Of a DNA stretch of 54,414 bases, positions 1-54,414 are shown in pieces. The DNA lies in the IMG/VR virus record IMGVR_UViG_3300008113_008337, positions 1 through 54,414 of that record; one strand, 5' to 3'. The position numbers were made by a program, and so were the translations under genes. Source of the stretch: a virus. The number at the start of each line of letters is the position of its first letter. The stretch's first letter is position 1. Under the pieces are notes generated by a model that had not been told where the DNA came from, did no database searches, and saw only the letters and a list, made by a program, of their open reading frames with translations.

Positions 1-25
1 ACGATAAATATGCTAGTTTTTAAAA

Positions 26-697
26 TTACATTATGAATTTAATTTCTTCTTTAGAATATTTTACAACAACTGGTAAATTTGTTGGGTTATATGAAAGAGT
101 ACATATACTAGCATTAATAAATAAAGTATTGTTTATATCCCTATATCCATATCCTTCATGAATATGTCCAAATACATTAATTTTTGGTTTTATCTCGTTT
201 ATTTTATTAAATAAATCAACACAACCTACATTAATATTATCACGTACTGTATAGTCCAATACAGTAGCAGGAGGACCATGTGTAATTAGTATATCTGTAT
301 CTACTGGTATTGAAGCCCATTTATCGGCTAATGCTTGGCCTCTTGGTAAATTAAAAGACCAATTATGAAATTCAGGTTGCCATGGTGTACCATAAAATTT
401 TATATCCTCAAGTACTACCTCAGAATCTTCTAAATAATGTACGTTATCAGGTAATTTTCCTAATGCCTTTCTAACCCACGGCATTTTATTTTCAAATGAT
501 AATTCATGATTACCAGCAATGAATACTATATGTTTAAATATAAGCGACTGTTCGTTTAACCAGGTAAAAAAATTGAGTATTTCAGCGGCGTGTCCAACTC
601 CACTAAAGTCACCAGCATGTACTAATATATCTCCTTTAGGTAATTTAACACTATCATGACGATTGTGTGTATCGCTTATGAAAACTATTTTAGTCAT
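26..697 (-). CDS. Calcineurin-like metallophosphoesterase
   Basis: A 223-residue two-metal phosphoesterase. The family signature is complete: D9-x-H11, G29-D30, G-N-H-E at 62-65, H140 in a T-H-G-P-P motif and G-H-I-H at 177-180. These residues hold the metal pair. The family hydrolyses phosphodiesters or phosphomonoesters (nucleic acids, cyclic nucleotides, phosphoproteins); the substrate here cannot be read from sequence. It is a single soluble domain with no signal peptide. Its start overlaps the stop of the upstream small gene by 8 bases, so the two are probably co-translated. Family call is firm; role in the phage is unknown. Confidence 0.88.
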   Translation of the reverse strand: MTKIVFISDTHNRHDSVKLPKGDILVHAGDFSGVGHAAEILNFFTWLNEQSLIFKHIVFIAGNHELSFENKMPWVRKALGKLPDNVHYLEDSEVVLEDIKFYGTPWQPEFHNWSFNLPRGQALADKWASIPVDTDILITHGPPATVLDYTVRDNINVGCVDLFNKINEIKPKINVFGHIHEGYGYRDINNTLFINASICTLSYNPTNLPVVVKYSKEEIKFIM

Positions 698-980
698 TAG
701 TTAATTCTAGTTCTTCAATTAATTCATCAATATTCATTTCTGGTAGTTCTCTGAATCTCTCAATATTAAATGTAGGTTCAAATAGCCCGTCCAAGTTAGG
801 CAATATTAAAGGATCATTAATTATCTCTTCCAACAACACTCCCACGGAATCTTTGTTAGAATAATTCTTAATTGTCCTAATAGTATATATTTTACCTCGT
901 TTAGGTCTATTAGGGATCAATTCAATTGCTTTAGGATCAAATGATCCATTTACACATTCTACTATACTTCCTACTTTCAT
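690..980 (-). CDS. Hypothetical protein, 96 aa
   Basis: I do not recognise this protein. The N-terminal 60 residues are rich in beta-forming residues and begin K-V-G-S-I-V-E-C, which resembles small SH3-like barrels. The C-terminus is very acidic (E-L-I-E-E-L-E-L). It is the first gene after a strong hairpin terminator and overlaps the phosphoesterase start by 8 bases. Confidence 0.6.
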   Translation of the reverse strand: MKVGSIVECVNGSFDPKAIELIPNRPKRGKIYTIRTIKNYSNKDSVGVLLEEIINDPLILPNLDGLFEPTFNIERFRELPEMNIDELIEELELTND

Positions 981-990
981 ATCAATACAA

Positions 991-1018
991 AAACCCGATC
1001 AATTTTTTTGATCGGGTA
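991..1018 (-). terminator. Intrinsic terminator
   Basis: A perfect 10-bp inverted repeat (993-1002 with 1008-1017, core CCCGATCAA) encloses a 5-base loop. Read on the minus strand it is followed by a T run from 993 down to 989. It lies directly behind the stop of the small lipoprotein gene, so it ends that transcript. Confidence 0.85.
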
Positions 1019-1037
1019 TAAATACAAACAACTTTAC

Positions 1038-1202
1038 TTAGTTTACTGAGTCTGTAGTAAAGGTATCTTGGATGGCTGATTCGAACGCCATTGAATCTGC
1101 TTCAATTGCAGTTGAATCGGTTGTTGATACTGTTTTGTTTTCTGTTGATTGGCAGGCAATAACGATTGCGGCCAATAGTGCTAAAATTGCTACTTTTTTC
1201 AT
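1038..1202 (-). CDS. Small lipoprotein, 54 aa
   Basis: A short gene with the form of a bacterial lipoprotein: M-K-K, a hydrophobic stretch at residues 4-16, then a lipobox V14-I15-A16-C17. After Cys17 comes a 37-residue Ser/Thr/Asp-rich tail with no further hydrophobic segment. The mature protein would be a small acylated peptide tethered to a membrane. Translation starts at 1202, directly after the stop of the gene at 1204-1431, and a strong terminator follows at 991-1018. Phage lipoproteins of this size are sometimes superinfection-exclusion factors; that role is only a guess here. An open frame on the opposite strand (1072-1278) is its antisense shadow. Confidence 0.75.
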   Translation of the reverse strand: MKKVAILALLAAIVIACQSTENKTVSTTDSTAIEADSMAFESAIQDTFTTDSVN

Positions 1203-1203
1203 T

Positions 1204-1431
1204 TTATTCTTCTTCTTTATTGGTTTCTGTTTCTGTTGTATGATATATTACATCTACTATTTTAGATTCTACTACTGATTTAACCTCAAAATTATGCTCA
1301 CCAGCGTTCATTAAATGTTTTACAGTATTTGTTTCTGCTTCAATACAACTCTCAGCATCTACTAAGTATGCTAATTTTTGTTTTTTACCTTCATCTAAGG
1401 TAAATTGTACTTGTACTTGATAATATTTCAT
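1204..1431 (-). CDS. Hypothetical protein, DUF4494-like
   Basis: A 75-residue soluble protein. The segment Y-L-V-D-A-E-S-x-x-E-A-E recalls, from memory, the DUF4494 family of small Bacteroidota and phage proteins; the match is unverified. It is followed by a beta-rich half and an acidic tail (T-N-K-E-E-E). It sits between an unknown 96-aa gene and the lipoprotein gene in one short operon. Confidence 0.6.
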   Translation of the reverse strand: MKYYQVQVQFTLDEGKKQKLAYLVDAESCIEAETNTVKHLMNAGEHNFEVKSVVESKIVDVIYHTTETETNKEEE

Positions 1432-1433
1432 AA

Positions 1434-1724
1434 TTATACTATTTCTATGTTTTCTGAATAATCGTAAAGATAAGGTCTGTATTTTGCCAAGGCACTCTGA
1501 AATTTCTGTCTTGCTTTGTAAGCAGATGAACTTTCATCAGGTTGGCGCTCAGGTTTAACAGCCATCCAATAATCAATATCCTGGTTAGTTAACTTGTTTT
1601 CACCGGCAAATAATACCATTTTAAGCATGTTTTTAGGCATTGTAATTAAACCTATTTTAGCTTGCTCAAGTACCTCTTCAGGTATTTTAAAATCGTTAAA
1701 TTTTTCTGATAAATCGTAACTCAT
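1434..1724 (-). CDS. Hypothetical protein, 96 aa
   Basis: No family recognised. It is a soluble, mainly helical, mixed-charge protein with no Cys and no membrane segment. It is the first gene behind a well-formed promoter (1740-1771) and heads the operon that ends with the lipoprotein gene and the terminator at 991-1018. Confidence 0.6.
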   Translation of the reverse strand: MSYDLSEKFNDFKIPEEVLEQAKIGLITMPKNMLKMVLFAGENKLTNQDIDYWMAVKPERQPDESSSAYKARQKFQSALAKYRPYLYDYSENIEIV

Positions 1725-1739
1725 ATTTTTTAATTTATT

Positions 1740-1771
1740 TAAATATAATACTTTATTTTTGCCTTTCCAAA
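1740..1771 (-). promoter_or_regulatory. Promoter, TTTG-N20-TATATTTA
   Basis: On the minus strand, TTTG (1771-1768) is followed after 20 bases by TATATTTA (1747-1740). The -33 part reads TTTGGAAAGGCAAA, whose ends form the inverted repeat shared by the other promoters in the window. Exactly 10 bases separate the CAAA from the -7 box. It lies at the end of the upstream gene, and the start codon follows 16 bases after the -7 element. Confidence 0.7.
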
Positions 1772-2425
1772 TTAATCTAACAAGCCTAATGCTCTCATGT
1801 TCTCAAGATGATCATCATCCGTTATTACTGGTGGGGTGTATTCTTCTGTTTCCCAATCAAACGATACTGTTTTAACTTGTTGATTACTTTCAATATCTCT
1901 GATTTGATCTGAGGACATTGGGTCAGCCACATATAAAAAGTAACAATTATAACACACTAATTCTAAATTATCCAACAGATAATTTAATTTACTACCATCT
2001 TTAAAATTTAGTAATAGTGGTGTTTTATAATCAGTTATTCGTTTTTCACAAAATCCACATTTATAACATTCATCCTTAACATAACCTTCAGCAATTAATC
2101 TGGCTTTTATTTTATTTTCACTGAATGACTCCCAACCAGTACCTGTTTCGACAATATTTTTAACATTTGGTTCTTTACGTCTATTAGGTAAATACTTAGG
2201 AATACCTTTACCTTGTTGATTCTTATGTACTTCAAATAAAGTAGGTGAATTTATATCATTATCATCCAACCTATACATTTTAAAGTACGGTTTTATATGT
2301 TGATAACTACATCCCAAGTAGCGAGCCGCTGCTTTTACTGATTTAGTAAATCGCATTGCTCGTAATAAATCTGCTTTTGAATAATGTTTAGACGGTGCTC
2401 CTTTAGACCCTTTAGGCTTAGTCAT
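1772..2425 (-). CDS. HTH and zinc-finger protein, degenerate HNH-like
   Basis: A 217-residue protein with two visible parts. Residues 15-50 look like a helix-turn-helix (K-A-A-A-R-Y-L-G-C-S). A later zinc site has C120-x2-C123-x2-C126 and C158-x2-C161, with the context D-N-L-E-L-V-C-Y-N-C seen in HNH nucleases. The HNH histidines are not obvious, so it may bind DNA or RNA without cutting. A homing-type nuclease or a regulator are both possible. Its 5' end overlaps the next gene upstream by 8 bases. Confidence 0.6.
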   Translation of the reverse strand: MTKPKGSKGAPSKHYSKADLLRAMRFTKSVKAAARYLGCSYQHIKPYFKMYRLDDNDINSPTLFEVHKNQQGKGIPKYLPNRRKEPNVKNIVETGTGWESFSENKIKARLIAEGYVKDECYKCGFCEKRITDYKTPLLLNFKDGSKLNYLLDNLELVCYNCYFLYVADPMSSDQIRDIESNQQVKTVSFDWETEEYTPPVITDDDHLENMRALGLLD

Positions 2426-2843
2426 TTTTAGGTAAGTTTTCTTTCATAAACTGAATTACATTCCATAAATCCGTTGGATTTCGTAAAGGAACTACATTTC
2501 CGTTTTCATCTGTAATGTGGTTTTCAGAGCCATCAGGATTAAATCTACCAAACAAGTAGAAATCTAATACTTCTAAAGCTTCTTTTCCTAAATATAAGTT
2601 TAGTAAAGTATCTATAACTGCATAAAATTTTTCTTCGTACTTATAGAACCCTAATTCAAATTCTTCTTCTAATAAAGCCGAACGTACCTCTATTTCTTCT
2701 AATAATGTTATTAATTTTTCAAAACACTCTCTGTTTAGATCTTCTTCTGTTTTTCTTCTACGTTTAAGGGTAGCGTTAGCACCTATAATGTTTTCTATAG
2801 TGCTTTTAATTTTCCTTGCGTGATTTTCTGAGTGATTTGCCAT
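2418..2843 (-). CDS. Hypothetical protein, 141 aa
   Basis: Unrecognised. The first 30 residues are basic, the middle is helical and Glu-rich (residues 35-100), and the C-terminus is mixed. The start context is AAGTT-ATG, common in this window. It overlaps the upstream gene by 38 bases and the downstream gene by 8, indicating a tight operon. Confidence 0.6.
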   Translation of the reverse strand: MANHSENHARKIKSTIENIIGANATLKRRRKTEEDLNRECFEKLITLLEEIEVRSALLEEEFELGFYKYEEKFYAVIDTLLNLYLGKEALEVLDFYLFGRFNPDGSENHITDENGNVVPLRNPTDLWNVIQFMKENLPKND

Positions 2844-3147
2844 AACTTAGTTTATTTAATATGTCCCTACATTCAATACACTTATCATAATCCTCTATTT
2901 TAACGTAGTAATCTAAAGCATTATTTAAAGATGCACCCCATTGTTCTTTTTCTATGTTAATATAATACTCTGTGTCTGCTAAAGCAAATAAGGATATGCT
3001 TTTCTTTTTACTCGTAACCCCTTCCTTTATAGCCAATACAAGTTCTTCCATCACAGTATCTTTTACACCAGGAATATTTTCTATTTCAGAATAGTCTACA
3101 TCTGGAGATATAGATAATTTAAGAGTTGGAATTTTTCTCTTTTTCAT
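2806..3147 (-). CDS. Hypothetical protein, 113 aa
   Basis: Unrecognised soluble protein with a basic N-terminus (K-K-R-K) and basic C-terminus, and a middle part with W and D/Y-rich segments. It lies 3 bases after the 95-aa gene and overlaps the following gene by 38 bases. Companion small proteins on both sides suggest a joint, unknown function. Confidence 0.55.
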   Translation of the reverse strand: MKKRKIPTLKLSISPDVDYSEIENIPGVKDTVMEELVLAIKEGVTSKKKSISLFALADTEYYINIEKEQWGASLNNALDYYVKIEDYDKCIECRDILNKLSYGKSLRKSRKEN

Positions 3148-3150
3148 AAA

Positions 3151-3438
3151 TTACATATTGTTTGGTAATTCACTAGTGCCGGTTATTGCATTTTTAACCA
3201 ATAATTTTATATCCATTATAGGAATTAAAAACCCTATTACGTTTTCGTAAGGTACGTCTGTGTCTTGACTTACAGTTAATTTATACTGTGATAATCCTTG
3301 AGTTAATTTTTGTTGTAGCTTTTGAGTCATCTCAGCTTTTTGATCACCTTGGAGTTGTTCAGGGAATACAAACTGTACTTTTATACCTTGTTTTGTTGGA
3401 TTTTTATTAACGGATACTGATAATTTAGGATTTGCCAT
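3151..3438 (-). CDS. Hypothetical protein, 95 aa
   Basis: Unrecognised. Residues 35-60 are Gln-rich and likely helical (Q-K-L-Q-Q-K-L); the rest is beta-prone with many Val, Lys and Asn. No Cys, signal or membrane segment. It is placed between the HExxH protein and a string of small genes. Confidence 0.58.
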   Translation of the reverse strand: MANPKLSVSVNKNPTKQGIKVQFVFPEQLQGDQKAEMTQKLQQKLTQGLSQYKLTVSQDTDVPYENVIGFLIPIMDIKLLVKNAITGTSELPNNM

Positions 3439-3461
3439 TGTTATGTGTTTACGTATAAATA

Positions 3462-4049
3462 TTAAATATTTTCCTCTATAAATATTCTAAGTACTTTTTT
3501 ACTTAATTTTTTATAATCCATGTTAAATTTAGCAGGCATTACTCTTAATAAACGTCTGTTTTTATATGGTGAATTATTGGGCTTACACCATTTACGCGAA
3601 ACCATTAAGTAATTATAAAACTGTATGTAGGCATTTGCTTTTTTAATGTATAAATCAATATCAACATTTAAATTAAATTTTTTAATTAATTTAACACTAC
3701 GTCTTTCATTATCCAATTCTAAATCTCTGCACAATGCTATTGCTTTTTGAATATTTCTAACCTTTTCTCCATTTAACCACCTATACAATTTATCATGACT
3801 TTCATTTTTACCGCATTGAACCCACACATCACACTGTTCGGCCCATTGAGTTAAATGACCATATTCATGAACTAATATTTGGATCGCATCGGGGCGATTC
3901 ATGGCTACTACTAAATTTTCTTCATCAAAATAACCTGAACAGCGTGATGTTTCATCCAGTTTAACAGTTTTGGTGTTTTTTAAAATACACTTGATATTGT
4001 GTTTTTTACACTCCTGTTTAACAAACTTGATGAATTCTTTTTCATTCAT
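3462..4049 (-). CDS. HExxH zinc metallopeptidase-like protein
   Basis: A 195-residue protein with H61-E62-Y-G-H65 in the context I-L-V-H-E-Y-G-H-L, the zinc-binding and catalytic motif of gluzincin/ImmA-type peptidases. The first 60 residues resemble the small beta sheet that precedes this helix in such families. A third ligand is not certain; several Glu and Asp residues follow at 109-115. The target is unknown; phage members can act on repressors or virion proteins, but nothing here decides this. Confidence 0.65.
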   Translation of the reverse strand: MNEKEFIKFVKQECKKHNIKCILKNTKTVKLDETSRCSGYFDEENLVVAMNRPDAIQILVHEYGHLTQWAEQCDVWVQCGKNESHDKLYRWLNGEKVRNIQKAIALCRDLELDNERRSVKLIKKFNLNVDIDLYIKKANAYIQFYNYLMVSRKWCKPNNSPYKNRRLLRVMPAKFNMDYKKLSKKVLRIFIEENI

Positions 4050-4067
4050 GACCTTTTAATATAAATA

Positions 4068-4928
4068 TTAGATCATTTCATATTCAATTTCAGTATTACC
4101 AAATCCCCAAGCATCTGTATTCCTAGTTTCTTCAAAGTATTCAACCCATTCCCATGGATCGTTGTAGTATTGTTTAGATGGTGACGACCCGTCATTACCC
4201 ATACCTTTATGTGATAAATGGTACAAAGGTAAATCATAGTATGCCTCTAAATTATACCCATTAAGTACTGCTTTCTTCTGTATATTTGTGTCTCCAAAAC
4301 AAGCATATAACATTTGTTCTTCGAATCCTTTAATATTATGCCATACGTCTTTATGGGCTGTTTGAAAATCACCACAACAATTAATTATACTATAATTGTC
4401 ATTAGGAGTTACTTTAGCTGGAAAATATCGCGGTTTGCTCTCAGCATCCATTTTATCTCTAAATTCTCTCCAATTTTCAAACCCCATTTTTTCTAATTCA
4501 GGATATTCTGCTTCTCTTCGTGAAATTGAGTAGAAAGTATTTTTATTTGCTTTAGAGATAAAATCATCCATGTATTCTTTTTTAGGAGCTATTATATCCA
4601 TAGCTGTACTTGTAATCCAATCTGCTTGGCATCTACGAATTAGAATATTTTGAGCTAATATAAAAGCATATGGACTTATTTTTTCATCACCGTTAGTGAT
4701 TATTTTTACTACATCTTCAGGAATAACAAAGTGTCTAATTTTACCTGTTTTTGGGATTTGATTTTTTAATTTCCATAAAAGTGGTCCTTTATCTGCAGGT
4801 GAATTCCAATCACAAAACCAAACTTCATCAAACGTTTCTACCATAGACGTTAAACAAGTGACTACTCGTTCATCTTCTTTATAACCATCATTACGACAAC
4901 CTAATACTATTGCTTTTGTTTCTTTCAT
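4068..4928 (-). CDS. Glycosyltransferase-like protein (GT-A type)
   Basis: A 286-residue protein at the downstream end of the glycan block. It opens with a beta strand (A-I-V-L-G-C-R-N-D-G) and contains W-x-x-S-T-A-M-D-I-I, a likely acidic donor-binding site, and F-G-D-T-N further on; this layout fits GT2-like transferases. I place the start at 4928 rather than 14 codons earlier: that ATG overlaps the TGA of the broken kinase frame (ATGA), a typical coupled junction. Donor and acceptor are unknown. Confidence 0.6.
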   Translation of the reverse strand: MKETKAIVLGCRNDGYKEDERVVTCLTSMVETFDEVWFCDWNSPADKGPLLWKLKNQIPKTGKIRHFVIPEDVVKIITNGDEKISPYAFILAQNILIRRCQADWITSTAMDIIAPKKEYMDDFISKANKNTFYSISRREAEYPELEKMGFENWREFRDKMDAESKPRYFPAKVTPNDNYSIINCCGDFQTAHKDVWHNIKGFEEQMLYACFGDTNIQKKAVLNGYNLEAYYDLPLYHLSHKGMGNDGSSPSKQYYNDPWEWVEYFEETRNTDAWGFGNTEIEYEMI

Positions 4929-5526
4929 ATTGTTGATACTCCTGATTTTTGTACTACTATTGTAGTACATTCTTGTGCAAATTCAATTGCTGATTTAATA
5001 TCTTTTGTTTTAATATAATTTACTACTAAACCTGATAGGAATGTATCTCCCGCTCCTGAGATATCTTTTACTGATACTTCTTGTGTTGGGAAATTTTCAC
5101 CTTGAAATACACAACCATATTTTCCTCTAGTAACTATAGTTTTATTTAATAATACATTATCATTAAGTAAAATCTGTTGATTGTTTTCAAATCACTTATC
5201 ACTACAGCATCATATTCACTCCATTTTATATTTTTTAATGCATTTGGATGTATTAAATCACATTTATCTCCTTCATCAACTCGCAGAAGTAAATGATTAT
5301 ATTTAGAGCAAACATATCTTATTTTTTTGATTTCATTTTCGTTAGTAATAAAATCTACTTTACCACCTAATACTTCTATATTTCGAACTACATTACCTGC
5401 CATTCCTGGGTTAGAGACTTCTGATTGAGGTATGATAACCGCTACTGGAGCCTCAGGAGCCAATCGGTTTACTTTTCCGTAACGAAAAACATCAATACAG
5501 CTATCTCCTATAACTAATATTTTCAT
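4925..5526 (-). pseudogene. PfkB/RfaE-type sugar kinase, broken by an internal frame change
   Basis: The first frame (5526 to 5146) gives a kinase N-terminus: K-I-L-V-I-G-D-S-C-I-D-V, R-L-A-P-E-A-P-V, and N-P-G-M-A-G-N-V, as in heptose-7-phosphate kinases. It reaches A-V-V-I-S-D and then runs into a short foreign tail and a stop. A second frame, from about 5197 down to the TGA at 4925-4927, restores the C-terminus with T-I-V-T-R-G-K-Y-G and the catalytic D-I-S-G-A-G-D-T-F. Joined, the two give only about 200 residues, against about 310 for the family, so a central piece seems lost out of frame near 5195. A sequencing or assembly fault is the alternative. Confidence 0.8.
5146..5526 (-). CDS. 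N-terminal fragment of PfkB/RfaE-like kinase
   Basis: This 126-residue open frame carries the substrate-binding half of a PfkB kinase but not the catalytic G-A-G-D motif, which lies downstream in another frame. The last 12 or so residues are out-of-frame translation. It is unlikely to be active alone. Start at 5526 overlaps the SDR gene stop by 4 bases (ATGA). Confidence 0.7.
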   Translation of the reverse strand: MKILVIGDSCIDVFRYGKVNRLAPEAPVAVIIPQSEVSNPGMAGNVVRNIEVLGGKVDFITNENEIKKIRYVCSKYNHLLLRVDEGDKCDLIHPNALKNIKWSEYDAVVISDLKTINRFYLMIMYY

Positions 5527-6533
5527 CGTCTTAAAAATTTACGTCCTGATTTTACTTTATTTCTCCAATAATCTAGTAAGTCATTCATTGTTTGTTCGAA
5601 TGTTATTTCTGGTCTCCACCCAGTATGGTTTTGGAATTTGGTTGTATCTGGAATTTGTAAGTCAGCATCTATTGGTCTTAAACGCTCAGGATCAGTTATA
5701 ATTTCAATATTTTTAACTGTTGATTGGCTGATTAGATAATTTAACATATCAGCAATTTTACATGTATAAGTTCCACCTATATTGTAATATTCACCTGGTG
5801 TTGGATTAACTGTTACTAACGTATAATATGCTTTAACTGCGTCTCTAACATCAGCATATGTTCTAAGTGAATCTAAATTACCAACGTATATCTTAGGCTC
5901 TTGTAATCCTGCTTCAATCATTGCAATCTGTTTAGCAAATGTTGATTCTGAGAATACATCTCCTCGTCTTGGACCTGTATGAGTAAACATACGTGTAGTC
6001 ATGATGGTCATATTATATGCTTCAGCATAATAGCGACCTACTAAATCTGTTCCTACTTTAGATATTGCATATGGTGATGCTGGGTGAAAATTGCATTCTT
6101 CGTTTATTGGTAATTTTTCTTTAGGTACACGACCAAATACTTCACTTGAAGCACAAACGTGAATTACAGCATTTTTATATTCTGACCTTCTAAGCGCTTC
6201 TAATAAGTTAGTAGTTCCTAAAATATTGGTTTGGAGTGTTTCAACTGGTGAGTCAAATGACGTTTGGGGGTATGATTGTGCAGCCAAATGAAATACGTAA
6301 TTTGGTTTTGATTTATCTACAGCCACTAATAATGAGGCTAAATCATTTAAATCACCATAAATCAATTCAATGCGTTCTTTACTATTGATTTCAGCTGATA
6401 GATGCTCAATATTTTCTAATGAATCATTCCATCGAGCAAGTCCATATATTTTCCAATCAGTATTGGCTAATAAATAGTCAGCTAAATGAGAACCAACCAT
6501 CCCTGTTATACCTGTGATAAAAGCGTTAATCAT
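5523..6533 (-). CDS. GDP-mannose 4,6-dehydratase / GDP-6-deoxymannose reductase-like SDR
   Basis: A 336-residue extended SDR enzyme. The NAD(P) motif is G8-x2-G11-x2-G14, the catalytic residues are S129/S130 and Y155-x3-K159, and the signature H-T-G-P-R-R-G-D is typical of the Gmd/Rmd group that acts on GDP-mannose. The C-terminus (D-P-E-R-L-R-P-I-D-A-D) matches the same group. It would form, or reduce, GDP-4-keto-6-deoxymannose in the cytoplasm. The ColD-like 3-dehydratase at 9214-10377 uses that same keto sugar, which favours the 4,6-dehydratase role. Dehydratase against reductase cannot be settled by eye. Confidence 0.8.
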   Translation of the reverse strand: MINAFITGITGMVGSHLADYLLANTDWKIYGLARWNDSLENIEHLSAEINSKERIELIYGDLNDLASLLVAVDKSKPNYVFHLAAQSYPQTSFDSPVETLQTNILGTTNLLEALRRSEYKNAVIHVCASSEVFGRVPKEKLPINEECNFHPASPYAISKVGTDLVGRYYAEAYNMTIMTTRMFTHTGPRRGDVFSESTFAKQIAMIEAGLQEPKIYVGNLDSLRTYADVRDAVKAYYTLVTVNPTPGEYYNIGGTYTCKIADMLNYLISQSTVKNIEIITDPERLRPIDADLQIPDTTKFQNHTGWRPEITFEQTMNDLLDYWRNKVKSGRKFLRR

Positions 6534-6536
6534 TAT

Positions 6537-7178
6537 TTATTTGTTTATTTGTTTATATAATTTATTTACTGTAGGAACTAAAATAGTAAAATTATCAGCA
6601 GCTATAGTATAAAAAGCTTTATCTCTACTAACACCATTTTTGTTTTTTATATCTCCACTAACTCCTCCTTTCTTAAGTTCAGTATCTAAATTTTCTAATA
6701 CACTATAATATACGGTAGTTTCTATAAATCTATTTATGTCATATGTTTTTTTAAGTTTATATAATAAACTTGAAGTTATTAGTTCTCTACTACTAGAAAA
6801 ATCTCCTTTTTTAAATATATCCCATGTTGAAAGTACCCAATCTTTTGTAAGAATAGGAAGCATTTCATTATGTCTAATAATAGAATCACCATTATCCTTG
6901 TCTTCAAGATGAGAATCATAACATATTCTATGTAATGCTGGGGTTCTCCCAAATGAATCACATTGAGTGAAAAGGGCAAATATATTATCTTGGTACATAT
7001 TTTTTTTAGAAATTATTTCTAAATCCCAATTTTTACTTATATTAATAGTATCATCTGTAATTACCCAATTAAAGTAATAATTATTTTTGCTAATAAATTT
7101 ATATTGGGCTTTTAAGATAGGAAACCAACTATTTTCTATATGAGGAACTATACTCCATCTAACTTCAGAAATTATCAA
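6537..7178 (-). CDS. C-terminal fragment of split glycosyltransferase
   Basis: A 213-residue open frame with only a TTG at its head. It contains W-V-I-T-D-D and C-D-S-F-G-R-T-P-A-L-H-R and lacks the nucleotide-binding N-terminus, which is encoded at 7165-7299 in another frame. If TTG initiation works, this would be a truncated and probably inactive enzyme. Confidence 0.55.
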   Translation of the reverse strand: MIISEVRWSIVPHIENSWFPILKAQYKFISKNNYYFNWVITDDTINISKNWDLEIISKKNMYQDNIFALFTQCDSFGRTPALHRICYDSHLEDKDNGDSIIRHNEMLPILTKDWVLSTWDIFKKGDFSSSRELITSSLLYKLKKTYDINRFIETTVYYSVLENLDTELKKGGVSGDIKNKNGVSRDKAFYTIAADNFTILVPTVNKLYKQINK

Positions 7179-7299
7179 TTATACATAAAATATCAAAATT
7201 GTCTAATGAATTACATTTATCATACAATTCTTTTAATACATTGTATAATCCTATTGGTCTTGATCTAGATTGAACAATTACAACTAAATCTTTATCCAT
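6537..7299 (-). pseudogene. GT2-like glycosyltransferase, split by a frame change
   Basis: A fragment from 7299 to 7165 encodes 44 residues beginning M-D-K-D-L-V-V-I-V-Q-S-R-S-R-P and ending D-I-L-C-I-I-D, the first two strands of a GT-A glycosyltransferase. It then stops. The rest continues in another frame from about 7178 (no ATG; the first possible codon is TTG) with E-V-R-W-S-I-V-P-H-I and W-V-I-T-D-D. The missing middle suggests an internal deletion that also shifted the frame. The gene overlaps its upstream neighbour by 8 bases, as intact genes here do, so the 7299 start is original. Confidence 0.7.
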
Positions 7300-8257
7300 T
7301 TTTATTATTTTTATACCACTCAATAGTTTTTTCTAATCCTTCACGTAATGAAGTTTTTGCTTCCCAACCTACTTCATCTTTAATTCTTGATACATCTACT
7401 AAACGTATTGGGATCATTGTAGGTTTTGTTATATCATAATTAAATTCTGGTTTGTAGCCGTAGATATCTGTTATAGTTTCTACCAATTCAGTAACAGTTG
7501 TTCCTTTACCTGTAGAAGCATTATAAGGTCTTCCAGTAGGTGCTTTTTCTACAACAGTCATTACAGCATCAACTACATCATCAACATAAATAAAATCACG
7601 TGTTTGAGTTCCATCACCCCATACTTCAAACGGATTCATTCCTGCATCTGCTTTTAAAATCAATTGAGGAATAGCATGTCCATTTTCATTAAAAGCATCA
7701 TGAGGTCCATATATAGCTGTAGTACGAACAACTCCAAATTTAGTTTCTGAGATGTCTTGGTAGTAACGGATTACTTGTTCTACATAACGTTTCATCCAAC
7801 CTACACCTCTATATAATCTATGAGGCTCAGAGTTATATGCTTCATCTTCATTTACAGGATGAGAAACATCTGGGTACATGGTTGAACTACCTATAAAACC
7901 AAATAATGGGGTTTTACTTCTAACAGCAGCATCAATCATATTAATTGAAGTAAATAAGTTGTTTCTTACTAAATCCAAGGCATTACTATACTCAGTTTGA
8001 CCTTTAGCACCTCTAATGAATGCTACAAAGTTAAAAACAACATCTATATCTTGTAAAACCATCATACAATCTTCATGTTTCATAAGATCGCATTTAACCA
8101 CTTCTAAATTAGCATGTGGTTCAATCTTTAAACCTCTATTGCTGTAAACAGTTGCTCTTACTTTAGCTCCTTCAGCTAATAATCTTTTGACAGCGGCATG
8201 ACCCGTGATACCTGCTGCTCCTGTAACTAGTACATTTTTTCCTGTGTAAAAACTCAT
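7292..8257 (-). CDS. NAD-dependent epimerase/dehydratase (SDR), GDP-fucose-synthase-like
   Basis: A 321-residue extended SDR with T-G-A-A-G-I-T-G-H near residue 12, G-S-S-T-M-Y-P in the active-site region, and W-G-D-G-T-Q-T-R-D-F-I-Y-V-D-D, a sugar-nucleotide binding motif. The usual catalytic Y-x3-K is displaced: the likely Lys is in V-G-W-M-K and has Val, not Tyr, four residues before; a Tyr lies seven before. It is paired with a second SDR of similar kind and lies in the GDP-sugar cluster. Function: epimerisation or reduction of a GDP-keto-sugar. Confidence 0.78.
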   Translation of the reverse strand: MSFYTGKNVLVTGAAGITGHAAVKRLLAEGAKVRATVYSNRGLKIEPHANLEVVKCDLMKHEDCMMVLQDIDVVFNFVAFIRGAKGQTEYSNALDLVRNNLFTSINMIDAAVRSKTPLFGFIGSSTMYPDVSHPVNEDEAYNSEPHRLYRGVGWMKRYVEQVIRYYQDISETKFGVVRTTAIYGPHDAFNENGHAIPQLILKADAGMNPFEVWGDGTQTRDFIYVDDVVDAVMTVVEKAPTGRPYNASTGKGTTVTELVETITDIYGYKPEFNYDITKPTMIPIRLVDVSRIKDEVGWEAKTSLREGLEKTIEWYKNNKNG

Positions 8258-8258
8258 A

Positions 8259-9221
8259 TTATTTATTTAAAACGTTTACTCTTTTATCAACTAAATCTTT
8301 ATTTAATATAAACCAATTTATTGCGTCTTCCACGCCTTCTTTGATAGAAATTTCAGGATAAAAACCATATGAATTAGCACGTTCCATACTAAATAATCTT
8401 TTAGCATCACCTGATGGTTTTTCGGGTGACCATTGAATAGGTTTACTAAAATAATTAGCTACTATTTCTGCTACTTCTTTAATAGTTACTCCTGTACCTG
8501 ATCCTAAATTAATAGGTTTAGTAATTTTATTTTCAACGGCAAATATCATTCCTCTAGCTACATCTTTAGCATGGATAAAATCTCTAATAGGTGAACCATC
8601 TCCCCATACTTCAAGAATATCATTTTCATATGCTTTTCTAATAAGTGAAGGAACTACCATAGCATTTTTTAAATCAAAATTATCCCAAGGACCATATACA
8701 TTTGCTGGGCGTACAATAGAACATTTGCCCTCACCGTATTGTTTTTCGTAAGCTTCGCATTGTAATTCACCCATTCTCTTAGCCCAACCACCATACCAAT
8801 CATTAGGAGATGGTGAACCTTTCCAAACATCATCTTCATAGAATATTTCCGCTGGAGTGTAAACACCTACTGTGCTTGTATACAAATACCATTTGACATT
8901 AGCTTTCATAGCTGCCTCTAACATATTAGTGTTAAATTGCATCATAGGACCCATAATATCAGCTGGTTGTTCCATAGTTATTTTTGGAGAACATTTAATA
9001 CCTACTAAGTTAAAAACATAATCTTGTCCTTGACATATGTTTTGACATTGGTCAAAATACAAAAGATTAGCTTTAACAAAATTAACTTCTTCAGGTAAAC
9101 CCAAAGGCTCATTAATATCAGCTACAGTTACGTTTGCTCCTTTTTCTAATAAGAGACTAACTAATTGACGGCCTATCATTCCTGCTCCGCCTGTTACTAA
9201 AACTTTTTGATTTTTAAACAT
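8259..9221 (-). CDS. NAD-dependent epimerase/dehydratase (SDR)
   Basis: A 320-residue extended SDR with V-T-G-G-A-G-M-I-G at residues 9-17, T-S-T-V-G-V-Y, and W-G-D-G-S-P-I-R-D-F-I-H-A-K-D. Its active site reads W-Y-G-G-W-A-K, so Tyr to Lys spacing is five, not the canonical four. It overlaps the aminotransferase-fold gene by 8 bases and is two bases from the other SDR, so all three are co-translated. It likely reduces or epimerises the keto-sugar made by the 3-dehydratase. Confidence 0.78.
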   Translation of the reverse strand: MFKNQKVLVTGGAGMIGRQLVSLLLEKGANVTVADINEPLGLPEEVNFVKANLLYFDQCQNICQGQDYVFNLVGIKCSPKITMEQPADIMGPMMQFNTNMLEAAMKANVKWYLYTSTVGVYTPAEIFYEDDVWKGSPSPNDWYGGWAKRMGELQCEAYEKQYGEGKCSIVRPANVYGPWDNFDLKNAMVVPSLIRKAYENDILEVWGDGSPIRDFIHAKDVARGMIFAVENKITKPINLGSGTGVTIKEVAEIVANYFSKPIQWSPEKPSGDAKRLFSMERANSYGFYPEISIKEGVEDAINWFILNKDLVDKRVNVLNK

Positions 9222-10377
9222 TGTTTAATTTATTACAAAGATTAATGATTTGAGTTTCTGTTAATTCTGGGTGATTGCCTATATACAAAGCATTATAGTG
9301 AATATAATTAGCGTTAGGTAATTCACCTACTACTGCGTGATCTAATTTGTTTAAATAAGGTTGTAGAGCTTGATTTCCACCACCTGCTGTTCCTAACCTG
9401 TATTCTACTTTTTCCTCTTCTAATATACTACAAACTGATTTTAATTTATCTTTATATTCTTTGTTTAACACTAGTGGTAAAGCAAAATTACTGCTCCCCT
9501 CAGTATCAAATTGGGTAAAATATTTATGAAAATCTAAATTTTTTAACCATGTATTTAAGTTATCAGTACGTTTTTGAATGTTGTAGTCAAGGCGTTTCAT
9601 TTGTTCAATACCTAATACAGCATTTATTTCCGTGCTTCTCATATTAAATCCTGCTACAGCAAATGTAAATAATGGATTTAGATATGGGTATCTTTCTTGG
9701 TATTTAGCTTGTAATTCTTGAGATGCTTCTCTAGTCATACCGTGTGAACGAAATAATTTAGCTAAATCGTGTAATTCTGGCGTATTTACGCAGACTACTC
9801 CACCTTCAACGGTAGTTATATGGTGGCCAAAGTAAAATGAAAATAACGAAATATCTCCAAATGTACCTATTTTTTGACCATTATAAGTAGCACCATGTGA
9901 TTCACAACAATCTTCAATTAATAATATATCATTATCTTTAGCTATTTTAATGATTTCATCACTGATACCATTAAATCCTAAACAATGGATTAATACTATA
10001 GCTTTAGTTTCATTTGTGATTGCATTTTTAATATTTTCAGCTGTAATAGCTAAATTTTTCATGTCAATATCTACAATTACTGGTTTCATCCCTAATTGAG
10101 CAATTGAAGATAAGTCTGAGACCCATCCAAGTGGAGGTACTATTACTTCTCCTTTTCCTTTTAATTCTTTAACCATGGCAATCGATATGTAGTTTGCCGA
10201 AGCCCCAGAATTAACCATCACAGAATGTTTTACACCTAACCATTCAGACCAAATACGTTCAAATTCTTTTACTTTAGGTCCGTTTGTTAATCTTTCACCA
10301 CTCAAAATGAAATCTGACAGTACTTGTCTATCAGATTTAGTTACATTGTCATTAATTAAAGGCCAATTATATTCCAT
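9214..10377 (-). CDS. ColD-like GDP-4-keto-6-deoxymannose 3-dehydratase (DegT fold)
   Basis: A 387-residue PLP enzyme of the DegT/DnrJ/EryC1 fold. In aminotransferases of this fold a Lys in a K-x-x-T-T-G-E-G-G setting binds PLP. Here the segment is F-Y-F-G-H-H-I-T-T-V-E-G-G, with H185 in the Lys position. Lys-to-His at this site is the hallmark of 3-dehydratases such as ColD (colitose route) and E1/RfbH. The enzyme would remove the 3-hydroxyl from a GDP-4-keto-6-deoxy sugar, giving a 3,6-dideoxy product. The neighbouring Gmd-like gene supplies the substrate. Confidence 0.85.
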   Translation of the reverse strand: MEYNWPLINDNVTKSDRQVLSDFILSGERLTNGPKVKEFERIWSEWLGVKHSVMVNSGASANYISIAMVKELKGKGEVIVPPLGWVSDLSSIAQLGMKPVIVDIDMKNLAITAENIKNAITNETKAIVLIHCLGFNGISDEIIKIAKDNDILLIEDCCESHGATYNGQKIGTFGDISLFSFYFGHHITTVEGGVVCVNTPELHDLAKLFRSHGMTREASQELQAKYQERYPYLNPLFTFAVAGFNMRSTEINAVLGIEQMKRLDYNIQKRTDNLNTWLKNLDFHKYFTQFDTEGSSNFALPLVLNKEYKDKLKSVCSILEEEKVEYRLGTAGGGNQALQPYLNKLDHAVVGELPNANYIHYNALYIGNHPELTETQIINLCNKLNNV

Positions 10378-11278
10378 TTTTTATTTGTTTTAATTTTTCT
10401 AATATTTTTTCAGCTGTAGGAGGTAGATTATCTACTTGAGGATAAAATCCTGCCGTTCTTGGTTCTAAACCTAATGTATAAACTTTTTTTCCGGTAGCCA
10501 AATTTAACTCATTAGCTATACTACTCGCTACACCTTCAACATAATCATCATCTGTTACTAATCCACCATATTTTGAATTATCTAATGCTAGTTTCCATGA
10601 AAACGGAATATTAAATGGTCTAAGCCATAATTGGTGAATTATATTAAGTTTAATACCTTCTTGCTCAGCTAATTGAACTAATTTATTCATTTCTAAACGA
10701 GTAATAGAAATAGGGAACATAGTAAAATCAGCTTGTGGATGAACTATATTTTCAAATTCCTCAGTATTATCGTATGATCTTCTATGTTCAGATACATAAT
10801 ATGGATCATCATCATTCATATAAGAATCATATATGTTTTGGTATTCACCTGGTGTCATAGGTGCCACTACTTTTATACCTGGCATTCTATGGACTAATGA
10901 ATGATGAGAAGATCCTGCTACTGGGCCTATTCCACCTTCCATAGCAATACTTCTTACAAATACAGGACATGGGCGATTCCATATTTCTTTTGATTTAGCA
11001 GCATAATTAACAATTGAAGTTGCGTTATACCATTGAAAACCTTGGTAGCGAACAACATATATTGATCTGTCACCTGCTAAAGCAGCACCTGTTACTATGG
11101 CACCACCAGCAACATCAGCCATAGATAATTCAATCATACCATCTTTTTCATATAACTCAGGTAATGTACCTCCTACCCAACCTACTGCGGTCAGGCATTG
11201 ACCATAACATTTTCCTTTACCTTCTGTAAGATGTTTTCTTGTAATTTCTTTTATTGTATCTCTAACTGTTGTTGCCAT
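10367..11278 (-). CDS. TPP-dependent E1 beta subunit-like protein
   Basis: A 303-residue homologue of the beta chain of 2-oxoacid dehydrogenase E1 or of the C-terminal half of transketolase. Visible landmarks are M-A-D-V-A-G-G-A near residue 54, V-R-Y-Q-G-F and V-F-V-R-S-I-A-M-E-G-G, where the beta chain helps to bind TPP. It overlaps the alpha-chain gene by 28 bases. No E2/E3 partner is present, so a carbon-carbon ligase or sugar-modifying role is more likely than dehydrogenase work. AAGTT-ATG start context. Confidence 0.8.
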   Translation of the reverse strand: MATTVRDTIKEITRKHLTEGKGKCYGQCLTAVGWVGGTLPELYEKDGMIELSMADVAGGAIVTGAALAGDRSIYVVRYQGFQWYNATSIVNYAAKSKEIWNRPCPVFVRSIAMEGGIGPVAGSSHHSLVHRMPGIKVVAPMTPGEYQNIYDSYMNDDDPYYVSEHRRSYDNTEEFENIVHPQADFTMFPISITRLEMNKLVQLAEQEGIKLNIIHQLWLRPFNIPFSWKLALDNSKYGGLVTDDDYVEGVASSIANELNLATGKKVYTLGLEPRTAGFYPQVDNLPPTAEKILEKLKQIKNGI

Positions 11279-12081
11279 AACTTTTCTACTAACTGTTTAT
11301 TTTTTAAATCAATTTTATCTGCTTCTTCTCCTAATGATTTTAATTCTTTTTCATATTGGGTTGAGTAATCATCATCTTGTCCTGCTCCTGAGTGCCAATA
11401 CTTTCTAGTTGTATTTACATTTAGAAGCATAGGGCCTTCAAAATTATAATTTTTTAAAGCTGAGTGTATGATGGTTGGATTGTCACCTATATTTTGTCCT
11501 TCCATTTTAAAGGCTTTAGCCACATCACTCATTTCCCAATTACGTCTTATTTTCTTTTCAGTTAATATAGATAAATTATTATCTTCTACTACAAATAGAA
11601 TAGGTAGATTTTTAGTTGACGCCCAACCCATAGCACCTAAAACATAATCTTCTTCGGCGGATGCATCTCCCATCACTACGATAGTTGGTTTACGTGTATG
11701 ATAGCAATGGCCTACTGCTATAGGTACTTGGCTACCCATTAAACCATCATGTCCAAAGATATTCTTTTTGATTGAATGTATCGAGGCAGATCCTCCCATT
11801 CCGTTAGCGCATCCTGTTTTTCTACCTAATAATTCATCTATAAGTTCAATAGGATCAGCCCCAGCACATAAGTAGTGTGAATGACCTCTATGTTGAATAA
11901 AGATATTAGGTTCAATACCTTTCTCTTCTAGTAAAGTGTATATACTAGCAGGAATATATTCTTGGCCTGCTGATAGATAAACAGGGATTTTAATATTTTT
12001 ATTTTGTACGTTTTGATATACTTGATTTTCAAAGTGCCTACAAAACGAAGCCTTTTTAAAAGCGTTTATTCTATAACTCAT
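11251..12081 (-). CDS. TPP-dependent E1 alpha subunit-like protein
   Basis: A 276-residue E1-alpha type protein. The TPP motif is clear: G138-D139-A140, then N168-N169 in V-V-E-D-N-N about 30 residues later, which hold the Mg-diphosphate. H-R-G-H-S-H-Y and G-M-G-G-S-A-S are also typical. With the beta-like gene it should form an alpha2beta2 enzyme. In this sugar cluster it could add a two-carbon unit to a keto-sugar (as in branched sugars) or transfer a ketol; both are inferences. It is shorter than dehydrogenase alpha chains (about 360-400). Confidence 0.82.
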   Translation of the reverse strand: MSYRINAFKKASFCRHFENQVYQNVQNKNIKIPVYLSAGQEYIPASIYTLLEEKGIEPNIFIQHRGHSHYLCAGADPIELIDELLGRKTGCANGMGGSASIHSIKKNIFGHDGLMGSQVPIAVGHCYHTRKPTIVVMGDASAEEDYVLGAMGWASTKNLPILFVVEDNNLSILTEKKIRRNWEMSDVAKAFKMEGQNIGDNPTIIHSALKNYNFEGPMLLNVNTTRKYWHSGAGQDDDYSTQYEKELKSLGEEADKIDLKNKQLVEKLWQQQLEIQ

Positions 12082-12457
12082 TTTCTATAAATTTTAAAGT
12101 ATCATCCCAATTTTCAAAACGATATCCATTATCATCAATATAAAGTTCGGCTCTAGGTTTTTCAGATGTAATAGATGAAATATATTGATCAACATTATAC
12201 TTTTTAAACCATTCCCAAACCAATACAGATCCGGTTTTACCATTTACAAGAGGTCTATCTGTTTTAGCTTTAGCTGTGAATATAATAATTTTATACTTTT
12301 GTGATAATAATTTTAGAGCTTCTAAAGCACCTGGTAGAGGTTCACCGTAACACGTTCCATCTCCCCATCCTTTATTAGCATTATGAATTACACCATCAAA
12401 ATCGATAGCTAAATTCTTTTTTTCATTTTCAAAACCAGGAGGATAAAAATTAGCCAT
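12071..12457 (-). CDS. HAD-like phosphatase
   Basis: A 128-residue HAD hydrolase core. Motif I is I-D-F-D-G-V-I at residues 18-24 (nucleophile D19, acid D21); I-I-F-T-A-K gives motif II, and Y-I-D-D-N-G gives motif IV. There is almost no cap, so it may act on a sugar phosphate or a larger substrate. It lies between the E1 alpha gene and a cupin gene with short overlaps, so a sugar-phosphate phosphatase is the natural guess. Confidence 0.78.
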   Translation of the reverse strand: MANFYPPGFENEKKNLAIDFDGVIHNANKGWGDGTCYGEPLPGALEALKLLSQKYKIIIFTAKAKTDRPLVNGKTGSVLVWEWFKKYNVDQYISSITSEKPRAELYIDDNGYRFENWDDTLKFIENEL

Positions 12458-13130
12458 TGCTTTTAATAATCATTATAATAGTTTGTGGATCAACTTTATT
12501 AAATACTTCAATTAGTTGTTTAACAGTACTTGCAGCCACTATATCACCTGGGCTAGCCACATTTTGCCCATAATCTGATTGTATACCACCCTTTAAAAAC
12601 ATAACATTCAATGAATCATCTATGTCTAAAAACGAAGATACGTCAGTTATACTTTTCACAGATAACACACAATTTGAAAAATTGTAATCTATACTTTCAC
12701 CAACTACTGGTTCTTTAATCCATAAACAATCTTCTACTTTAGGTATCTCATGTGTACTGTCTTCATATGGTTTACCTTCACGGCCATAGCTATCTCTGAA
12801 TCTAACTAGATCTTGTTTATCTACTGGCGTTTCAATCTCAAACACAAATGCTCCTTTTTCATCTGTAGCTTTAGTGCTATGGAATAATCCTTTACGAATC
12901 ATTACTTTATTACCCGGACTTAATTTATTAGTATGGTTAAAGAACGATACCTCAGCTTTACCATCTAATAATATTAGCCCTGTAGTCTTTTTAGGGTGGC
13001 AATGTAACGAAGTTGAGTGAGTATATTTGATATGAAGAAACCACAAGGCCACATGCTCATTTTCATAAGCTAAGTATTCGTAGCCCCATGGTTTCTTTAC
13101 AATGTTTATATCGTAATTGTCGTTTTTCAT
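12450..13130 (-). CDS. Cupin protein, sugar isomerase/epimerase-like
   Basis: A 226-residue protein beginning with K-P-W-G-Y-E-Y, as in mannose-6-phosphate isomerase-like cupins, and carrying a cupin metal site T-S-L-H-C-H-P-K-K plus a second motif around F-H-S-T-K. Residues 30-120 form the first barrel; the rest may be a second, divergent barrel. It shares its start base with the stop of the DJ-1-like gene. Substrate unknown; a sugar phosphate or GDP-sugar is likely from context. Confidence 0.65.
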   Translation of the reverse strand: MKNDNYDINIVKKPWGYEYLAYENEHVALWFLHIKYTHSTSLHCHPKKTTGLILLDGKAEVSFFNHTNKLSPGNKVMIRKGLFHSTKATDEKGAFVFEIETPVDKQDLVRFRDSYGREGKPYEDSTHEIPKVEDCLWIKEPVVGESIDYNFSNCVLSVKSITDVSSFLDIDDSLNVMFLKGGIQSDYGQNVASPGDIVAASTVKQLIEVFNKVDPQTIIMIIKSNG

Positions 13131-13690
13131 TAAATGATAGTTTCTGGGTTGTGTAATCTTTGTTCGTGTGTTTCAAACGCAATACGCATCCAATCTCCCA
13201 TAAAGTCGTAATGAGGGCAAGAGATAATATTACCATCTACTACAACCGGACCTCTACTGTAAGTAGCTCCTGCATTTTCAATGTCAACATCTATACTGTA
13301 GTAACCAGATAACGTTCTACCTTTAAGTATTTTAGCTGATATTAATAATTGAGCGCCATTACATACTGAAAATATGGTTTTGTTAGCAGCATTCCACTCT
13401 TGGATAAACTTTAAAACACCTTTTTCTTGTCTTACTTTTTCAAGTGCCTTAACTCCTCCAGGTACTAATAGTATTTCATATTCTTTTAGATATTGTTGTC
13501 TTGTTGTTTCATTTTCAAATGCAGATGTTTCAATGTCACAAGGCATATGAGTACCTAAACTACCCCAAATTTTACCTACTTTATTAGCCATCAACGTTAC
13601 TTGATAACCATGTTCTTTTAAACTGTAGTATGGGTAAATTAATTCGTGATCTTGGAATTTTTCCCAAGTGATAATGAGTGCTTTTTTCAT
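13130..13690 (-). CDS. DJ-1/PfpI family protein
   Basis: A 186-residue DJ-1/PfpI domain. The nucleophile elbow is F-S-V-C110-N-G-A-Q, with L-L-V-P-G-G at residues 74-79, and H-Y-D-F further on. Members act as deglycases, amidases or chaperones. It is the first gene behind a promoter (13695-13725) and leads the sugar-nucleotide operon. Its link to that pathway is unclear. Confidence 0.78.
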   Translation of the reverse strand: MKKALIITWEKFQDHELIYPYYSLKEHGYQVTLMANKVGKIWGSLGTHMPCDIETSAFENETTRQQYLKEYEILLVPGGVKALEKVRQEKGVLKFIQEWNAANKTIFSVCNGAQLLISAKILKGRTLSGYYSIDVDIENAGATYSRGPVVVDGNIISCPHYDFMGDWMRIAFETHEQRLHNPETII

Positions 13691-13694
13691 GTTG

Positions 13695-13725
13695 TTAATA
13701 TAATAATTTTATTTTGACTTTCAAA
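13695..13725 (-). promoter_or_regulatory. Promoter, TTTG-N19-TATATTAA
   Basis: Minus-strand TTTG (13725-13722) and TATATTAA (13702-13695) are 19 bases apart. The -33 box is embedded in TTTTGAAAGTCAAAA, a perfect 6-bp palindrome with a 3-base loop. The start codon at 13690 lies 4 bases after the -7 box, so the transcript would be nearly leaderless. The same block precedes the clamp loader and sliding clamp genes. Confidence 0.75.
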
Positions 13726-13727
13726 AT

Positions 13728-14222
13728 CTATTTATCTCTTTTTTGTAAAATTGGATTATCAATAGGCCATTCTATATCTAATTCAGGATCGTTCCATTTT
13801 AATGTAAACTGCTCGTCAACATCAGGATAATTACCTTCATAAGCCCACTTATAATGGAATATTGAGTGGTCACTCATTACTAAAAACCCATTGCCAAATC
13901 CTGGGGGTAGTAAAACGGATTGTCTAATTTTGTCTGACAACATCATGCTAGTCCATTTTTTGTAATTTTTAGAGTTAGGTCTATTATCGACTACCACAAA
14001 ATACAATTCACCGTATAAGCATTCTATTAGTTTCCATGACTTAGTATCGCCATGAATTCCTCTTAAAACATGTTTTCTTGAGGTTGATACTTTATCATGA
14101 TTAAATTTTAAATCAGTTCTTGGAAATTCTCCTTCTTTCCATAATGTCCATAATTCTCCTCTAAAATCGTAATGAACATTATGTTTGTATATTAATACAT
14201 CGGGAAATAATTGTATTCTCAT
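13728..14222 (-). CDS. dTDP-4-dehydrorhamnose 3,5-epimerase-like protein (RmlC fold)
   Basis: A 164-residue RmlC-type cupin with R-G-E-L-W, V-L-R-G-I-H57-G-D and W-K-L-I, the core of the nucleotide-sugar 3,5-epimerases. The second His of the family, in P-x-G-x-x-H-G-F, is replaced by Asn111 (P-P-G-F-G-N-G-F). It could therefore be a one-site epimerase or act on an unusual sugar. It overlaps the GT10 gene by 4 bases. Confidence 0.82.
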   Translation of the reverse strand: MRIQLFPDVLIYKHNVHYDFRGELWTLWKEGEFPRTDLKFNHDKVSTSRKHVLRGIHGDTKSWKLIECLYGELYFVVVDNRPNSKNYKKWTSMMLSDKIRQSVLLPPGFGNGFLVMSDHSIFHYKWAYEGNYPDVDEQFTLKWNDPELDIEWPIDNPILQKRDK

Positions 14223-15112
14223 ATATTATTTGCTTCTATAAAACTATTAAAAAATTGACTCATTTTGTCTTCTAAATTATCTAATTTAGCTATCTCATAA
14301 TTATAATCAATATAAGGTTTCATTTCATTATATAATTCAGGAGTTAAATTATTTACTATTTGTAATAATTGTTCAGATGTTTCAAAATATAAAATACCCC
14401 TATCATCATACCCAAAATCACTGATATTACTACAACCCCAATATATAGGGACTGTTTTAGATAAAAAATTATCTCCAATTTTATTATACCAGTTTTTATG
14501 TTTCACATTTTCAATCACAATATTAAACATAGAATCTTCATATAGTATTCTTTTACCATAACCAATAGGATCTATATTAGAAGGGATATGTGATAAATCT
14601 TTTGAATAATTAGTATATCCTGGTCGAGCTTGATTATTTTTATCATAATCTTCTAAAACATAATACCATTTTTTAGGAATTATAATTTTATCTTCTAAAT
14701 CATATATTTTATGTCTTAATTTATGACCTTCTACTAAATTCTTATCCCCACATAAAAATGATACTTCAAAAGTTTTAGTTTTATTTTCTAAAGTGTTGCA
14801 GAAATCTTCATCTAATACTCTACCATTAAAAGTAAAACATACTCCATTTTCACAATTATCTAAAACAATATCACTCCAAGTTAAAATAGCTGTAAAAAAA
14901 CTATTATTATGAGATGCAATAGTGTGGAAACCAAAAAACTCATTTGGTTCAAATAGTATTAAAAAATTATAAGGATTCAATGATAACTCTTCTTGTGAAC
15001 GAGGAAATCGTTCATAAAATATAGTAAAAGGTTTATCATTAAAATACTTCCTTACATGTTCAAATAAAGGATCAGTATCTGGGTTTCTAAAGTCAGAAAA
15101 AATTTTTAACAT
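14219..15112 (-). CDS. GT10 fucosyltransferase-like glycosyltransferase
   Basis: A 297-residue protein whose C-terminal half carries the GT10 donor site: Y-G-K-R, F-N-I-V-I-E-N, then N-W-Y-N-K-I-G-D and T-V-P-I-Y-W-G-C-S-N-I. This is the alpha-1,3/4-fucosyltransferase signature that binds GDP-fucose or a related GDP-sugar. The phage pathway next door makes GDP-linked 6-deoxy sugars, a fitting donor. No membrane anchor is seen. Confidence 0.82.
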   Translation of the reverse strand: MLKIFSDFRNPDTDPLFEHVRKYFNDKPFTIFYERFPRSQEELSLNPYNFLILFEPNEFFGFHTIASHNNSFFTAILTWSDIVLDNCENGVCFTFNGRVLDEDFCNTLENKTKTFEVSFLCGDKNLVEGHKLRHKIYDLEDKIIIPKKWYYVLEDYDKNNQARPGYTNYSKDLSHIPSNIDPIGYGKRILYEDSMFNIVIENVKHKNWYNKIGDNFLSKTVPIYWGCSNISDFGYDDRGILYFETSEQLLQIVNNLTPELYNEMKPYIDYNYEIAKLDNLEDKMSQFFNSFIEANNI

Positions 15113-15990
15113 ATGGTTAAAGTAGTTGTATGAACTAAATCATGAATTGATTCTTTAACATTATAAGTATAATTGTTGCCTATTGATTGAAGAGTAATAG
15201 GCTCATAATAACTGTAAGCGTTAGGGTCAAATCCATCTCCATTAGCATGGGAGTATTCACTATCAATCATAACAGCTATATCCATAGATAATCTTGGTTT
15301 ACTGCCTTCTTTAACTAATGTTTTATGCAAACAAGCATGATCCATAACACCTAATTTACCTTTAGATAAAGTACCTAAATATTCAAAACGTTCATAACGA
15401 GTGTTACCTTCATCAAAACTCTCTGCTTTATCTAAGTAATTATCATGAACATTAATAGGTTCATTAAATTCTACTGTGTTATTATCAATGTCTCCTAAAA
15501 TACCAATTAAGAAAATAGAATCACCAACATGACCCACCCAAGCATCTGAGTGGTGTTTACTTGTATAATAGGGGCGGTTTTTAGCTGTTTCAGGTTCTGT
15601 TGTGCTTTTATATCTTAAATTAGGAATAGCTAATTTTTTAATATTTTTATAAACTCCTAAGTTATTAAAGATATTATTTACAGCTATTTGAATTTTATTA
15701 AATTCACCAGTTGTTTCTTTTTTAGGGTTAACAATACCGTTTGGAGTTTTATTAGGTAAATTAGTAATTAATTCATCATAATCTTCTAAAAAAGTATCAG
15801 TCCAAACAAATTCCTTACCATAAGCTAAAGACATTGTTTTTAATAAGAATGTTTTAGTAGCTTCAATCAACTCATTATAGTCATTTTCATTAATGTTATA
15901 AAATAACACCATATCAGCTAAATTAGCTTCTAAATTCTCTTTAGGAAAATTTTGATAGACTTTTTTACGATTTTCAATAATATTATTCAT
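15106..15990 (-). CDS. Putative Fe(II)/2-oxoglutarate oxygenase (phytanoyl-CoA dioxygenase-like)
   Basis: The core has K-H-H-S-D-A-W (an H-x-D facial pair) and, about 100 residues later, D-H-A-C-L-H-K-T followed by R-L-S-M-D, the distal His and the 2-oxoglutarate Arg. That order fits nonhaem Fe(II) oxygenases. I take the start at 15990 (M-N-N-I-I), 4 bases after the upstream stop, not the Met at 16050, which would overlap the methyltransferase gene by 56 bases. It may oxidise a sugar or another small substrate. Confidence 0.55.
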   Translation of the reverse strand: MNNIIENRKKVYQNFPKENLEANLADMVLFYNINENDYNELIEATKTFLLKTMSLAYGKEFVWTDTFLEDYDELITNLPNKTPNGIVNPKKETTGEFNKIQIAVNNIFNNLGVYKNIKKLAIPNLRYKSTTEPETAKNRPYYTSKHHSDAWVGHVGDSIFLIGILGDIDNNTVEFNEPINVHDNYLDKAESFDEGNTRYERFEYLGTLSKGKLGVMDHACLHKTLVKEGSKPRLSMDIAVMIDSEYSHANGDGFDPNAYSYYEPITLQSIGNNYTYNVKESIHDLVHTTTLTIC

Positions 15991-15994
15991 AGTT

Positions 15995-16918
15995 TTATTT
16001 TTTAGGTCTCCATATAACAATAGGATATCCTTCAATAAAATAAGAACCACTATATAATCTTTGTTCTTTAATTATTTCAATAACACCCTCTTTTTCTAAT
16101 TCTTTTAAATAAGTCAAATAATTTTTTAGATAATTTCTTTTTTCGAAATATAACATAGAAAGTTTATCTACCAAACTATCCTTATTTAATATTTCAGACA
16201 TTGGTTCAAAATTAATACATAAATCAGGTTTTTTATAAATTAAATAATTTACAAAATCTTTATAATTCTCACCCATTTGTTCTAATGAAGCACAAGTAAA
16301 AATTGCTGATCTAGGATCAATATTAATATTGGAATCAGGTTCAAAATAATTAAAGTTGTATCCTTTAATATTATCAGCAATACCCAATTCAACTATCTCA
16401 TTAATAATATTTTGAGATGAGGTAGCCCAATCTAATCCTATTAAATTAATATTTTTATTAAATTCTCTAAAGCGTAATAAATGATAAGCTGGACCGCATC
16501 CAAACTCATATAAATTGTCATAATTGGTTCCTACATATTCATTTAAGATAGCATCAACAATAATAATATGTAATTTATAATCAAAATAGTCAGTAATACA
16601 TTTTACAAAATCACCTTTCCAACGAGCGATTTTATGTTTACCAAAATACTTAGGTACTAAACTAGAAATATCTTTATGTTGTTTTAATAATTCAAAATTC
16701 TCATACCATCCTTTTTCCCATTTTTCAAGTTTATGTTTACCTGCTGTTTCTAAAGGAGTATTTAATGTATTTAGAATATCTAAAATAATGGTATCTCTTT
16801 CTTCTTTAGTGGGTTCTTTATATTGTAAGTTAAAAGTAGTAATTAATTTTTTACAATGATCACTAACCTTAAAACCAACAACACCTTCGATATCTTCTAC
16901 AGTTATTGTTTTTATCAT
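15995..16918 (-). CDS. Class I SAM-dependent methyltransferase
   Basis: A 307-residue protein with a central Rossmann-like methyltransferase domain: L-Y-E-F-G-C-G-P-A-Y for SAM motif I near residue 137, L-I-G-L-D-W for the second strand and C-A-S-L-E-Q-M for the post-motif region. The first 120 residues are helical and may bind the acceptor. Between oxygenase and GT genes, a glycan O-methyltransferase is likely. Confidence 0.72.
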   Translation of the reverse strand: MIKTITVEDIEGVVGFKVSDHCKKLITTFNLQYKEPTKEERDTIILDILNTLNTPLETAGKHKLEKWEKGWYENFELLKQHKDISSLVPKYFGKHKIARWKGDFVKCITDYFDYKLHIIIVDAILNEYVGTNYDNLYEFGCGPAYHLLRFREFNKNINLIGLDWATSSQNIINEIVELGIADNIKGYNFNYFEPDSNINIDPRSAIFTCASLEQMGENYKDFVNYLIYKKPDLCINFEPMSEILNKDSLVDKLSMLYFEKRNYLKNYLTYLKELEKEGVIEIIKEQRLYSGSYFIEGYPIVIWRPKK

Positions 16919-17829
16919 ATAATTCCTTTTTTCTCTAAATGTTTAATACCTCGCTCCAAATATAAATTCATATTAGCTTCAAAACGTTCTCTTTGTTGTG
17001 GAGCATTTCCTTTCATAGTCATAAAATCTTTATGATAAGAAACAAATCCTTTACCTTTTAATGAACCGATAGGATATTCAAAAATGGTTTGACCTCTTAA
17101 AACATATTCTTGGAAGTCAGCTCCTCTTGATTTAGCATATTCCGTTAACATTAATGACCACCAGTCCCAAGGACCATAACCATACCAATCATCTTGTACA
17201 GGAGCAAAATCTTCATAAAATTCTCTATTGTATAAATCTAACCACCAAGCCCATTTACTGCGTTGTGTAGGTTCCAAATATGGAGCTACATTATCTGTTT
17301 TCATATGGTGCCTAATATCAAATACATCTGTAGCATTCCAATCAGCATAAGGTACATTCATATACCTTTCATTAGTAATCTCATCCCAAGTGTGATCCCA
17401 CATTTTATGAATTTCAGGAGTAATTACAAAGTATTTATTTTTAACTAATTTGGTTGACTCTAGCATTAGGGCTAATAAATGCTCACTAAAGTACATATCA
17501 GGAGTAATATTAATATAATAATCTGCTCCACAATATGAATTTCTTTGCATATCTAAAAGACCGTAACATTCATTACCTTCATATATTTTAGGGTTAACTT
17601 TATAATCTTTTAATAAAATATTTAAGTCATTAAATTTTTGTTTAAAAAATTCTTTAGGTAAAATTGTCTTATCCCAATTAATTAAATAATCTGACATATT
17701 CATTACCGTGTCAATTTCAATCTCAACATCATCGGGGAGATAATATCTAGATTTTTTTAATTGGATATATGATAATAGAGCATAATCTATTTCATAAGGC
17801 ATAATATGATAGGAAATTTTTACTTTCAT
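16915..17829 (-). CDS. Glycosyltransferase-like protein, 304 aa
   Basis: A Trp/Tyr-rich protein with a GT-A look: an N-terminal beta strand (K-I-S-Y-H-I-M-P-Y), Y-Y-I-N-I-T-P-D-M-Y in place of a D-x-D site, and W-Y-G-Y-G-P-W-D-W-W. It overlaps genes on both sides by 4 bases within the glycan operon. I cannot assign a family number; a role in polymer or side-chain assembly is inferred from context. Confidence 0.5.
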   Translation of the reverse strand: MKVKISYHIMPYEIDYALLSYIQLKKSRYYLPDDVEIEIDTVMNMSDYLINWDKTILPKEFFKQKFNDLNILLKDYKVNPKIYEGNECYGLLDMQRNSYCGADYYINITPDMYFSEHLLALMLESTKLVKNKYFVITPEIHKMWDHTWDEITNERYMNVPYADWNATDVFDIRHHMKTDNVAPYLEPTQRSKWAWWLDLYNREFYEDFAPVQDDWYGYGPWDWWSLMLTEYAKSRGADFQEYVLRGQTIFEYPIGSLKGKGFVSYHKDFMTMKGNAPQQRERFEANMNLYLERGIKHLEKKGII

Positions 17830-19052
17830 ATAATTTGTAATGTTGGGAAATATTTTACAAATAAATCATTTTCATTTTGTCTTTTAGCTTCAATTCGAGT
17901 TTTAATTTCCTTAAAGAAATTCCAAGCTAAAGGAACAAAAATAACTTTATCATTATTTGTCAACTCTAATAATTTTTCTGAACTGTAAATTGGGATGTCC
18001 ATTCCTGGGGTTAATAGATTTTGTTTTAATGGATTATCATCAATAATGTAATCTAAATTGATTTTACCAAAGTTTAGTAATGTGTTACCTTTAGCTGCTG
18101 CTCCATAACCTACTAATTTATATCCTCTATTTTTATATTTATCAAGAATATCTTTTAAATCAAATGTTGTTTTATAACATTTTGAAGCATAGTCAGGATA
18201 AGTTAAAATATTATATAAACCTTTTTCCTCTTCAAATTTTAACATTTCTTGAGTACCTGTTTTACCTAAAAAGTCTGTCTTGGTAATAACAAAAACATAA
18301 CTAGTACCATGTATATCTGTTTTAAATACATCACTTAATACTAAACCACATCTTTCAACTAACATTTTCATTGACTTAGTATTAAAGAAAGATAAATGTT
18401 CATGATAAATAGTATCAAATTCATTATTAAGTACCATATTAGCTTGTGATGTTTGGATAAATAAAACAGAACCATCATGCATTACTTGTTTACAAGCATT
18501 TAAAAAATCTACTGTATAACGATTATGAGCAAAAACATTCTGAGCTGTAATAATGTCAAATGCTTTGTCTTTAAATAAGTTTACTGTTTCTGTATTAAAA
18601 TAATCACAAATGATATTATGTCCTTTAGATACAGCATTATTATATAAATTCTCAGCTGGGTCAATGCCAAATGTTTGGATACCTAGTTTTTGATATGAAT
18701 CTAATTGAGTAGCATCATTACAAGCAATATCTAAAATACTTGTAGCATTAGGTACATATTCTAAAGTTTTAGAAGCAAAGTCATCAAAATAATCCCTTAA
18801 TGTTTGAGAAGTACCACTAACATAAAGATAATTCTTGAACATAATATCAGGATTAACAGTATGACTTAATTGAAGATGTTGGCAATGAGAACAAAGATTA
18901 AGTTTTAAAGGGTAAGTTTCTTGTTCTTGACCACTATGGTAATTATTTGCTAATGGTTGATCACTTAAATCTAAAACTGTTCTTAAATCATTATTACCAC
19001 AAGCTAAACATTCTGTGTTAGCAATATAGGTTATTTGAAATTCATTATTCAT
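17826..19052 (-). CDS. Sugar C-methyltransferase-like protein
   Basis: A 408-residue three-part protein. The N-terminus has a zinc site C15-x2-C18 and C54-x2-C57, followed by a SAM domain around residues 106-200 (I-L-D-I-A-C-N-D-A), and a C-terminal domain with G-Y-G-A-A-A-K-G-N-T. This three-domain plan is that of NDP-sugar 3-C-methyltransferases and relatives. Its usual substrate is a 4-keto-deoxysugar nucleotide, which matches the pathway here. SAM motif I is unusual, with Ala and Asn where Gly is common. Confidence 0.8.
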   Translation of the reverse strand: MNNEFQITYIANTECLACGNNDLRTVLDLSDQPLANNYHSGQEQETYPLKLNLCSHCQHLQLSHTVNPDIMFKNYLYVSGTSQTLRDYFDDFASKTLEYVPNATSILDIACNDATQLDSYQKLGIQTFGIDPAENLYNNAVSKGHNIICDYFNTETVNLFKDKAFDIITAQNVFAHNRYTVDFLNACKQVMHDGSVLFIQTSQANMVLNNEFDTIYHEHLSFFNTKSMKMLVERCGLVLSDVFKTDIHGTSYVFVITKTDFLGKTGTQEMLKFEEEKGLYNILTYPDYASKCYKTTFDLKDILDKYKNRGYKLVGYGAAAKGNTLLNFGKINLDYIIDDNPLKQNLLTPGMDIPIYSSEKLLELTNNDKVIFVPLAWNFFKEIKTRIEAKRQNENDLFVKYFPTLQII

Positions 19053-19974
19053 ATTCTTTCGGTTGGTTACGATCAGTGAATATAATATCTTTAAATCCAG
19101 TTACCAAACTTTCCGTAATACTTTCTATATTTTCTTCAAACTCAAAACTAAATGTTTTTATAAATTTAGAACTATCAATAGAAAAATTATAACTTTTAGT
19201 TTGTAACTTAGCATTAGTAATATTTGTAGGATCAGTCTCATATTCTTTAACTGGTATGCCTGTTATTCGACTAACACCATAGGCTATATTTTCAGCTGTC
19301 TCATTAAATGATGCTAAATTATATATGCCTCTATTATCTTTATCTGAGTCGATAATTGTTTTAATTGCTCTAGATAAATCTTTAATACCTAAAATAGGGC
19401 GAATAATATCTTTAATATAAAGTTTTATTTCACCATCATTTAAAGCATTATAAGTCATTGAGTTAATCATAACATCTTTTCTAACAACAGGTGATGCTCC
19501 ATTTACTGTTCCAAAACGCAAACCATAATATTCACAAGGAATTTTATCAGCATATAAATCAATCATATGTTTAGTTACATCATAATGATTATGAGGAACA
19601 AAGTTATGATATTTTTCAGTTACAATCTTTTTACCTACATTACCATAAACACTAGAAGAACTAGCATAAATAAATTTTTGGTGTGGTTTTAATTTATTAA
19701 TTAGATTAACAAAATTCCTAACATTATTATTAAAAGCATGTTCAACATTACCCTCACACATTTTAACACTTGAATGTCCTGCTAGTAAAATTATGACATC
19801 CCAATTAGAATAAAATTCTTCATCTAATTCATTAAAGTCATAAATGTGAGTGGGAACAGGGGATTTATCATTTGGTGTATTATCAATTGATGTAATATCA
19901 TATATATCTTTATAATCATAACATAAACGACTTCCTACATAACCGTTACCTCCTATAATTAAAACTTTTTTCAT
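19045..19974 (-). CDS. NAD-dependent epimerase/dehydratase (SDR)
   Basis: A 309-residue extended SDR with I-I-G-G-N-G-Y-V-G at residues 6-14, A-S-S-S-S-V-Y-G, and canonical Y-x3-K in H-Y-D-V-T-K. Its later half (L-R-F-G-T-V, G-I-Y-N-L-A-S) fits sugar-nucleotide epimerases. It overlaps the C-methyltransferase gene by 8 bases. It may provide the keto-reductase step after methylation. Confidence 0.82.
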   Translation of the reverse strand: MKKVLIIGGNGYVGSRLCYDYKDIYDITSIDNTPNDKSPVPTHIYDFNELDEEFYSNWDVIILLAGHSSVKMCEGNVEHAFNNNVRNFVNLINKLKPHQKFIYASSSSVYGNVGKKIVTEKYHNFVPHNHYDVTKHMIDLYADKIPCEYYGLRFGTVNGASPVVRKDVMINSMTYNALNDGEIKLYIKDIIRPILGIKDLSRAIKTIIDSDKDNRGIYNLASFNETAENIAYGVSRITGIPVKEYETDPTNITNAKLQTKSYNFSIDSSKFIKTFSFEFEENIESITESLVTGFKDIIFTDRNQPKEYE

Positions 19975-20612
19975 ATTGTTTCGTAAAAATTATTTTGTTT
20001 TTCTTGTTTTTGAATTGATTTGATATGGTTTAAACAAAAATCCTCAGTATCATAAGGTAATGTAGTTATAGTTTTATATCCATCTAATATCTCATGTACT
20101 TTATTTTTCCATTTAATACCTTGATTTAATTTAAACAATCTCATTTGTGGGTCAGGAAAGTTGACGCGTTCTTCTTCATCAACTCTCCATCCCCATTTTT
20201 GAATATGTTGTGAAGTCAAACCAATTACTTTATTAACTCGAGGTATATAGAAACAATCTATATCTGTGTTTATTTTAAGTATTGGTTTAATATTTTCAAT
20301 TAAGAACTGATTTGGTAATTCATCTGCATCTATTTGAAATAGATAATCACCTGATGCCATGGATATGAGATTATTCTTAAATGTAGCAAAATCACCATTA
20401 AGTTCTGTGTCCATTATACCATATGATATACCTTTTTCTCTAAATGCTAGAGTATACTCCATAAGTATATGATGAACATCATAATTAGTTTTAGATATAT
20501 CTCTTAGTACTATAACTTCATCATTATCATCTATATGTAATAAAAGGAAGTTTAGGAGACTGTTTAGTTCTATTGCTTCATCACAGACTGTTATACCGTA
20601 GCTTATTTTCAT
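19971..20612 (-). CDS. Family 2 glycosyltransferase
   Basis: A compact 213-residue GT2 protein. It starts with I-S-Y-G-I-T-V-C-D-E-A, has D-Y-L-F-Q-I-D-A-D-E with the D-x-D donor site near residue 97, and ends with R-L-F-K and H-E-I-L-D-G, typical of small GT2 enzymes. It overlaps the neighbouring SDR by 4 bases. Donor sugar is not predictable. Confidence 0.85.
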   Translation of the reverse strand: MKISYGITVCDEAIELNSLLNFLLLHIDDNDEVIVLRDISKTNYDVHHILMEYTLAFREKGISYGIMDTELNGDFATFKNNLISMASGDYLFQIDADELPNQFLIENIKPILKINTDIDCFYIPRVNKVIGLTSQHIQKWGWRVDEEERVNFPDPQMRLFKLNQGIKWKNKVHEILDGYKTITTLPYDTEDFCLNHIKSIQKQEKQNNFYETI

Positions 20613-20854
20613 CCTGTTATTATTTGTTTATCTTTTGGATAAGTGAAATTATTAGTTGTGGTAGTTGATGTGGTGTAAACAGGTACTTCAATTGTTTTAG
20701 GATGATATATATCAGGATCAAATACTACTTTTTTAGTAGTTATTGATTTAATCTTATCCAATATAATTTGAATTACTGGGTTTGGTTTTTGAGCATCATA
20801 TGATACTCCTTCAAGATAACCTTGTAACCAATGTATAAATTCTTTTTCTGTCAT
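20609..20854 (-). CDS. Hypothetical protein, 81 aa
   Basis: Small soluble protein starting M-T-E-K-E-F-I-H-W-L-Q-G-Y. The first half is helical, the second is Thr-rich (T-S-T-T-T-T). Similar short proteins occur beside phage structural and glycan genes, but I recognise no family. Start context AAGTT-ATG. Confidence 0.6.
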   Translation of the reverse strand: MTEKEFIHWLQGYLEGVSYDAQKPNPVIQIILDKIKSITTKKVVFDPDIYHPKTIEVPVYTTSTTTTNNFTYPKDKQIITG

Positions 20855-20857
20855 AAC

Positions 20858-21250
20858 TTATTTTTTGTTAAAATAACCTACATAATCTAATGCTTCAATA
20901 AAATCTTTTTCATTAAATTCTTTTTTAGTAGTCATATCTGGTTTTCCATCTTTAGATTGTACTGCTGACCATTTCCAGTCTTCAGTTGACGTACCTTCAG
21001 CAAATATCATTGATTTATCTTCCATTGCTACTGACGTTGGGTACCAACGTAATCCTTTTTCATCTATAAATTCAAGATCTTTATATAGCTCAGGTAATAC
21101 CTCTTTGTATTTTACTGAATTTTCCTCATTAAGGAATGTATTAGATGTAAATCCACAACCCAAACATTGCCAGATAGTTATATTACCATCTGACATTTCT
21201 GAGCAAGCGTTTGAATTACAACGTGGGCAATTAATTAGTTGTTCCTTCAT
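20858..21250 (-). CDS. Zinc-ribbon protein, 130 aa
   Basis: The N-terminus has C8-x2-C11 and then W-Q-C-L-G-C-G, forming a rubredoxin-like zinc ribbon. The rest is soluble with a W-K-W motif and no clear domain. It overlaps the start-side gene (a GT4 enzyme) by 20 bases. Probable nucleic-acid or protein binding; role unknown. Confidence 0.65.
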   Translation of the reverse strand: MKEQLINCPRCNSNACSEMSDGNITIWQCLGCGFTSNTFLNEENSVKYKEVLPELYKDLEFIDEKGLRWYPTSVAMEDKSMIFAEGTSTEDWKWSAVQSKDGKPDMTTKKEFNEKDFIEALDYVGYFNKK

Positions 21251-22547
21251 TTATTTTATTTATCTTAGGTAATTCGATTTTCTTTAGTTGAGGTAGTTTC
21301 AATTGAACTGGTTTAGGAATTTTGTCATCAATCAATTCAATTAATTTATCTCCCATTTTTTCTAATGTAAACTCTGTTCTTGAACGATACGCTTGTCTTT
21401 TGGCTCCATCAACATAGTTTTTATAGTTTTTATAGATGTCTCTTAATTTATCAGATGCTGCTTTATAGTCTACTGTAAACCAACCAGATTCAGCTAATAA
21501 CATATTTTGAATCACAGCCGAAGGATGCAATTGAGTCAATTTACCTGATAGTAATACAGACATGTCTTTATGTAAGAAATCAATATGTCCACTCCAATTA
21601 GGTGCTACTACAGGTTTGGCAGAGATTGATGCTTCTAACAACGGACGTCCAAATCCTTCACCTTTAGTAAATGTAATATGAGCTTTTACTTTTGGGTGAT
21701 TATACAGAGCATTCATTTCTTCATCATCAAACATACCATGTATCAAGTAAACATTAGGTAAATCTTTGTCTCCTATTAACTTTTGTATTTGTCTGATTTT
21801 ATCTAAGATGTCGTTTTTATCTATGATAGAGGCGGTTGCTCCTTGTGTTTTTAGAATTAATGCAGGTTTATCTTTAACATTTTTAAATGTTTCTAAAAAC
21901 GTTTTAATCATCATTCCTACATTTTTTCTATCTTCACCTAAAGCACCTTGTAACCAATGTCCTACAAATAAGAAAGCAAATTGTTCAGGAATTGAATATA
22001 ATAAATCAGCTAAATCGTTTTTAGGTGGTATATCTATTTTTTTATAAATGTTGATGTCTGCTCCTTCAAATAATACTTCTACTGGTGCTTTCAACTCAAT
22101 TAATTTTTCAACTTGGTTTGTTTGTTGATTACGGGCTTCAAATTTAGAATTTTCAAATACTTGTTTAGCGTGCTCAGATGATACTAGGTTCAAATTCATT
22201 CTATTTAAACCTTCAATCCAACTAGGATCGCAAACAGTAGTTTCAATACCAGCTGTTACACCAATATTAAATTTACCTACTGGTTGGAATTCATTTGGTA
22301 CAGTGATTTGCATCCATACATCTGGTTGTTTAGGTAATTGAGGTTGAGGTAAGATGCGATCAATAATTTGTTTATGTTCGGGATTGTCTGCTTTTAAAAA
22401 TCCAAATGATGTTGCTCCCCAACGTTGGGGTAAAATTCTAACGTCATATTTGTCTGATTTTATTAATGCTTTAACAATATCTCTACTGCGAGCTCCATAG
22501 CCACTATATGTGTCTATTGGGCAACTTATAATAAATAATGGTTTCAT
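21231..22547 (-). CDS. GT4-type glycosyltransferase
   Basis: A 438-residue GT-B enzyme. N-terminal residues 1-30 include D-T-Y-S-G-Y-G-A-R-S-R, a glycine-rich acceptor-domain loop. The C-terminal domain has A-F-L-F-V-G-H-W and H-I-T-F-T-K-G-E-G-F-G-R-P-L-L-E-A-S, the GT4 motif with the donor-binding E-x7-E type arrangement. Retaining transfer from an NDP-sugar is expected. It is preceded by a second GT4 gene, 3 bases away. Confidence 0.85.
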   Translation of the reverse strand: MKPLFIISCPIDTYSGYGARSRDIVKALIKSDKYDVRILPQRWGATSFGFLKADNPEHKQIIDRILPQPQLPKQPDVWMQITVPNEFQPVGKFNIGVTAGIETTVCDPSWIEGLNRMNLNLVSSEHAKQVFENSKFEARNQQTNQVEKLIELKAPVEVLFEGADINIYKKIDIPPKNDLADLLYSIPEQFAFLFVGHWLQGALGEDRKNVGMMIKTFLETFKNVKDKPALILKTQGATASIIDKNDILDKIRQIQKLIGDKDLPNVYLIHGMFDDEEMNALYNHPKVKAHITFTKGEGFGRPLLEASISAKPVVAPNWSGHIDFLHKDMSVLLSGKLTQLHPSAVIQNMLLAESGWFTVDYKAASDKLRDIYKNYKNYVDGAKRQAYRSRTEFTLEKMGDKLIELIDDKIPKPVQLKLPQLKKIELPKINKINEGTTN

Positions 22548-22550
22548 AAC

Positions 22551-24011
22551 TTATTTTGCGATTGGGTATTTAACGTAATGTTTTGGTTGATCTAATTGTT
22601 CTACTTTAGTAAATGAAAATAATTCTCTAGGTGTCCATTTTTTAAATGTTTCATTAACTCCATCAATGAAATTTTTGCACATTAAACGCGCAGACATCAT
22701 AGATTCATCTGAGGTCACCCAGTTACGTGCCTCTTGGCAGATCTCATTATATAGCGCAGAAGAATATGTTTTAATATTATGTAGTTTTTGTATTTGGATA
22801 GCTACATCTTCTGGTTGTGCTCTGTCATCATATATGTAAGGTGTTGGTACTGAGCCGATTAAGCTAACATTGCTTGGGAATACTGGGAATGCCCATTTAC
22901 CATGCTTCTTATATTTACCTTTATGGTTTGAACCGAATTCTTCAGTGAATTTAATCCATTCACCCTTTTCATCCTCAAAACGCATTTGGTCTTGCATACC
23001 ACCTGTAACAGTTGCTATAATTGGTTTGCCGCACATCATTGCCTCAGTCAATGATAATCCCCATCCTTCATTTGAACTAATTAAGGCAACAGCATCTGCT
23101 GAATTATATAATAAGTTCATTCCATTGACATCTAACTTTTGGTCTGAAAATATAATGTTATATTTGTCATGGTTTCCAAATAGCATGTCTTTTACTGCTA
23201 TTAAATCCGTACCATTTTCATCAACTATTTGAGTATGTAAAACAAATGCTGTTTTCTTTGCTTTATCTTCAGGTAATTCATCAATAAATATTTTCCATGC
23301 TAGCATTAAATCTGGGACCGATTTACGTCTAATATTTCTAGCATTATATAATAAAGTAAAATCGTATTGTTTATTATTAAATAAACGTTTTTTAAATTCT
23401 TGTAATGCTAAGTATTCTGGTTTGTCTGAGGTAATGGGGAAGAAATGGTCTTCATTTATACCATGAGGAACATATTTAATTACTTTACCTTTACTTAATT
23501 CACCTAATACTACTTTATTGATATTTTCTGTTTGCTTACTTATAGCTAATAAAGTATCGCATGACTCATAAAATGACTTATTATACATTGGATAAGGCAA
23601 ATCATCCCAAATATTTAAATAAACAATAGGAGTTTTAGTACGAATTTCATGCTCCATCTGAAATAACCAAACCCAATATCTAGGATCAGTAAATATCATC
23701 AATACATCGGGTTTCTCAATATTCATAATTTGAGTTACTAACGTTTGGTCTCCATATCCGTTTGTAGGATACAAAAATACACTAGCATCTTCAATTCCTG
23801 CTACTTTACTGCTGTCAGCACTCAAATCTAAACGTTTGCCTGCTTCTGGATGTTGGATCGCTCCTCCAATGTTAACCCAGTTGAATACATGAGCTGTGCC
23901 TACTACTAATTCACGAGCCATAGTAGAAATACCTGAATGCATTCTAATGTCGTCACACAATAATAGGATTTTTTTACGTTGATCCTTAGGGATGTAACCT
24001 TCTTTTGTCAT
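22551..24011 (-). CDS. GT4-type glycosyltransferase
   Basis: A 486-residue GT-B protein. D-A-V-A-L-I-S-S-N-E-G-W-G-L-S-L-T-E-A-M-M-C-G is the GT4 donor-site motif. It begins K-I-L-L-L-C-D-D-I-R-M-H-S-G-I, the usual glycine/serine loop of the acceptor half. It is the first glycan gene of the block, 17 bases after a small RHH-type gene. The start context is AAGTT-ATG. Confidence 0.85.
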   Translation of the reverse strand: MTKEGYIPKDQRKKILLLCDDIRMHSGISTMARELVVGTAHVFNWVNIGGAIQHPEAGKRLDLSADSSKVAGIEDASVFLYPTNGYGDQTLVTQIMNIEKPDVLMIFTDPRYWVWLFQMEHEIRTKTPIVYLNIWDDLPYPMYNKSFYESCDTLLAISKQTENINKVVLGELSKGKVIKYVPHGINEDHFFPITSDKPEYLALQEFKKRLFNNKQYDFTLLYNARNIRRKSVPDLMLAWKIFIDELPEDKAKKTAFVLHTQIVDENGTDLIAVKDMLFGNHDKYNIIFSDQKLDVNGMNLLYNSADAVALISSNEGWGLSLTEAMMCGKPIIATVTGGMQDQMRFEDEKGEWIKFTEEFGSNHKGKYKKHGKWAFPVFPSNVSLIGSVPTPYIYDDRAQPEDVAIQIQKLHNIKTYSSALYNEICQEARNWVTSDESMMSARLMCKNFIDGVNETFKKWTPRELFSFTKVEQLDQPKHYVKYPIAK

Positions 24012-24028
24012 AACTTATTTTTATTTAA

Positions 24029-24235
24029 TTAATTTTCTGAACTACCCGTAAAGAATGTATCTAAAACGTTATGTATTTCTTTTTTAAACTCAGGATTAGT
24101 CATATACAAATACATTGATCTTTCTGTGAGTTTTTGAATACTAAACTTATTTTTGATACAATCTACTTTAAAATCTTCAAATAACTTCTCTGGGATTTTT
24201 ACCGAAGTTAATACCATGTCTTTATTTTTACTCAT
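24029..24235 (-). CDS. Small ribbon-helix-helix-like protein
   Basis: A 68-residue protein with S-V-K-I-P-E-K-L-F-E-D-F, the beta strand plus first helix of Arc/MetJ-type DNA-binding proteins, followed by a second helix. Located directly behind a promoter (24257-24286) and ahead of the glycan block, it could repress its own operon. The family match is suggestive only. Confidence 0.6.
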   Translation of the reverse strand: MSKNKDMVLTSVKIPEKLFEDFKVDCIKNKFSIQKLTERSMYLYMTNPEFKKEIHNVLDTFFTGSSEN

Positions 24236-24256
24236 AATTATATATTTTAACGTATA

Positions 24257-24286
24257 TAAATATATACAAAATACAAAAGACGCAAA
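24257..24286 (-). promoter_or_regulatory. Promoter, TTTG-N18-TATATTTA
   Basis: Minus-strand TTTG (24286-24283) and TATATTTA (24264-24257), 18 bases apart, stand before the RHH-like gene. The palindromic box found at other promoters is absent here. This is the likely start of the transcript that enters the glycan block. Confidence 0.5.
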
Positions 24287-25198
24287 TTATTTTACACAAA
24301 GTTTCGTATTATTTATAGGACACCACTCACATAATTTTGTGACATTTTTAGGATGTTCTTTAATTAAATACTTACCGTTTTCATCAAAACATTCTTTAAT
24401 AAAATTATATAATCTTTCTTGACTTTGCTTTAGTTTTACTTTACCACTGGCTGGCTTGAATTGTTGAATGCGCTTAGGAAAATCCTGATATTCTGTAGGT
24501 TCGGCTTTGCGCTTTAATATCATAAATTCAACGTTTATTTTGTCTACAGGGTAATCGTATAGCTCTGAAAAGAATTGTTTATATAATAATACTTGAGCTA
24601 TTTTTGTTTCATCTTTTTTATTATATTCATTCCATCCCTTAGTTGACGTTTTTAAATCATATATAGTAACTGTTTCATCATACTCGTCATACATTACTAA
24701 ATCAATAAATCCTTGGTATACTAAGTTTTTACTTATTTCTTTTTGTAAAGGCATTTCAACTCCAACTAAATGCATTCCCCTACCTGAGAAATATGCTCTG
24801 CGTTTCTTTTTAAACCAATTCAATATTGCTACCCCATCATCATAAAATTCCCCCATTTCAGTTGCATTTGAAAAATGCGAACCATGTTTTTTATACTGCT
24901 CTTGGTATTCTTCCATCATTTTAGTTTGGAAAATACCGGTTATGTCTTCTTTATCAGCAGCAGTAAATGAAGTATTATATCCAACAGTTAAATAATGTTG
25001 AAAAGCATGGTGTATAGCAGTACCAAATACCATATTGATACTTGGAGGAGTACTAAACCCTTTCTCAACATACTGAACATACCACTTATGATGACATTGC
25101 TCGTATATCTGAAATTGAGAGAAGGAAATATTTTTCTGGTATGAATAATCTATTTCCTTCTGTCTGAATATTTTAAATACAGGTATCTTATTTTTCAC
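24287..25198 (-). CDS. PD-(D/E)xK nuclease, Cas4/AddB-like with Fe-S cysteines
   Basis: A 303-residue RecB-family nuclease. The core has F-G-T-A-I-H-H-A-F, a V-G-V-E strand, G-F-I-D-L-V-M with the metal Asp, and Y-D-L-K-T-S with the catalytic Lys. C35 near the N-terminus and C290, C293, C301 at the end match the four-Cys pattern that holds a 4Fe-4S cluster in Cas4 and AddB. No helicase or CRISPR array is near. It lies next to the clamp loader genes, so a recombination or replication role is likely, like T4 recombination nucleases. Confidence 0.8.
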   Translation of the reverse strand: MKNKIPVFKIFRQKEIDYSYQKNISFSQFQIYEQCHHKWYVQYVEKGFSTPPSINMVFGTAIHHAFQHYLTVGYNTSFTAADKEDITGIFQTKMMEEYQEQYKKHGSHFSNATEMGEFYDDGVAILNWFKKKRRAYFSGRGMHLVGVEMPLQKEISKNLVYQGFIDLVMYDEYDETVTIYDLKTSTKGWNEYNKKDETKIAQVLLYKQFFSELYDYPVDKINVEFMILKRKAEPTEYQDFPKRIQQFKPASGKVKLKQSQERLYNFIKECFDENGKYLIKEHPKNVTKLCEWCPINNTKLCVK

Positions 25199-25466
25199 GG
25201 AATAATTCTCTAACTGCTGCTCCTAACTCTTGATCATTTGGGAATTTATTGATTAATTCCTGGAGTGATGGAATGATAGACATTTCTTTTTTGCAGTATT
25301 GAGCCGCGTCTAATAGCTCCTCATATAAATGATTCATAAAATCATCTTTATTATTTTGAGCTAGTGTAGTACCATATTTGTTTAAACCACGATCTGCTCG
25401 TAATTTTAAATCTTCCATTACTGATGTAGTAATGGTATCTTTTGGTTTTTCAATATATCCTTCCAT
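25188..25466 (-). CDS. MazG-like nucleotide pyrophosphohydrolase, 92 aa
   Basis: The segment R-G-L-N-K-Y-G-T-T-L, followed by L-Y-E-E-L-L-D-A-A-Q-Y-C-K-K, matches the all-alpha dNTP pyrophosphohydrolase group (MazG/DUF550-like) common in phages. The E-E-x2-D-A cluster would bind Mg. It overlaps the nuclease gene by 11 bases. Expected to cleave dNTPs or related nucleotides; substrate unknown. Confidence 0.65.
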   Translation of the reverse strand: MEGYIEKPKDTITTSVMEDLKLRADRGLNKYGTTLAQNNKDDFMNHLYEELLDAAQYCKKEMSIIPSLQELINKFPNDQELGAAVRELFREK

Positions 25467-25856
25467 TTATTTTCCATTTACTTGTGATACAACAATATTT
25501 AATTCATTTTCAGATAACATGTCAATATATTCTTTGGCTTCTCTTTTACTCACCTCAAAATATGATTGCACTGCCTCTAACACATCTTCCTTGTATTCCT
25601 TTTTATTCTGTGCTTTAATATATTTTAAATACACATATTGTTTAGGAATAATATCTTTATACAAATTGTATAAATACTCACCCTTCATCTGCCATGTATT
25701 TTTTTGGATATAGTTTACTACTTCACAATAGTCTCTTTCCATACTAAGAAATCGATTAACCATCCAATTATTCCAACCTTCATCTCCTAGATATTTTCCT
25801 TTAGCGGTTGTAATATTCTTTATATGATCCCAAATAGTTATTTTTTTATCTTCCAT
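25467..25856 (-). CDS. Clamp loader small subunit, gp62-like
   Basis: A 129-residue helical protein with W-M-V-N-R-F-L-S-M at 31-39 and L-Y-K-D-I-I-P-K-Q with Y-L-K-Y-I-K at 65-81. These are the segments I associate with gp62-type clamp loader subunits in T4-like marine phages. With the gp44-like ATPase about 480 bases upstream it would load the sliding clamp onto DNA. It is shorter than T4 gp62 (187). Confidence 0.65.
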   Translation of the reverse strand: MEDKKITIWDHIKNITTAKGKYLGDEGWNNWMVNRFLSMERDYCEVVNYIQKNTWQMKGEYLYNLYKDIIPKQYVYLKYIKAQNKKEYKEDVLEAVQSYFEVSKREAKEYIDMLSENELNIVVSQVNGK

Positions 25857-26152
25857 TAATAATATTTTGAATCATCATTAAATCTTTTAGTAGCTTCATC
25901 TTGTGATCTACGCATTGTCAGTTCTTCATTAAGCGATTTTAAAGATAATGACATCATCTTAAGTTGGCCCTCTGTCTGCTGGAGTTGGCTAGTTAAGGCG
26001 TCTTTATCTTTTTTAAGGTCAACTACGTATTGCCTTAGAATTTTTACTTCTTGTTCTAATTCTGCTTTTGTCATCTTTAATTTTTTTATTCCAAGCGGAT
26101 CAAACCAATTACTCAGTTTTGTCCTTAAGTTGGATAGGTAGGAATTCTTCAT
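25856..26152 (-). CDS. Coiled-coil protein, 98 aa
   Basis: Residues 28-85 form a likely coiled coil with regular Leu/Val spacing (A-E-L-E-Q-E-V-K-I-L-R). The first 26 residues are basic and could be untranslated: an internal Met at 26074 would remove the 44-base overlap with the zinc protein gene. Function unknown; it is wedged between clamp loader genes. Confidence 0.6.
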   Translation of the reverse strand: MKNSYLSNLRTKLSNWFDPLGIKKLKMTKAELEQEVKILRQYVVDLKKDKDALTSQLQQTEGQLKMMSLSLKSLNEELTMRRSQDEATKRFNDDSKYY

Positions 26153-26336
26153 TTGTATGTCCGCATTTAGTACAATAAAATAATGGGATAGGAATTAAAG
26201 CATCTTGTGATGTTCCTGTCAGGAAGCGAGATGCCTTTCTCAATAATGTACCCTCAGCAAATGTTTCGTTTCCACATTTTTCACATACAACCGCTGTTGT
26301 TTTGTCTAAACTAATGTTAATATTTTGTTGGCTCAT
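26109..26336 (-). CDS. Zinc-ribbon protein, 75 aa
   Basis: Two Cys pairs, V-C-E-K-C-G and Y-C-T-K-C-G, separated by about 35 residues form a zinc ribbon. Such small proteins often bind DNA or partner proteins in replication operons. It ends in an acidic and basic tail (K-D-K-T-E). It follows the clamp loader gene after one base. Confidence 0.65.
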   Translation of the reverse strand: MSQQNINISLDKTTAVVCEKCGNETFAEGTLLRKASRFLTGTSQDALIPIPLFYCTKCGHTNEEFLPIQLKDKTE

Positions 26337-26337
26337 A

Positions 26338-27252
26338 TTATTTTTTTAATATTGTTAAAATTTTACTTAATAAAGCAGCAATATTGATTTCTTTATCAGG
26401 TACTGCTCTTGAACGCCATTGAGCTTCATCTAATTCTATTGTGATTTCAGCCTCATATCCTTTACCGTATACTGAGATGTTTTCAAATAAATGTTCAATT
26501 AATGGTTGATAATCATCTACTTGAGCATCTAATACTATTTGTCTCATATTTAACCAGCTATCTTTAGTTGGTTTTTGTAATACAGCTATAATTTGATTAC
26601 ACCAATTAATATTAGCTTCTGTAAATGTAAATTTACTATCTTTAACGCCTGCTTGTAAATTTTTAATGATAGAACGAACGTCAGGATAATGTTGTTTAAT
26701 TACTTGAGCTATATCTTTAATATCATAGCTAACACCTTCTTTATCTAGAATATTAATACAAACGTGTTTAGCTACTTCACCTTTAGATGGAGGCGTTAAT
26801 TTATGTATTTCACAGCGTGATTGAAGAGGTTCAATTAAACGTTCAATATAGTTACATGTTAATACAAAACGAGTATTTAAAGCATACTCTTCAATTATAT
26901 TACGTAGTGCTGCTTGAGCAGGTTGAGTTAAAAAATCTGCTTCATCTAATATTACTACTTTAATAGGATTAAATGATGCTGCTGAGGCAAATCCTTTTAC
27001 TTTATCCCTAATAACATCAATTCCATTTTCATCACTAGCATTTAAATATAAGTAATCACATTTAATATTGCTAACTATTAGTTTAGCTAATGTAGTTTTA
27101 CCAGTACCAGCAGTACCAGCAAATATGAAATGAGGAATATCATTAGTAGTAATACAATCGGCAATACGAGTCTTTACTTCTTCATTCCCAATATACTGAT
27201 CTAAATTAGAGCTGCGGTATTTTTCAACCCAAAGTGTATGTACTTTTTTCAT
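26338..27252 (-). CDS. Clamp loader AAA+ ATPase, gp44-like
   Basis: A 304-residue RFC/gp44-type ATPase. Walker A is G-T-A-G-T-G-K-T at 46-53, Walker B I-L-D-E-A-D around 101-106, sensor 1 in L-T-C-N-Y, and the arginine-finger S-R-C at 145-147. With the gp62-like subunit it loads the sliding clamp onto primer-template DNA for the family B polymerase. The promoter at 27257-27287 lies just upstream, giving a nearly leaderless start. Confidence 0.9.
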   Translation of the reverse strand: MKKVHTLWVEKYRSSNLDQYIGNEEVKTRIADCITTNDIPHFIFAGTAGTGKTTLAKLIVSNIKCDYLYLNASDENGIDVIRDKVKGFASAASFNPIKVVILDEADFLTQPAQAALRNIIEEYALNTRFVLTCNYIERLIEPLQSRCEIHKLTPPSKGEVAKHVCINILDKEGVSYDIKDIAQVIKQHYPDVRSIIKNLQAGVKDSKFTFTEANINWCNQIIAVLQKPTKDSWLNMRQIVLDAQVDDYQPLIEHLFENISVYGKGYEAEITIELDEAQWRSRAVPDKEINIAALLSKILTILKK

Positions 27253-27256
27253 ATTG

Positions 27257-27287
27257 TAAATATATAATCTTTATTTTGACTTTCAAA
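27257..27287 (-). promoter_or_regulatory. Promoter, TTTG-N19-TATATTTA
   Basis: TTTG (27287-27284) and TATATTTA (27264-27257) on the minus strand, 19 bases apart. The -33 box is in the palindrome TTTTGAAAGTCAAAA, identical to the one before the DJ-1-like gene. The ATG at 27252 begins 4 bases after the -7 box. It overlaps the end of the glycosyltransferase gene upstream. Confidence 0.75.
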
Positions 27288-27891
27288 ATCTCCAAATACT
27301 TTTCTGCTCATGAATACCTAAAAAGCCATTACTATCTAATAATGTATCTTGGGGAAAATAACTATAATTAATTTTTTTATTATTCAACCATTCTGTTAAT
27401 CCAAAAGGACCAAATGGTTCTAAAGAATGTGTTTTTAGTTCACCTGTTTTTTTATATAATTCACCATCATACTTTAGATTAGTTCTATTTTTACAATATG
27501 AAACACAATCACCAAAAATATTAGGTTTACTAATTATAAATGGATCATCCATTAAAGTACCTCCGTTTGTTGCTGTTAGTACCACATCAACCTTAGGAAA
27601 ACTAAAATCATTTATTATTTTAACAAATGGTTGCTTCCATGTTATGTCAAAATCAGTGTAGATACCTCCGTGTTTTTGGAGAATAAGATATTTTAATAAA
27701 TTACATTTACTTATAAAAGATAGGGAACCGAATATATCCTCTAAACCATAATAATTTACCAATTTTAAACATTCTTCTGTTTGCCATATGTTGAATTTAA
27801 AGCCTTTATTTAATCCAACACATTTTTGATAATTTAATACATATTTTTTAGGTATATCACTATTCCCTATCCATATATAATGTACTTCCAT
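27283..27891 (-). CDS. GT32-like glycosyltransferase with DxD motif
   Basis: A 202-residue enzyme of the capsule/GT32 type. It starts H-Y-I-W-I-G, has S-K-C-N-L-L-K-Y-L-I-L and G-G-I-Y-T-D-F-D-I, where the D-x-D binds the metal and NDP-sugar. It stands alone between groEL and the clamp loader, away from the main glycan block, so it may have been acquired separately. Confidence 0.8.
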   Translation of the reverse strand: MEVHYIWIGNSDIPKKYVLNYQKCVGLNKGFKFNIWQTEECLKLVNYYGLEDIFGSLSFISKCNLLKYLILQKHGGIYTDFDITWKQPFVKIINDFSFPKVDVVLTATNGGTLMDDPFIISKPNIFGDCVSYCKNRTNLKYDGELYKKTGELKTHSLEPFGPFGLTEWLNNKKINYSYFPQDTLLDSNGFLGIHEQKSIWRF

Positions 27892-27892
27892 A

Positions 27893-29512
27893 TTACATTC
27901 CGAAATCCATCATTGGATTATCATCTTTTTTCTTATCAGATGGTTTTTCGTGAATAACACATTCTGTCATTAGTAAAGTGATAGCAGCTGCTGCAGCATT
28001 TTGAATAGCTGAGCGTACTACTTTAGTAGGATCAATAATACCAGATTCGTAAGCATCCACTAATTGATTTGCTGAGATATGAGGGACAGCATTTTTATTA
28101 TCGTCTGAATATAGACTCATTTCCCAATGGCTTGCTTTTTCTCCTGCGTTACTGAGGATTTGTTCAAATGGTTTTATACAAGCATCAAATACGATTTTAC
28201 CACCTTTTCCAAAATCAGTATTATCTCTATCGGAAATAGCATTTCTAGCATGTAACAATGCTACACCTGCTCCAGGTAAAATACCTTCTTCAATAGCGGC
28301 TTTAGTAGCTTGTAAAGCATCATCCAAACGATCTTTCTTTTCTTTCATTTCGATTTCAGTTCCACCACCTACGTTTATAATAGCTACACCACCTACCATT
28401 TTAGAAAGACGTTCTTGTAATTTTTCTATTTCATACGGTGAATTTGACTTATCGATTTGAGCTTTTAATTCTAAAATACGAGCTTCGATCTTATCTACAT
28501 CTCCTTTACCATCAACAATAGTAGTTGTATCTTTACCTACAGTAACAGTACGAGCATTACCAAACCAATCTTTATTAAATTTATCTAATCTCATACCTTT
28601 AATATGAGAAACAACAGTACCTCCTGTTAATGTAGCAATATCTTCTAAAATTAATGTTCTGCGTTCTCCAAAATCAGGTGCCTTAACAGCTACTGTTTTT
28701 AGAATACCTCTCATTTTATTTACTACTAACACTGATAATACTTCATCTCCAAAATCTTCTGCTATAATTAGAAGTGATTTTTGTTGTTGTGATACTGATT
28801 CTAGGATAGGTAATAAATCTTTTGCTTGGTTTAATCTTCCGTCTACAATCAACAATAAAGCATCAGTTAAAACAGCATTCATTGTATTATTATCGGTAAC
28901 AAAGAATGGTGATTTATAACCACGATCAAATTGTAATCCTTCTACTACTTCAAGTGATGTTTCACCTGAACGTGATTCCTCTACAGTTACAACACCATCT
29001 CTACCTACTTTTTCTAAAGCAGTAGCAACTAAATTACCTATTTCTTCATCACCATTAGCTGATAAAGTAGCAATCTGTTTAATTTGGGTTTCGTCTGTAA
29101 TATCTACTGATATTTCTTTTAGTTTTGATGTTACTTCTTTAACTGCTTGCTCTATCCCGCGTTTAACTTGCGTAGCATTAGTAGATGAATAAGCCGTTGC
29201 TTCTAAGGCTTGAGTCGCAATACTATGCGCTAAAACGGTAGAAGTTGTAGTTCCATCACCAGCAACATCAACTGTTTTTTGGGCTGCTTGTTTAATAACA
29301 GTTGCAGCCATATTTTCAATTGGATCTTCCAATGTGATTGTTTTAGCAACTGAAACACCGTCTTTAGTTGATGATACTTGGCCATATTCTTTTTCAATCA
29401 ATACGTTACGACCAAAAGGCCCCATAGTTACTGAAACGGCTTTATTTACTTTATCAATGCCGTGTTGAAGCTTTTCTTTAGCTTCTCTATCAAATTTAAT
29501 TATTTTACTCAT
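27893..29512 (-). CDS. groEL: Chaperonin GroEL (Cpn60)
   Basis: A full-length group I chaperonin of 539 residues, close to the usual 548. T-M-G-P-F-G-R-N-V at 29-37, K-D-G-V-S-V-A-K at 50-57 and G-D-G-T-T at 85-89 form the ATP site. The hydrophobic apical region and the intermediate domain are present. The tail ends P-M-M-D-F-G-M instead of the cellular GGM repeats. It lies 5 bases after groES, so the phage carries a complete chaperonin operon. It would fold phage proteins, possibly capsid or the large modified enzymes here, in the host cytoplasm. Confidence 0.97.
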   Translation of the reverse strand: MSKIIKFDREAKEKLQHGIDKVNKAVSVTMGPFGRNVLIEKEYGQVSSTKDGVSVAKTITLEDPIENMAATVIKQAAQKTVDVAGDGTTTSTVLAHSIATQALEATAYSSTNATQVKRGIEQAVKEVTSKLKEISVDITDETQIKQIATLSANGDEEIGNLVATALEKVGRDGVVTVEESRSGETSLEVVEGLQFDRGYKSPFFVTDNNTMNAVLTDALLLIVDGRLNQAKDLLPILESVSQQQKSLLIIAEDFGDEVLSVLVVNKMRGILKTVAVKAPDFGERRTLILEDIATLTGGTVVSHIKGMRLDKFNKDWFGNARTVTVGKDTTTIVDGKGDVDKIEARILELKAQIDKSNSPYEIEKLQERLSKMVGGVAIINVGGGTEIEMKEKKDRLDDALQATKAAIEEGILPGAGVALLHARNAISDRDNTDFGKGGKIVFDACIKPFEQILSNAGEKASHWEMSLYSDDNKNAVPHISANQLVDAYESGIIDPTKVVRSAIQNAAAAAITLLMTECVIHEKPSDKKKDDNPMMDFGM

Positions 29513-29517
29513 AGTCT

Positions 29518-29808
29518 TTATTTTTCTAAAACAGCTAATAAATCTTGTTCTTTCATAACAATGTATTCTTCACCTTCAACAGTCATTTTAGTTCCACCAA
29601 ACGCAGGAAATACTACTGTTGATCCTACTTCTATTGTGTTTGGAATTAAGGTTCCATGAATGTTAATTAATCCAGGGCCTGAAGCTATTACCTCACCCAT
29701 TAATGGTTTTTCTTTACCAGCATCAGGAACGATAATGTTCCCATACATTGTTTCGGTTTCGTCTTGTTGTTTGATTACAACGTGATTATGTAACGGTTTT
29801 ATTTTCAT
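29518..29808 (-). CDS. groES: Co-chaperonin GroES (Cpn10)
   Basis: A 96-residue Cpn10, near the usual 97. The mobile loop falls around E-T-E-T-M-Y-G-N-I-I-V-P at 17-28, which docks on GroEL; G-E-V-I-A-S-G-P-G follows. It is transcribed from a promoter inside the broken sliding clamp gene's 3' end. Start context AAGTT-ATG. Confidence 0.95.
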   Translation of the reverse strand: MKIKPLHNHVVIKQQDETETMYGNIIVPDAGKEKPLMGEVIASGPGLINIHGTLIPNTIEVGSTVVFPAFGGTKMTVEGEEYIVMKEQDLLAVLEK

Positions 29809-29825
29809 AACTTTGTATTTGTATA

Positions 29826-29857
29826 TAAATATATAATTTTATTCTCTTCCTACTAAA
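29826..29857 (-). promoter_or_regulatory. Probable groES-groEL promoter, TTTA-N20-TATATTTA
   Basis: TATATTTA (29833-29826) stands 20 bases after TTTA (29857-29854) on the minus strand. The -33 differs from TTTG by one base and the CAAA half of the palindrome is absent, so it is a weaker match. The site lies in the 3' end of the sliding clamp region. Confidence 0.5.
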
Positions 29858-30430
29858 AGATAAGTAATATCGATATTTTCTTCGTTTTTAAATGTAACTT
29901 TTAATAGTCCCTGTTCACTTATTTGCAGATTACCAAATTTTAAATGATATAACTGTGTTTTCAAAGGAGTCTAATGAAGACATTACAGTAAATACTTCAG
30001 TGTCTAATGCTTTTTTAGCTTTAGCAAATTTATCTACAAACTCTCTATCAATATTTGCTTCTAAATCATATTGTGGTTCATCAGCATTAGGGACATTAGG
30101 AATTAACATTGTGTTAGCCAAAACATATTCCAAATTATATTCTGTATCGGCTAAAAATAACTTATTAGCTACTTTATCTTTTTGTTCTACTTTAACCTCT
30201 ATATCTTGCCCCATTATAGAGACTAATTTAATTAGTTGAGTAGTATCGTATATTCCAAATTCACAATCCTCTATACTAATTTCAGGTGCACTTAATGTTC
30301 CAATAAGATTTTTATTGGTTGCTATAAATTTAACGCTTAGAGTTTTATTGTTTATTTGAACTTTAACTCTCTCTACAAGACCACCTAAATGATACTTTTC
30401 AATGATGTCTAATAAGTATAATTTCTTCAT
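29839..30430 (-). pseudogene. Sliding clamp (gp45-like), one-base frameshift near the 3' end
   Basis: The open frame from 30430 to 29930 gives 166 residues with E-F-G-I-Y-D and A-K-K-A-L, and corresponds to the T4 gp45 clamp but ends too soon after F-K-I-W. Skipping one base in the AAAA run near 29940 opens a frame that continues F-G-N-L-Q-I-S-E-Q-G-L-L-K-V-T-F and stops at 29839. The result would be 196 residues, nearer to gp45 (228). The clamp is essential for replication in such phages, so an indel error in a homopolymer, or a +1 slip, is as likely as true loss. Confidence 0.75.
29930..30430 (-). CDS. Sliding clamp (gp45-like), truncated frame
   Basis: This 166-residue frame includes most of the clamp. 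It lacks the last strand, which lies in the next frame downstream. The final residues before the stop (I-W) are out of frame. Clamp identity rests on motif order and on its position between the family B polymerase and the clamp loader, as in T4. Confidence 0.7.
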   Translation of the reverse strand: MKKLYLLDIIEKYHLGGLVERVKVQINNKTLSVKFIATNKNLIGTLSAPEISIEDCEFGIYDTTQLIKLVSIMGQDIEVKVEQKDKVANKLFLADTEYNLEYVLANTMLIPNVPNADEPQYDLEANIDREFVDKFAKAKKALDTEVFTVMSSLDSFENTVISFKIW

Positions 30431-30434
30431 ATTA

Positions 30435-30465
30435 TGAATATATGATTTTTGTTTTGACTTTCAAA
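30435..30465 (-). promoter_or_regulatory. Promoter, TTTG-N19-TATATTCA
   Basis: TTTG (30465-30462) and TATATTCA (30442-30435) are 19 bases apart on the minus strand; TTTGAAAGTCAAA is a 5-bp palindrome with a 3-base loop. The clamp start codon follows 4 bases after the -7 box. Same block as at 13695 and 27257. Confidence 0.72.
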
Positions 30466-33048
30466 CTAAAATTTAAAGAAACGAGTAATTTTTGCATCCA
30501 ATACAGGGAAATCATCTCCCCATCCTATATCCTCGTATACTCCTTGAAGTTTATTTAATAATACTGAATTAAAAGCATCTTCCCTATCAACATATTGATT
30601 AATAAAATCTGTAATGAATTCAGGATCATTATTAGTAAAACCAATTACATCTATTTTGAATGGGTTAGATTTTAAAGAAACATATTTCATTTTATCTCCT
30701 TCAGTAAAGCAAGGATATTTTTTATCTAATTTTTTAAACCTTAAAATATCATTATAATATACAGCTGCTTTAGTATTAATAGGGCATTTTAATTTTAATT
30801 CACTAAATATTTCACCTGGCGATGGGCGTTTAGCAATATATGAATTAATTTGTTTAACGCCAGTAGGTTTAGCTATATCTGACCAAGGCATGTTATTTAA
30901 TGATGTTTTAAAGTTAATTATGGTTTGATCTATTTCCTTCTTAGATTTACCTGACATTATTTCTGCAAGTAAGTCCTGGCCAAATTTTTTATATAGGGGA
31001 GGCATATTTGATTTCATCAAATCAAGCCCCATCATTACTAGTTCTTCTGTAGGTACACCTTCTTTATTTACAATTAACATAGCGTATCTACGTTTACCTG
31101 AATGGTAGCTTCTTTCAATTACTACCTCTTGTTTTAATTCAAAATAATGTTCTTTATTATTTAAATTAAATGCTTCATTAGCAAACGATCCAATAAATTC
31201 ATTTGATGCTTTTTGTATTTCATTAGCAATCTCTAATACATTTTTAATACATTCCTCTTTATTATTTAGATCAACTCCTCGACTTACCAATATATCTTTT
31301 ACTTGAATAAATAATGAATCTGTATCAGATGTAACTACATAATCTTTATCTGTTGTATTTAATAGTTGATTCATCCATCTATTTACAAATTTAATAGATT
31401 CTTGTGTTACACGTTGTCCTGTTAATGTAATAGCAGATGAAATAATTTTATGTCCGTCTGTATAGCGCCAACCATTAATTGCATAGCACCCATAAACGTC
31501 ATTTAATTTAATTTTATAAGCATGTTGGCGTCTATTATAAAATTCACCCATTACAGGATCCTTATCTACCTTAAATGCTTTCTTCATTAAATTCTTATAT
31601 TCAACACGTTTATTAAACCAATCAGTTAATACTTCACATACTACTGATGATTTATCTGTTCTGAATATAGCTCCGCTAGCTGCAATAATCCATTTGTTAT
31701 CTTTGATCATTTTCATAATTTTACTTACAGGCACTTGAGTTCGTGCTAGAGTAAAATCTTCTTTAAGTTTCTCAATAATAACTAAATCTTCAGGATTCAT
31801 AACAGATAATTCATTATAAGTCCATTGATTATCGTATTTATCTTTGTTTACTATGCGTCCTACTAAGGTTTCAATACCTATATTGAGCGAACGAATAATT
31901 GACGGATACAGCGAAGTAAAATCGAGATCAATCACCCACTCATACAAGCCAGGTATTGGGTCTTTTAAATACCCACCTGCATATTCATCATTTGTACTTT
32001 CCTTTAGTAGAGGATTAATGGTTGTTGGTTTATTAGGTGAAACTATACCTTGACGTTTTAGATAAGTTAATATAGCTCCATCATTTAATACTGTTGACAG
32101 GTAGATTTGTTCGTAAGGTACATGACATAAATGACATACTGTAACTGTTAGATCAATAAATTTAAGCTTTTTCTCTAATTCAATAAGAATTTCAACGTCT
32201 CGTAAATTATACTCTATAAACTTATTAATGTCTTCCTGAAATAATCTATCTAAATTACCTTCATATTCTATTTTACCTAACTTAACATATTTTTCTCCTA
32301 TATCGCCTAATTTATATGACGGTTCTTGTTTAGTAACATACTTTTTAAATAACAGCATGTAATCTAAATGATTTATACCACCTAATTCTATAGGTTGAGC
32401 TTGATCCCATTCAGTAAAATTTAATTTGCGTAATGGAGATAAACGTTCTGCTTCTGTTTGACTTAAAACGTTTCTTATTCTGTAATACAGATAAGGGATA
32501 TCAAAGAAACCACTATTCCATCCTGAAATTATAGTTGGGTCTATTTCTTCCCACAAATCTAGAAATTTAGATAGTAGTTCTTTTTCAGTTCTAAATGGTA
32601 ATACGATTTTGTCTCCATTAGTTGCTTCTTTTAATAAATTTTTTTCATCTAAAATATAACAGTAGAATCGTTTAGTTGTATTATCATAAACAGATATAGA
32701 TGTTATCTTCATTGGAGCTGACTTAATGTACTCTGTTGTCAATGCTCCACCAATTTCACACTCAATGTCAAAATAAACTAAATTATGGAATTTAGGGGTA
32801 TCATCACTATCTTTATATAATTCAATTAATACTCTAGTTAATTTATCTACGTCTTGTTCATATAGTGAAATATCCCTCCATTCATATTTTTGAACAGGAT
32901 ATGCTCTTTTTCCGTCTAATGTTTCTAAAGGACCATTAGGATCAATCCTATATAGTTCAGGGGTATATTTGAAATCAATCCATCCTCTTTCATCATCTCT
33001 CAAATGATAAGTATATGATGTTCTGTCGTAGTATGCGGCTTGGTACAT
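30466..33048 (-). CDS. Family B DNA polymerase, gp43-like
   Basis: An 860-residue replicative polymerase, a little shorter than T4 gp43 (898). Exonuclease motifs: F-D-I-E at 93-96 (D94, E96), S-G-W-N-S-G-F-F-D-I with D183, and Y-N-L-R-D-V at 280-285. Polymerase motif A is D-L-D-F-T-S-L-Y-P at 374-382, motif B K-L-N-D-V-Y-G, and motif C T-S-D-T-D-S with D575 and D577. It synthesises phage DNA with 3'-5' proofreading. The promoter and terminator module directly upstream (33053-33089) give it a very short leader. Confidence 0.95.
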   Translation of the reverse strand: MYQAAYYDRTSYTYHLRDDERGWIDFKYTPELYRIDPNGPLETLDGKRAYPVQKYEWRDISLYEQDVDKLTRVLIELYKDSDDTPKFHNLVYFDIECEIGGALTTEYIKSAPMKITSISVYDNTTKRFYCYILDEKNLLKEATNGDKIVLPFRTEKELLSKFLDLWEEIDPTIISGWNSGFFDIPYLYYRIRNVLSQTEAERLSPLRKLNFTEWDQAQPIELGGINHLDYMLLFKKYVTKQEPSYKLGDIGEKYVKLGKIEYEGNLDRLFQEDINKFIEYNLRDVEILIELEKKLKFIDLTVTVCHLCHVPYEQIYLSTVLNDGAILTYLKRQGIVSPNKPTTINPLLKESTNDEYAGGYLKDPIPGLYEWVIDLDFTSLYPSIIRSLNIGIETLVGRIVNKDKYDNQWTYNELSVMNPEDLVIIEKLKEDFTLARTQVPVSKIMKMIKDNKWIIAASGAIFRTDKSSVVCEVLTDWFNKRVEYKNLMKKAFKVDKDPVMGEFYNRRQHAYKIKLNDVYGCYAINGWRYTDGHKIISSAITLTGQRVTQESIKFVNRWMNQLLNTTDKDYVVTSDTDSLFIQVKDILVSRGVDLNNKEECIKNVLEIANEIQKASNEFIGSFANEAFNLNNKEHYFELKQEVVIERSYHSGKRRYAMLIVNKEGVPTEELVMMGLDLMKSNMPPLYKKFGQDLLAEIMSGKSKKEIDQTIINFKTSLNNMPWSDIAKPTGVKQINSYIAKRPSPGEIFSELKLKCPINTKAAVYYNDILRFKKLDKKYPCFTEGDKMKYVSLKSNPFKIDVIGFTNNDPEFITDFINQYVDREDAFNSVLLNKLQGVYEDIGWGDDFPVLDAKITRFFKF

Positions 33049-33052
33049 GTTG

Positions 33053-33084
33053 TAAAGATAAAAAAAGAGGTTTGGACTACCAAA
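33053..33084 (-). promoter_or_regulatory. Promoter embedded in terminator, TTTG-N20-TATCTTTA
   Basis: TTTG (33084-33081) and TATCTTTA (33060-33053) are exactly 20 bases apart. The first half is TTTGG-TAGT-CCAAA, a perfect palindrome that also forms the top of the terminator hairpin, and the T run of that terminator leads into the -7 box. The DNA polymerase start codon follows after 4 bases. Confidence 0.75.
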
Positions 33085-33089
33085 CCTCT
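33061..33089 (-). terminator. Intrinsic terminator
   Basis: A 10-bp stem (33066-33075 with 33080-33089) with a 4-base loop, followed on the minus strand by a run of T at 33066-33061. It ends transcription of the fibre gene at 33110-34741. It overlaps the promoter for the polymerase. Confidence 0.85.
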
Positions 33090-33109
33090 CTAAAGTATTT
33101 TAGTGGATA

Positions 33110-34741
33110 TTATTTTGAACCACTTATTAATGTTGCAACCTGTAATTTTAATTCTTCTATTTGATTTTGTTGTTCTTGGATAGCTTTTAAAAGAGGAACA
33201 ATTAATCTTGGGTATTCAATACCAACTATTTCTTTATTACCATCTTCTTTACTATCATAATTAATTAAAAAATTAGCTATAGGTTCTGTATCTTCAGCTA
33301 TTAAACCATAATTTAAATCTTCGTATATTTCTTCTGTGTAATCTCCCTTATTATCTTTTTTACGATAATTAAAAGTTACCGGAGTTAGTTGGTATAACCA
33401 GTCTATATTTGAAATAGCTTCAATGTTCTTTTTAGAAGCACGGGTCGAAGAAAGACCACCTATTATAAAGTTACTACCTATGTATAAAGTTCTAGTAGTT
33501 GCTGTTGCGGTATTATTATAAACGGCATTATTCAGTTTTATATTACCACTACTACTTAAAGCCATTACTAATCCTTCAGTACCTCCTGTTTGTTGAGAAT
33601 AAAATTCAATACCTGCTGGGTAACTGCCTCCAGTCCAATTTCCTTGGGCTACAAATTTAATATAAGGGCCGTATTGGTCGTAATTAGGTGTATACCCAGC
33701 TATAATTCCTATTGCTTGGTCTGTTTGAGGACTAGCAGTTGAACTTGAATAATCTAATCGTATATGAGGATTTGTTCTAGTAGGATTAGTAGTAAGTCTG
33801 TTTACTAAACTACCTGTAATTGTAACATCTTGATTTAGTGATCCTATAGATGAAGCGAAAGATGCAAAAGATGATGTTGTACTATTATTCGCCCAACTAG
33901 AAGTTCCTAATAATGAACCTGTAATTCCATTAGTAACATTTAATGATCCTGTTATTGTAGTATTACCATTAACTGCCAATTTAGCATTTGGAGAAGTAGT
34001 ACCTATACCTACATTACCACTAGAAGAAATAATCATTCGGTCACCATTACCTTCTCTAAATAATATTGATGATCCAGCAGGTCTATTTATGTATAAATTA
34101 TAATCAGTTGGAGAACTTAGAAAATTATAGTCAGCAATAGAATTACCACTACCATTAAGACTAATTGCTGTATAATTACCACCACTTGACCAAGGACCTA
34201 CTTCTGCTTTACCTGTTCCATCACCAGCAATAGTTAATTGTACACTTGAAGATATAGATGAAACTCCAATACCAACACTACCATTAGCGTCAATACGCAT
34301 TCTTTCAGTAACAGTAGTTCCAGTATGGAAAACCATTGGTGCTGTATCTGATCTTTGCCATAAATTAAATGAATTAGCTCCACCATATCCACTTTGAGCA
34401 GAACCATTTACAAAAATAAATGCTTTACTTTCGCTTCCTGTGGTAAATTGTAATTCAGCATAATCCGTTGTTAAAGGATTATTAATTCGTATTTTTCCAC
34501 CGGTACTAGTACCTCTTACTTCAAAATCTACAATAGGGCTAGTAGTATTAATCCCAATCAATCCTGCATTTTGATAAATAACACTTGAACTAACAGCGTT
34601 AGAACCACTAAAAAGTGCAACATAACCGTTAGAGCCTGTTACTTTTGCGTCTAAATATAATAAATTATTATCCATGTCTGCAAAGGTTAGCTCTGAACCT
34701 TTTGCATTAGGACCAAACTGTCTTGTTATAGGGTATGGCAT
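33110..34741 (-). CDS. Fibre protein with C-terminal intramolecular chaperone (peptidase S74-like)
   Basis: A 543-residue virion fibre. The N-terminus begins P-Y-P-I-T-R-Q-F-G and contains F-A-D-M-D-N-N-L-L-Y-L, a short module also seen in the fibre at 42951. The middle is Ser/Gly/Thr-rich with repeats of G-N-V-G-I-G-T-T-S-P and I-T-G-S-L. The last 110 residues form the endosialidase-type chaperone: S-T-R-A-S-K-K-N-I with the catalytic Ser/Lys pair, Y-G-L-I-A-E-D, and a final coiled coil. This domain trimerises the fibre and then cuts itself off. Confidence 0.88.
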   Translation of the reverse strand: MPYPITRQFGPNAKGSELTFADMDNNLLYLDAKVTGSNGYVALFSGSNAVSSSVIYQNAGLIGINTTSPIVDFEVRGTSTGGKIRINNPLTTDYAELQFTTGSESKAFIFVNGSAQSGYGGANSFNLWQRSDTAPMVFHTGTTVTERMRIDANGSVGIGVSSISSSVQLTIAGDGTGKAEVGPWSSGGNYTAISLNGSGNSIADYNFLSSPTDYNLYINRPAGSSILFREGNGDRMIISSSGNVGIGTTSPNAKLAVNGNTTITGSLNVTNGITGSLLGTSSWANNSTTSSFASFASSIGSLNQDVTITGSLVNRLTTNPTRTNPHIRLDYSSSTASPQTDQAIGIIAGYTPNYDQYGPYIKFVAQGNWTGGSYPAGIEFYSQQTGGTEGLVMALSSSGNIKLNNAVYNNTATATTRTLYIGSNFIIGGLSSTRASKKNIEAISNIDWLYQLTPVTFNYRKKDNKGDYTEEIYEDLNYGLIAEDTEPIANFLINYDSKEDGNKEIVGIEYPRLIVPLLKAIQEQQNQIEELKLQVATLISGSK

Positions 34742-34770
34742 TATTTACAATTATTTACATATAAATATGT

Positions 34771-34797
34771 AAAATAAAACCCCTCAATTGAGGGGTT
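34771..34797 (-). terminator. Intrinsic terminator
   Basis: Palindrome AACCCCTCAATTGAGGGGTT (34778-34797), with an 8-bp stem and a 4-base AATT loop, followed on the minus strand by TTTTATTTTAC. It ends the operon whose last gene is the dCTP deaminase-like one. Confidence 0.85.
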
Positions 34798-34807
34798 CGT
34801 ATTAGTA

Positions 34808-35311
34808 TTATTGGCTTCTTTGCTTATCGTGTTGCCATTGTCCATCATAAAGATTGTCGGTTGTTGTGGACTCATGGAAATATATTTGAGCTACGCGCGC
34901 ATCTTGTTCAATGAATATAGTTTCGTAGACATACATTAAAGTACCCATATTATCTGTTTCAAATCCAGGGTCAAATACAGGACTATTAATAATTGCACCA
35001 TTACGATATAATGAAGAACGTTGTTTAATAAATGCTGTACGGTTTGCTGGGATTTTACATCCTTCATGGAATGTAATATCATATACACCCGAATATAGTA
35101 TCCATCCTTTATATCCGTCTAATTGGGTAGAATTCATAGGTTCGTAATGAGCTAAAAGTGTTTTATCTTTTAACACATAGCCGAACTTAATATTAGACAT
35201 AATTTTCTGTACTGATTTAATTGATAAATCATAGCCAACTTGTGCTGGTTTACCGTGTGTGTTGTCTAACTTTAGTAGACCTTCTTTAATTATTTGTTCT
35301 GAACTTAACAT
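34808..35311 (-). CDS. dCTP deaminase/dUTPase-fold enzyme
   Basis: A 167-residue trimeric dUTPase-fold protein. K-Q-R-S-S-L-Y-R-N-G and N-S-P-V-F-D-P-G-F-E are the dCTP deaminase signature (Arg, Ser and the Glu that activates water). V-G-Y-D-L-S in the first strand also fits. It would make dUTP or dUMP from dCTP, feeding thymidylate synthesis. It is co-transcribed with folE, which lies 1 base upstream. Confidence 0.8.
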   Translation of the reverse strand: MLSSEQIIKEGLLKLDNTHGKPAQVGYDLSIKSVQKIMSNIKFGYVLKDKTLLAHYEPMNSTQLDGYKGWILYSGVYDITFHEGCKIPANRTAFIKQRSSLYRNGAIINSPVFDPGFETDNMGTLMYVYETIFIEQDARVAQIYFHESTTTDNLYDGQWQHDKQRSQ

Positions 35312-35312
35312 A

Positions 35313-36041
35313 TTATCTATATCCCTCCATCTGTAATTTAATCATATCCATTACTTCTTCTTTAGCTGTTCTACTATGATCAGCAAATACACCACTTACT
35401 TCACTTGTAACCATTGAAGCACCAAAATGTTTAACACCACGACAACTTACACAGTTGTGGAATGAATGTACTACAACCATTACACCTTGATTACCTTCAC
35501 ATATTTGATCTACAGCATTGTGAATTGCTACTGTAAGTTGTTCTTGAATAGCACCTCTACGAGCAAAATGTTCTGCTATACGATTTAGTTTAGATAAACC
35601 AATAACCTTACCTTCAGCACCTGAAACATAGGCAATATGCACTTTACCTAAAATTGCTTGATGATGATGAGAACACATACTTACAATCGGAATATCTCTT
35701 TCCAATATAATACCTTTGTAACCATCACTAGGAAATGCTGTGATTTCAGATGGTAATTCATATCTACCTTTCCATAAATCATTAACATATGCTTTAGCTA
35801 CACGTCTTGGAGTGTCCATACTATTAGGATCATTTTTCCAATCAACACCTAATGCATCTAAAAATTTACCATATGCTTCTGTAGCTTGGTCAATGATATC
35901 ATTTTTTTCAGTTGTGTTTAAGGAGCGATGTTCTCCTGCTTTAATCAATGAATTTAATTGTAGTGAAATACCATTTGCAAAACCAGCACCTGCTGTTTCT
36001 AATTTTTTAATGTCAACTACTGTTTTTCTTTTATTTTCCAT
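35313..36041 (-). CDS. folE: GTP cyclohydrolase I
   Basis: A 242-residue FolE. M-C-S-H-H-H-Q carries two zinc ligands and the third is in H-N-C-V-S-C-R-G-V; G-K-V-H-I-A-Y-V follows. It converts GTP to dihydroneopterin triphosphate, the entry step to the 7-deazaguanine route. QueD, QueE and QueC lie upstream in the same region, and DpdA beyond them. The first 25 residues look like an extra leader. A promoter (36046-36077) precedes it inside hpt. Confidence 0.92.
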   Translation of the reverse strand: MENKRKTVVDIKKLETAGAGFANGISLQLNSLIKAGEHRSLNTTEKNDIIDQATEAYGKFLDALGVDWKNDPNSMDTPRRVAKAYVNDLWKGRYELPSEITAFPSDGYKGIILERDIPIVSMCSHHHQAILGKVHIAYVSGAEGKVIGLSKLNRIAEHFARRGAIQEQLTVAIHNAVDQICEGNQGVMVVVHSFHNCVSCRGVKHFGASMVTSEVSGVFADHSRTAKEEVMDMIKLQMEGYR

Positions 36042-36045
36042 ATTT

Positions 36046-36077
36046 TAAATCTAATCAATTTCTTCTGACTTTCCAAA
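36046..36077 (-). promoter_or_regulatory. Promoter, TTTG-N20-TAGATTTA
   Basis: TTTG (36077-36074) and TAGATTTA (36053-36046) are 20 bases apart on the minus strand. The -33 region is TTTGGAAAGTCAGA, a partial palindrome. The folE ATG lies 4 bases further. It is located within the 3' end of hpt. Confidence 0.6.
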
Positions 36078-36566
36078 TACTACAGAACGATTTCTATAAA
36101 GTCCTTTTTCTCCATCTAATCCATAACCGCATAACCAAGCTTCATCTGTTAGTTCTATACCATGTAGTACAGGCCATTGACTTGTATGTTTTTTAAATAG
36201 TACTACTGGAGTAATAGAACGAGGTTTATGGTATTTTCCCAAATGATCTATTAATTTAGTTAATGTATTACCTGAATCCAGAATATCATCTATGACATAC
36301 ACATTTTTTCCTGTAATATCTGTAGTGATGTCTTTAGTTATCTTGACTGTGAATTGTTCTTGTCCTTGATAAGATTTAGCTTGGATAAAATCAATCTCAC
36401 AATCTATATCTATAGATTTTACTAAATCAGTAAAGAACATAAACGCTCCGTTCAACACACAAATCATTACTGGTGGGCTAGGATCATTGTAATGCTTATT
36501 ATATATTTCAATAGCAATTTTGTCTACAGCCGCTTGAAGTTGAGTTTTATTATATAGTATTCTCAT
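36051..36566 (-). CDS. hpt: Hypoxanthine-type phosphoribosyltransferase
   Basis: A 171-residue PRTase. V-Y-V-I-D-D-I-L-D-S-G-N-T-L is the PRPP-binding loop and C-V-L-N-G-A-F-M-F the N-terminal substrate loop. It would salvage hypoxanthine or guanine to the nucleotide. Its last base overlaps the start of the upstream nucleotidyltransferase-like gene's stop, so they are coupled. Confidence 0.85.
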   Translation of the reverse strand: MRILYNKTQLQAAVDKIAIEIYNKHYNDPSPPVMICVLNGAFMFFTDLVKSIDIDCEIDFIQAKSYQGQEQFTVKITKDITTDITGKNVYVIDDILDSGNTLTKLIDHLGKYHKPRSITPVVLFKKHTSQWPVLHGIELTDEAWLCGYGLDGEKGLYRNRSVVFGKSEEID

Positions 36567-37021
36567 TACATATTAAAATTTTCGTTTTTCAATAATAAAA
36601 AGTCGCTAATATCTTTAGTACGTTTGTAACGTTTTTTAGCATCTATAATCTCATTTATAGATACTATACCATAGTACTTATTATTGTAGTAATAATATGT
36701 TGGCACTAAAGTTTGTTTATATGGATCAACAACTAATACATTTATAATATACCCGTTCTTTTTAAATTTATAATTTGCATCGTTTGCATACTGTCCATTA
36801 TTTACTATATCAAAAAACTGTAAAGCTTTTAAATAGTCTTTTTGTTTTTCAGTAGGATCAGTGACGATAATATCTAGATCGCCTATTGGTCTTGAAAAAT
36901 TCAACCCATGTAATTTTAAGATTAATGATCCTCCTAATCTAACGTTCTTTGTTGATGAGGCTTCAAGCAAATCATCAATAATAATTTGAAATGTGTTTAA
37001 GTAATTGTCTAATTCTTTCAT
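36566..37021 (-). CDS. Nucleotidyltransferase-fold protein
   Basis: A 151-residue protein with R-L-G-G-S-L-I-L-K-L-H-G and R-P-I-G-D-L-D-I-I-V, the G-S and D-x-D motifs of the pol-beta-like NTase fold. Such domains occur in AbiEii-type toxins and in tRNA or antibiotic nucleotidyltransferases. No antitoxin partner is visible. Function open. AAGTT-ATG start context. Confidence 0.65.
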   Translation of the reverse strand: MKELDNYLNTFQIIIDDLLEASSTKNVRLGGSLILKLHGLNFSRPIGDLDIIVTDPTEKQKDYLKALQFFDIVNNGQYANDANYKFKKNGYIINVLVVDPYKQTLVPTYYYYNNKYYGIVSINEIIDAKKRYKRTKDISDFLLLKNENFNM

Positions 37022-37027
37022 AACTTT

Positions 37028-37324
37028 TTATTTAATTTGATTTATTGGATAATCTATTTCTATTTCCCACCCTTTATGCTTTTTATGTATATAATACAAT
37101 AAATTTTTTATTTTATCAGCATGATCCATATTAACTAAGGTAAAGGTCATTTCTTTAGTATATCTATTATTATCTATAGAGTATTCTATTGCTTTTAATA
37201 CAGCTACTGAGTCATTATTATAATAAATGACATTATTATTTGTACTAAATTTTGTAGTGTCAATCTTTTTTATACTTGTACACCCTATAGCAGATATTAC
37301 TGCTATTAATATTAATTTATTCAT
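37028..37324 (-). CDS. Small lipoprotein, 98 aa
   Basis: The N-terminus M-N-K-L-I-L-I-A-V-I-S-A-I-G-C has a hydrophobic segment and a lipobox-like S-A-I-G-C15. The rest is a soluble domain with beta-strand segments and no other membrane part. Acyl anchoring would hold it in the inner or outer membrane. It is the second lipoprotein in the window; function unknown. Confidence 0.65.
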   Translation of the reverse strand: MNKLILIAVISAIGCTSIKKIDTTKFSTNNNVIYYNNDSVAVLKAIEYSIDNNRYTKEMTFTLVNMDHADKIKNLLYYIHKKHKGWEIEIDYPINQIK

Positions 37325-37562
37325 TTATTGGTTTTATTATAACTTCTGATTCTGTTTCTATTACTACTCTTGCTCCACAACTTAATAAAGGTTTAGCATC
37401 ACATCCATCACCTCCATATATTACTTTGCTAGGACCTAATATCTCAACCTCATTACAATAAGTATTCTTTCTACCTTGCTTAACTGTTATAACTGGTAAG
37501 TTGGTACCTTTTGTCTTGTTTGATCTAATGTGATGTTGGTTAACATGAATCCTAGTTTTCAT
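37317..37562 (-). CDS. Conserved-looking hypothetical protein, 81 aa
   Basis: A basic N-terminus with H-V-N-Q-H-H-I-R-S-N-K, then V-K-Q-G-R-K-N-T-Y-C-N and L-S-C-G-A-R-V-V-I-E-T. The protein is beta-rich with few charged blocks and has two Cys near G-D-G-C-D. I recall similar short proteins in marine phages but not a function. It overlaps the lipoprotein start by 8 bases and is adjacent to queE. Confidence 0.6.
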   Translation of the reverse strand: MKTRIHVNQHHIRSNKTKGTNLPVITVKQGRKNTYCNEVEILGPSKVIYGGDGCDAKPLLSCGARVVIETESEVIIKPINE

Positions 37563-37565
37563 AAC

Positions 37566-38438
37566 TTATACATTTAATGTTTTATTCCAAGCCGCAATAT
37601 GTAAACGAGTTAAACCTCTAAACTTATATTTTTTAGCCATCTCTAATACAAACTGAGTACGTTCTTCAAAGTTAGCAGCATCGTCTAAACCAGGCATACA
37701 AACCACATTTTTAAGTGGAATATTAAATGGTTCTACAAAGTCACGGAACATTTCAACTATATCATCTTCATTTGAAATAACGAACTTAAATTGGTAATTT
37801 GAATGTTCCATTATACGTTTGATAGCATCTGGATTGATGCGTTGTTTAGCATCTAAACCTGAATTAGATAGCTTAGGTGAGCAGTTGATTTGGTCTAATT
37901 GAATCCAAAGTGGTTCATCAATCACTACTGTACCGTTTGTTTCTATTTCACTAAATGCTGTTATCTTATCAGTACTTACTAAACCACCTGATATAATTTT
38001 ATTAATTGATGGGTCTACCGATTTCCAGTACTTATGAAAATTAACAATTGCTTCCTGATGTCCTTTAATTGTAGGTTCACCACCAGTCCAAATGATATGA
38101 ATAGTACTATTTTTAATATCTTCGTAGATACCCTGCTCTTTCCATCGATCAATTAAATATTGAAAGTCTTGGTCTACACCTCTCCATAACCATTGAGATG
38201 TTGAATCACAAGTCCAAGTTGCTTTACCTTCATGATGTAAATCACCAATGAATATTTCTCCGTCTTCTAATGATTTGTCTTTTGCTAACTGATTAGCAAA
38301 TTTTCTGCTCATACCACAGGTTAGGTTACAAATACCTAAACGTACAAAGTATGATGGTATTCCTGATGATATACCTTCTCCTTGTACACTATAAAAGTCT
38401 GAGGATATTAATAATTTATTTGGGTCTATTTTACTCAT
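37566..38438 (-). CDS. queE: 7-carboxy-7-deazaguanine synthase
   Basis: A 290-residue radical-SAM protein with S-V-Q-G-E-G-I-S-S-G-I-P-S-Y at 17-30 and I-W-T-G-G-E-P-T. The iron-sulphur site is unusual: C37-N-L-T-C41 is followed after 35 residues by C77 in W-T-C-D-S, instead of the usual C-x3-C-x2-C. I start it at 38438 because this ATG leaves only an 8-base overlap with queD, whereas the upstream ATG at 38474 overlaps by 44. It converts 6-carboxy-tetrahydropterin to 7-carboxy-7-deazaguanine. Confidence 0.85.
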   Translation of the reverse strand: MSKIDPNKLLISSDFYSVQGEGISSGIPSYFVRLGICNLTCGMSRKFANQLAKDKSLEDGEIFIGDLHHEGKATWTCDSTSQWLWRGVDQDFQYLIDRWKEQGIYEDIKNSTIHIIWTGGEPTIKGHQEAIVNFHKYWKSVDPSINKIISGGLVSTDKITAFSEIETNGTVVIDEPLWIQLDQINCSPKLSNSGLDAKQRINPDAIKRIMEHSNYQFKFVISNEDDIVEMFRDFVEPFNIPLKNVVCMPGLDDAANFEERTQFVLEMAKKYKFRGLTRLHIAAWNKTLNV

Positions 38439-38892
38439 ATATAGCTGTATTTTTATTATGTTCCATAAATTCAACTCGAACTACTTTTACACGACCATCA
38501 GTTTCCTTTTTAATAAATTTATTTAATTTATCATAAATGTATTTTGCAAATTGTTCTGCTCCTGTAGCTGGAATAATCCTTAATTGGATAAGATTATCTA
38601 TCTCCATTTTATAAAATATTTCAATATAAGGATCATCATCTGCTATAATAACAGTATGATCAAACATATAGTCCATCCATGCTTTAGGGTTCATACCATC
38701 GATAGTTCCTTTGGCACGCTTCATACCACCAAAATCCCAAACCCAATTGCGTTCGTCTAATTCGCCTTCAAACCATACTCTAAATGCTACTCCATAACCA
38801 TGGAGAAATTTGCAGTGAGTACCTTCTGCTTTCCATTGACGGAATACACAACTGAATCCGTCAAATAATTTTGTTGATTGAAATTTTGTCAT
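38431..38892 (-). CDS. queD: 6-carboxytetrahydropterin synthase-like protein
   Basis: A 153-residue T-fold protein of the QueD/PTPS family: G-T-H-C27-K-F-L-H31-G-Y33, M-F-D-H79-T-V, and P-A-T-G-A-E-Q-F. Two zinc His positions of cellular enzymes appear to be replaced (Phe in F-S-C-V-F and Tyr33), while H31, C27 and the D78-H79 pair remain. The start is taken at 38892 since the upstream ATG (38925) lies within the terminator hairpin. It makes 6-carboxy-tetrahydropterin from the FolE product. Confidence 0.82.
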   Translation of the reverse strand: MTKFQSTKLFDGFSCVFRQWKAEGTHCKFLHGYGVAFRVWFEGELDERNWVWDFGGMKRAKGTIDGMNPKAWMDYMFDHTVIIADDDPYIEIFYKMEIDNLIQLRIIPATGAEQFAKYIYDKLNKFIKKETDGRVKVVRVEFMEHNKNTAIYE

Positions 38893-38894
38893 AA

Positions 38895-38926
38895 TAATTT
38901 TAAAATAAAAAAACACCTCCCTCAAA
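38895..38926 (-). promoter_or_regulatory. Possible promoter in terminator, TTTG-N20-TAAAATTA
   Basis: TTTG (38926-38923) lies in the loop of the terminator hairpin and TAAAATTA (38902-38895) 20 bases further on the minus strand. The -7 match is weaker than elsewhere. The queD ATG follows 2 bases on. Confidence 0.42.
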
Positions 38927-38939
38927 TGAAGGAGGTGTT
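38905..38939 (-). terminator. Intrinsic terminator
   Basis: A 9-bp stem AACACCTCC/GGAGGTGTT (38912-38920 with 38931-38939) has a 10-base loop and a T run on the minus strand side (about 38914-38908). It ends the transcript of the small HTH gene at 38949-39161. Confidence 0.82.
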
Positions 38940-38948
38940 AACTAATGC

Positions 38949-39161
38949 TTAGGCATTAGCCATTTGACTGTTAGTTTTTCTAGAACGAGAAATGCTGTAC
39001 ATAGCGTTAGCTAATTCGTTGTTAACACTTCTTTCACCACGAATAACGTAGTTGATAAAACGTTCTGTGAAACCTGTCTTTGCGGCTAACCTTTGGGTGT
39101 CACCGTTTTGCTTACGAGCATTGTAAAATGCTAGTTTTGCTGTTCTGTTTAATTTACTCAT
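38949..39161 (-). CDS. Small helix-turn-helix protein
   Basis: A 70-residue basic protein with Q-R-L-A-A-K-T-G-F-T-E-R-F-I-N-Y-V-I-R-G, a Cro/xre-like helix-turn-helix. It is alone between a promoter (39178-39209) and a terminator (38905-38939), so it may be a separately regulated transcription regulator. Confidence 0.75.
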   Translation of the reverse strand: MSKLNRTAKLAFYNARKQNGDTQRLAAKTGFTERFINYVIRGERSVNNELANAMYSISRSRKTNSQMANA

Positions 39162-39177
39162 AACTTATTTATTTATT

Positions 39178-39209
39178 TAAATGTAAGATTTTAGTCTTGA
39201 CCTTCCAAA
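39178..39209 (-). promoter_or_regulatory. Promoter, TTTG-N20-TACATTTA
   Basis: TTTG (39209-39206) and TACATTTA (39185-39178) are 20 bases apart on the minus strand. The -33 box is TTTGGAAGGTCAAG, and 10 bases separate the CAAG and the -7 element. It overlaps the 3' end of the GIY-YIG-like gene. Confidence 0.65.
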
Positions 39210-39742
39210 CTTTCTTTCCCTATTTCGCTAGCTACATATAAGGCATTTGAGTAGTATGTGCCTAATTTTTCAATAGCTTCTTGTGCTGTTACAGCATCAA
39301 TAGCAAACATTTCTCTATTACCTGATACTCTATATTGGGCTAAATAATCATGTACTTCTTTTTCTAAGTAACGAGAGCCATAACATCTGAATTTATAAAC
39401 TGGAATCCAAGGTGTTGGAACACCTGTAGCTTGGTTTATTTGTTTAGCTCGTTCTTCAACAGTATTAGTTGTCATACCTATTTTAACCATACCATGCATA
39501 GACTTATTTACTAAAACATATATCCACTCTTCTTTACGAATAGCGCCTGATGGATCTACTATAGGTTCATATAAGTAAACCATATCAAACCATCCAAACT
39601 TTCCCTCTTCCTCACTATATGGAAATAGAGGATCAGTACTTGGAATACGAGTATAATGAGTAGCAGTGTGCCAGAGATGATCTGGCACTCTGATATACAA
39701 GTGGGTTAGGTGTGGTTCAATATATATTTGTTTTTTTATCAA
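39191..39742 (-). CDS. GIY-YIG/T5orf172-like protein
   Basis: A 183-residue protein. The middle contains W-I-Y-V-L-V-N-K, V-K-I-G-M-T, E-R-A-K-Q, and L-E-K-E-V-H-D-Y-L, which is the T5orf172/GIY-YIG-like endonuclease fold. The start is TTG at 39742, which overlaps the TGA of the small membrane protein as TTGA, a coupling junction. Possibly a DNA nuclease or modification-related protein. Confidence 0.65.
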   Translation of the reverse strand: MIKKQIYIEPHLTHLYIRVPDHLWHTATHYTRIPSTDPLFPYSEEEGKFGWFDMVYLYEPIVDPSGAIRKEEWIYVLVNKSMHGMVKIGMTTNTVEERAKQINQATGVPTPWIPVYKFRCYGSRYLEKEVHDYLAQYRVSGNREMFAIDAVTAQEAIEKLGTYYSNALYVASEIGKESLEGQD

Positions 39743-39906
39743 ACTAGTTCTTCTACTATACCTATTCCTTCTGATATTGTAAGTACTACTGCTGCTGCTC
39801 CTATATTAAACGGTAATAATATATATCCAAGTATTCTAATACCAGATTTTATAAAACTTACTACTTGGTGGTTTTTAGGATCGGGATGTTTCTTTTTATT
39901 TTTCAT
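39739..39906 (-). CDS. Small membrane protein, 55 aa
   Basis: A short gene with a positively charged start (M-K-N-K-K-K-H) and one hydrophobic region at residues 24-43 (I-R-I-L-G-Y-I-L-L-P-F-N-I-G). It fits a single-pass inner membrane peptide. The start overlaps queC's end by 11 bases and the stop is TTGA-coupled to the GIY-YIG-like gene. Function unknown; holin-like or signalling roles cannot be judged. Confidence 0.65.
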   Translation of the reverse strand: MKNKKKHPDPKNHQVVSFIKSGIRILGYILLPFNIGAAAVVLTISEGIGIVEELV

Positions 39907-40774
39907 GTTCTGATAGTACTTTAGTTACATGTTCTACTACTGTTTCCCAAGTTACAGGACCAGTTTCATCTGCATACTCACAAGGATCAGGACGACCTAA
40001 TTTAAGGAATGCTTCTACTCGTTCTACTGATGATGCTGATTTGTAATCTGAGTACCATTTATTGTATGGACTACCAGCTTCTGTTCTTTCTAATATTAAA
40101 ATTGGTTTATAACTTGTATTAGTACGTTTATATACTTCATCAAAATCTAATCCTAATCTATTACAACAATCTAATCCATCAGCTAAAATAGTAAATTTAT
40201 CTCCATATAAATAAGGAGTATATATTTTTACTTTTTCAGCACCCCAATTTCCCATTTTGAATGCTTCAAAATCAGCATCTCTAAATTCTTGTCTACAATC
40301 AGGATAAATAGCATGATCACCTGCGTGGATACCCATTGCAATATAACAATCTGTATTATTTTTATCTGCAATTGATAATGCTACTGCTTGAATAATAGAA
40401 CTGAATATTTTATTACGATTAGGTACTACAGTATCTTTCATGTTTTCTTCTGCGTAGTGACCTTCAGGTACTTCAGAACCACCTTCAACTAATGTAGAAT
40501 TAAGTAATTGAGACAAACCATCTAGTTTGATGATTTGGTGTTTTACATAGTATGGATAATCTACAGTTTTAGATTCTTCATCTACATTAAAATGACTATT
40601 AATATATTCTACTAAACTAGTTGCTCGTTCTAATTCTACTTTATGTTTTTGACCATAATTAAAACTTAAACATGTAACATCAAAACCCTCATTTAACAAA
40701 TGAAGTAATAAAGTAGAAGAATCCATTCCTCCACTTAAACTCAAAACCGCATATTTTTTATTTTTCATTTTCAA
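39896..40774 (-). CDS. queC: 7-cyano-7-deazaguanine synthase-like protein
   Basis: A 292-residue ATP-pyrophosphatase of the QueC type: S-L-S-G-G-M-D-S-S at 12-20 and N-Y-G-Q-K-H, then V-P-N-R-N-K. Cellular QueC holds a structural zinc with four Cys (S-C-Y and C-G-x-C-x-x-C). Here the matching positions appear to be S221, D243, S246 and S249, so the zinc site is gone. The normal reaction turns 7-carboxy-7-deazaguanine into 7-amido and then 7-cyano-7-deazaguanine. The altered site might stop at another intermediate. Confidence 0.82.
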   Translation of the reverse strand: MKMKNKKYAVLSLSGGMDSSTLLLHLLNEGFDVTCLSFNYGQKHKVELERATSLVEYINSHFNVDEESKTVDYPYYVKHQIIKLDGLSQLLNSTLVEGGSEVPEGHYAEENMKDTVVPNRNKIFSSIIQAVALSIADKNNTDCYIAMGIHAGDHAIYPDCRQEFRDADFEAFKMGNWGAEKVKIYTPYLYGDKFTILADGLDCCNRLGLDFDEVYKRTNTSYKPILILERTEAGSPYNKWYSDYKSASSVERVEAFLKLGRPDPCEYADETGPVTWETVVEHVTKVLSEHEK

Positions 40775-40976
40775 TCATATATTTTGTCTGAAAAAATTCT
40801 TGTAGAAATTCCCTAGTATATAAATTTACATAACCATGGTATGTTGGATTATCTATATAGCGAACTCTGTGAGGTTGTTTCCTAAGCTGGGCGTATTCGT
40901 TAACTTTTTTGCCTAAATCAGCGCCAGCTGCTTTACCTAAGTAATCATAAAGTGATATAAAATTTTCTTGTGACAT
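40758..40976 (-). CDS. Hypothetical protein, 72 aa
   Basis: Small soluble protein, Y/Q-rich, with L-G-K-K-V-N-E-Y-A-Q-L-R in the middle. No family recognised. It is first in the transcript from the promoter at 40997-41028 and overlaps queC by 17 bases, so it belongs to the deazaguanine operon. Confidence 0.55.
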   Translation of the reverse strand: MSQENFISLYDYLGKAAGADLGKKVNEYAQLRKQPHRVRYIDNPTYHGYVNLYTREFLQEFFQTKYMIENEK

Positions 40977-40996
40977 AACTTTTATTTATTATAATA

Positions 40997-41028
40997 TAAA
41001 TATAAAGTAGAAGATTTGGCCTTCCAAA
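40997..41028 (-). promoter_or_regulatory. Promoter, TTTG-N20-TATATTTA
   Basis: TTTG (41028-41025) and TATATTTA (41004-40997) are 20 bases apart. The -33 region is the perfect palindrome TTTGG-AAGG-CCAAA. It lies between the tRNA cluster and the queC operon. Confidence 0.75.
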
Positions 41029-41048
41029 CCTACTAAAAATTTATTTTG

Positions 41049-41133
41049 TACTCGGGGCGGGACTTGAACCCGCACGTCTTTAAAGGACACAGGATTTTAA
41101 GTCCTGCGTGTCTACCAGTTCCACCACCCGAGC
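41049..41133 (-). tRNA. tRNA-Leu (anticodon UAA)
   Basis: An 85-nt tRNA. Anticodon stem-loop CAGGA-CTTAAAA-TCCTG gives UAA. The acceptor stem is GCTCGGG with CCCGAGT (G-U at the first pair). A variable arm and T arm GCGGG-TTCAAGT-CCCGC are present. CCA is not encoded. It is the last RNA gene of the cluster. Confidence 0.9.
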
Positions 41134-41142
41134 ATTATTTGT

Positions 41143-41284
41143 AGTCAGGGTAGGACTTGCACCTACACCGCTTCCGTTTACCCGCACGACGAACGCTGAA
41201 ACTCCTACGGTTTACTCTTTCGAGTGACGGCCAAGCTCTCCGTCTTTAATGTCGTGTTTTGCCTTTCTATTCAGCCACCTGACT
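41143..41284 (-). ncRNA. tRNA-like RNA with enlarged anticodon arm, 142 nt
   Basis: The ends form an acceptor stem AGTCAGG/CCTGACT. A D-arm-like GGCTGAATAGAAAGGC follows the 5' end, and a T arm GTAGG-TGCAAGT-CCTAC precedes the 3' end; its loop has G where TTC is usual. In between, CACGAC pairs with GTCGTG and encloses 60 bases with three small hairpins (GACGG/CCGTC, ACTC-GAAA-GAGT, AAAC/GTTT). No normal anticodon loop is visible. It may be a degenerate or intron-bearing tRNA, or a distinct structured RNA. Confidence 0.6.
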
Positions 41285-41406
41285 ATATGCCTTTTTGAAC
41301 AACGTTGAGAAGGCTAACTCTATCTCCTATACGATGAGACGGTACTAGTGAGCATTGTTAAGAGGCTTTACCGGTATTACGATCCCCTCGCGAGCGGGGC
41401 TATTGT
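41285..41406 (-). other. Structured spacer between tRNA-like RNAs, 122 nt
   Basis: No gene or clear tRNA is seen. Short inverted repeats are present on the minus strand: CGGTA/TACCG, TCTC/GAGA around ATCGTATAG, and GCCTT/AAGGC around an internal CAACGTTG. A GC-rich CCCC...GGGG segment lies at 41384-41400. It may be a processing spacer or another degenerate tRNA. Confidence 0.4.
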
Positions 41407-41548
41407 AGTCAGGACAGGACTTGAACCTGTATAACTCATAACAGTTGGTGTGAGTTATTTAATCCATTAGACGAGGTAATCAATCCACTAACCAACATTG
41501 ATAATCCCTCTCTTCTAACTTCTGCGTCTACCATTCCGCCACCTGACT
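41407..41548 (-). ncRNA. tRNA-like RNA with enlarged anticodon arm, 142 nt
   Basis: Same length and same acceptor stem (AGTCAGG/CCTGACT) as the RNA at 41143-41284. The 5' part GGCGGAATGGTAGACGC resembles the D arm of leucine-type tRNAs, and the T arm ACAGG-TTCAAGT-CCTGT is canonical. The middle contains TTAGA/TCTAA, a GAGG/CCTC and ATCAAT/ATTGAT hairpin, and an AACTCA/TGAGTT arm. No anticodon can be assigned. The middle differs from its twin. Confidence 0.6.
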
Positions 41549-41782
41549 ATTTTTCCTATCCTGAGATTCCAGATAGTAGATTTTAACGGTTTAGTTTTCT
41601 TGAAAACAAACACATTAGTGTCTTACCACATAAAACTAAAAAGCAGCATTACTGGGAGGAAACATGCCAGTATCCTTTATCCCCACGAGGTCGGCGTTTT
41701 TATTAGTAAGGATGTCCGGCCCAATACCCTATCCATTGTTTATGTCTTGGATTAAAGACTGCTGAGTATCTCTTACTCATTG
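41549..41782 (-). other. Structured spacer with possible 25-codon ORF
   Basis: Between the tRNA-like RNA and tRNA-Glu. Several hairpins can form on the minus strand: GAGTA/TACTC, GTCTT/AAGAC, TACTGG/CCAGTA, TTTAGTTTT/AAAACTAAA and CTATC/GATAG. A 25-codon frame (41780 to 41703, M-S-K-R-Y-S-A-V-F) begins a few bases after tRNA-Glu, but overlaps these hairpins, so I do not call it a gene. Confidence 0.4.
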
Positions 41783-41854
41783 TACTCCCTACGAGAATCG
41801 AACTCGTCTTTCCAGGATGAAAACCTGATGTCCTAACCGATAGACGAAAGGAGC
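41783..41854 (-). tRNA. tRNA-Glu (anticodon UUC)
   Basis: A 72-nt tRNA with anticodon arm CAGG-TTTTCAT-CCTG (UUC), D arm GTCTATCGGTTAGGAC and T arm ACGAG-TTCGATT-CTCGT. The acceptor stem GCTCCTT pairs with AGGGAGT with two wobble pairs. CCA is not encoded. It is the first RNA gene of the cluster, 4 bases after a protein gene. Confidence 0.92.
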
Positions 41855-41858
41855 ATAC

Positions 41859-42113
41859 TTAATATATCATTAACAAGTGACCTTCTTTTGAAATGACTCT
41901 TGTTATACTATAGTCCTCAGACAATGTACGAGCAGATACTTCTACTGCTTGTTGTAATAAACCATGTGCAAACGGATTCATAGGATCTATTAGTTTTTGT
42001 ATTATAGTTGGATTATTTTTACCTATTTTAATCATATAAGCCTCCATTAGTTTAACACATTCATCTATGTTTAAGGGATGACCTCTAAAATATTTTATAA
42101 TTAGGTCCTTCAT
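41859..42113 (-). CDS. Hypothetical protein, 84 aa
   Basis: An unknown helical protein with a hydrophobic C-terminus (E-G-H-L-L-M-I-Y). Its start base overlaps the stop of dpdA, so it belongs to the same transcript and is translated next. It may assist DNA modification. Confidence 0.55.
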   Translation of the reverse strand: MKDLIIKYFRGHPLNIDECVKLMEAYMIKIGKNNPTIIQKLIDPMNPFAHGLLQQAVEVSARTLSEDYSITRVISKEGHLLMIY

Positions 42114-42898
42114 TATAATAAATATTCCTTAAACTTATTTATATTAAAGGTAATATCTCCCATTTTGCCATCCAAACTATCTTCAAAAAATTCTTCAATT
42201 TTATTTGATGGTTTAGTTAGCAAACCGTATTCTTCATATATGATTCCTAAAATACCATTTATAATAGGTGAAGATGTATCAACTGAATTGATGTAGTTAA
42301 GTCCTTTGTAATATATAAATTCTTGAGGTAAACTAGCACCTAATAAATGGATATAGTGATTATCTAAAATATAACCTTGTTTTTTAAATGAAGTAACCAA
42401 TTCAATCCTACCCATCATTTGATTAACTAGTTTATTTGGATGATGAAATAAACGTTGATACACCTCAGATGAATGATTAAATGCAAAATGTTTAAAACCT
42501 AAATCAATACATTTATCATATAAATTAATAAAATCTTCAACTGTTTTACCCTGTAGTACAACCATTAGTTTGGTTTCTGATGGTAATTGTGCTTTAAGAG
42601 TATTCATCCAATATTTAGCGTTTTTATAAGTGGCACTAGTATTGTTCCAAGCATCAGGTGTAATAAAAATATCAGGTTTAATTAAGTTAATTTTTTCAAT
42701 TAAGTCCTCATTTGTATGAGTCACACCTTCAAATAACCCATTATCCATAATAATAAAACGTTCATCAAGTCTAGTCTGTAGAAAATAGTTTTTATACATT
42801 TCATACTTGTCTAACAGATGAGGTAAACAATAATCGTAATCATTAAAATGTTTACTGCGTTCTAGTAACGCTAAAGGGACTTCATGTGATACTTTCAT
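42113..42898 (-). CDS. dpdA: DpdA-like DNA 7-deazaguanine transglycosylase
   Basis: A 261-residue TGT-fold protein. Visible features are M-D-N-G-L-F-E-G, D-I-F-I-T-P-D-A-W-N, L-M-V-V-L-Q-G-K-T, and Y-I-N-S-V-D-T-S-S-P, which match the DNA-guanine transglycosylases of phages that carry 7-deazaguanines. It would exchange guanine in phage DNA for the base made by FolE-QueD-QueE-QueC. The start at 42898 is chosen because the earlier ATG (42943) is inside the terminator and promoter. The AAGTT-ATG context also supports it. Confidence 0.8.
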   Translation of the reverse strand: MKVSHEVPLALLERSKHFNDYDYCLPHLLDKYEMYKNYFLQTRLDERFIIMDNGLFEGVTHTNEDLIEKINLIKPDIFITPDAWNNTSATYKNAKYWMNTLKAQLPSETKLMVVLQGKTVEDFINLYDKCIDLGFKHFAFNHSSEVYQRLFHHPNKLVNQMMGRIELVTSFKKQGYILDNHYIHLLGASLPQEFIYYKGLNYINSVDTSSPIINGILGIIYEEYGLLTKPSNKIEEFFEDSLDGKMGDITFNINKFKEYLL

Positions 42899-42912
42899 AA
42901 CTTTATTTTTTA

Positions 42913-42944
42913 TAAAGATAAAAAAGGCCTCGTAAGAGGCCAAA
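42913..42944 (-). promoter_or_regulatory. Promoter embedded in terminator, TTTG-N20-TATCTTTA
   Basis: TTTG (42944-42941) and TATCTTTA (42920-42913) are 20 bases apart on the minus strand. The terminator hairpin GGCCTC/GAGGCC fills the spacer. The same arrangement is seen before the DNA polymerase gene. Confidence 0.72.
42921..42941 (-). terminator. Intrinsic terminator
   Basis: A 6-bp GGCCTC/GAGGCC stem (42926-42931 with 42936-42941), 4-base loop, and a T run at 42925-42921 on the minus strand. It ends the large fibre gene transcript (42951-45290). Confidence 0.8.
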
Positions 42945-42950
42945 TTTTTC

Positions 42951-45290
42951 TTAAACTACTTGAGTAACTGTTGCTATTATTGAAGGTATAGCTGGAATGT
43001 TGCCTGTAGCCGTTGCATACAAAAATTGAGTATTTGTTTGATCAGTTTGATATGCTATTTCAATATATGAACCTGACTCAAATGTATCCATAAAATTCCA
43101 AGCAGGAACATGGTAAGTATTGTTTGATGTAGGTCCTATTTTAGTGCCTGAATTAGTGATGTTTACACCATTTTTCTTAAACCAAATATCAACTGTGGCT
43201 CCAGTTTGAGTAAATAATTGAGCTGAAAATTGTAAATTATATAAACCTGTATTTGCAAATGTTATTCTACTATTGTTAGTTAATGATATTCCACTTGATG
43301 TAGCTACAGTACTATAAATAAATGACCCAGAAACATTTTGAGTTGGTGATATACTTGCTGTATGGAATAATGAAATATAGTTAAATTGTTTTTGACCATT
43401 TACAAAAAAACTACCTGTTAAATTTAATGATCCTGTTATAGATACAGGAGCATTTATATCAACTAATGAAGATGAAAATGACTGTAATGTTCCAGAAACA
43501 TAAGTTATAGTATTAACATTACTTGTTGGGTCTGACGTAGAATTAAAACCGGCTGTATTAACTAAATCATTTCCAAAATTAGTACTGGTTAGTCCAGATA
43601 AAGTAACAGTAACTCCATTTTCTAAAGTATTCTCAGAAATAGCTGATTTTACATACCACTGACTGCTTCCAGAGTCATAAACATATAATTTATAAGATTG
43701 GATAGTTCCACTTGGTGATAGAGTTATTTGTGGTCTTGGTGAAAATCCAAAAGTAAAGTCATTATAGAAATTATTATCAGCTGAAGCTGTAAAAACTGGG
43801 CTTACTTGGGTTTCATCACCACCAGATACACCAGCATAATATACATCAAAATTAGAATCCCATTGGGAGCTACCAAGATTAGTATTTAAAAATCCACTAC
43901 CATTAAATGATGCTGTTGTAGGTTCATTTGAAGAACTTATAGATGAAGATAATGAAGAACTAGCTCTAAATAATCTTCTTCCATCTAATGTATTCATTAA
44001 CAATGAACCAGTCATCTCAGCTATACCAATATTTCTAAATGTTGATGAACCTGATACTACTAATGAGCCAGTAATATTAGTATTACCATTTATGTTTTGT
44101 GTTCCAACAAAATTATTTGAACCGGTAGTAGCAAATACAGATGAAGCAGTACTATTTAATGTTAAAGCATTTGTTGAGAATGAAGCACTTACAGCGCGAG
44201 AAGCACTTACAGCATTTAAAACATATGAAGCAGAGACCGCATTTAAAACATATGATGCTGTTGTAGCAAATGAAGAACTAACAGCATTTAAAACGTATGA
44301 GGCCGTTGTTGCAAACGAACTTGAAACCGCGTTTAGAACATATGAAGCAGTTGTAGCAAATGAAGCACTTGTAACACTACCTCCATAGAATGAAGCTGTT
44401 GTAGCAAATGAACTTGAAACCGCGTTTAGAACATATGAAGCTGTAGTTGCTGTACCTAATAATGATCCTGTTACACCAGCAGTAACATTTAATGAACCTG
44501 TGATAATGGTATTACCTAAAATATCTATTGGGGCATTTGAGGTTTGTTTATTGAAACTAAAAAATCCATTAGCCCCAGCATTACTAGCTGACATAAATAA
44601 AGAACCTACACCACCTATACCTATAGCTAATCTATCAATAGGTTGAGCATACCAAAAGAATCCCTTATTATCATTTCCTGAGTTTACAGCAAAACCAATA
44701 CTATCTGATGCTATGTCTTTAGCAGTTATTAATGCTGTATTATTACTACCAATTGCTGTTATAGATCCAGTTATTATATTTGCTGATCCACTTGAATATA
44801 TATTAGAGCTAACTAATGATTGGTTACCATTAGACATTGGAACTCTATATTGAGGAATACTTGCTTCTGTACCTAAACCTCCTGTACCTACAGGGCCTGT
44901 TAATAATATTGCACTACTAGTGACAGAACCTGTTATATTTCTATATATCCAATATTTGTTTAAAGAATCCCAAGCGAGAGATGATGTAGCTATTGATGCT
45001 CCTGAGTCAAGAACATCATATATACCATAACGTATTGTAGGACTAGATATAGATACTGCAAATGTTGAGGCACTAATTACTGTGATAGAGGATGTAGTAT
45101 ATGTAAAGGAACCAGTGCCTAATACTGTTAAATTACCCTGTATTGTTTGGTTACCAATAAAAGTGTTTGAACCGGTAGTAGCATATGCTCCCGATATGGA
45201 ATTGATAGATCCTGTAAGAAATTGGAAATTTCCATCTAATTCTGCGTGGGTTAATGGAGATCCTTTGGTTAATCTATATACTAATGGCAT
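42951..45290 (-). CDS. Large fibre/adhesin-like structural protein with repeats
   Basis: A 779-residue, Ser/Thr/Asn-rich protein. The N-terminus P-L-V-Y-R-L-T-K-G-S-P-L-T-H-A-E-L-D-G-N-F resembles that of the fibre at 33110-34741, pointing to the same attachment point. The middle has a run of A-T-T-A-S-Y-V-L-N-A-V-S-S-S-F units and I-T-G-S-L segments. The C-terminal 130 residues look like a TNF/C1q-like jelly roll (F-I-Y-S-T-V, N-L-Q-F-S-A-Q, I-W-F-K-K-N-G). Likely a virion fibre or host-binding protein. Confidence 0.8.
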   Translation of the reverse strand: MPLVYRLTKGSPLTHAELDGNFQFLTGSINSISGAYATTGSNTFIGNQTIQGNLTVLGTGSFTYTTSSITVISASTFAVSISSPTIRYGIYDVLDSGASIATSSLAWDSLNKYWIYRNITGSVTSSAILLTGPVGTGGLGTEASIPQYRVPMSNGNQSLVSSNIYSSGSANIITGSITAIGSNNTALITAKDIASDSIGFAVNSGNDNKGFFWYAQPIDRLAIGIGGVGSLFMSASNAGANGFFSFNKQTSNAPIDILGNTIITGSLNVTAGVTGSLLGTATTASYVLNAVSSSFATTASFYGGSVTSASFATTASYVLNAVSSSFATTASYVLNAVSSSFATTASYVLNAVSASYVLNAVSASRAVSASFSTNALTLNSTASSVFATTGSNNFVGTQNINGNTNITGSLVVSGSSTFRNIGIAEMTGSLLMNTLDGRRLFRASSSLSSSISSSNEPTTASFNGSGFLNTNLGSSQWDSNFDVYYAGVSGGDETQVSPVFTASADNNFYNDFTFGFSPRPQITLSPSGTIQSYKLYVYDSGSSQWYVKSAISENTLENGVTVTLSGLTSTNFGNDLVNTAGFNSTSDPTSNVNTITYVSGTLQSFSSSLVDINAPVSITGSLNLTGSFFVNGQKQFNYISLFHTASISPTQNVSGSFIYSTVATSSGISLTNNSRITFANTGLYNLQFSAQLFTQTGATVDIWFKKNGVNITNSGTKIGPTSNNTYHVPAWNFMDTFESGSYIEIAYQTDQTNTQFLYATATGNIPAIPSIIATVTQVV
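44171..44445 (-). repeat. Tandem repeat in fibre gene, about 45-bp unit
   Basis: The region encodes repeated 15-residue units (S-F-A-T-T-A-S-Y-V-L-N-A-V-S-S) with shortened copies at the end. Unit boundaries are inexact, and copy number may vary. It is coding and in frame. Confidence 0.7.
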
Positions 45291-45334
45291 ATTATTATTT
45301 AGTTTACCAATAAATATTAAAAAATATAATATTC

Positions 45335-45646
45335 CTACTCAGTTTCTTCAGTGTTTATATCTATTGCTGATAGTAGCTGTTCCAATTTTTGGTGTATTTC
45401 CGTTGCTTTTTCTATCTTTTCAGATGGAGTAAGACTATCTTGGTTTTTTTCTAGTAATTCTGCCTGCTCTTTTAAGGCTTTTAACATTTCTATATCCATA
45501 GTAGTATTATTTTTAATATATTTTGGTGTATAAGGGCAATGTCTGCATTTATTACCGCAGCAAAATCCGCGTTTAACGTGAAATAGGGCGGTAAATACCA
45601 CCCTATCTCCGTCTTTATAATAATCTATATTTAAACTATCTCGCAT
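45335..45646 (-). CDS. DUF5522-like Cys-rich protein with helical tail
   Basis: A 103-residue protein from the Met at 45646 (an upstream Met at 45661 overlaps nrdJ by more). The first half has V-F-T-A-L-F-H-V-K-R-G-F-C-C-G-N-K-C-R-H-C-P-Y, four Cys that may bind iron or zinc, as in the short DUF5522 family. The second half, after M-D-I-E-M-L, is a charged helix. The last overlaps the reductase gene by 16 bases. Confidence 0.6.
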   Translation of the reverse strand: MRDSLNIDYYKDGDRVVFTALFHVKRGFCCGNKCRHCPYTPKYIKNNTTMDIEMLKALKEQAELLEKNQDSLTPSEKIEKATEIHQKLEQLLSAIDINTEETE

Positions 45647-47484
45647 GCTCCACCAGCACAAGCGGCTTGATCCATTAATGCTGTTTCATCACTATACTCT
45701 ACTACTTTAGATAGATCCAATGAATGTAGATGACCAACACGTTCATTAAATTCAGCCTCAGTTATAGTTTCAAATGGAGCTTGTGTATATGTTCCTAAAT
45801 CTTCAGGTAAGAATGATAATGCAGTAAAATATTCTTTATTATCCCATAACCACTCACCTACAGTTTCCCATTCTTGTTGTTTGATATTTACTGTAGCTGA
45901 AACGTTATGCATATTGCTTCCTTTTCTGTGGCCTGGTTTAATCCACTCTTTATTGAATTTTTTAATTCTTTCTAACAATTCAATTGCCGTTTCTTTAGGA
46001 CGTGTAATAGAGCCTACTGGTGCCTTTTGAGGAATAGTTACAATCGCTTGAATATGTGGTTTAAAGAAATCATCTTCTAATAATTCTGGGTGGTGGATTT
46101 GGAGGTGGGTATATAATGCCTCATTCTTACCAATACGAATTCTTCTTAAATAGAAATCATCGTGCCAAGCATGAATACCACTTGAAGTACCTAATACTAA
46201 TGATGTAGTTCCTGATGGTTTTACACATGTAACACGAGCTGCTTTATTAATTCCTAATATTTCAGCAACGCGAGCGTTTTCCTCTGTTGCTGTTTTAGCT
46301 GCTTCTTTTAAGCTAAAATTTAATACTGCTCCTGAAGCAATACCAGTCATTCCGATACCCAATAGTGCTTCTTTTTCAGTTGTTTTTTTCCATACATCTC
46401 TTAAATAATGGAAATCAGTATATGATGCTTGTAATGTACCTATAAATGCTGCTGCTTTTACTCTAGCGTTTAAATCTTCCTGTGATTCAATAGTTGAAGC
46501 ATTTACTTCACATAAATTACAGAATTGATTAGGACGTAAGTTAATTTCAGCACAAGGATTAGTACCTGCATCTTTATCATTTGAAAATATAAATCCTGGT
46601 TCACCTGAATTGCTTAGTTCAATTTTTTTCCATAAATCAAGAAATATATCTTTTTCAATTTTAGATTTAATTAATACTGCTGTATTATTTGCTCTTCCGC
46701 GTTGTGGGTTTTGTTCCCACCAATTACCGAATTTGCAAGTTAGCATGTCTTCATCATCTAGATTAAATAAAGCAATTAAAGCTGCTCTTCTAATACCACC
46801 TGACAATACAGCATCTGCTAAATGACAAATAATATCATGACATTCTAATGATGTTAATTTATCTCCGTCTTGTTTTCTATCTAAAATAGCTTGTACATGT
46901 ATTAAAGCAATTTTTAAAGGCTCAGGTCCAGGTGCTTTACCACCTACAGTAATTAACTGAGCACCTTTAGGACGAATATCTCTAAAATCAAATAAAGGTG
47001 CTGGCCCTCCACGTAAATAGGCTTTCATTAATACTTTAACTGCATCAGCCCATCCTTCAATTGAATCACCTACTAAATAACGTTTTGATTTTAGTGGTTT
47101 TCTTACCTCAGGTAATTTTTCAATATGGTGTTGTTGTACTGAGTATCCTACTCCACATCCTGATAATAATAAAAACATTATTTCTGAGAACGATGCTAAA
47201 TCATCAATAGGAAGATATGAACAGTTAAATACTCGAGCATTATTTATCTCAATTGGTTTACCAGCAAATTGCATTGAACGCATTGATGGTAATACTTTTT
47301 TATCATATACAAATTTATATGCATTTTCAATTTCTTCAGCTAAATGAGGAAATTTCTTTAAATGCATATTTTTATTACGATCAACTAATTCATGCCATGT
47401 CTCTCTTCTATTTAATTCAGGATTAAATTTGGCGTACTTCATGTAGACAGTGATGTCACTCAAGATACTTTGTTCTATGTTCAT
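45631..47484 (-). CDS. nrdJ: Class II (B12-dependent) ribonucleotide reductase
   Basis: A 617-residue reductase with N-C88-S-Y, G-G-I-R-R-A, N-P-C311-A-E313-I with C322, and K-P-S-G-T-T. The C-terminus has C-A-G-G-A-C, the redox pair of class II enzymes. No small R2 subunit gene is nearby, in line with a cobalamin-type radical. It makes deoxynucleotides, with thioredoxin as reductant encoded next door. Confidence 0.85.
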   Translation of the reverse strand: MNIEQSILSDITVYMKYAKFNPELNRRETWHELVDRNKNMHLKKFPHLAEEIENAYKFVYDKKVLPSMRSMQFAGKPIEINNARVFNCSYLPIDDLASFSEIMFLLLSGCGVGYSVQQHHIEKLPEVRKPLKSKRYLVGDSIEGWADAVKVLMKAYLRGGPAPLFDFRDIRPKGAQLITVGGKAPGPEPLKIALIHVQAILDRKQDGDKLTSLECHDIICHLADAVLSGGIRRAALIALFNLDDEDMLTCKFGNWWEQNPQRGRANNTAVLIKSKIEKDIFLDLWKKIELSNSGEPGFIFSNDKDAGTNPCAEINLRPNQFCNLCEVNASTIESQEDLNARVKAAAFIGTLQASYTDFHYLRDVWKKTTEKEALLGIGMTGIASGAVLNFSLKEAAKTATEENARVAEILGINKAARVTCVKPSGTTSLVLGTSSGIHAWHDDFYLRRIRIGKNEALYTHLQIHHPELLEDDFFKPHIQAIVTIPQKAPVGSITRPKETAIELLERIKKFNKEWIKPGHRKGSNMHNVSATVNIKQQEWETVGEWLWDNKEYFTALSFLPEDLGTYTQAPFETITEAEFNERVGHLHSLDLSKVVEYSDETALMDQAACAGGACEIV

Positions 47485-47503
47485 ATTTGTTTTTATTTAA
47501 TTG

Positions 47504-47764
47504 TTAAGAAAATTGTTTGATTAACTCAATTATAACACTTTTAGGTTTTACACCTGTAAATCGGTGCAATTCTTGCCCGTTTTTAGACAAGATAACTGTA
47601 GGTACTGAGGAAACATTGTCATTCATTGCTGCCTCTTTGTGCATATCTACATCAATCGTAACAAAATTAGCATTTGGTAACTCACTTTGTATTTCATTCA
47701 TAATAGGTGCTAGCGCTTTACATGGGCCACACCAAGTTGCTGTATAACGTTTAACTGTAATCAT
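47504..47764 (-). CDS. trxA: Thioredoxin
   Basis: A short 86-residue thioredoxin with W11-C-G-P-C15, a cis-Pro in S-V-P-T-V and a D-V-D strand. Cellular thioredoxin has about 108 residues; short phage forms are common. It is the likely electron donor of the reductase 19 bases downstream. Confidence 0.88.
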   Translation of the reverse strand: MITVKRYTATWCGPCKALAPIMNEIQSELPNANFVTIDVDMHKEAAMNDNVSSVPTVILSKNGQELHRFTGVKPKSVIIELIKQFS

Positions 47765-47784
47765 AATTTTTATTTTTGGGTCTA

Positions 47785-47816
47785 TAAATATAAGAATATT
47801 ACTGATAAGATAAAAA
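47785..47816 (-). promoter_or_regulatory. Probable promoter, TTTT-N20-TATATTTA
   Basis: TATATTTA (47792-47785) stands 20 bases after TTTT (47816-47813) on the minus strand. The -33 differs by one base from TTTG and no palindromic box is present. It would drive thioredoxin and the reductase. Confidence 0.5.
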
Positions 47817-49181
47817 TTTACTACGAAGAATTTGCTTATCTTCGTCCCCTACTTCTGAATAATCATTAGTACGTTTATTTTTACCTTTTAGTTCAGGTGT
47901 GTCTTCATCGTCCAATGGCTGATCATATATATCTATATATCCTGTAGATGTATTTATATGAGAACCAAAAGTTAATCCGTCTGCTCCGTATCTATTTTTA
48001 ATAAAATGCCAATTACCTGTTCCATTTACTTTATCTTTTCTACCTCGTGCTAAGGATATAATAATATCACCAATCATGATTTTATCATACGAACCAGCTG
48101 CATTTTCAGCTTGTAAAATTCCTTTATCAGCACCTGTTCTATTTGCTTGTGAAGGTGATACTACAGGTATTCCTAATTCTTTAGCTAATCCTTTTACATC
48201 AGTATAAACATCATCAATTTCTTCTTTACGTTCTTTTCTTCCTTTAGTACGTAATAAATCTAAATAATCAATAATGATTAAATCTGGTTTGAATTCGTTT
48301 TGGTGTTCTAACTGTTGTAAATGAGACTCAATTGTATCTAATGATGCTCGTTTAGGGGCATATTCTTTAATTACAATTTTACCTTTTACTTTAGATATAG
48401 CATCTTGTACGGCATCACGATGTTTATCTAATTTATCAACGTCTATACCTGAGAATACAGCATCATATCTCTTACCTACATATCCTTCAGATAATTCTAA
48501 AGTATAATGTACTACGTTATATCCTAAAGCAGCAGCATAAGCTCCCATTGCTATCACACCCCATGATTTTCCACCACCTGGATTACCGAATAATAGTACT
48601 AGATCACCTTTACCATATCCTCCTTGTGTTAACTCATTAAATACTTTCCAAGGAAATGGAATAGCTCTTCTATCATCATCCCTATAACGAGACTCAACAT
48701 CAGCCTCGTAAATATGGCCTATGTTTTTATCTTCACCTGCTTTTAAAGCGCGATTAATTAATTGTTTAATACCATCATAATCACCTAAACTCAATAAATC
48801 AACAGAAGTCATGATTGCTTTTTTCATCTGTTGGTTTTGGCAAAAATTAGAGAATTCTTTTTCAACCCATTCTAAATCACTTGCGTCTGCCAATTTATAT
48901 GCTTCACGAATTGATTCAACTAAAGATATTCTTAATACATCATTGTCTATCTTTTTGATTTCAATTGATAATGTTTCAGCAGTAGGATAAGTATGATATT
49001 GTTCAAAATATTTTATAATATAGTCAACAACCCATTTATGAGATGGATTTTCAAAATATTCACTATCAAGTGAATCAGATATATTTAATAAAAAATCACG
49101 TTGAGTCAATAATGCTCCTAACACTTTAACCTGGAAAACACTACCGTAATTTTGTAATTTATTTAATGTTGAATTTGTCAT
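47799..49181 (-). CDS. DnaB-type replicative helicase, gp41-like
   Basis: A 460-residue hexameric helicase. Walker A is G199-N-P-G-G-G-K-S206; L-I-I-I-D-Y-L-D-L gives Walker B, and R-x-G-A-D-G-L near the end is the finger region. The first 150 residues form the helical N-terminal domain. It unwinds DNA ahead of the family B polymerase. Confidence 0.9.
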   Translation of the reverse strand: MTNSTLNKLQNYGSVFQVKVLGALLTQRDFLLNISDSLDSEYFENPSHKWVVDYIIKYFEQYHTYPTAETLSIEIKKIDNDVLRISLVESIREAYKLADASDLEWVEKEFSNFCQNQQMKKAIMTSVDLLSLGDYDGIKQLINRALKAGEDKNIGHIYEADVESRYRDDDRRAIPFPWKVFNELTQGGYGKGDLVLLFGNPGGGKSWGVIAMGAYAAALGYNVVHYTLELSEGYVGKRYDAVFSGIDVDKLDKHRDAVQDAISKVKGKIVIKEYAPKRASLDTIESHLQQLEHQNEFKPDLIIIDYLDLLRTKGRKERKEEIDDVYTDVKGLAKELGIPVVSPSQANRTGADKGILQAENAAGSYDKIMIGDIIISLARGRKDKVNGTGNWHFIKNRYGADGLTFGSHINTSTGYIDIYDQPLDDEDTPELKGKNKRTNDYSEVGDEDKQILRSKFLSYQ

Positions 49182-49192
49182 AAACCTTTATT

Positions 49193-49224
49193 TTAATATA
49201 CTAAAAATTGTCTAGCCCTCCAAA
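49193..49224 (-). promoter_or_regulatory. Promoter, TTTG-N20-TATATTAA
   Basis: TTTG (49224-49221) and TATATTAA (49200-49193) are 20 bases apart on the minus strand. The box reads TTTGGAGGGCTAGA, so the palindrome is lost, but the spacing is kept. It precedes the helicase gene. Confidence 0.6.
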
Positions 49225-50223
49225 AATTTGATTAAGCCAGTTTGATGTATTAGGTATGCTTTCACCTAAATGGTCTGCTAAATACATCTGCATAAACACG
49301 TGTTTATTTAATGAGAATTGATTATTGAAACTTTGTTGTATTTCTTTTTTATTTTCATCAGATAACGGAATAGTTTGCAAATCCATTAACTGTTTGTTTA
49401 TGTGTAGTTGATGTGATCTTTCTATAACAGATGAATATAAAGCATGTTCATTAATCTTGGTTTTAGAATACTCTATTATCTCATCTAAACTAATCTTTTT
49501 ATTTTCATTTAAAATAGGAAATAGTTTAAGTAATTTTTTAGGCCCTAAACCAGGTACACCAGGTAAATTATCTGATTGATCACCCATTAATATCTTATAA
49601 TTTACAAAATTCAGATGGTCAATTTCATATTCGGTTTTTACATCTTCAGGTTTGTATATTTTTTTCTTAACAGGTGAATAAACTTGTGTTTTATCGCTTA
49701 TTAACTGTAAGAAATCTTTGTCAGCGGACATAATGGTGACTTCTTTAGTTAGCGCGAAATTCTCAAATTTAACCGCGAGATAACCGATAACATCATCAGC
49801 TTCAATACCATCTATACAGATTATACTAACTGGTAGGCATTTAAGGTATTGAATTAGTCTACTAATTTGATTATTGATAGCTTCGCTTTCCTCTTCCTTA
49901 CTACTAAATATAGAATAATTAGTCATACGACTTTTATTCCTATTTGCTTTATAGTCGGGATATAGATTTCTTTTATTGTTCGATCCTCCTACACCATCAA
50001 ATACAATAACTACCTTAGTTGGATCTATCAGTTTTATAGCATACCCAATTGATTTTAAAAACCCAGTGAGCCCACCTATGTGGGCTCCATCTGGATTTAT
50101 GTGGTTTATCATCGTAAATGATCTTAGGAAAGCGTTTAACCCATCAATTATTAAAATTGAGTCTTGAGCATTACGAGGATTATTATTTATGTTGGCTAAA
50201 AGTTGGGCATACTTATTCTTCAT
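49201..50223 (-). CDS. 5'-3' exonuclease / RNase H-type flap nuclease
   Basis: A 340-residue FEN-like enzyme. L-I-I-D-G-L-N-A-F, V-V-I-V-F-D-G, Y-K-A-N-R, G-I-E-A-D-D-V, M-S-A-D-K-D-F-L and G-D-Q-S-D-N-L-P-G-V-P-G-L-G give the acidic metal sites and the helix-hairpin-helix. It matches T4 RNase H, which removes primer RNA and flaps. It overlaps uvsX by 11 bases. Confidence 0.88.
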   Translation of the reverse strand: MKNKYAQLLANINNNPRNAQDSILIIDGLNAFLRSFTMINHINPDGAHIGGLTGFLKSIGYAIKLIDPTKVVIVFDGVGGSNNKRNLYPDYKANRNKSRMTNYSIFSSKEEESEAINNQISRLIQYLKCLPVSIICIDGIEADDVIGYLAVKFENFALTKEVTIMSADKDFLQLISDKTQVYSPVKKKIYKPEDVKTEYEIDHLNFVNYKILMGDQSDNLPGVPGLGPKKLLKLFPILNENKKISLDEIIEYSKTKINEHALYSSVIERSHQLHINKQLMDLQTIPLSDENKKEIQQSFNNQFSLNKHVFMQMYLADHLGESIPNTSNWLNQIFGGLDNF

Positions 50224-51304
50224 TGTCTACTTCAATCATTGGTGATATTCTACTACTTTCTTCCCATTCTGAACTATCTTCAATTATTTGAAGTTTTTCA
50301 ATATCTACTTTTTCACCGAACCATTCATGCGCATGAGCAGCTTTATATGCCTTTTCTGCTTCTTTAGTGTCAGGAATAAAACCATGAGGAGTAACAATAA
50401 CTGTAGTTGAAGTTGCTATACCACAATCAGCATGAATCTTATCGATTGCTATTTTAGTACGTTTAGCAAACTCTACTTTTTTACCCTTATGTTGAGCAAA
50501 TATTTTAGATGTTCCACTATTAGTTACGTTACCAAATGTAGTTACGATAGTAGCATCCCAATACATTGAATTACCACCTTTATTTGTCATTCTAGGTTGA
50601 GACATAGGCGTTAAAGCCGGTTGAACACCTGTTTTATTAATAACAAACAATGTATTTGTATATGGATATTTTTCTTTACGAGATAATGGAAACTGTTGGT
50701 TAATAAAATTACCAAATTGAGTAGCCATTGCTCCTGCATTCCACATAGGATTGTTATTTCCTTGTTTAACACTCATATCACATGGTATTGAGCCTACTGA
50801 ATCCCACAAGAATAATAAATCATGTGGTAATTTTCCTTGTTTTTGCTCATTTAGAATATCAGCAATAAACCCAGCTACATCTTCAATAGTATTTAGAGAT
50901 GCTCTATCTACATATAAGAAGAATCCTTTGTAGTTTACTTCACCTGTTTCTTCATCTACTACTTCCTCTAATTCTAGACCCATCATTTTAGCATGAGAAA
51001 AATCCCATTTCATTTCAGTGATGATGAATACAGGTAGTATTCCCATTTTTTGAGCTGCTACTGCTGTTTCAATTAATAGAGTAGTTTTACCAGTATCAGA
51101 TCCACCACGAGCTATATAAACGTGTCCCATAGGAACACCAGGAATAGATAATGCCTCTTTAACTGCAGGTGAAAACGGTATCCATCTTTGTTTTTTAAAC
51201 TTAGAAGATTGATCTAAGTATTTTGATTTTTTAAACGCCTCTATATCAAACGGCTTTTTCAAACCGTCTGATATAGCAGTCGTTAAACTGTCTTTCTTTG
51301 CCAT
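50213..51304 (-). CDS. uvsX: RecA-like recombinase, UvsX
   Basis: A 363-residue RecA-type protein. The Walker A is G-G-S-D-T-G-K-T at 67-74, with F-L-W-D-S-V-G-S as Walker B and the DNA-loop P-A-L-T-P-M. It follows the gp32-like gene by 5 bases, as a recombination and replication unit. It drives strand invasion and replication restart. Confidence 0.9.
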   Translation of the reverse strand: MAKKDSLTTAISDGLKKPFDIEAFKKSKYLDQSSKFKKQRWIPFSPAVKEALSIPGVPMGHVYIARGGSDTGKTTLLIETAVAAQKMGILPVFIITEMKWDFSHAKMMGLELEEVVDEETGEVNYKGFFLYVDRASLNTIEDVAGFIADILNEQKQGKLPHDLLFLWDSVGSIPCDMSVKQGNNNPMWNAGAMATQFGNFINQQFPLSRKEKYPYTNTLFVINKTGVQPALTPMSQPRMTNKGGNSMYWDATIVTTFGNVTNSGTSKIFAQHKGKKVEFAKRTKIAIDKIHADCGIATSTTVIVTPHGFIPDTKEAEKAYKAAHAHEWFGEKVDIEKLQIIEDSSEWEESSRISPMIEVDNEE

Positions 51305-51309
51305 ATATT

Positions 51310-52146
51310 TTAGTCGTTAAATAAACTATCAAATTTATCCGCATTACTTGTTTTAGCAGGTGCTTCTACTTTATAAGGAGACGGTGCGGGTATTTCTTTT
51401 TCCCAAGGTAAATCACCTGCTTCATCTTCATCTTCATCAGTAGCTGATGCTACTGGTGTTTCTGTTTCTTCAGCAGTTTCCTCTGGGTTTAACCATTTGT
51501 TAAGGGTTTCTTGTAACTCCTCAAATGTATGATGTTTATTAACGGTTAAAATATCAGGTTGTTCGTCTAATACTTTCTGTACTAAAGCAGCATCTTCTGA
51601 GATAGGTGATGATTTAACTTTAGGACGAATAGAGCATTTTACACTCTTTCTGCCAGCAACGGTGTCTTCAACTGCCTCAATGGTAAAATCACGTCCATCA
51701 GTAATGTCTGTGTAATCACCATAGTCTTCATCAGCAGCAATACCTAACAATTGCTCATAAGTTAATTTACCAAATTCCCATAAACGGGCACCTTTTTCTT
51801 CCTCACCACGTACTAATACAGGTGCGAAATAACGTAATTTTGGTTCAACTTTTTTAGCTAATTGCCAATCGTCTTTGTCTGATGATTTGCGTAATTGTTT
51901 TGCAAATTCAACAATAGGATCTTTTTCATTCCAGTTTGTTAATGCTAGAATTGGACCTCTTGCAAATCCGTAGTGAAAATAAATTTCACGGAAAGGATTA
52001 GATTTGTCGAATTTAGAAGGTAAGATACGTATTTGGTATTTACCTGGTTTTGGTTTCCAGAATATCTTTGAATAATCTGTTTTTTCTTTTGGTTTGCCTT
52101 TGCTTTGAGAAGCGGCAAGCTTCTGTTTAATTAATGATAAATCCAT
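51310..52146 (-). CDS. Single-stranded DNA-binding protein, gp32-like
   Basis: A 278-residue protein. Basic N-terminal residues (K-G-K-P-K-E-K) precede the OB core with I-R-I-L-P-S-K and I-Y-F-H-Y-G-F. The end has a long acidic tail with D-E-D-E-D-E and a terminal F-D-S-L-F-N-D, which in T4 gp32 contacts partner proteins. The zinc Cys residues of T4 gp32 are absent. Expressed from its own promoter upstream. Confidence 0.85.
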   Translation of the reverse strand: MDLSLIKQKLAASQSKGKPKEKTDYSKIFWKPKPGKYQIRILPSKFDKSNPFREIYFHYGFARGPILALTNWNEKDPIVEFAKQLRKSSDKDDWQLAKKVEPKLRYFAPVLVRGEEEKGARLWEFGKLTYEQLLGIAADEDYGDYTDITDGRDFTIEAVEDTVAGRKSVKCSIRPKVKSSPISEDAALVQKVLDEQPDILTVNKHHTFEELQETLNKWLNPEETAEETETPVASATDEDEDEAGDLPWEKEIPAPSPYKVEAPAKTSNADKFDSLFND

Positions 52147-52162
52147 AACTTGTTATTTTGTA

Positions 52163-52194
52163 TAAATATAAAACCTTGATTTTGGCCTTCCAAA
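52163..52194 (-). promoter_or_regulatory. Promoter, TTTG-N20-TATATTTA
   Basis: TTTG (52194-52191) and TATATTTA (52170-52163) are 20 bases apart. The -33 box TTTGG-AAGG-CCAAA is a perfect palindrome, with exactly 10 bases between it and the -7. It drives the SSB-uvsX operon. Confidence 0.78.
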
Positions 52195-52200
52195 TCTATC

Positions 52201-52653
52201 TTAAAGATTGATTATAGAGTGTATAGCCGTTTCTAATTTACGTATACTATCGCCATTAGTCAATATTAAACTATTGCGATACTCTGGCCAATTTATAGGA
52301 TATTTAGTATCAATTACACCATTATTTAATAATTTAATTAATGTATTTAATGCATTAATAGTATATAATGTATTACTTTCCTTTTTACGGTGTATCAGTA
52401 TAGTATGAGACAGAGGAACGTCATTGGTATTATGTGTATCTATATTATAAGTACACATTAATTCCTCGCTTTGTGGTGATTCTAAAACAAATATTTTATT
52501 GTATAAAATTGTATATTTATCTGTTATGTTATCTAGTGTTTTATCTAGATCACCGTGTAACGTAAAAGTACAAAATAACTTTTGTCCCATGCTTATTGAT
52601 GAAATTTCATTATCAATAAATATATCGGGATTGTTTATAAACGAGAACTTCAT
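52201..52653 (-). CDS. Hypothetical protein, 150 aa
   Basis: An unknown soluble protein with H-R-K-K-E-S-N-T-L-Y-T-I-N-A-L and W-P-E-Y-R-N-S-L-I-L. I recall similar proteins next to gp32 in marine T4-like phages but not their role. It follows the polymerase-like gene by one base. Confidence 0.6.
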   Translation of the reverse strand: MKFSFINNPDIFIDNEISSISMGQKLFCTFTLHGDLDKTLDNITDKYTILYNKIFVLESPQSEELMCTYNIDTHNTNDVPLSHTILIHRKKESNTLYTINALNTLIKLLNNGVIDTKYPINWPEYRNSLILTNGDSIRKLETAIHSIINL

Positions 52654-52654
52654 A

Positions 52655-53197
52655 TTATATTTTTTGTAGATTATGGTATGTTTTGCCTTTTTTAATGTTT
52701 GTTGGATATTTTATTATTCGTTGTAATTCGATTAATGTTTCTTTTCCATCTGACCTTGCAAAGTCAAACAAAAACGCATCATAAGTATATAACACTAATT
52801 TGGTTTGTTTATCTTTCAAATAATCTACTATTTCGGATAATATTTTGACATTGGTAGATGTTTCTTTACTTTGTATAATGTAATTCAGTAATTTAGACTG
52901 AGTCATGTCTTTATCATAGGTAAATTTTCTATTTTCTGTTTCATAGTATTTACCAAACTGATACATATCCCAAATACTGTCTGTAAGTTTTACTATATCT
53001 TTAAAGAATGGTTTATTTTGATAATCACCCCATACACCTCCGTAAGTTTGTTTAAACGTTAATTCTTTGGCTTCTTGTGTTGATACTCCTAATAGTTCAC
53101 CTAATACTTCATATACGTTTTTATCTGTAAAATTAAAATTGATCATCTCACCTAGTAATCGTGGATGATACCCTTGAATATCGTATTCAATAAACAT
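52655..53197 (-). CDS. C-terminal fragment of family A polymerase-like protein
   Basis: This 180-residue frame begins at an internal Met, although the same frame is open about 465 bases further upstream. It carries motifs A-C of the polymerase-like protein. Alone it would lack the N-terminal half. Confidence 0.6.
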   Translation of the reverse strand: MFIEYDIQGYHPRLLGEMINFNFTDKNVYEVLGELLGVSTQEAKELTFKQTYGGVWGDYQNKPFFKDIVKLTDSIWDMYQFGKYYETENRKFTYDKDMTQSKLLNYIIQSKETSTNVKILSEIVDYLKDKQTKLVLYTYDAFLFDFARSDGKETLIELQRIIKYPTNIKKGKTYHNLQKI

Positions 53198-53637
53198 ATC
53201 GTTTGCTGGGCGATAACATAATCGTTCGCCATTATTTTTATTTAATGCAACGAAATTAATATGATTATATGAATTAGATGGTCTACTGGTAGTTGTGTAT
53301 AGATTATAATGTGAATATATTTTGCCTTTTAGTATATTGAATTCAGGATGTCTTAAGTCACTACCATAGCAATCGATAAAGCAATCTTTATCTATCTTTA
53401 TACCGTTATTTTCTATTTCAAAAAATACTCGTGTTGTTTGATTATTATTGAATTTATATACCTCATCATTTTCGCTAAATTGAGATATAATAGGTTTAGC
53501 TAATCCAAATAAATTTTCTTTATCCTCATAATGTTTACTAAGAGGAATTAAGCAATTTACATTAGGTAAAGCATGGTGTTTTCTATAATAAAAATCAATA
53601 CAATTGTTTGTTTGTAATTTGTCTAAGGGTATATCCT

Positions 53638-53862
53638 CTATAAAGTTAATATCATATATTCCTTATCTAAGGAAAATGTTTCACTGTGATCTAAGCAAAA
53701 TATATAACCCTTATGATCATTTAATGGTCTAAGGTATATTAAACTTAAAGGACTAATTTTAGGATGAAAATTGTTGTTTTGTGAGATAAAATCAATAAAA
53801 CAATCTCCAAAATGCTCTAATTTCTCTAATTGATTTTCTTTTTCTATAACGTAGAATGCCAT
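53638..53862 (-). CDS. N-terminal fragment of family A polymerase-like protein
   Basis: A 74-residue frame starting M-A-F-Y-V-I-E-K, with F-C-L-D-H-S in the middle. It ends just after the AT-rich frameshift point. The last residues (M-I-L-T-L) are out of frame. Promoter at 53879-53910. Confidence 0.6.
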   Translation of the reverse strand: MAFYVIEKENQLEKLEHFGDCFIDFISQNNNFHPKISPLSLIYLRPLNDHKGYIFCLDHSETFSLDKEYMILTL

Positions 53863-53878
53863 ATAACCTTTATTTTTA

Positions 53879-53910
53879 TAAAGATAATAAAGCTTTCTTG
53901 ACTTTACAAC
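53879..53910 (-). promoter_or_regulatory. Promoter, GTTG-N20-TATCTTTA
   Basis: GTTG (53910-53907) and TATCTTTA (53886-53879) are 20 bases apart on the minus strand. The box reads GTTGTAAAGTCAAG with 10 bases to the -7. The -33 has one mismatch. It precedes the polymerase-like gene. Confidence 0.55.
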
Positions 53911-54414
53911 TTAAGAGTCTTTTCTTAAAGTTATAACAGCCTTATAGTTGTTATTAGGTAGTCTAGATATTTTTTCATCTATTTTGGTGTAACTACCTGA
54001 ACCTCCTTTTTGCTTAGCGTTAAATGTAGCTATCTTAATAGCGGTAGCCAAATCTAATGATTCCCCTTCACCTGTAAATGCTGAATCTAATCCTAAAAAT
54101 GTTTTTATCCCAGGAAAATTTCTTTCAGCCGCATCTAATGCTGGCGAGTTTAAGTATATCGAATCAGAACCTAAAGATATAGTTTGATATAATGGATTGC
54201 CTTTAATACTATCAAAAGTATCTTTATTTATTTCTTTTATAATTATGGGAGTTACGTTAATTTGTTTTGAAAAATAACGAATACTAGAAGTACTCGTGTT
54301 AGCAGGAATGCCAGTAACATTTGCATTAGATGACAATATTGTTCTTTTAGATACATTATTTATTCCTTCAGTTTTATTTAATTGGGCTCTTTGTATTTCT
54401 TCAGGAGTTGCTTT
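53911..54414 (-). CDS. Hypothetical protein, C-terminal part (cut by window edge)
   Basis: The frame is open to the end of the window, so the real start lies beyond 54414; a TTG at 54336 is not needed as start. The visible 167 residues are Ser/Thr/Asn-rich with a helical segment L-D-L-A-T-A-I-K-I-A-T-F-N-A-K and R-L-P-N-N-N-Y near the end. No family recognised. It might be a virion protein, but this is unproven. Confidence 0.55.
   Translation of the reverse strand, partial: KATPEEIQRAQLNKTEGINNVSKRTILSSNANVTGIPANTSTSSIRYFSKQINVTPIIIKEINKDTFDSIKGNPLYQTISLGSDSIYLNSPALDAAERNFPGIKTFLGLDSAFTGEGESLDLATAIKIATFNAKQKGGSGSYTKIDEKISRLPNNNYKAVITLRKDS

Follow-up and report, generated by a model that had tools for sequence, protein, structure and literature searches.

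The virus studied here carries a minus-strand sugar gene cassette in which a pair of E1-type subunits, alpha and beta, stands beside a Gmd-like dehydratase, two SDRs and a DegT-fold enzyme. We suggest that the product of the cassette is a GDP-activated 3,6-dideoxyheptose with a branch at C4, destined for a surface glycan; to this proposal we give about an even chance, and we know of no such sugar. The E1 beta subunit has Asp at a catalytic position, and this is an unusual, conserved signature of the group to which the pair belongs. A broader reading, which we hold more tentatively, is that C-branched GDP-3,6-dideoxyheptoses of cell-surface glycans are the product of an undescribed Asp-type subfamily of E1 carboligases, common to SAR11 and other marine Proteobacteria, CPR bacteria and T4-like phages, with which the phages rewrite host surface sugars. 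What is new here is the subfamily, the sugar and the setting; the E1-type two-carbon branching chemistry itself is already known. If the broader reading is true, ThDP ketone-branching extends from antibiotic sugars to the GDP-heptose surface sugars of very common marine bacteria and their phages, and it is carried out by a carboligase with an unusual Asp replacing the ThDP-activating Glu. It also provides a specific hypothesis for how E1-carrying phages alter host surfaces.

Gene content and base sugar

The window, i.e., the whole stretch of DNA that was analysed, covers a linear virus record, 54,414 bases long, whose replication genes are T4-like. The nearest relatives of its DNA polymerase are those of Microcystis phage Mel-JY01 (35%) and cyanomyoviruses, and the phage is of a marine or freshwater type. 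The cassette (5523-14222; Table 1) is transcribed from high to low coordinates, beginning with the RmlC-like gene and passing through the DJ-1/PfpI, cupin, HAD, E1 alpha, E1 beta and DegT genes to the two SDRs, after which come an unknown ORF, the Gmd-like SDR and a broken RfaE-like kinase. All the genes listed in the original prediction (Gmd/Rmd-like, two SDRs, DegT, E1 alpha and beta) are present on the minus strand, and the HAD, cupin, DJ-1/PfpI and RmlC-like genes lie within the same span, though they were not named there. It had also proposed a search for this gene order elsewhere. The same order is found again in dozens of viral contigs, so the association of these genes goes beyond chance.

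Table 1. Features of the cassette, in the order of transcription
Feature	Position	Strand	Remarks
RmlC-like NDP-4-keto-sugar 3,5-epimerase	13728..14222	-	PF00908 132.8 bits; under rmlC equivalog cut-off
DJ-1/PfpI protein	13130..13690	-	Conserved Glu16-Cys110-His160; often adjoins E1 pair
Cupin	12450..13130	-	Often adjoins E1 pair
HAD-like phosphatase	12071..12457	-	By inspection, without Pfam match; kept in viral and Thiothrix-like loci
E1 alpha-like ThDP subunit	11251..12081	-	GDA...EDNN ThDP/Mg motif and RxH retained
E1 beta-like ThDP subunit	10367..11278	-	Asp55 at catalytic Glu position
DegT-fold, ColD-like sugar 3-dehydratase (predicted)	9214..10377	-	His185 replaces PLP Lys
Extended SDR, GDP-fucose-synthase-like	8259..9221	-	GWAK for YxxxK, kept in the module's relatives; candidate reductase/epimerase
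Extended SDR, GDP-mannose 3,5-epimerase/GDP-fucose-synthase-like	7292..8257	-	Without catalytic Tyr of YxxxK
Unknown ORF	6537..7178	-	Between SDR and Gmd-like gene
GDP-sugar 4,6-dehydratase, likely GDP-D-glycero-D-manno-heptose type	5523..6533	-	Best solved match 7us5
RfaE domain I (heptose kinase)-like gene, broken	4928..5526	-	Lacks about 45 codons; reading frame shifts near 5191

The closest characterised relative of the 4,6-dehydratase is, by a clear margin, the GDP-D-glycero-D-manno-heptose 4,6-dehydratase of C. jejuni (PDB code: 7us5; 368 bits, 52% identity). The runners-up among solved structures are the RMD 2pk3 (193 bits) and the GMD 1db3 (149 bits), and the protein misses the gmd equivalog (NCBIfam TIGR01472) with 185.7 bits against a curated cut-off of 415. 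HddA-like GHMP kinases are found in 37 of the 48 bacterial E1 loci, and GmhA-like isomerases and HddC/GmhB-like proteins in 13 of the 48 each; in NCBIfam, these proteins match the HddA, GmhA and GmhB/HddC models best or nearly best, yet the scores fall under the equivalog cut-offs. Because the dehydratase is nearest to a heptose enzyme and the E1 relatives adjoin HddA-like heptose kinases, GDP-D-glycero-D-manno-heptose is the likely starting sugar. It is better supported than GDP-mannose, the base sugar of the original prediction, which we have dropped. The window's own kinase-like gene is broken, with a remnant ORF at 5146-5526 where the relatives in viral contigs have about 243 aa, and we infer from this that the GDP-heptose is supplied by the host. 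In pelagimyophages, rfaE genes have been reported among the glycan genes (PMC7029224).

As predicted originally, the DegT enzyme (PF01041, 263.6 bits) has His in place of the PLP lysine, the mark of the ColD-type PLP 3-dehydratases. This residue, His185, falls in the column of the catalytic His of ColD, which is changed to Asn in the mutant 3b8x and to Lys in the mutant 2r0t. Among solved proteins, it is nearest to ColD of E. coli (198 bits) and to Yersinia E1-type dehydrases, and among the DegT proteins that neighbour E1 genes 66 of 72 are His-type and 5 Lys-type. The phage protein fails the RfbH equivalog (PRK15407; 223.4 bits against a curated cut-off of 423). By these alignments, it is probably a ColD-like sugar 3-dehydratase. 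A similar His-type DegT (FYFGHHMTTIEGG) is encoded by Synechococcus phage ACG-2014f (NC_026927.1; L106:7980-9173), where it is annotated as an aminotransferase or hypothetical protein and is probably also a 3-dehydratase. As in the window, it lies beside phage GDP-sugar SDRs, but that cassette has no E1 pair and its SDR keeps YAIAK.

Both SDRs of the window (7292-9221) have GWxK-type motifs without the catalytic Tyr of YxxxK, and the SDR at 8259-9221 shares the loss of this Tyr with its relatives in viruses and bacteria. Their assignment to a reduction step is thus uncertain. The cupin and DJ-1 genes accompany the E1 pair in most loci. However, the cupin is present in only 5 of 13 SAR11-family E1 genomes at E<=1e-30 and missing from the other 8, and we have rejected the idea that it is indispensable to the enzyme. 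Neither a profile search nor AF2/Foldseek led beyond generic cupins for it, with low coverage.

The E1 pair

The alpha-like subunit matches PF00676 (E1_dh) and PDH E1 alpha, and the only other domain is TPP_enzyme_C; the beta-like subunit matches the transketolase pyrimidine domain. An AF2 model of E1 beta (pLDDT 86) is nearest to PDH E1 beta (VIA-align Z of about 32, rmsd 2.4, 298 residues aligned), and the next fold neighbours are DXS, split transketolase and transketolase (Z 24 to 27). This neighbourhood bears on the main alternative, in which the pair would work like a split transketolase and feed sedoheptulose-7-phosphate, or a different ketose, into the heptose pathway as a precursor, with no branch. 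DXS and the split transketolase beta 6yaj are indeed among the neighbours, but the model lies closer to PDH E1 beta than to 6yaj (Z 26.5), and Transketolase_N (PF00456), which would be expected of a split transketolase, is absent from the alpha-like subunit by profile search.

The Glu at position 59 of PDH E1 beta is the residue that activates ThDP. At this column, Asp (Asp55 in the window) is found in 88 of 88 module copies, window included, and the canonical Glu occurs only in the PDH reference and in paralogous E1 beta proteins of four loci (L060, L061, L069, L090). Since the activating Glu is replaced by Asp in every copy, catalysis is not assured or may be different. This change, and the fact that the remaining genes suffice for a GDP-3,6-dideoxyheptose as in C. 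jejuni (PMC10440746), would suit a plain dideoxyheptose cassette with a dead or vestigial E1 pair. We consider this very unlikely, because the ThDP/Mg and His residues of both subunits are invariant over a range that runs from phages to CPR bacteria, whereas a dead pair is expected to decay. In the four glycan loci with the paralogues, the paralogue is a second E1 beta, whose canonical Glu lies in TPLSE, and a second E1 alpha is found in L069, L090, L102 and other loci.

The original prediction described the E1 pair as lacking E2 and E3, and this holds: the E2 catalytic domain (PF00198) was not found in 12 viral records, that of the window and those of 11 relatives, which are possibly fragments, in a search that found its target in 10 of 14 control genomes, and E3 was not found among 20 scanned cassette ORFs. 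Without E2 alongside and without the catalytic Glu, the pair does not belong with the E1 of PDH complexes, and we have rejected a role in PDH or acetoin metabolism, given that E2 was not found in these 12 records and that the neighbours are sugar genes. It shares with the alphaKADH2 systems of aldgamycin, paulomycin (Plm8/Plm9), kibdelomycin (KbDH-alpha/beta) and avilamycin (AviB) a two-gene E1 pair without E2/E3 inside a keto-deoxysugar cluster. In those systems, transfer of a pyruvate-derived two-carbon unit to a keto-sugar has been proposed or shown, as for aldgamycin, paulomycin and kibdelomycin (PMC12247030, PMC4802897). They differ in acting on dTDP-type sugars of actinomycete antibiotics, while the cassette is a GDP-heptose cluster for a surface glycan, found in phages, marine Proteobacteria and CPR. 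The Asp is a feature of the cassette, and the alphaKADH2 enzymes are likened to it by description, not by that residue. The pair is a distinct group, with Plm8/9, AviB and KbDH known here by description rather than sequence. The yersiniose and erwiniose enzymes (YerE, ErwE) also resemble our proposal, in that a PLP 3-dehydratase acts first and a 3,6-dideoxy-4-keto NDP-sugar is then branched with the help of ThDP. However, YerE is a single-chain flavoprotein of the decarboxylase (acetolactate-synthase) type acting on a CDP-hexose, unlike the two separate E1-type chains here. The best reading of the pair is a stand-alone ThDP carboligase; the donor, position and activity are inferred, and we put this reading at roughly evens.

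Distribution and co-occurrence

Relatives of E1 beta occur at 39 viral loci (53-85% identity) and at 48 loci in bacterial genomes (45-67% identity). These genomes belong to Pelagibacteraceae, Thiothrix-like Gammaproteobacteria, SAR116, Betaproteobacteria, Omnitrophota, Verrucomicrobia and CPR groups. Among named phages, there is no relative of either subunit at 60% identity or above and matches are weak. A literature search, incomplete in coverage, gave no relevant report of phages that use an E1 pair to make glycans. Matches on plasmids are 22-28% identical and were set aside as ordinary keto-acid dehydrogenases. In viruses as well as bacteria, the surroundings of the pair repeatedly include B12-type radical SAM proteins and PhyH-like dioxygenases (L080:6406-7923, L063:12440-14488, L090:14278-15051 and similar).

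Co-occurrence was analysed in 197 SAR11-family genomes, of which 13 have E1 beta, 30 the His-DegT motif and 44 an HddA-like kinase. The kinase is present in all 13 E1 beta genomes vs 31 of 184 others (p=7e-10) and His-DegT in 11 of 13 vs 19 of 184 (p=1e-8), with p-values that ignore kinship and treat related genomes as independent. Ten of the 11 E1 beta/His-DegT pairs are 1.6-7.2 kb apart. In one of the two E1 genomes without His-DegT (G054), the contig ends inside the kinase and a DegT could be off the contig. The E1 pair is tied even more tightly to the heptose kinase than to DegT, and this counts against the branching reading and in favour of the split-transketolase alternative. However, within the 44 kinase genomes E1 beta tracks His-DegT (11 of 25 with it vs 2 of 19 without; p=0.017, kinship again ignored). 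E1 beta is missing from 14 of the 25 genomes with both HddA and His-DegT, which fits an optional tailoring step. An E1 that is optional on top of a kinase and 3-dehydratase operon is the pattern predicted for a late tailoring enzyme, since a precursor-making transketolase needs the kinase only. This pattern favours late tailoring over a precursor-making transketolase and is suggestive, not conclusive. Overall, we regard the split-transketolase alternative as quite unlikely.

Proposed pathway

We propose a branched-sugar pathway that joins the C. jejuni dideoxyheptose route to the precedents for E1-type two-carbon transfer. In C. jejuni, GDP-3,6-dideoxyheptoses are made by a 4,6-dehydratase, a PLP 3-dehydratase, an epimerase and a reductase (PMC10440746). 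The pathways of serotypes HS:5 and HS:11 are like the cassette in the GDP-heptose 4,6-dehydratase, the PLP 3-dehydratase, a cupin-type epimerase and an SDR-type C4 reductase. They have no E1 pair, and their 3-dehydratase is 62-67% identical to ColD, from which the phage DegT is far more distant. In the phage, GDP-D-glycero-D-manno-heptose, probably from the host, would be 4,6-dehydrated by the enzyme at 5523-6533, and the His-type DegT would strip the C3 hydroxyl, giving GDP-3,6-dideoxy-4-keto-heptose. The E1 pair, acting without E2/E3, would then decarboxylate an alpha-keto acid on ThDP, presumably pyruvate by analogy with the antibiotic enzymes, and attach the two-carbon unit to the ketone, presumably at C4. 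Finally, the RmlC-like epimerase and one or both SDRs would complete the sugar, although the order of these late steps may differ.

The original prediction is plausible in its core. It had 3-dehydration followed by ThDP branching, an order that fits the co-occurrence data, but its base hexose probably gives way to a heptose. It had also called an E1-type version new. This stands for GDP-sugars, surface glycans and phages, but E1-type enzymes are known on dTDP-sugars (PMC12247030, PMC4802897).

It could also be that the E1 pair has nothing to do with the DegT product and instead donates a two-carbon or acyl group to some other sugar or substituent within this glycan. No DegT is found nearby in 7 of 30 bacterial loci of at least 18 kb, and the frequent partners of the pair include the cupin and DJ-1. 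We think this unlikely in view of the compact order E1a-E1b-HddA-DegT in SAR11 and the adjacency of E1b to DegT in phages. In line with published views of pelagimyophage glycan genes (PMC7029224), the branched heptose would probably be displayed by the host cell, to keep out rival phages, and not by the virion.

Elsewhere in the window, a C-methyltransferase (Methyltransf_13/14; 17826-19052), of the kind that methyl-branches deoxysugars, lies beside another SDR and could provide a second branching step. By reading only, GroEL/GroES-like genes are seen at 27893-29808, and FolE-, QueE-, QueD- and QueC-like genes at 35313-40774 suggest 7-deazaguanine synthesis.
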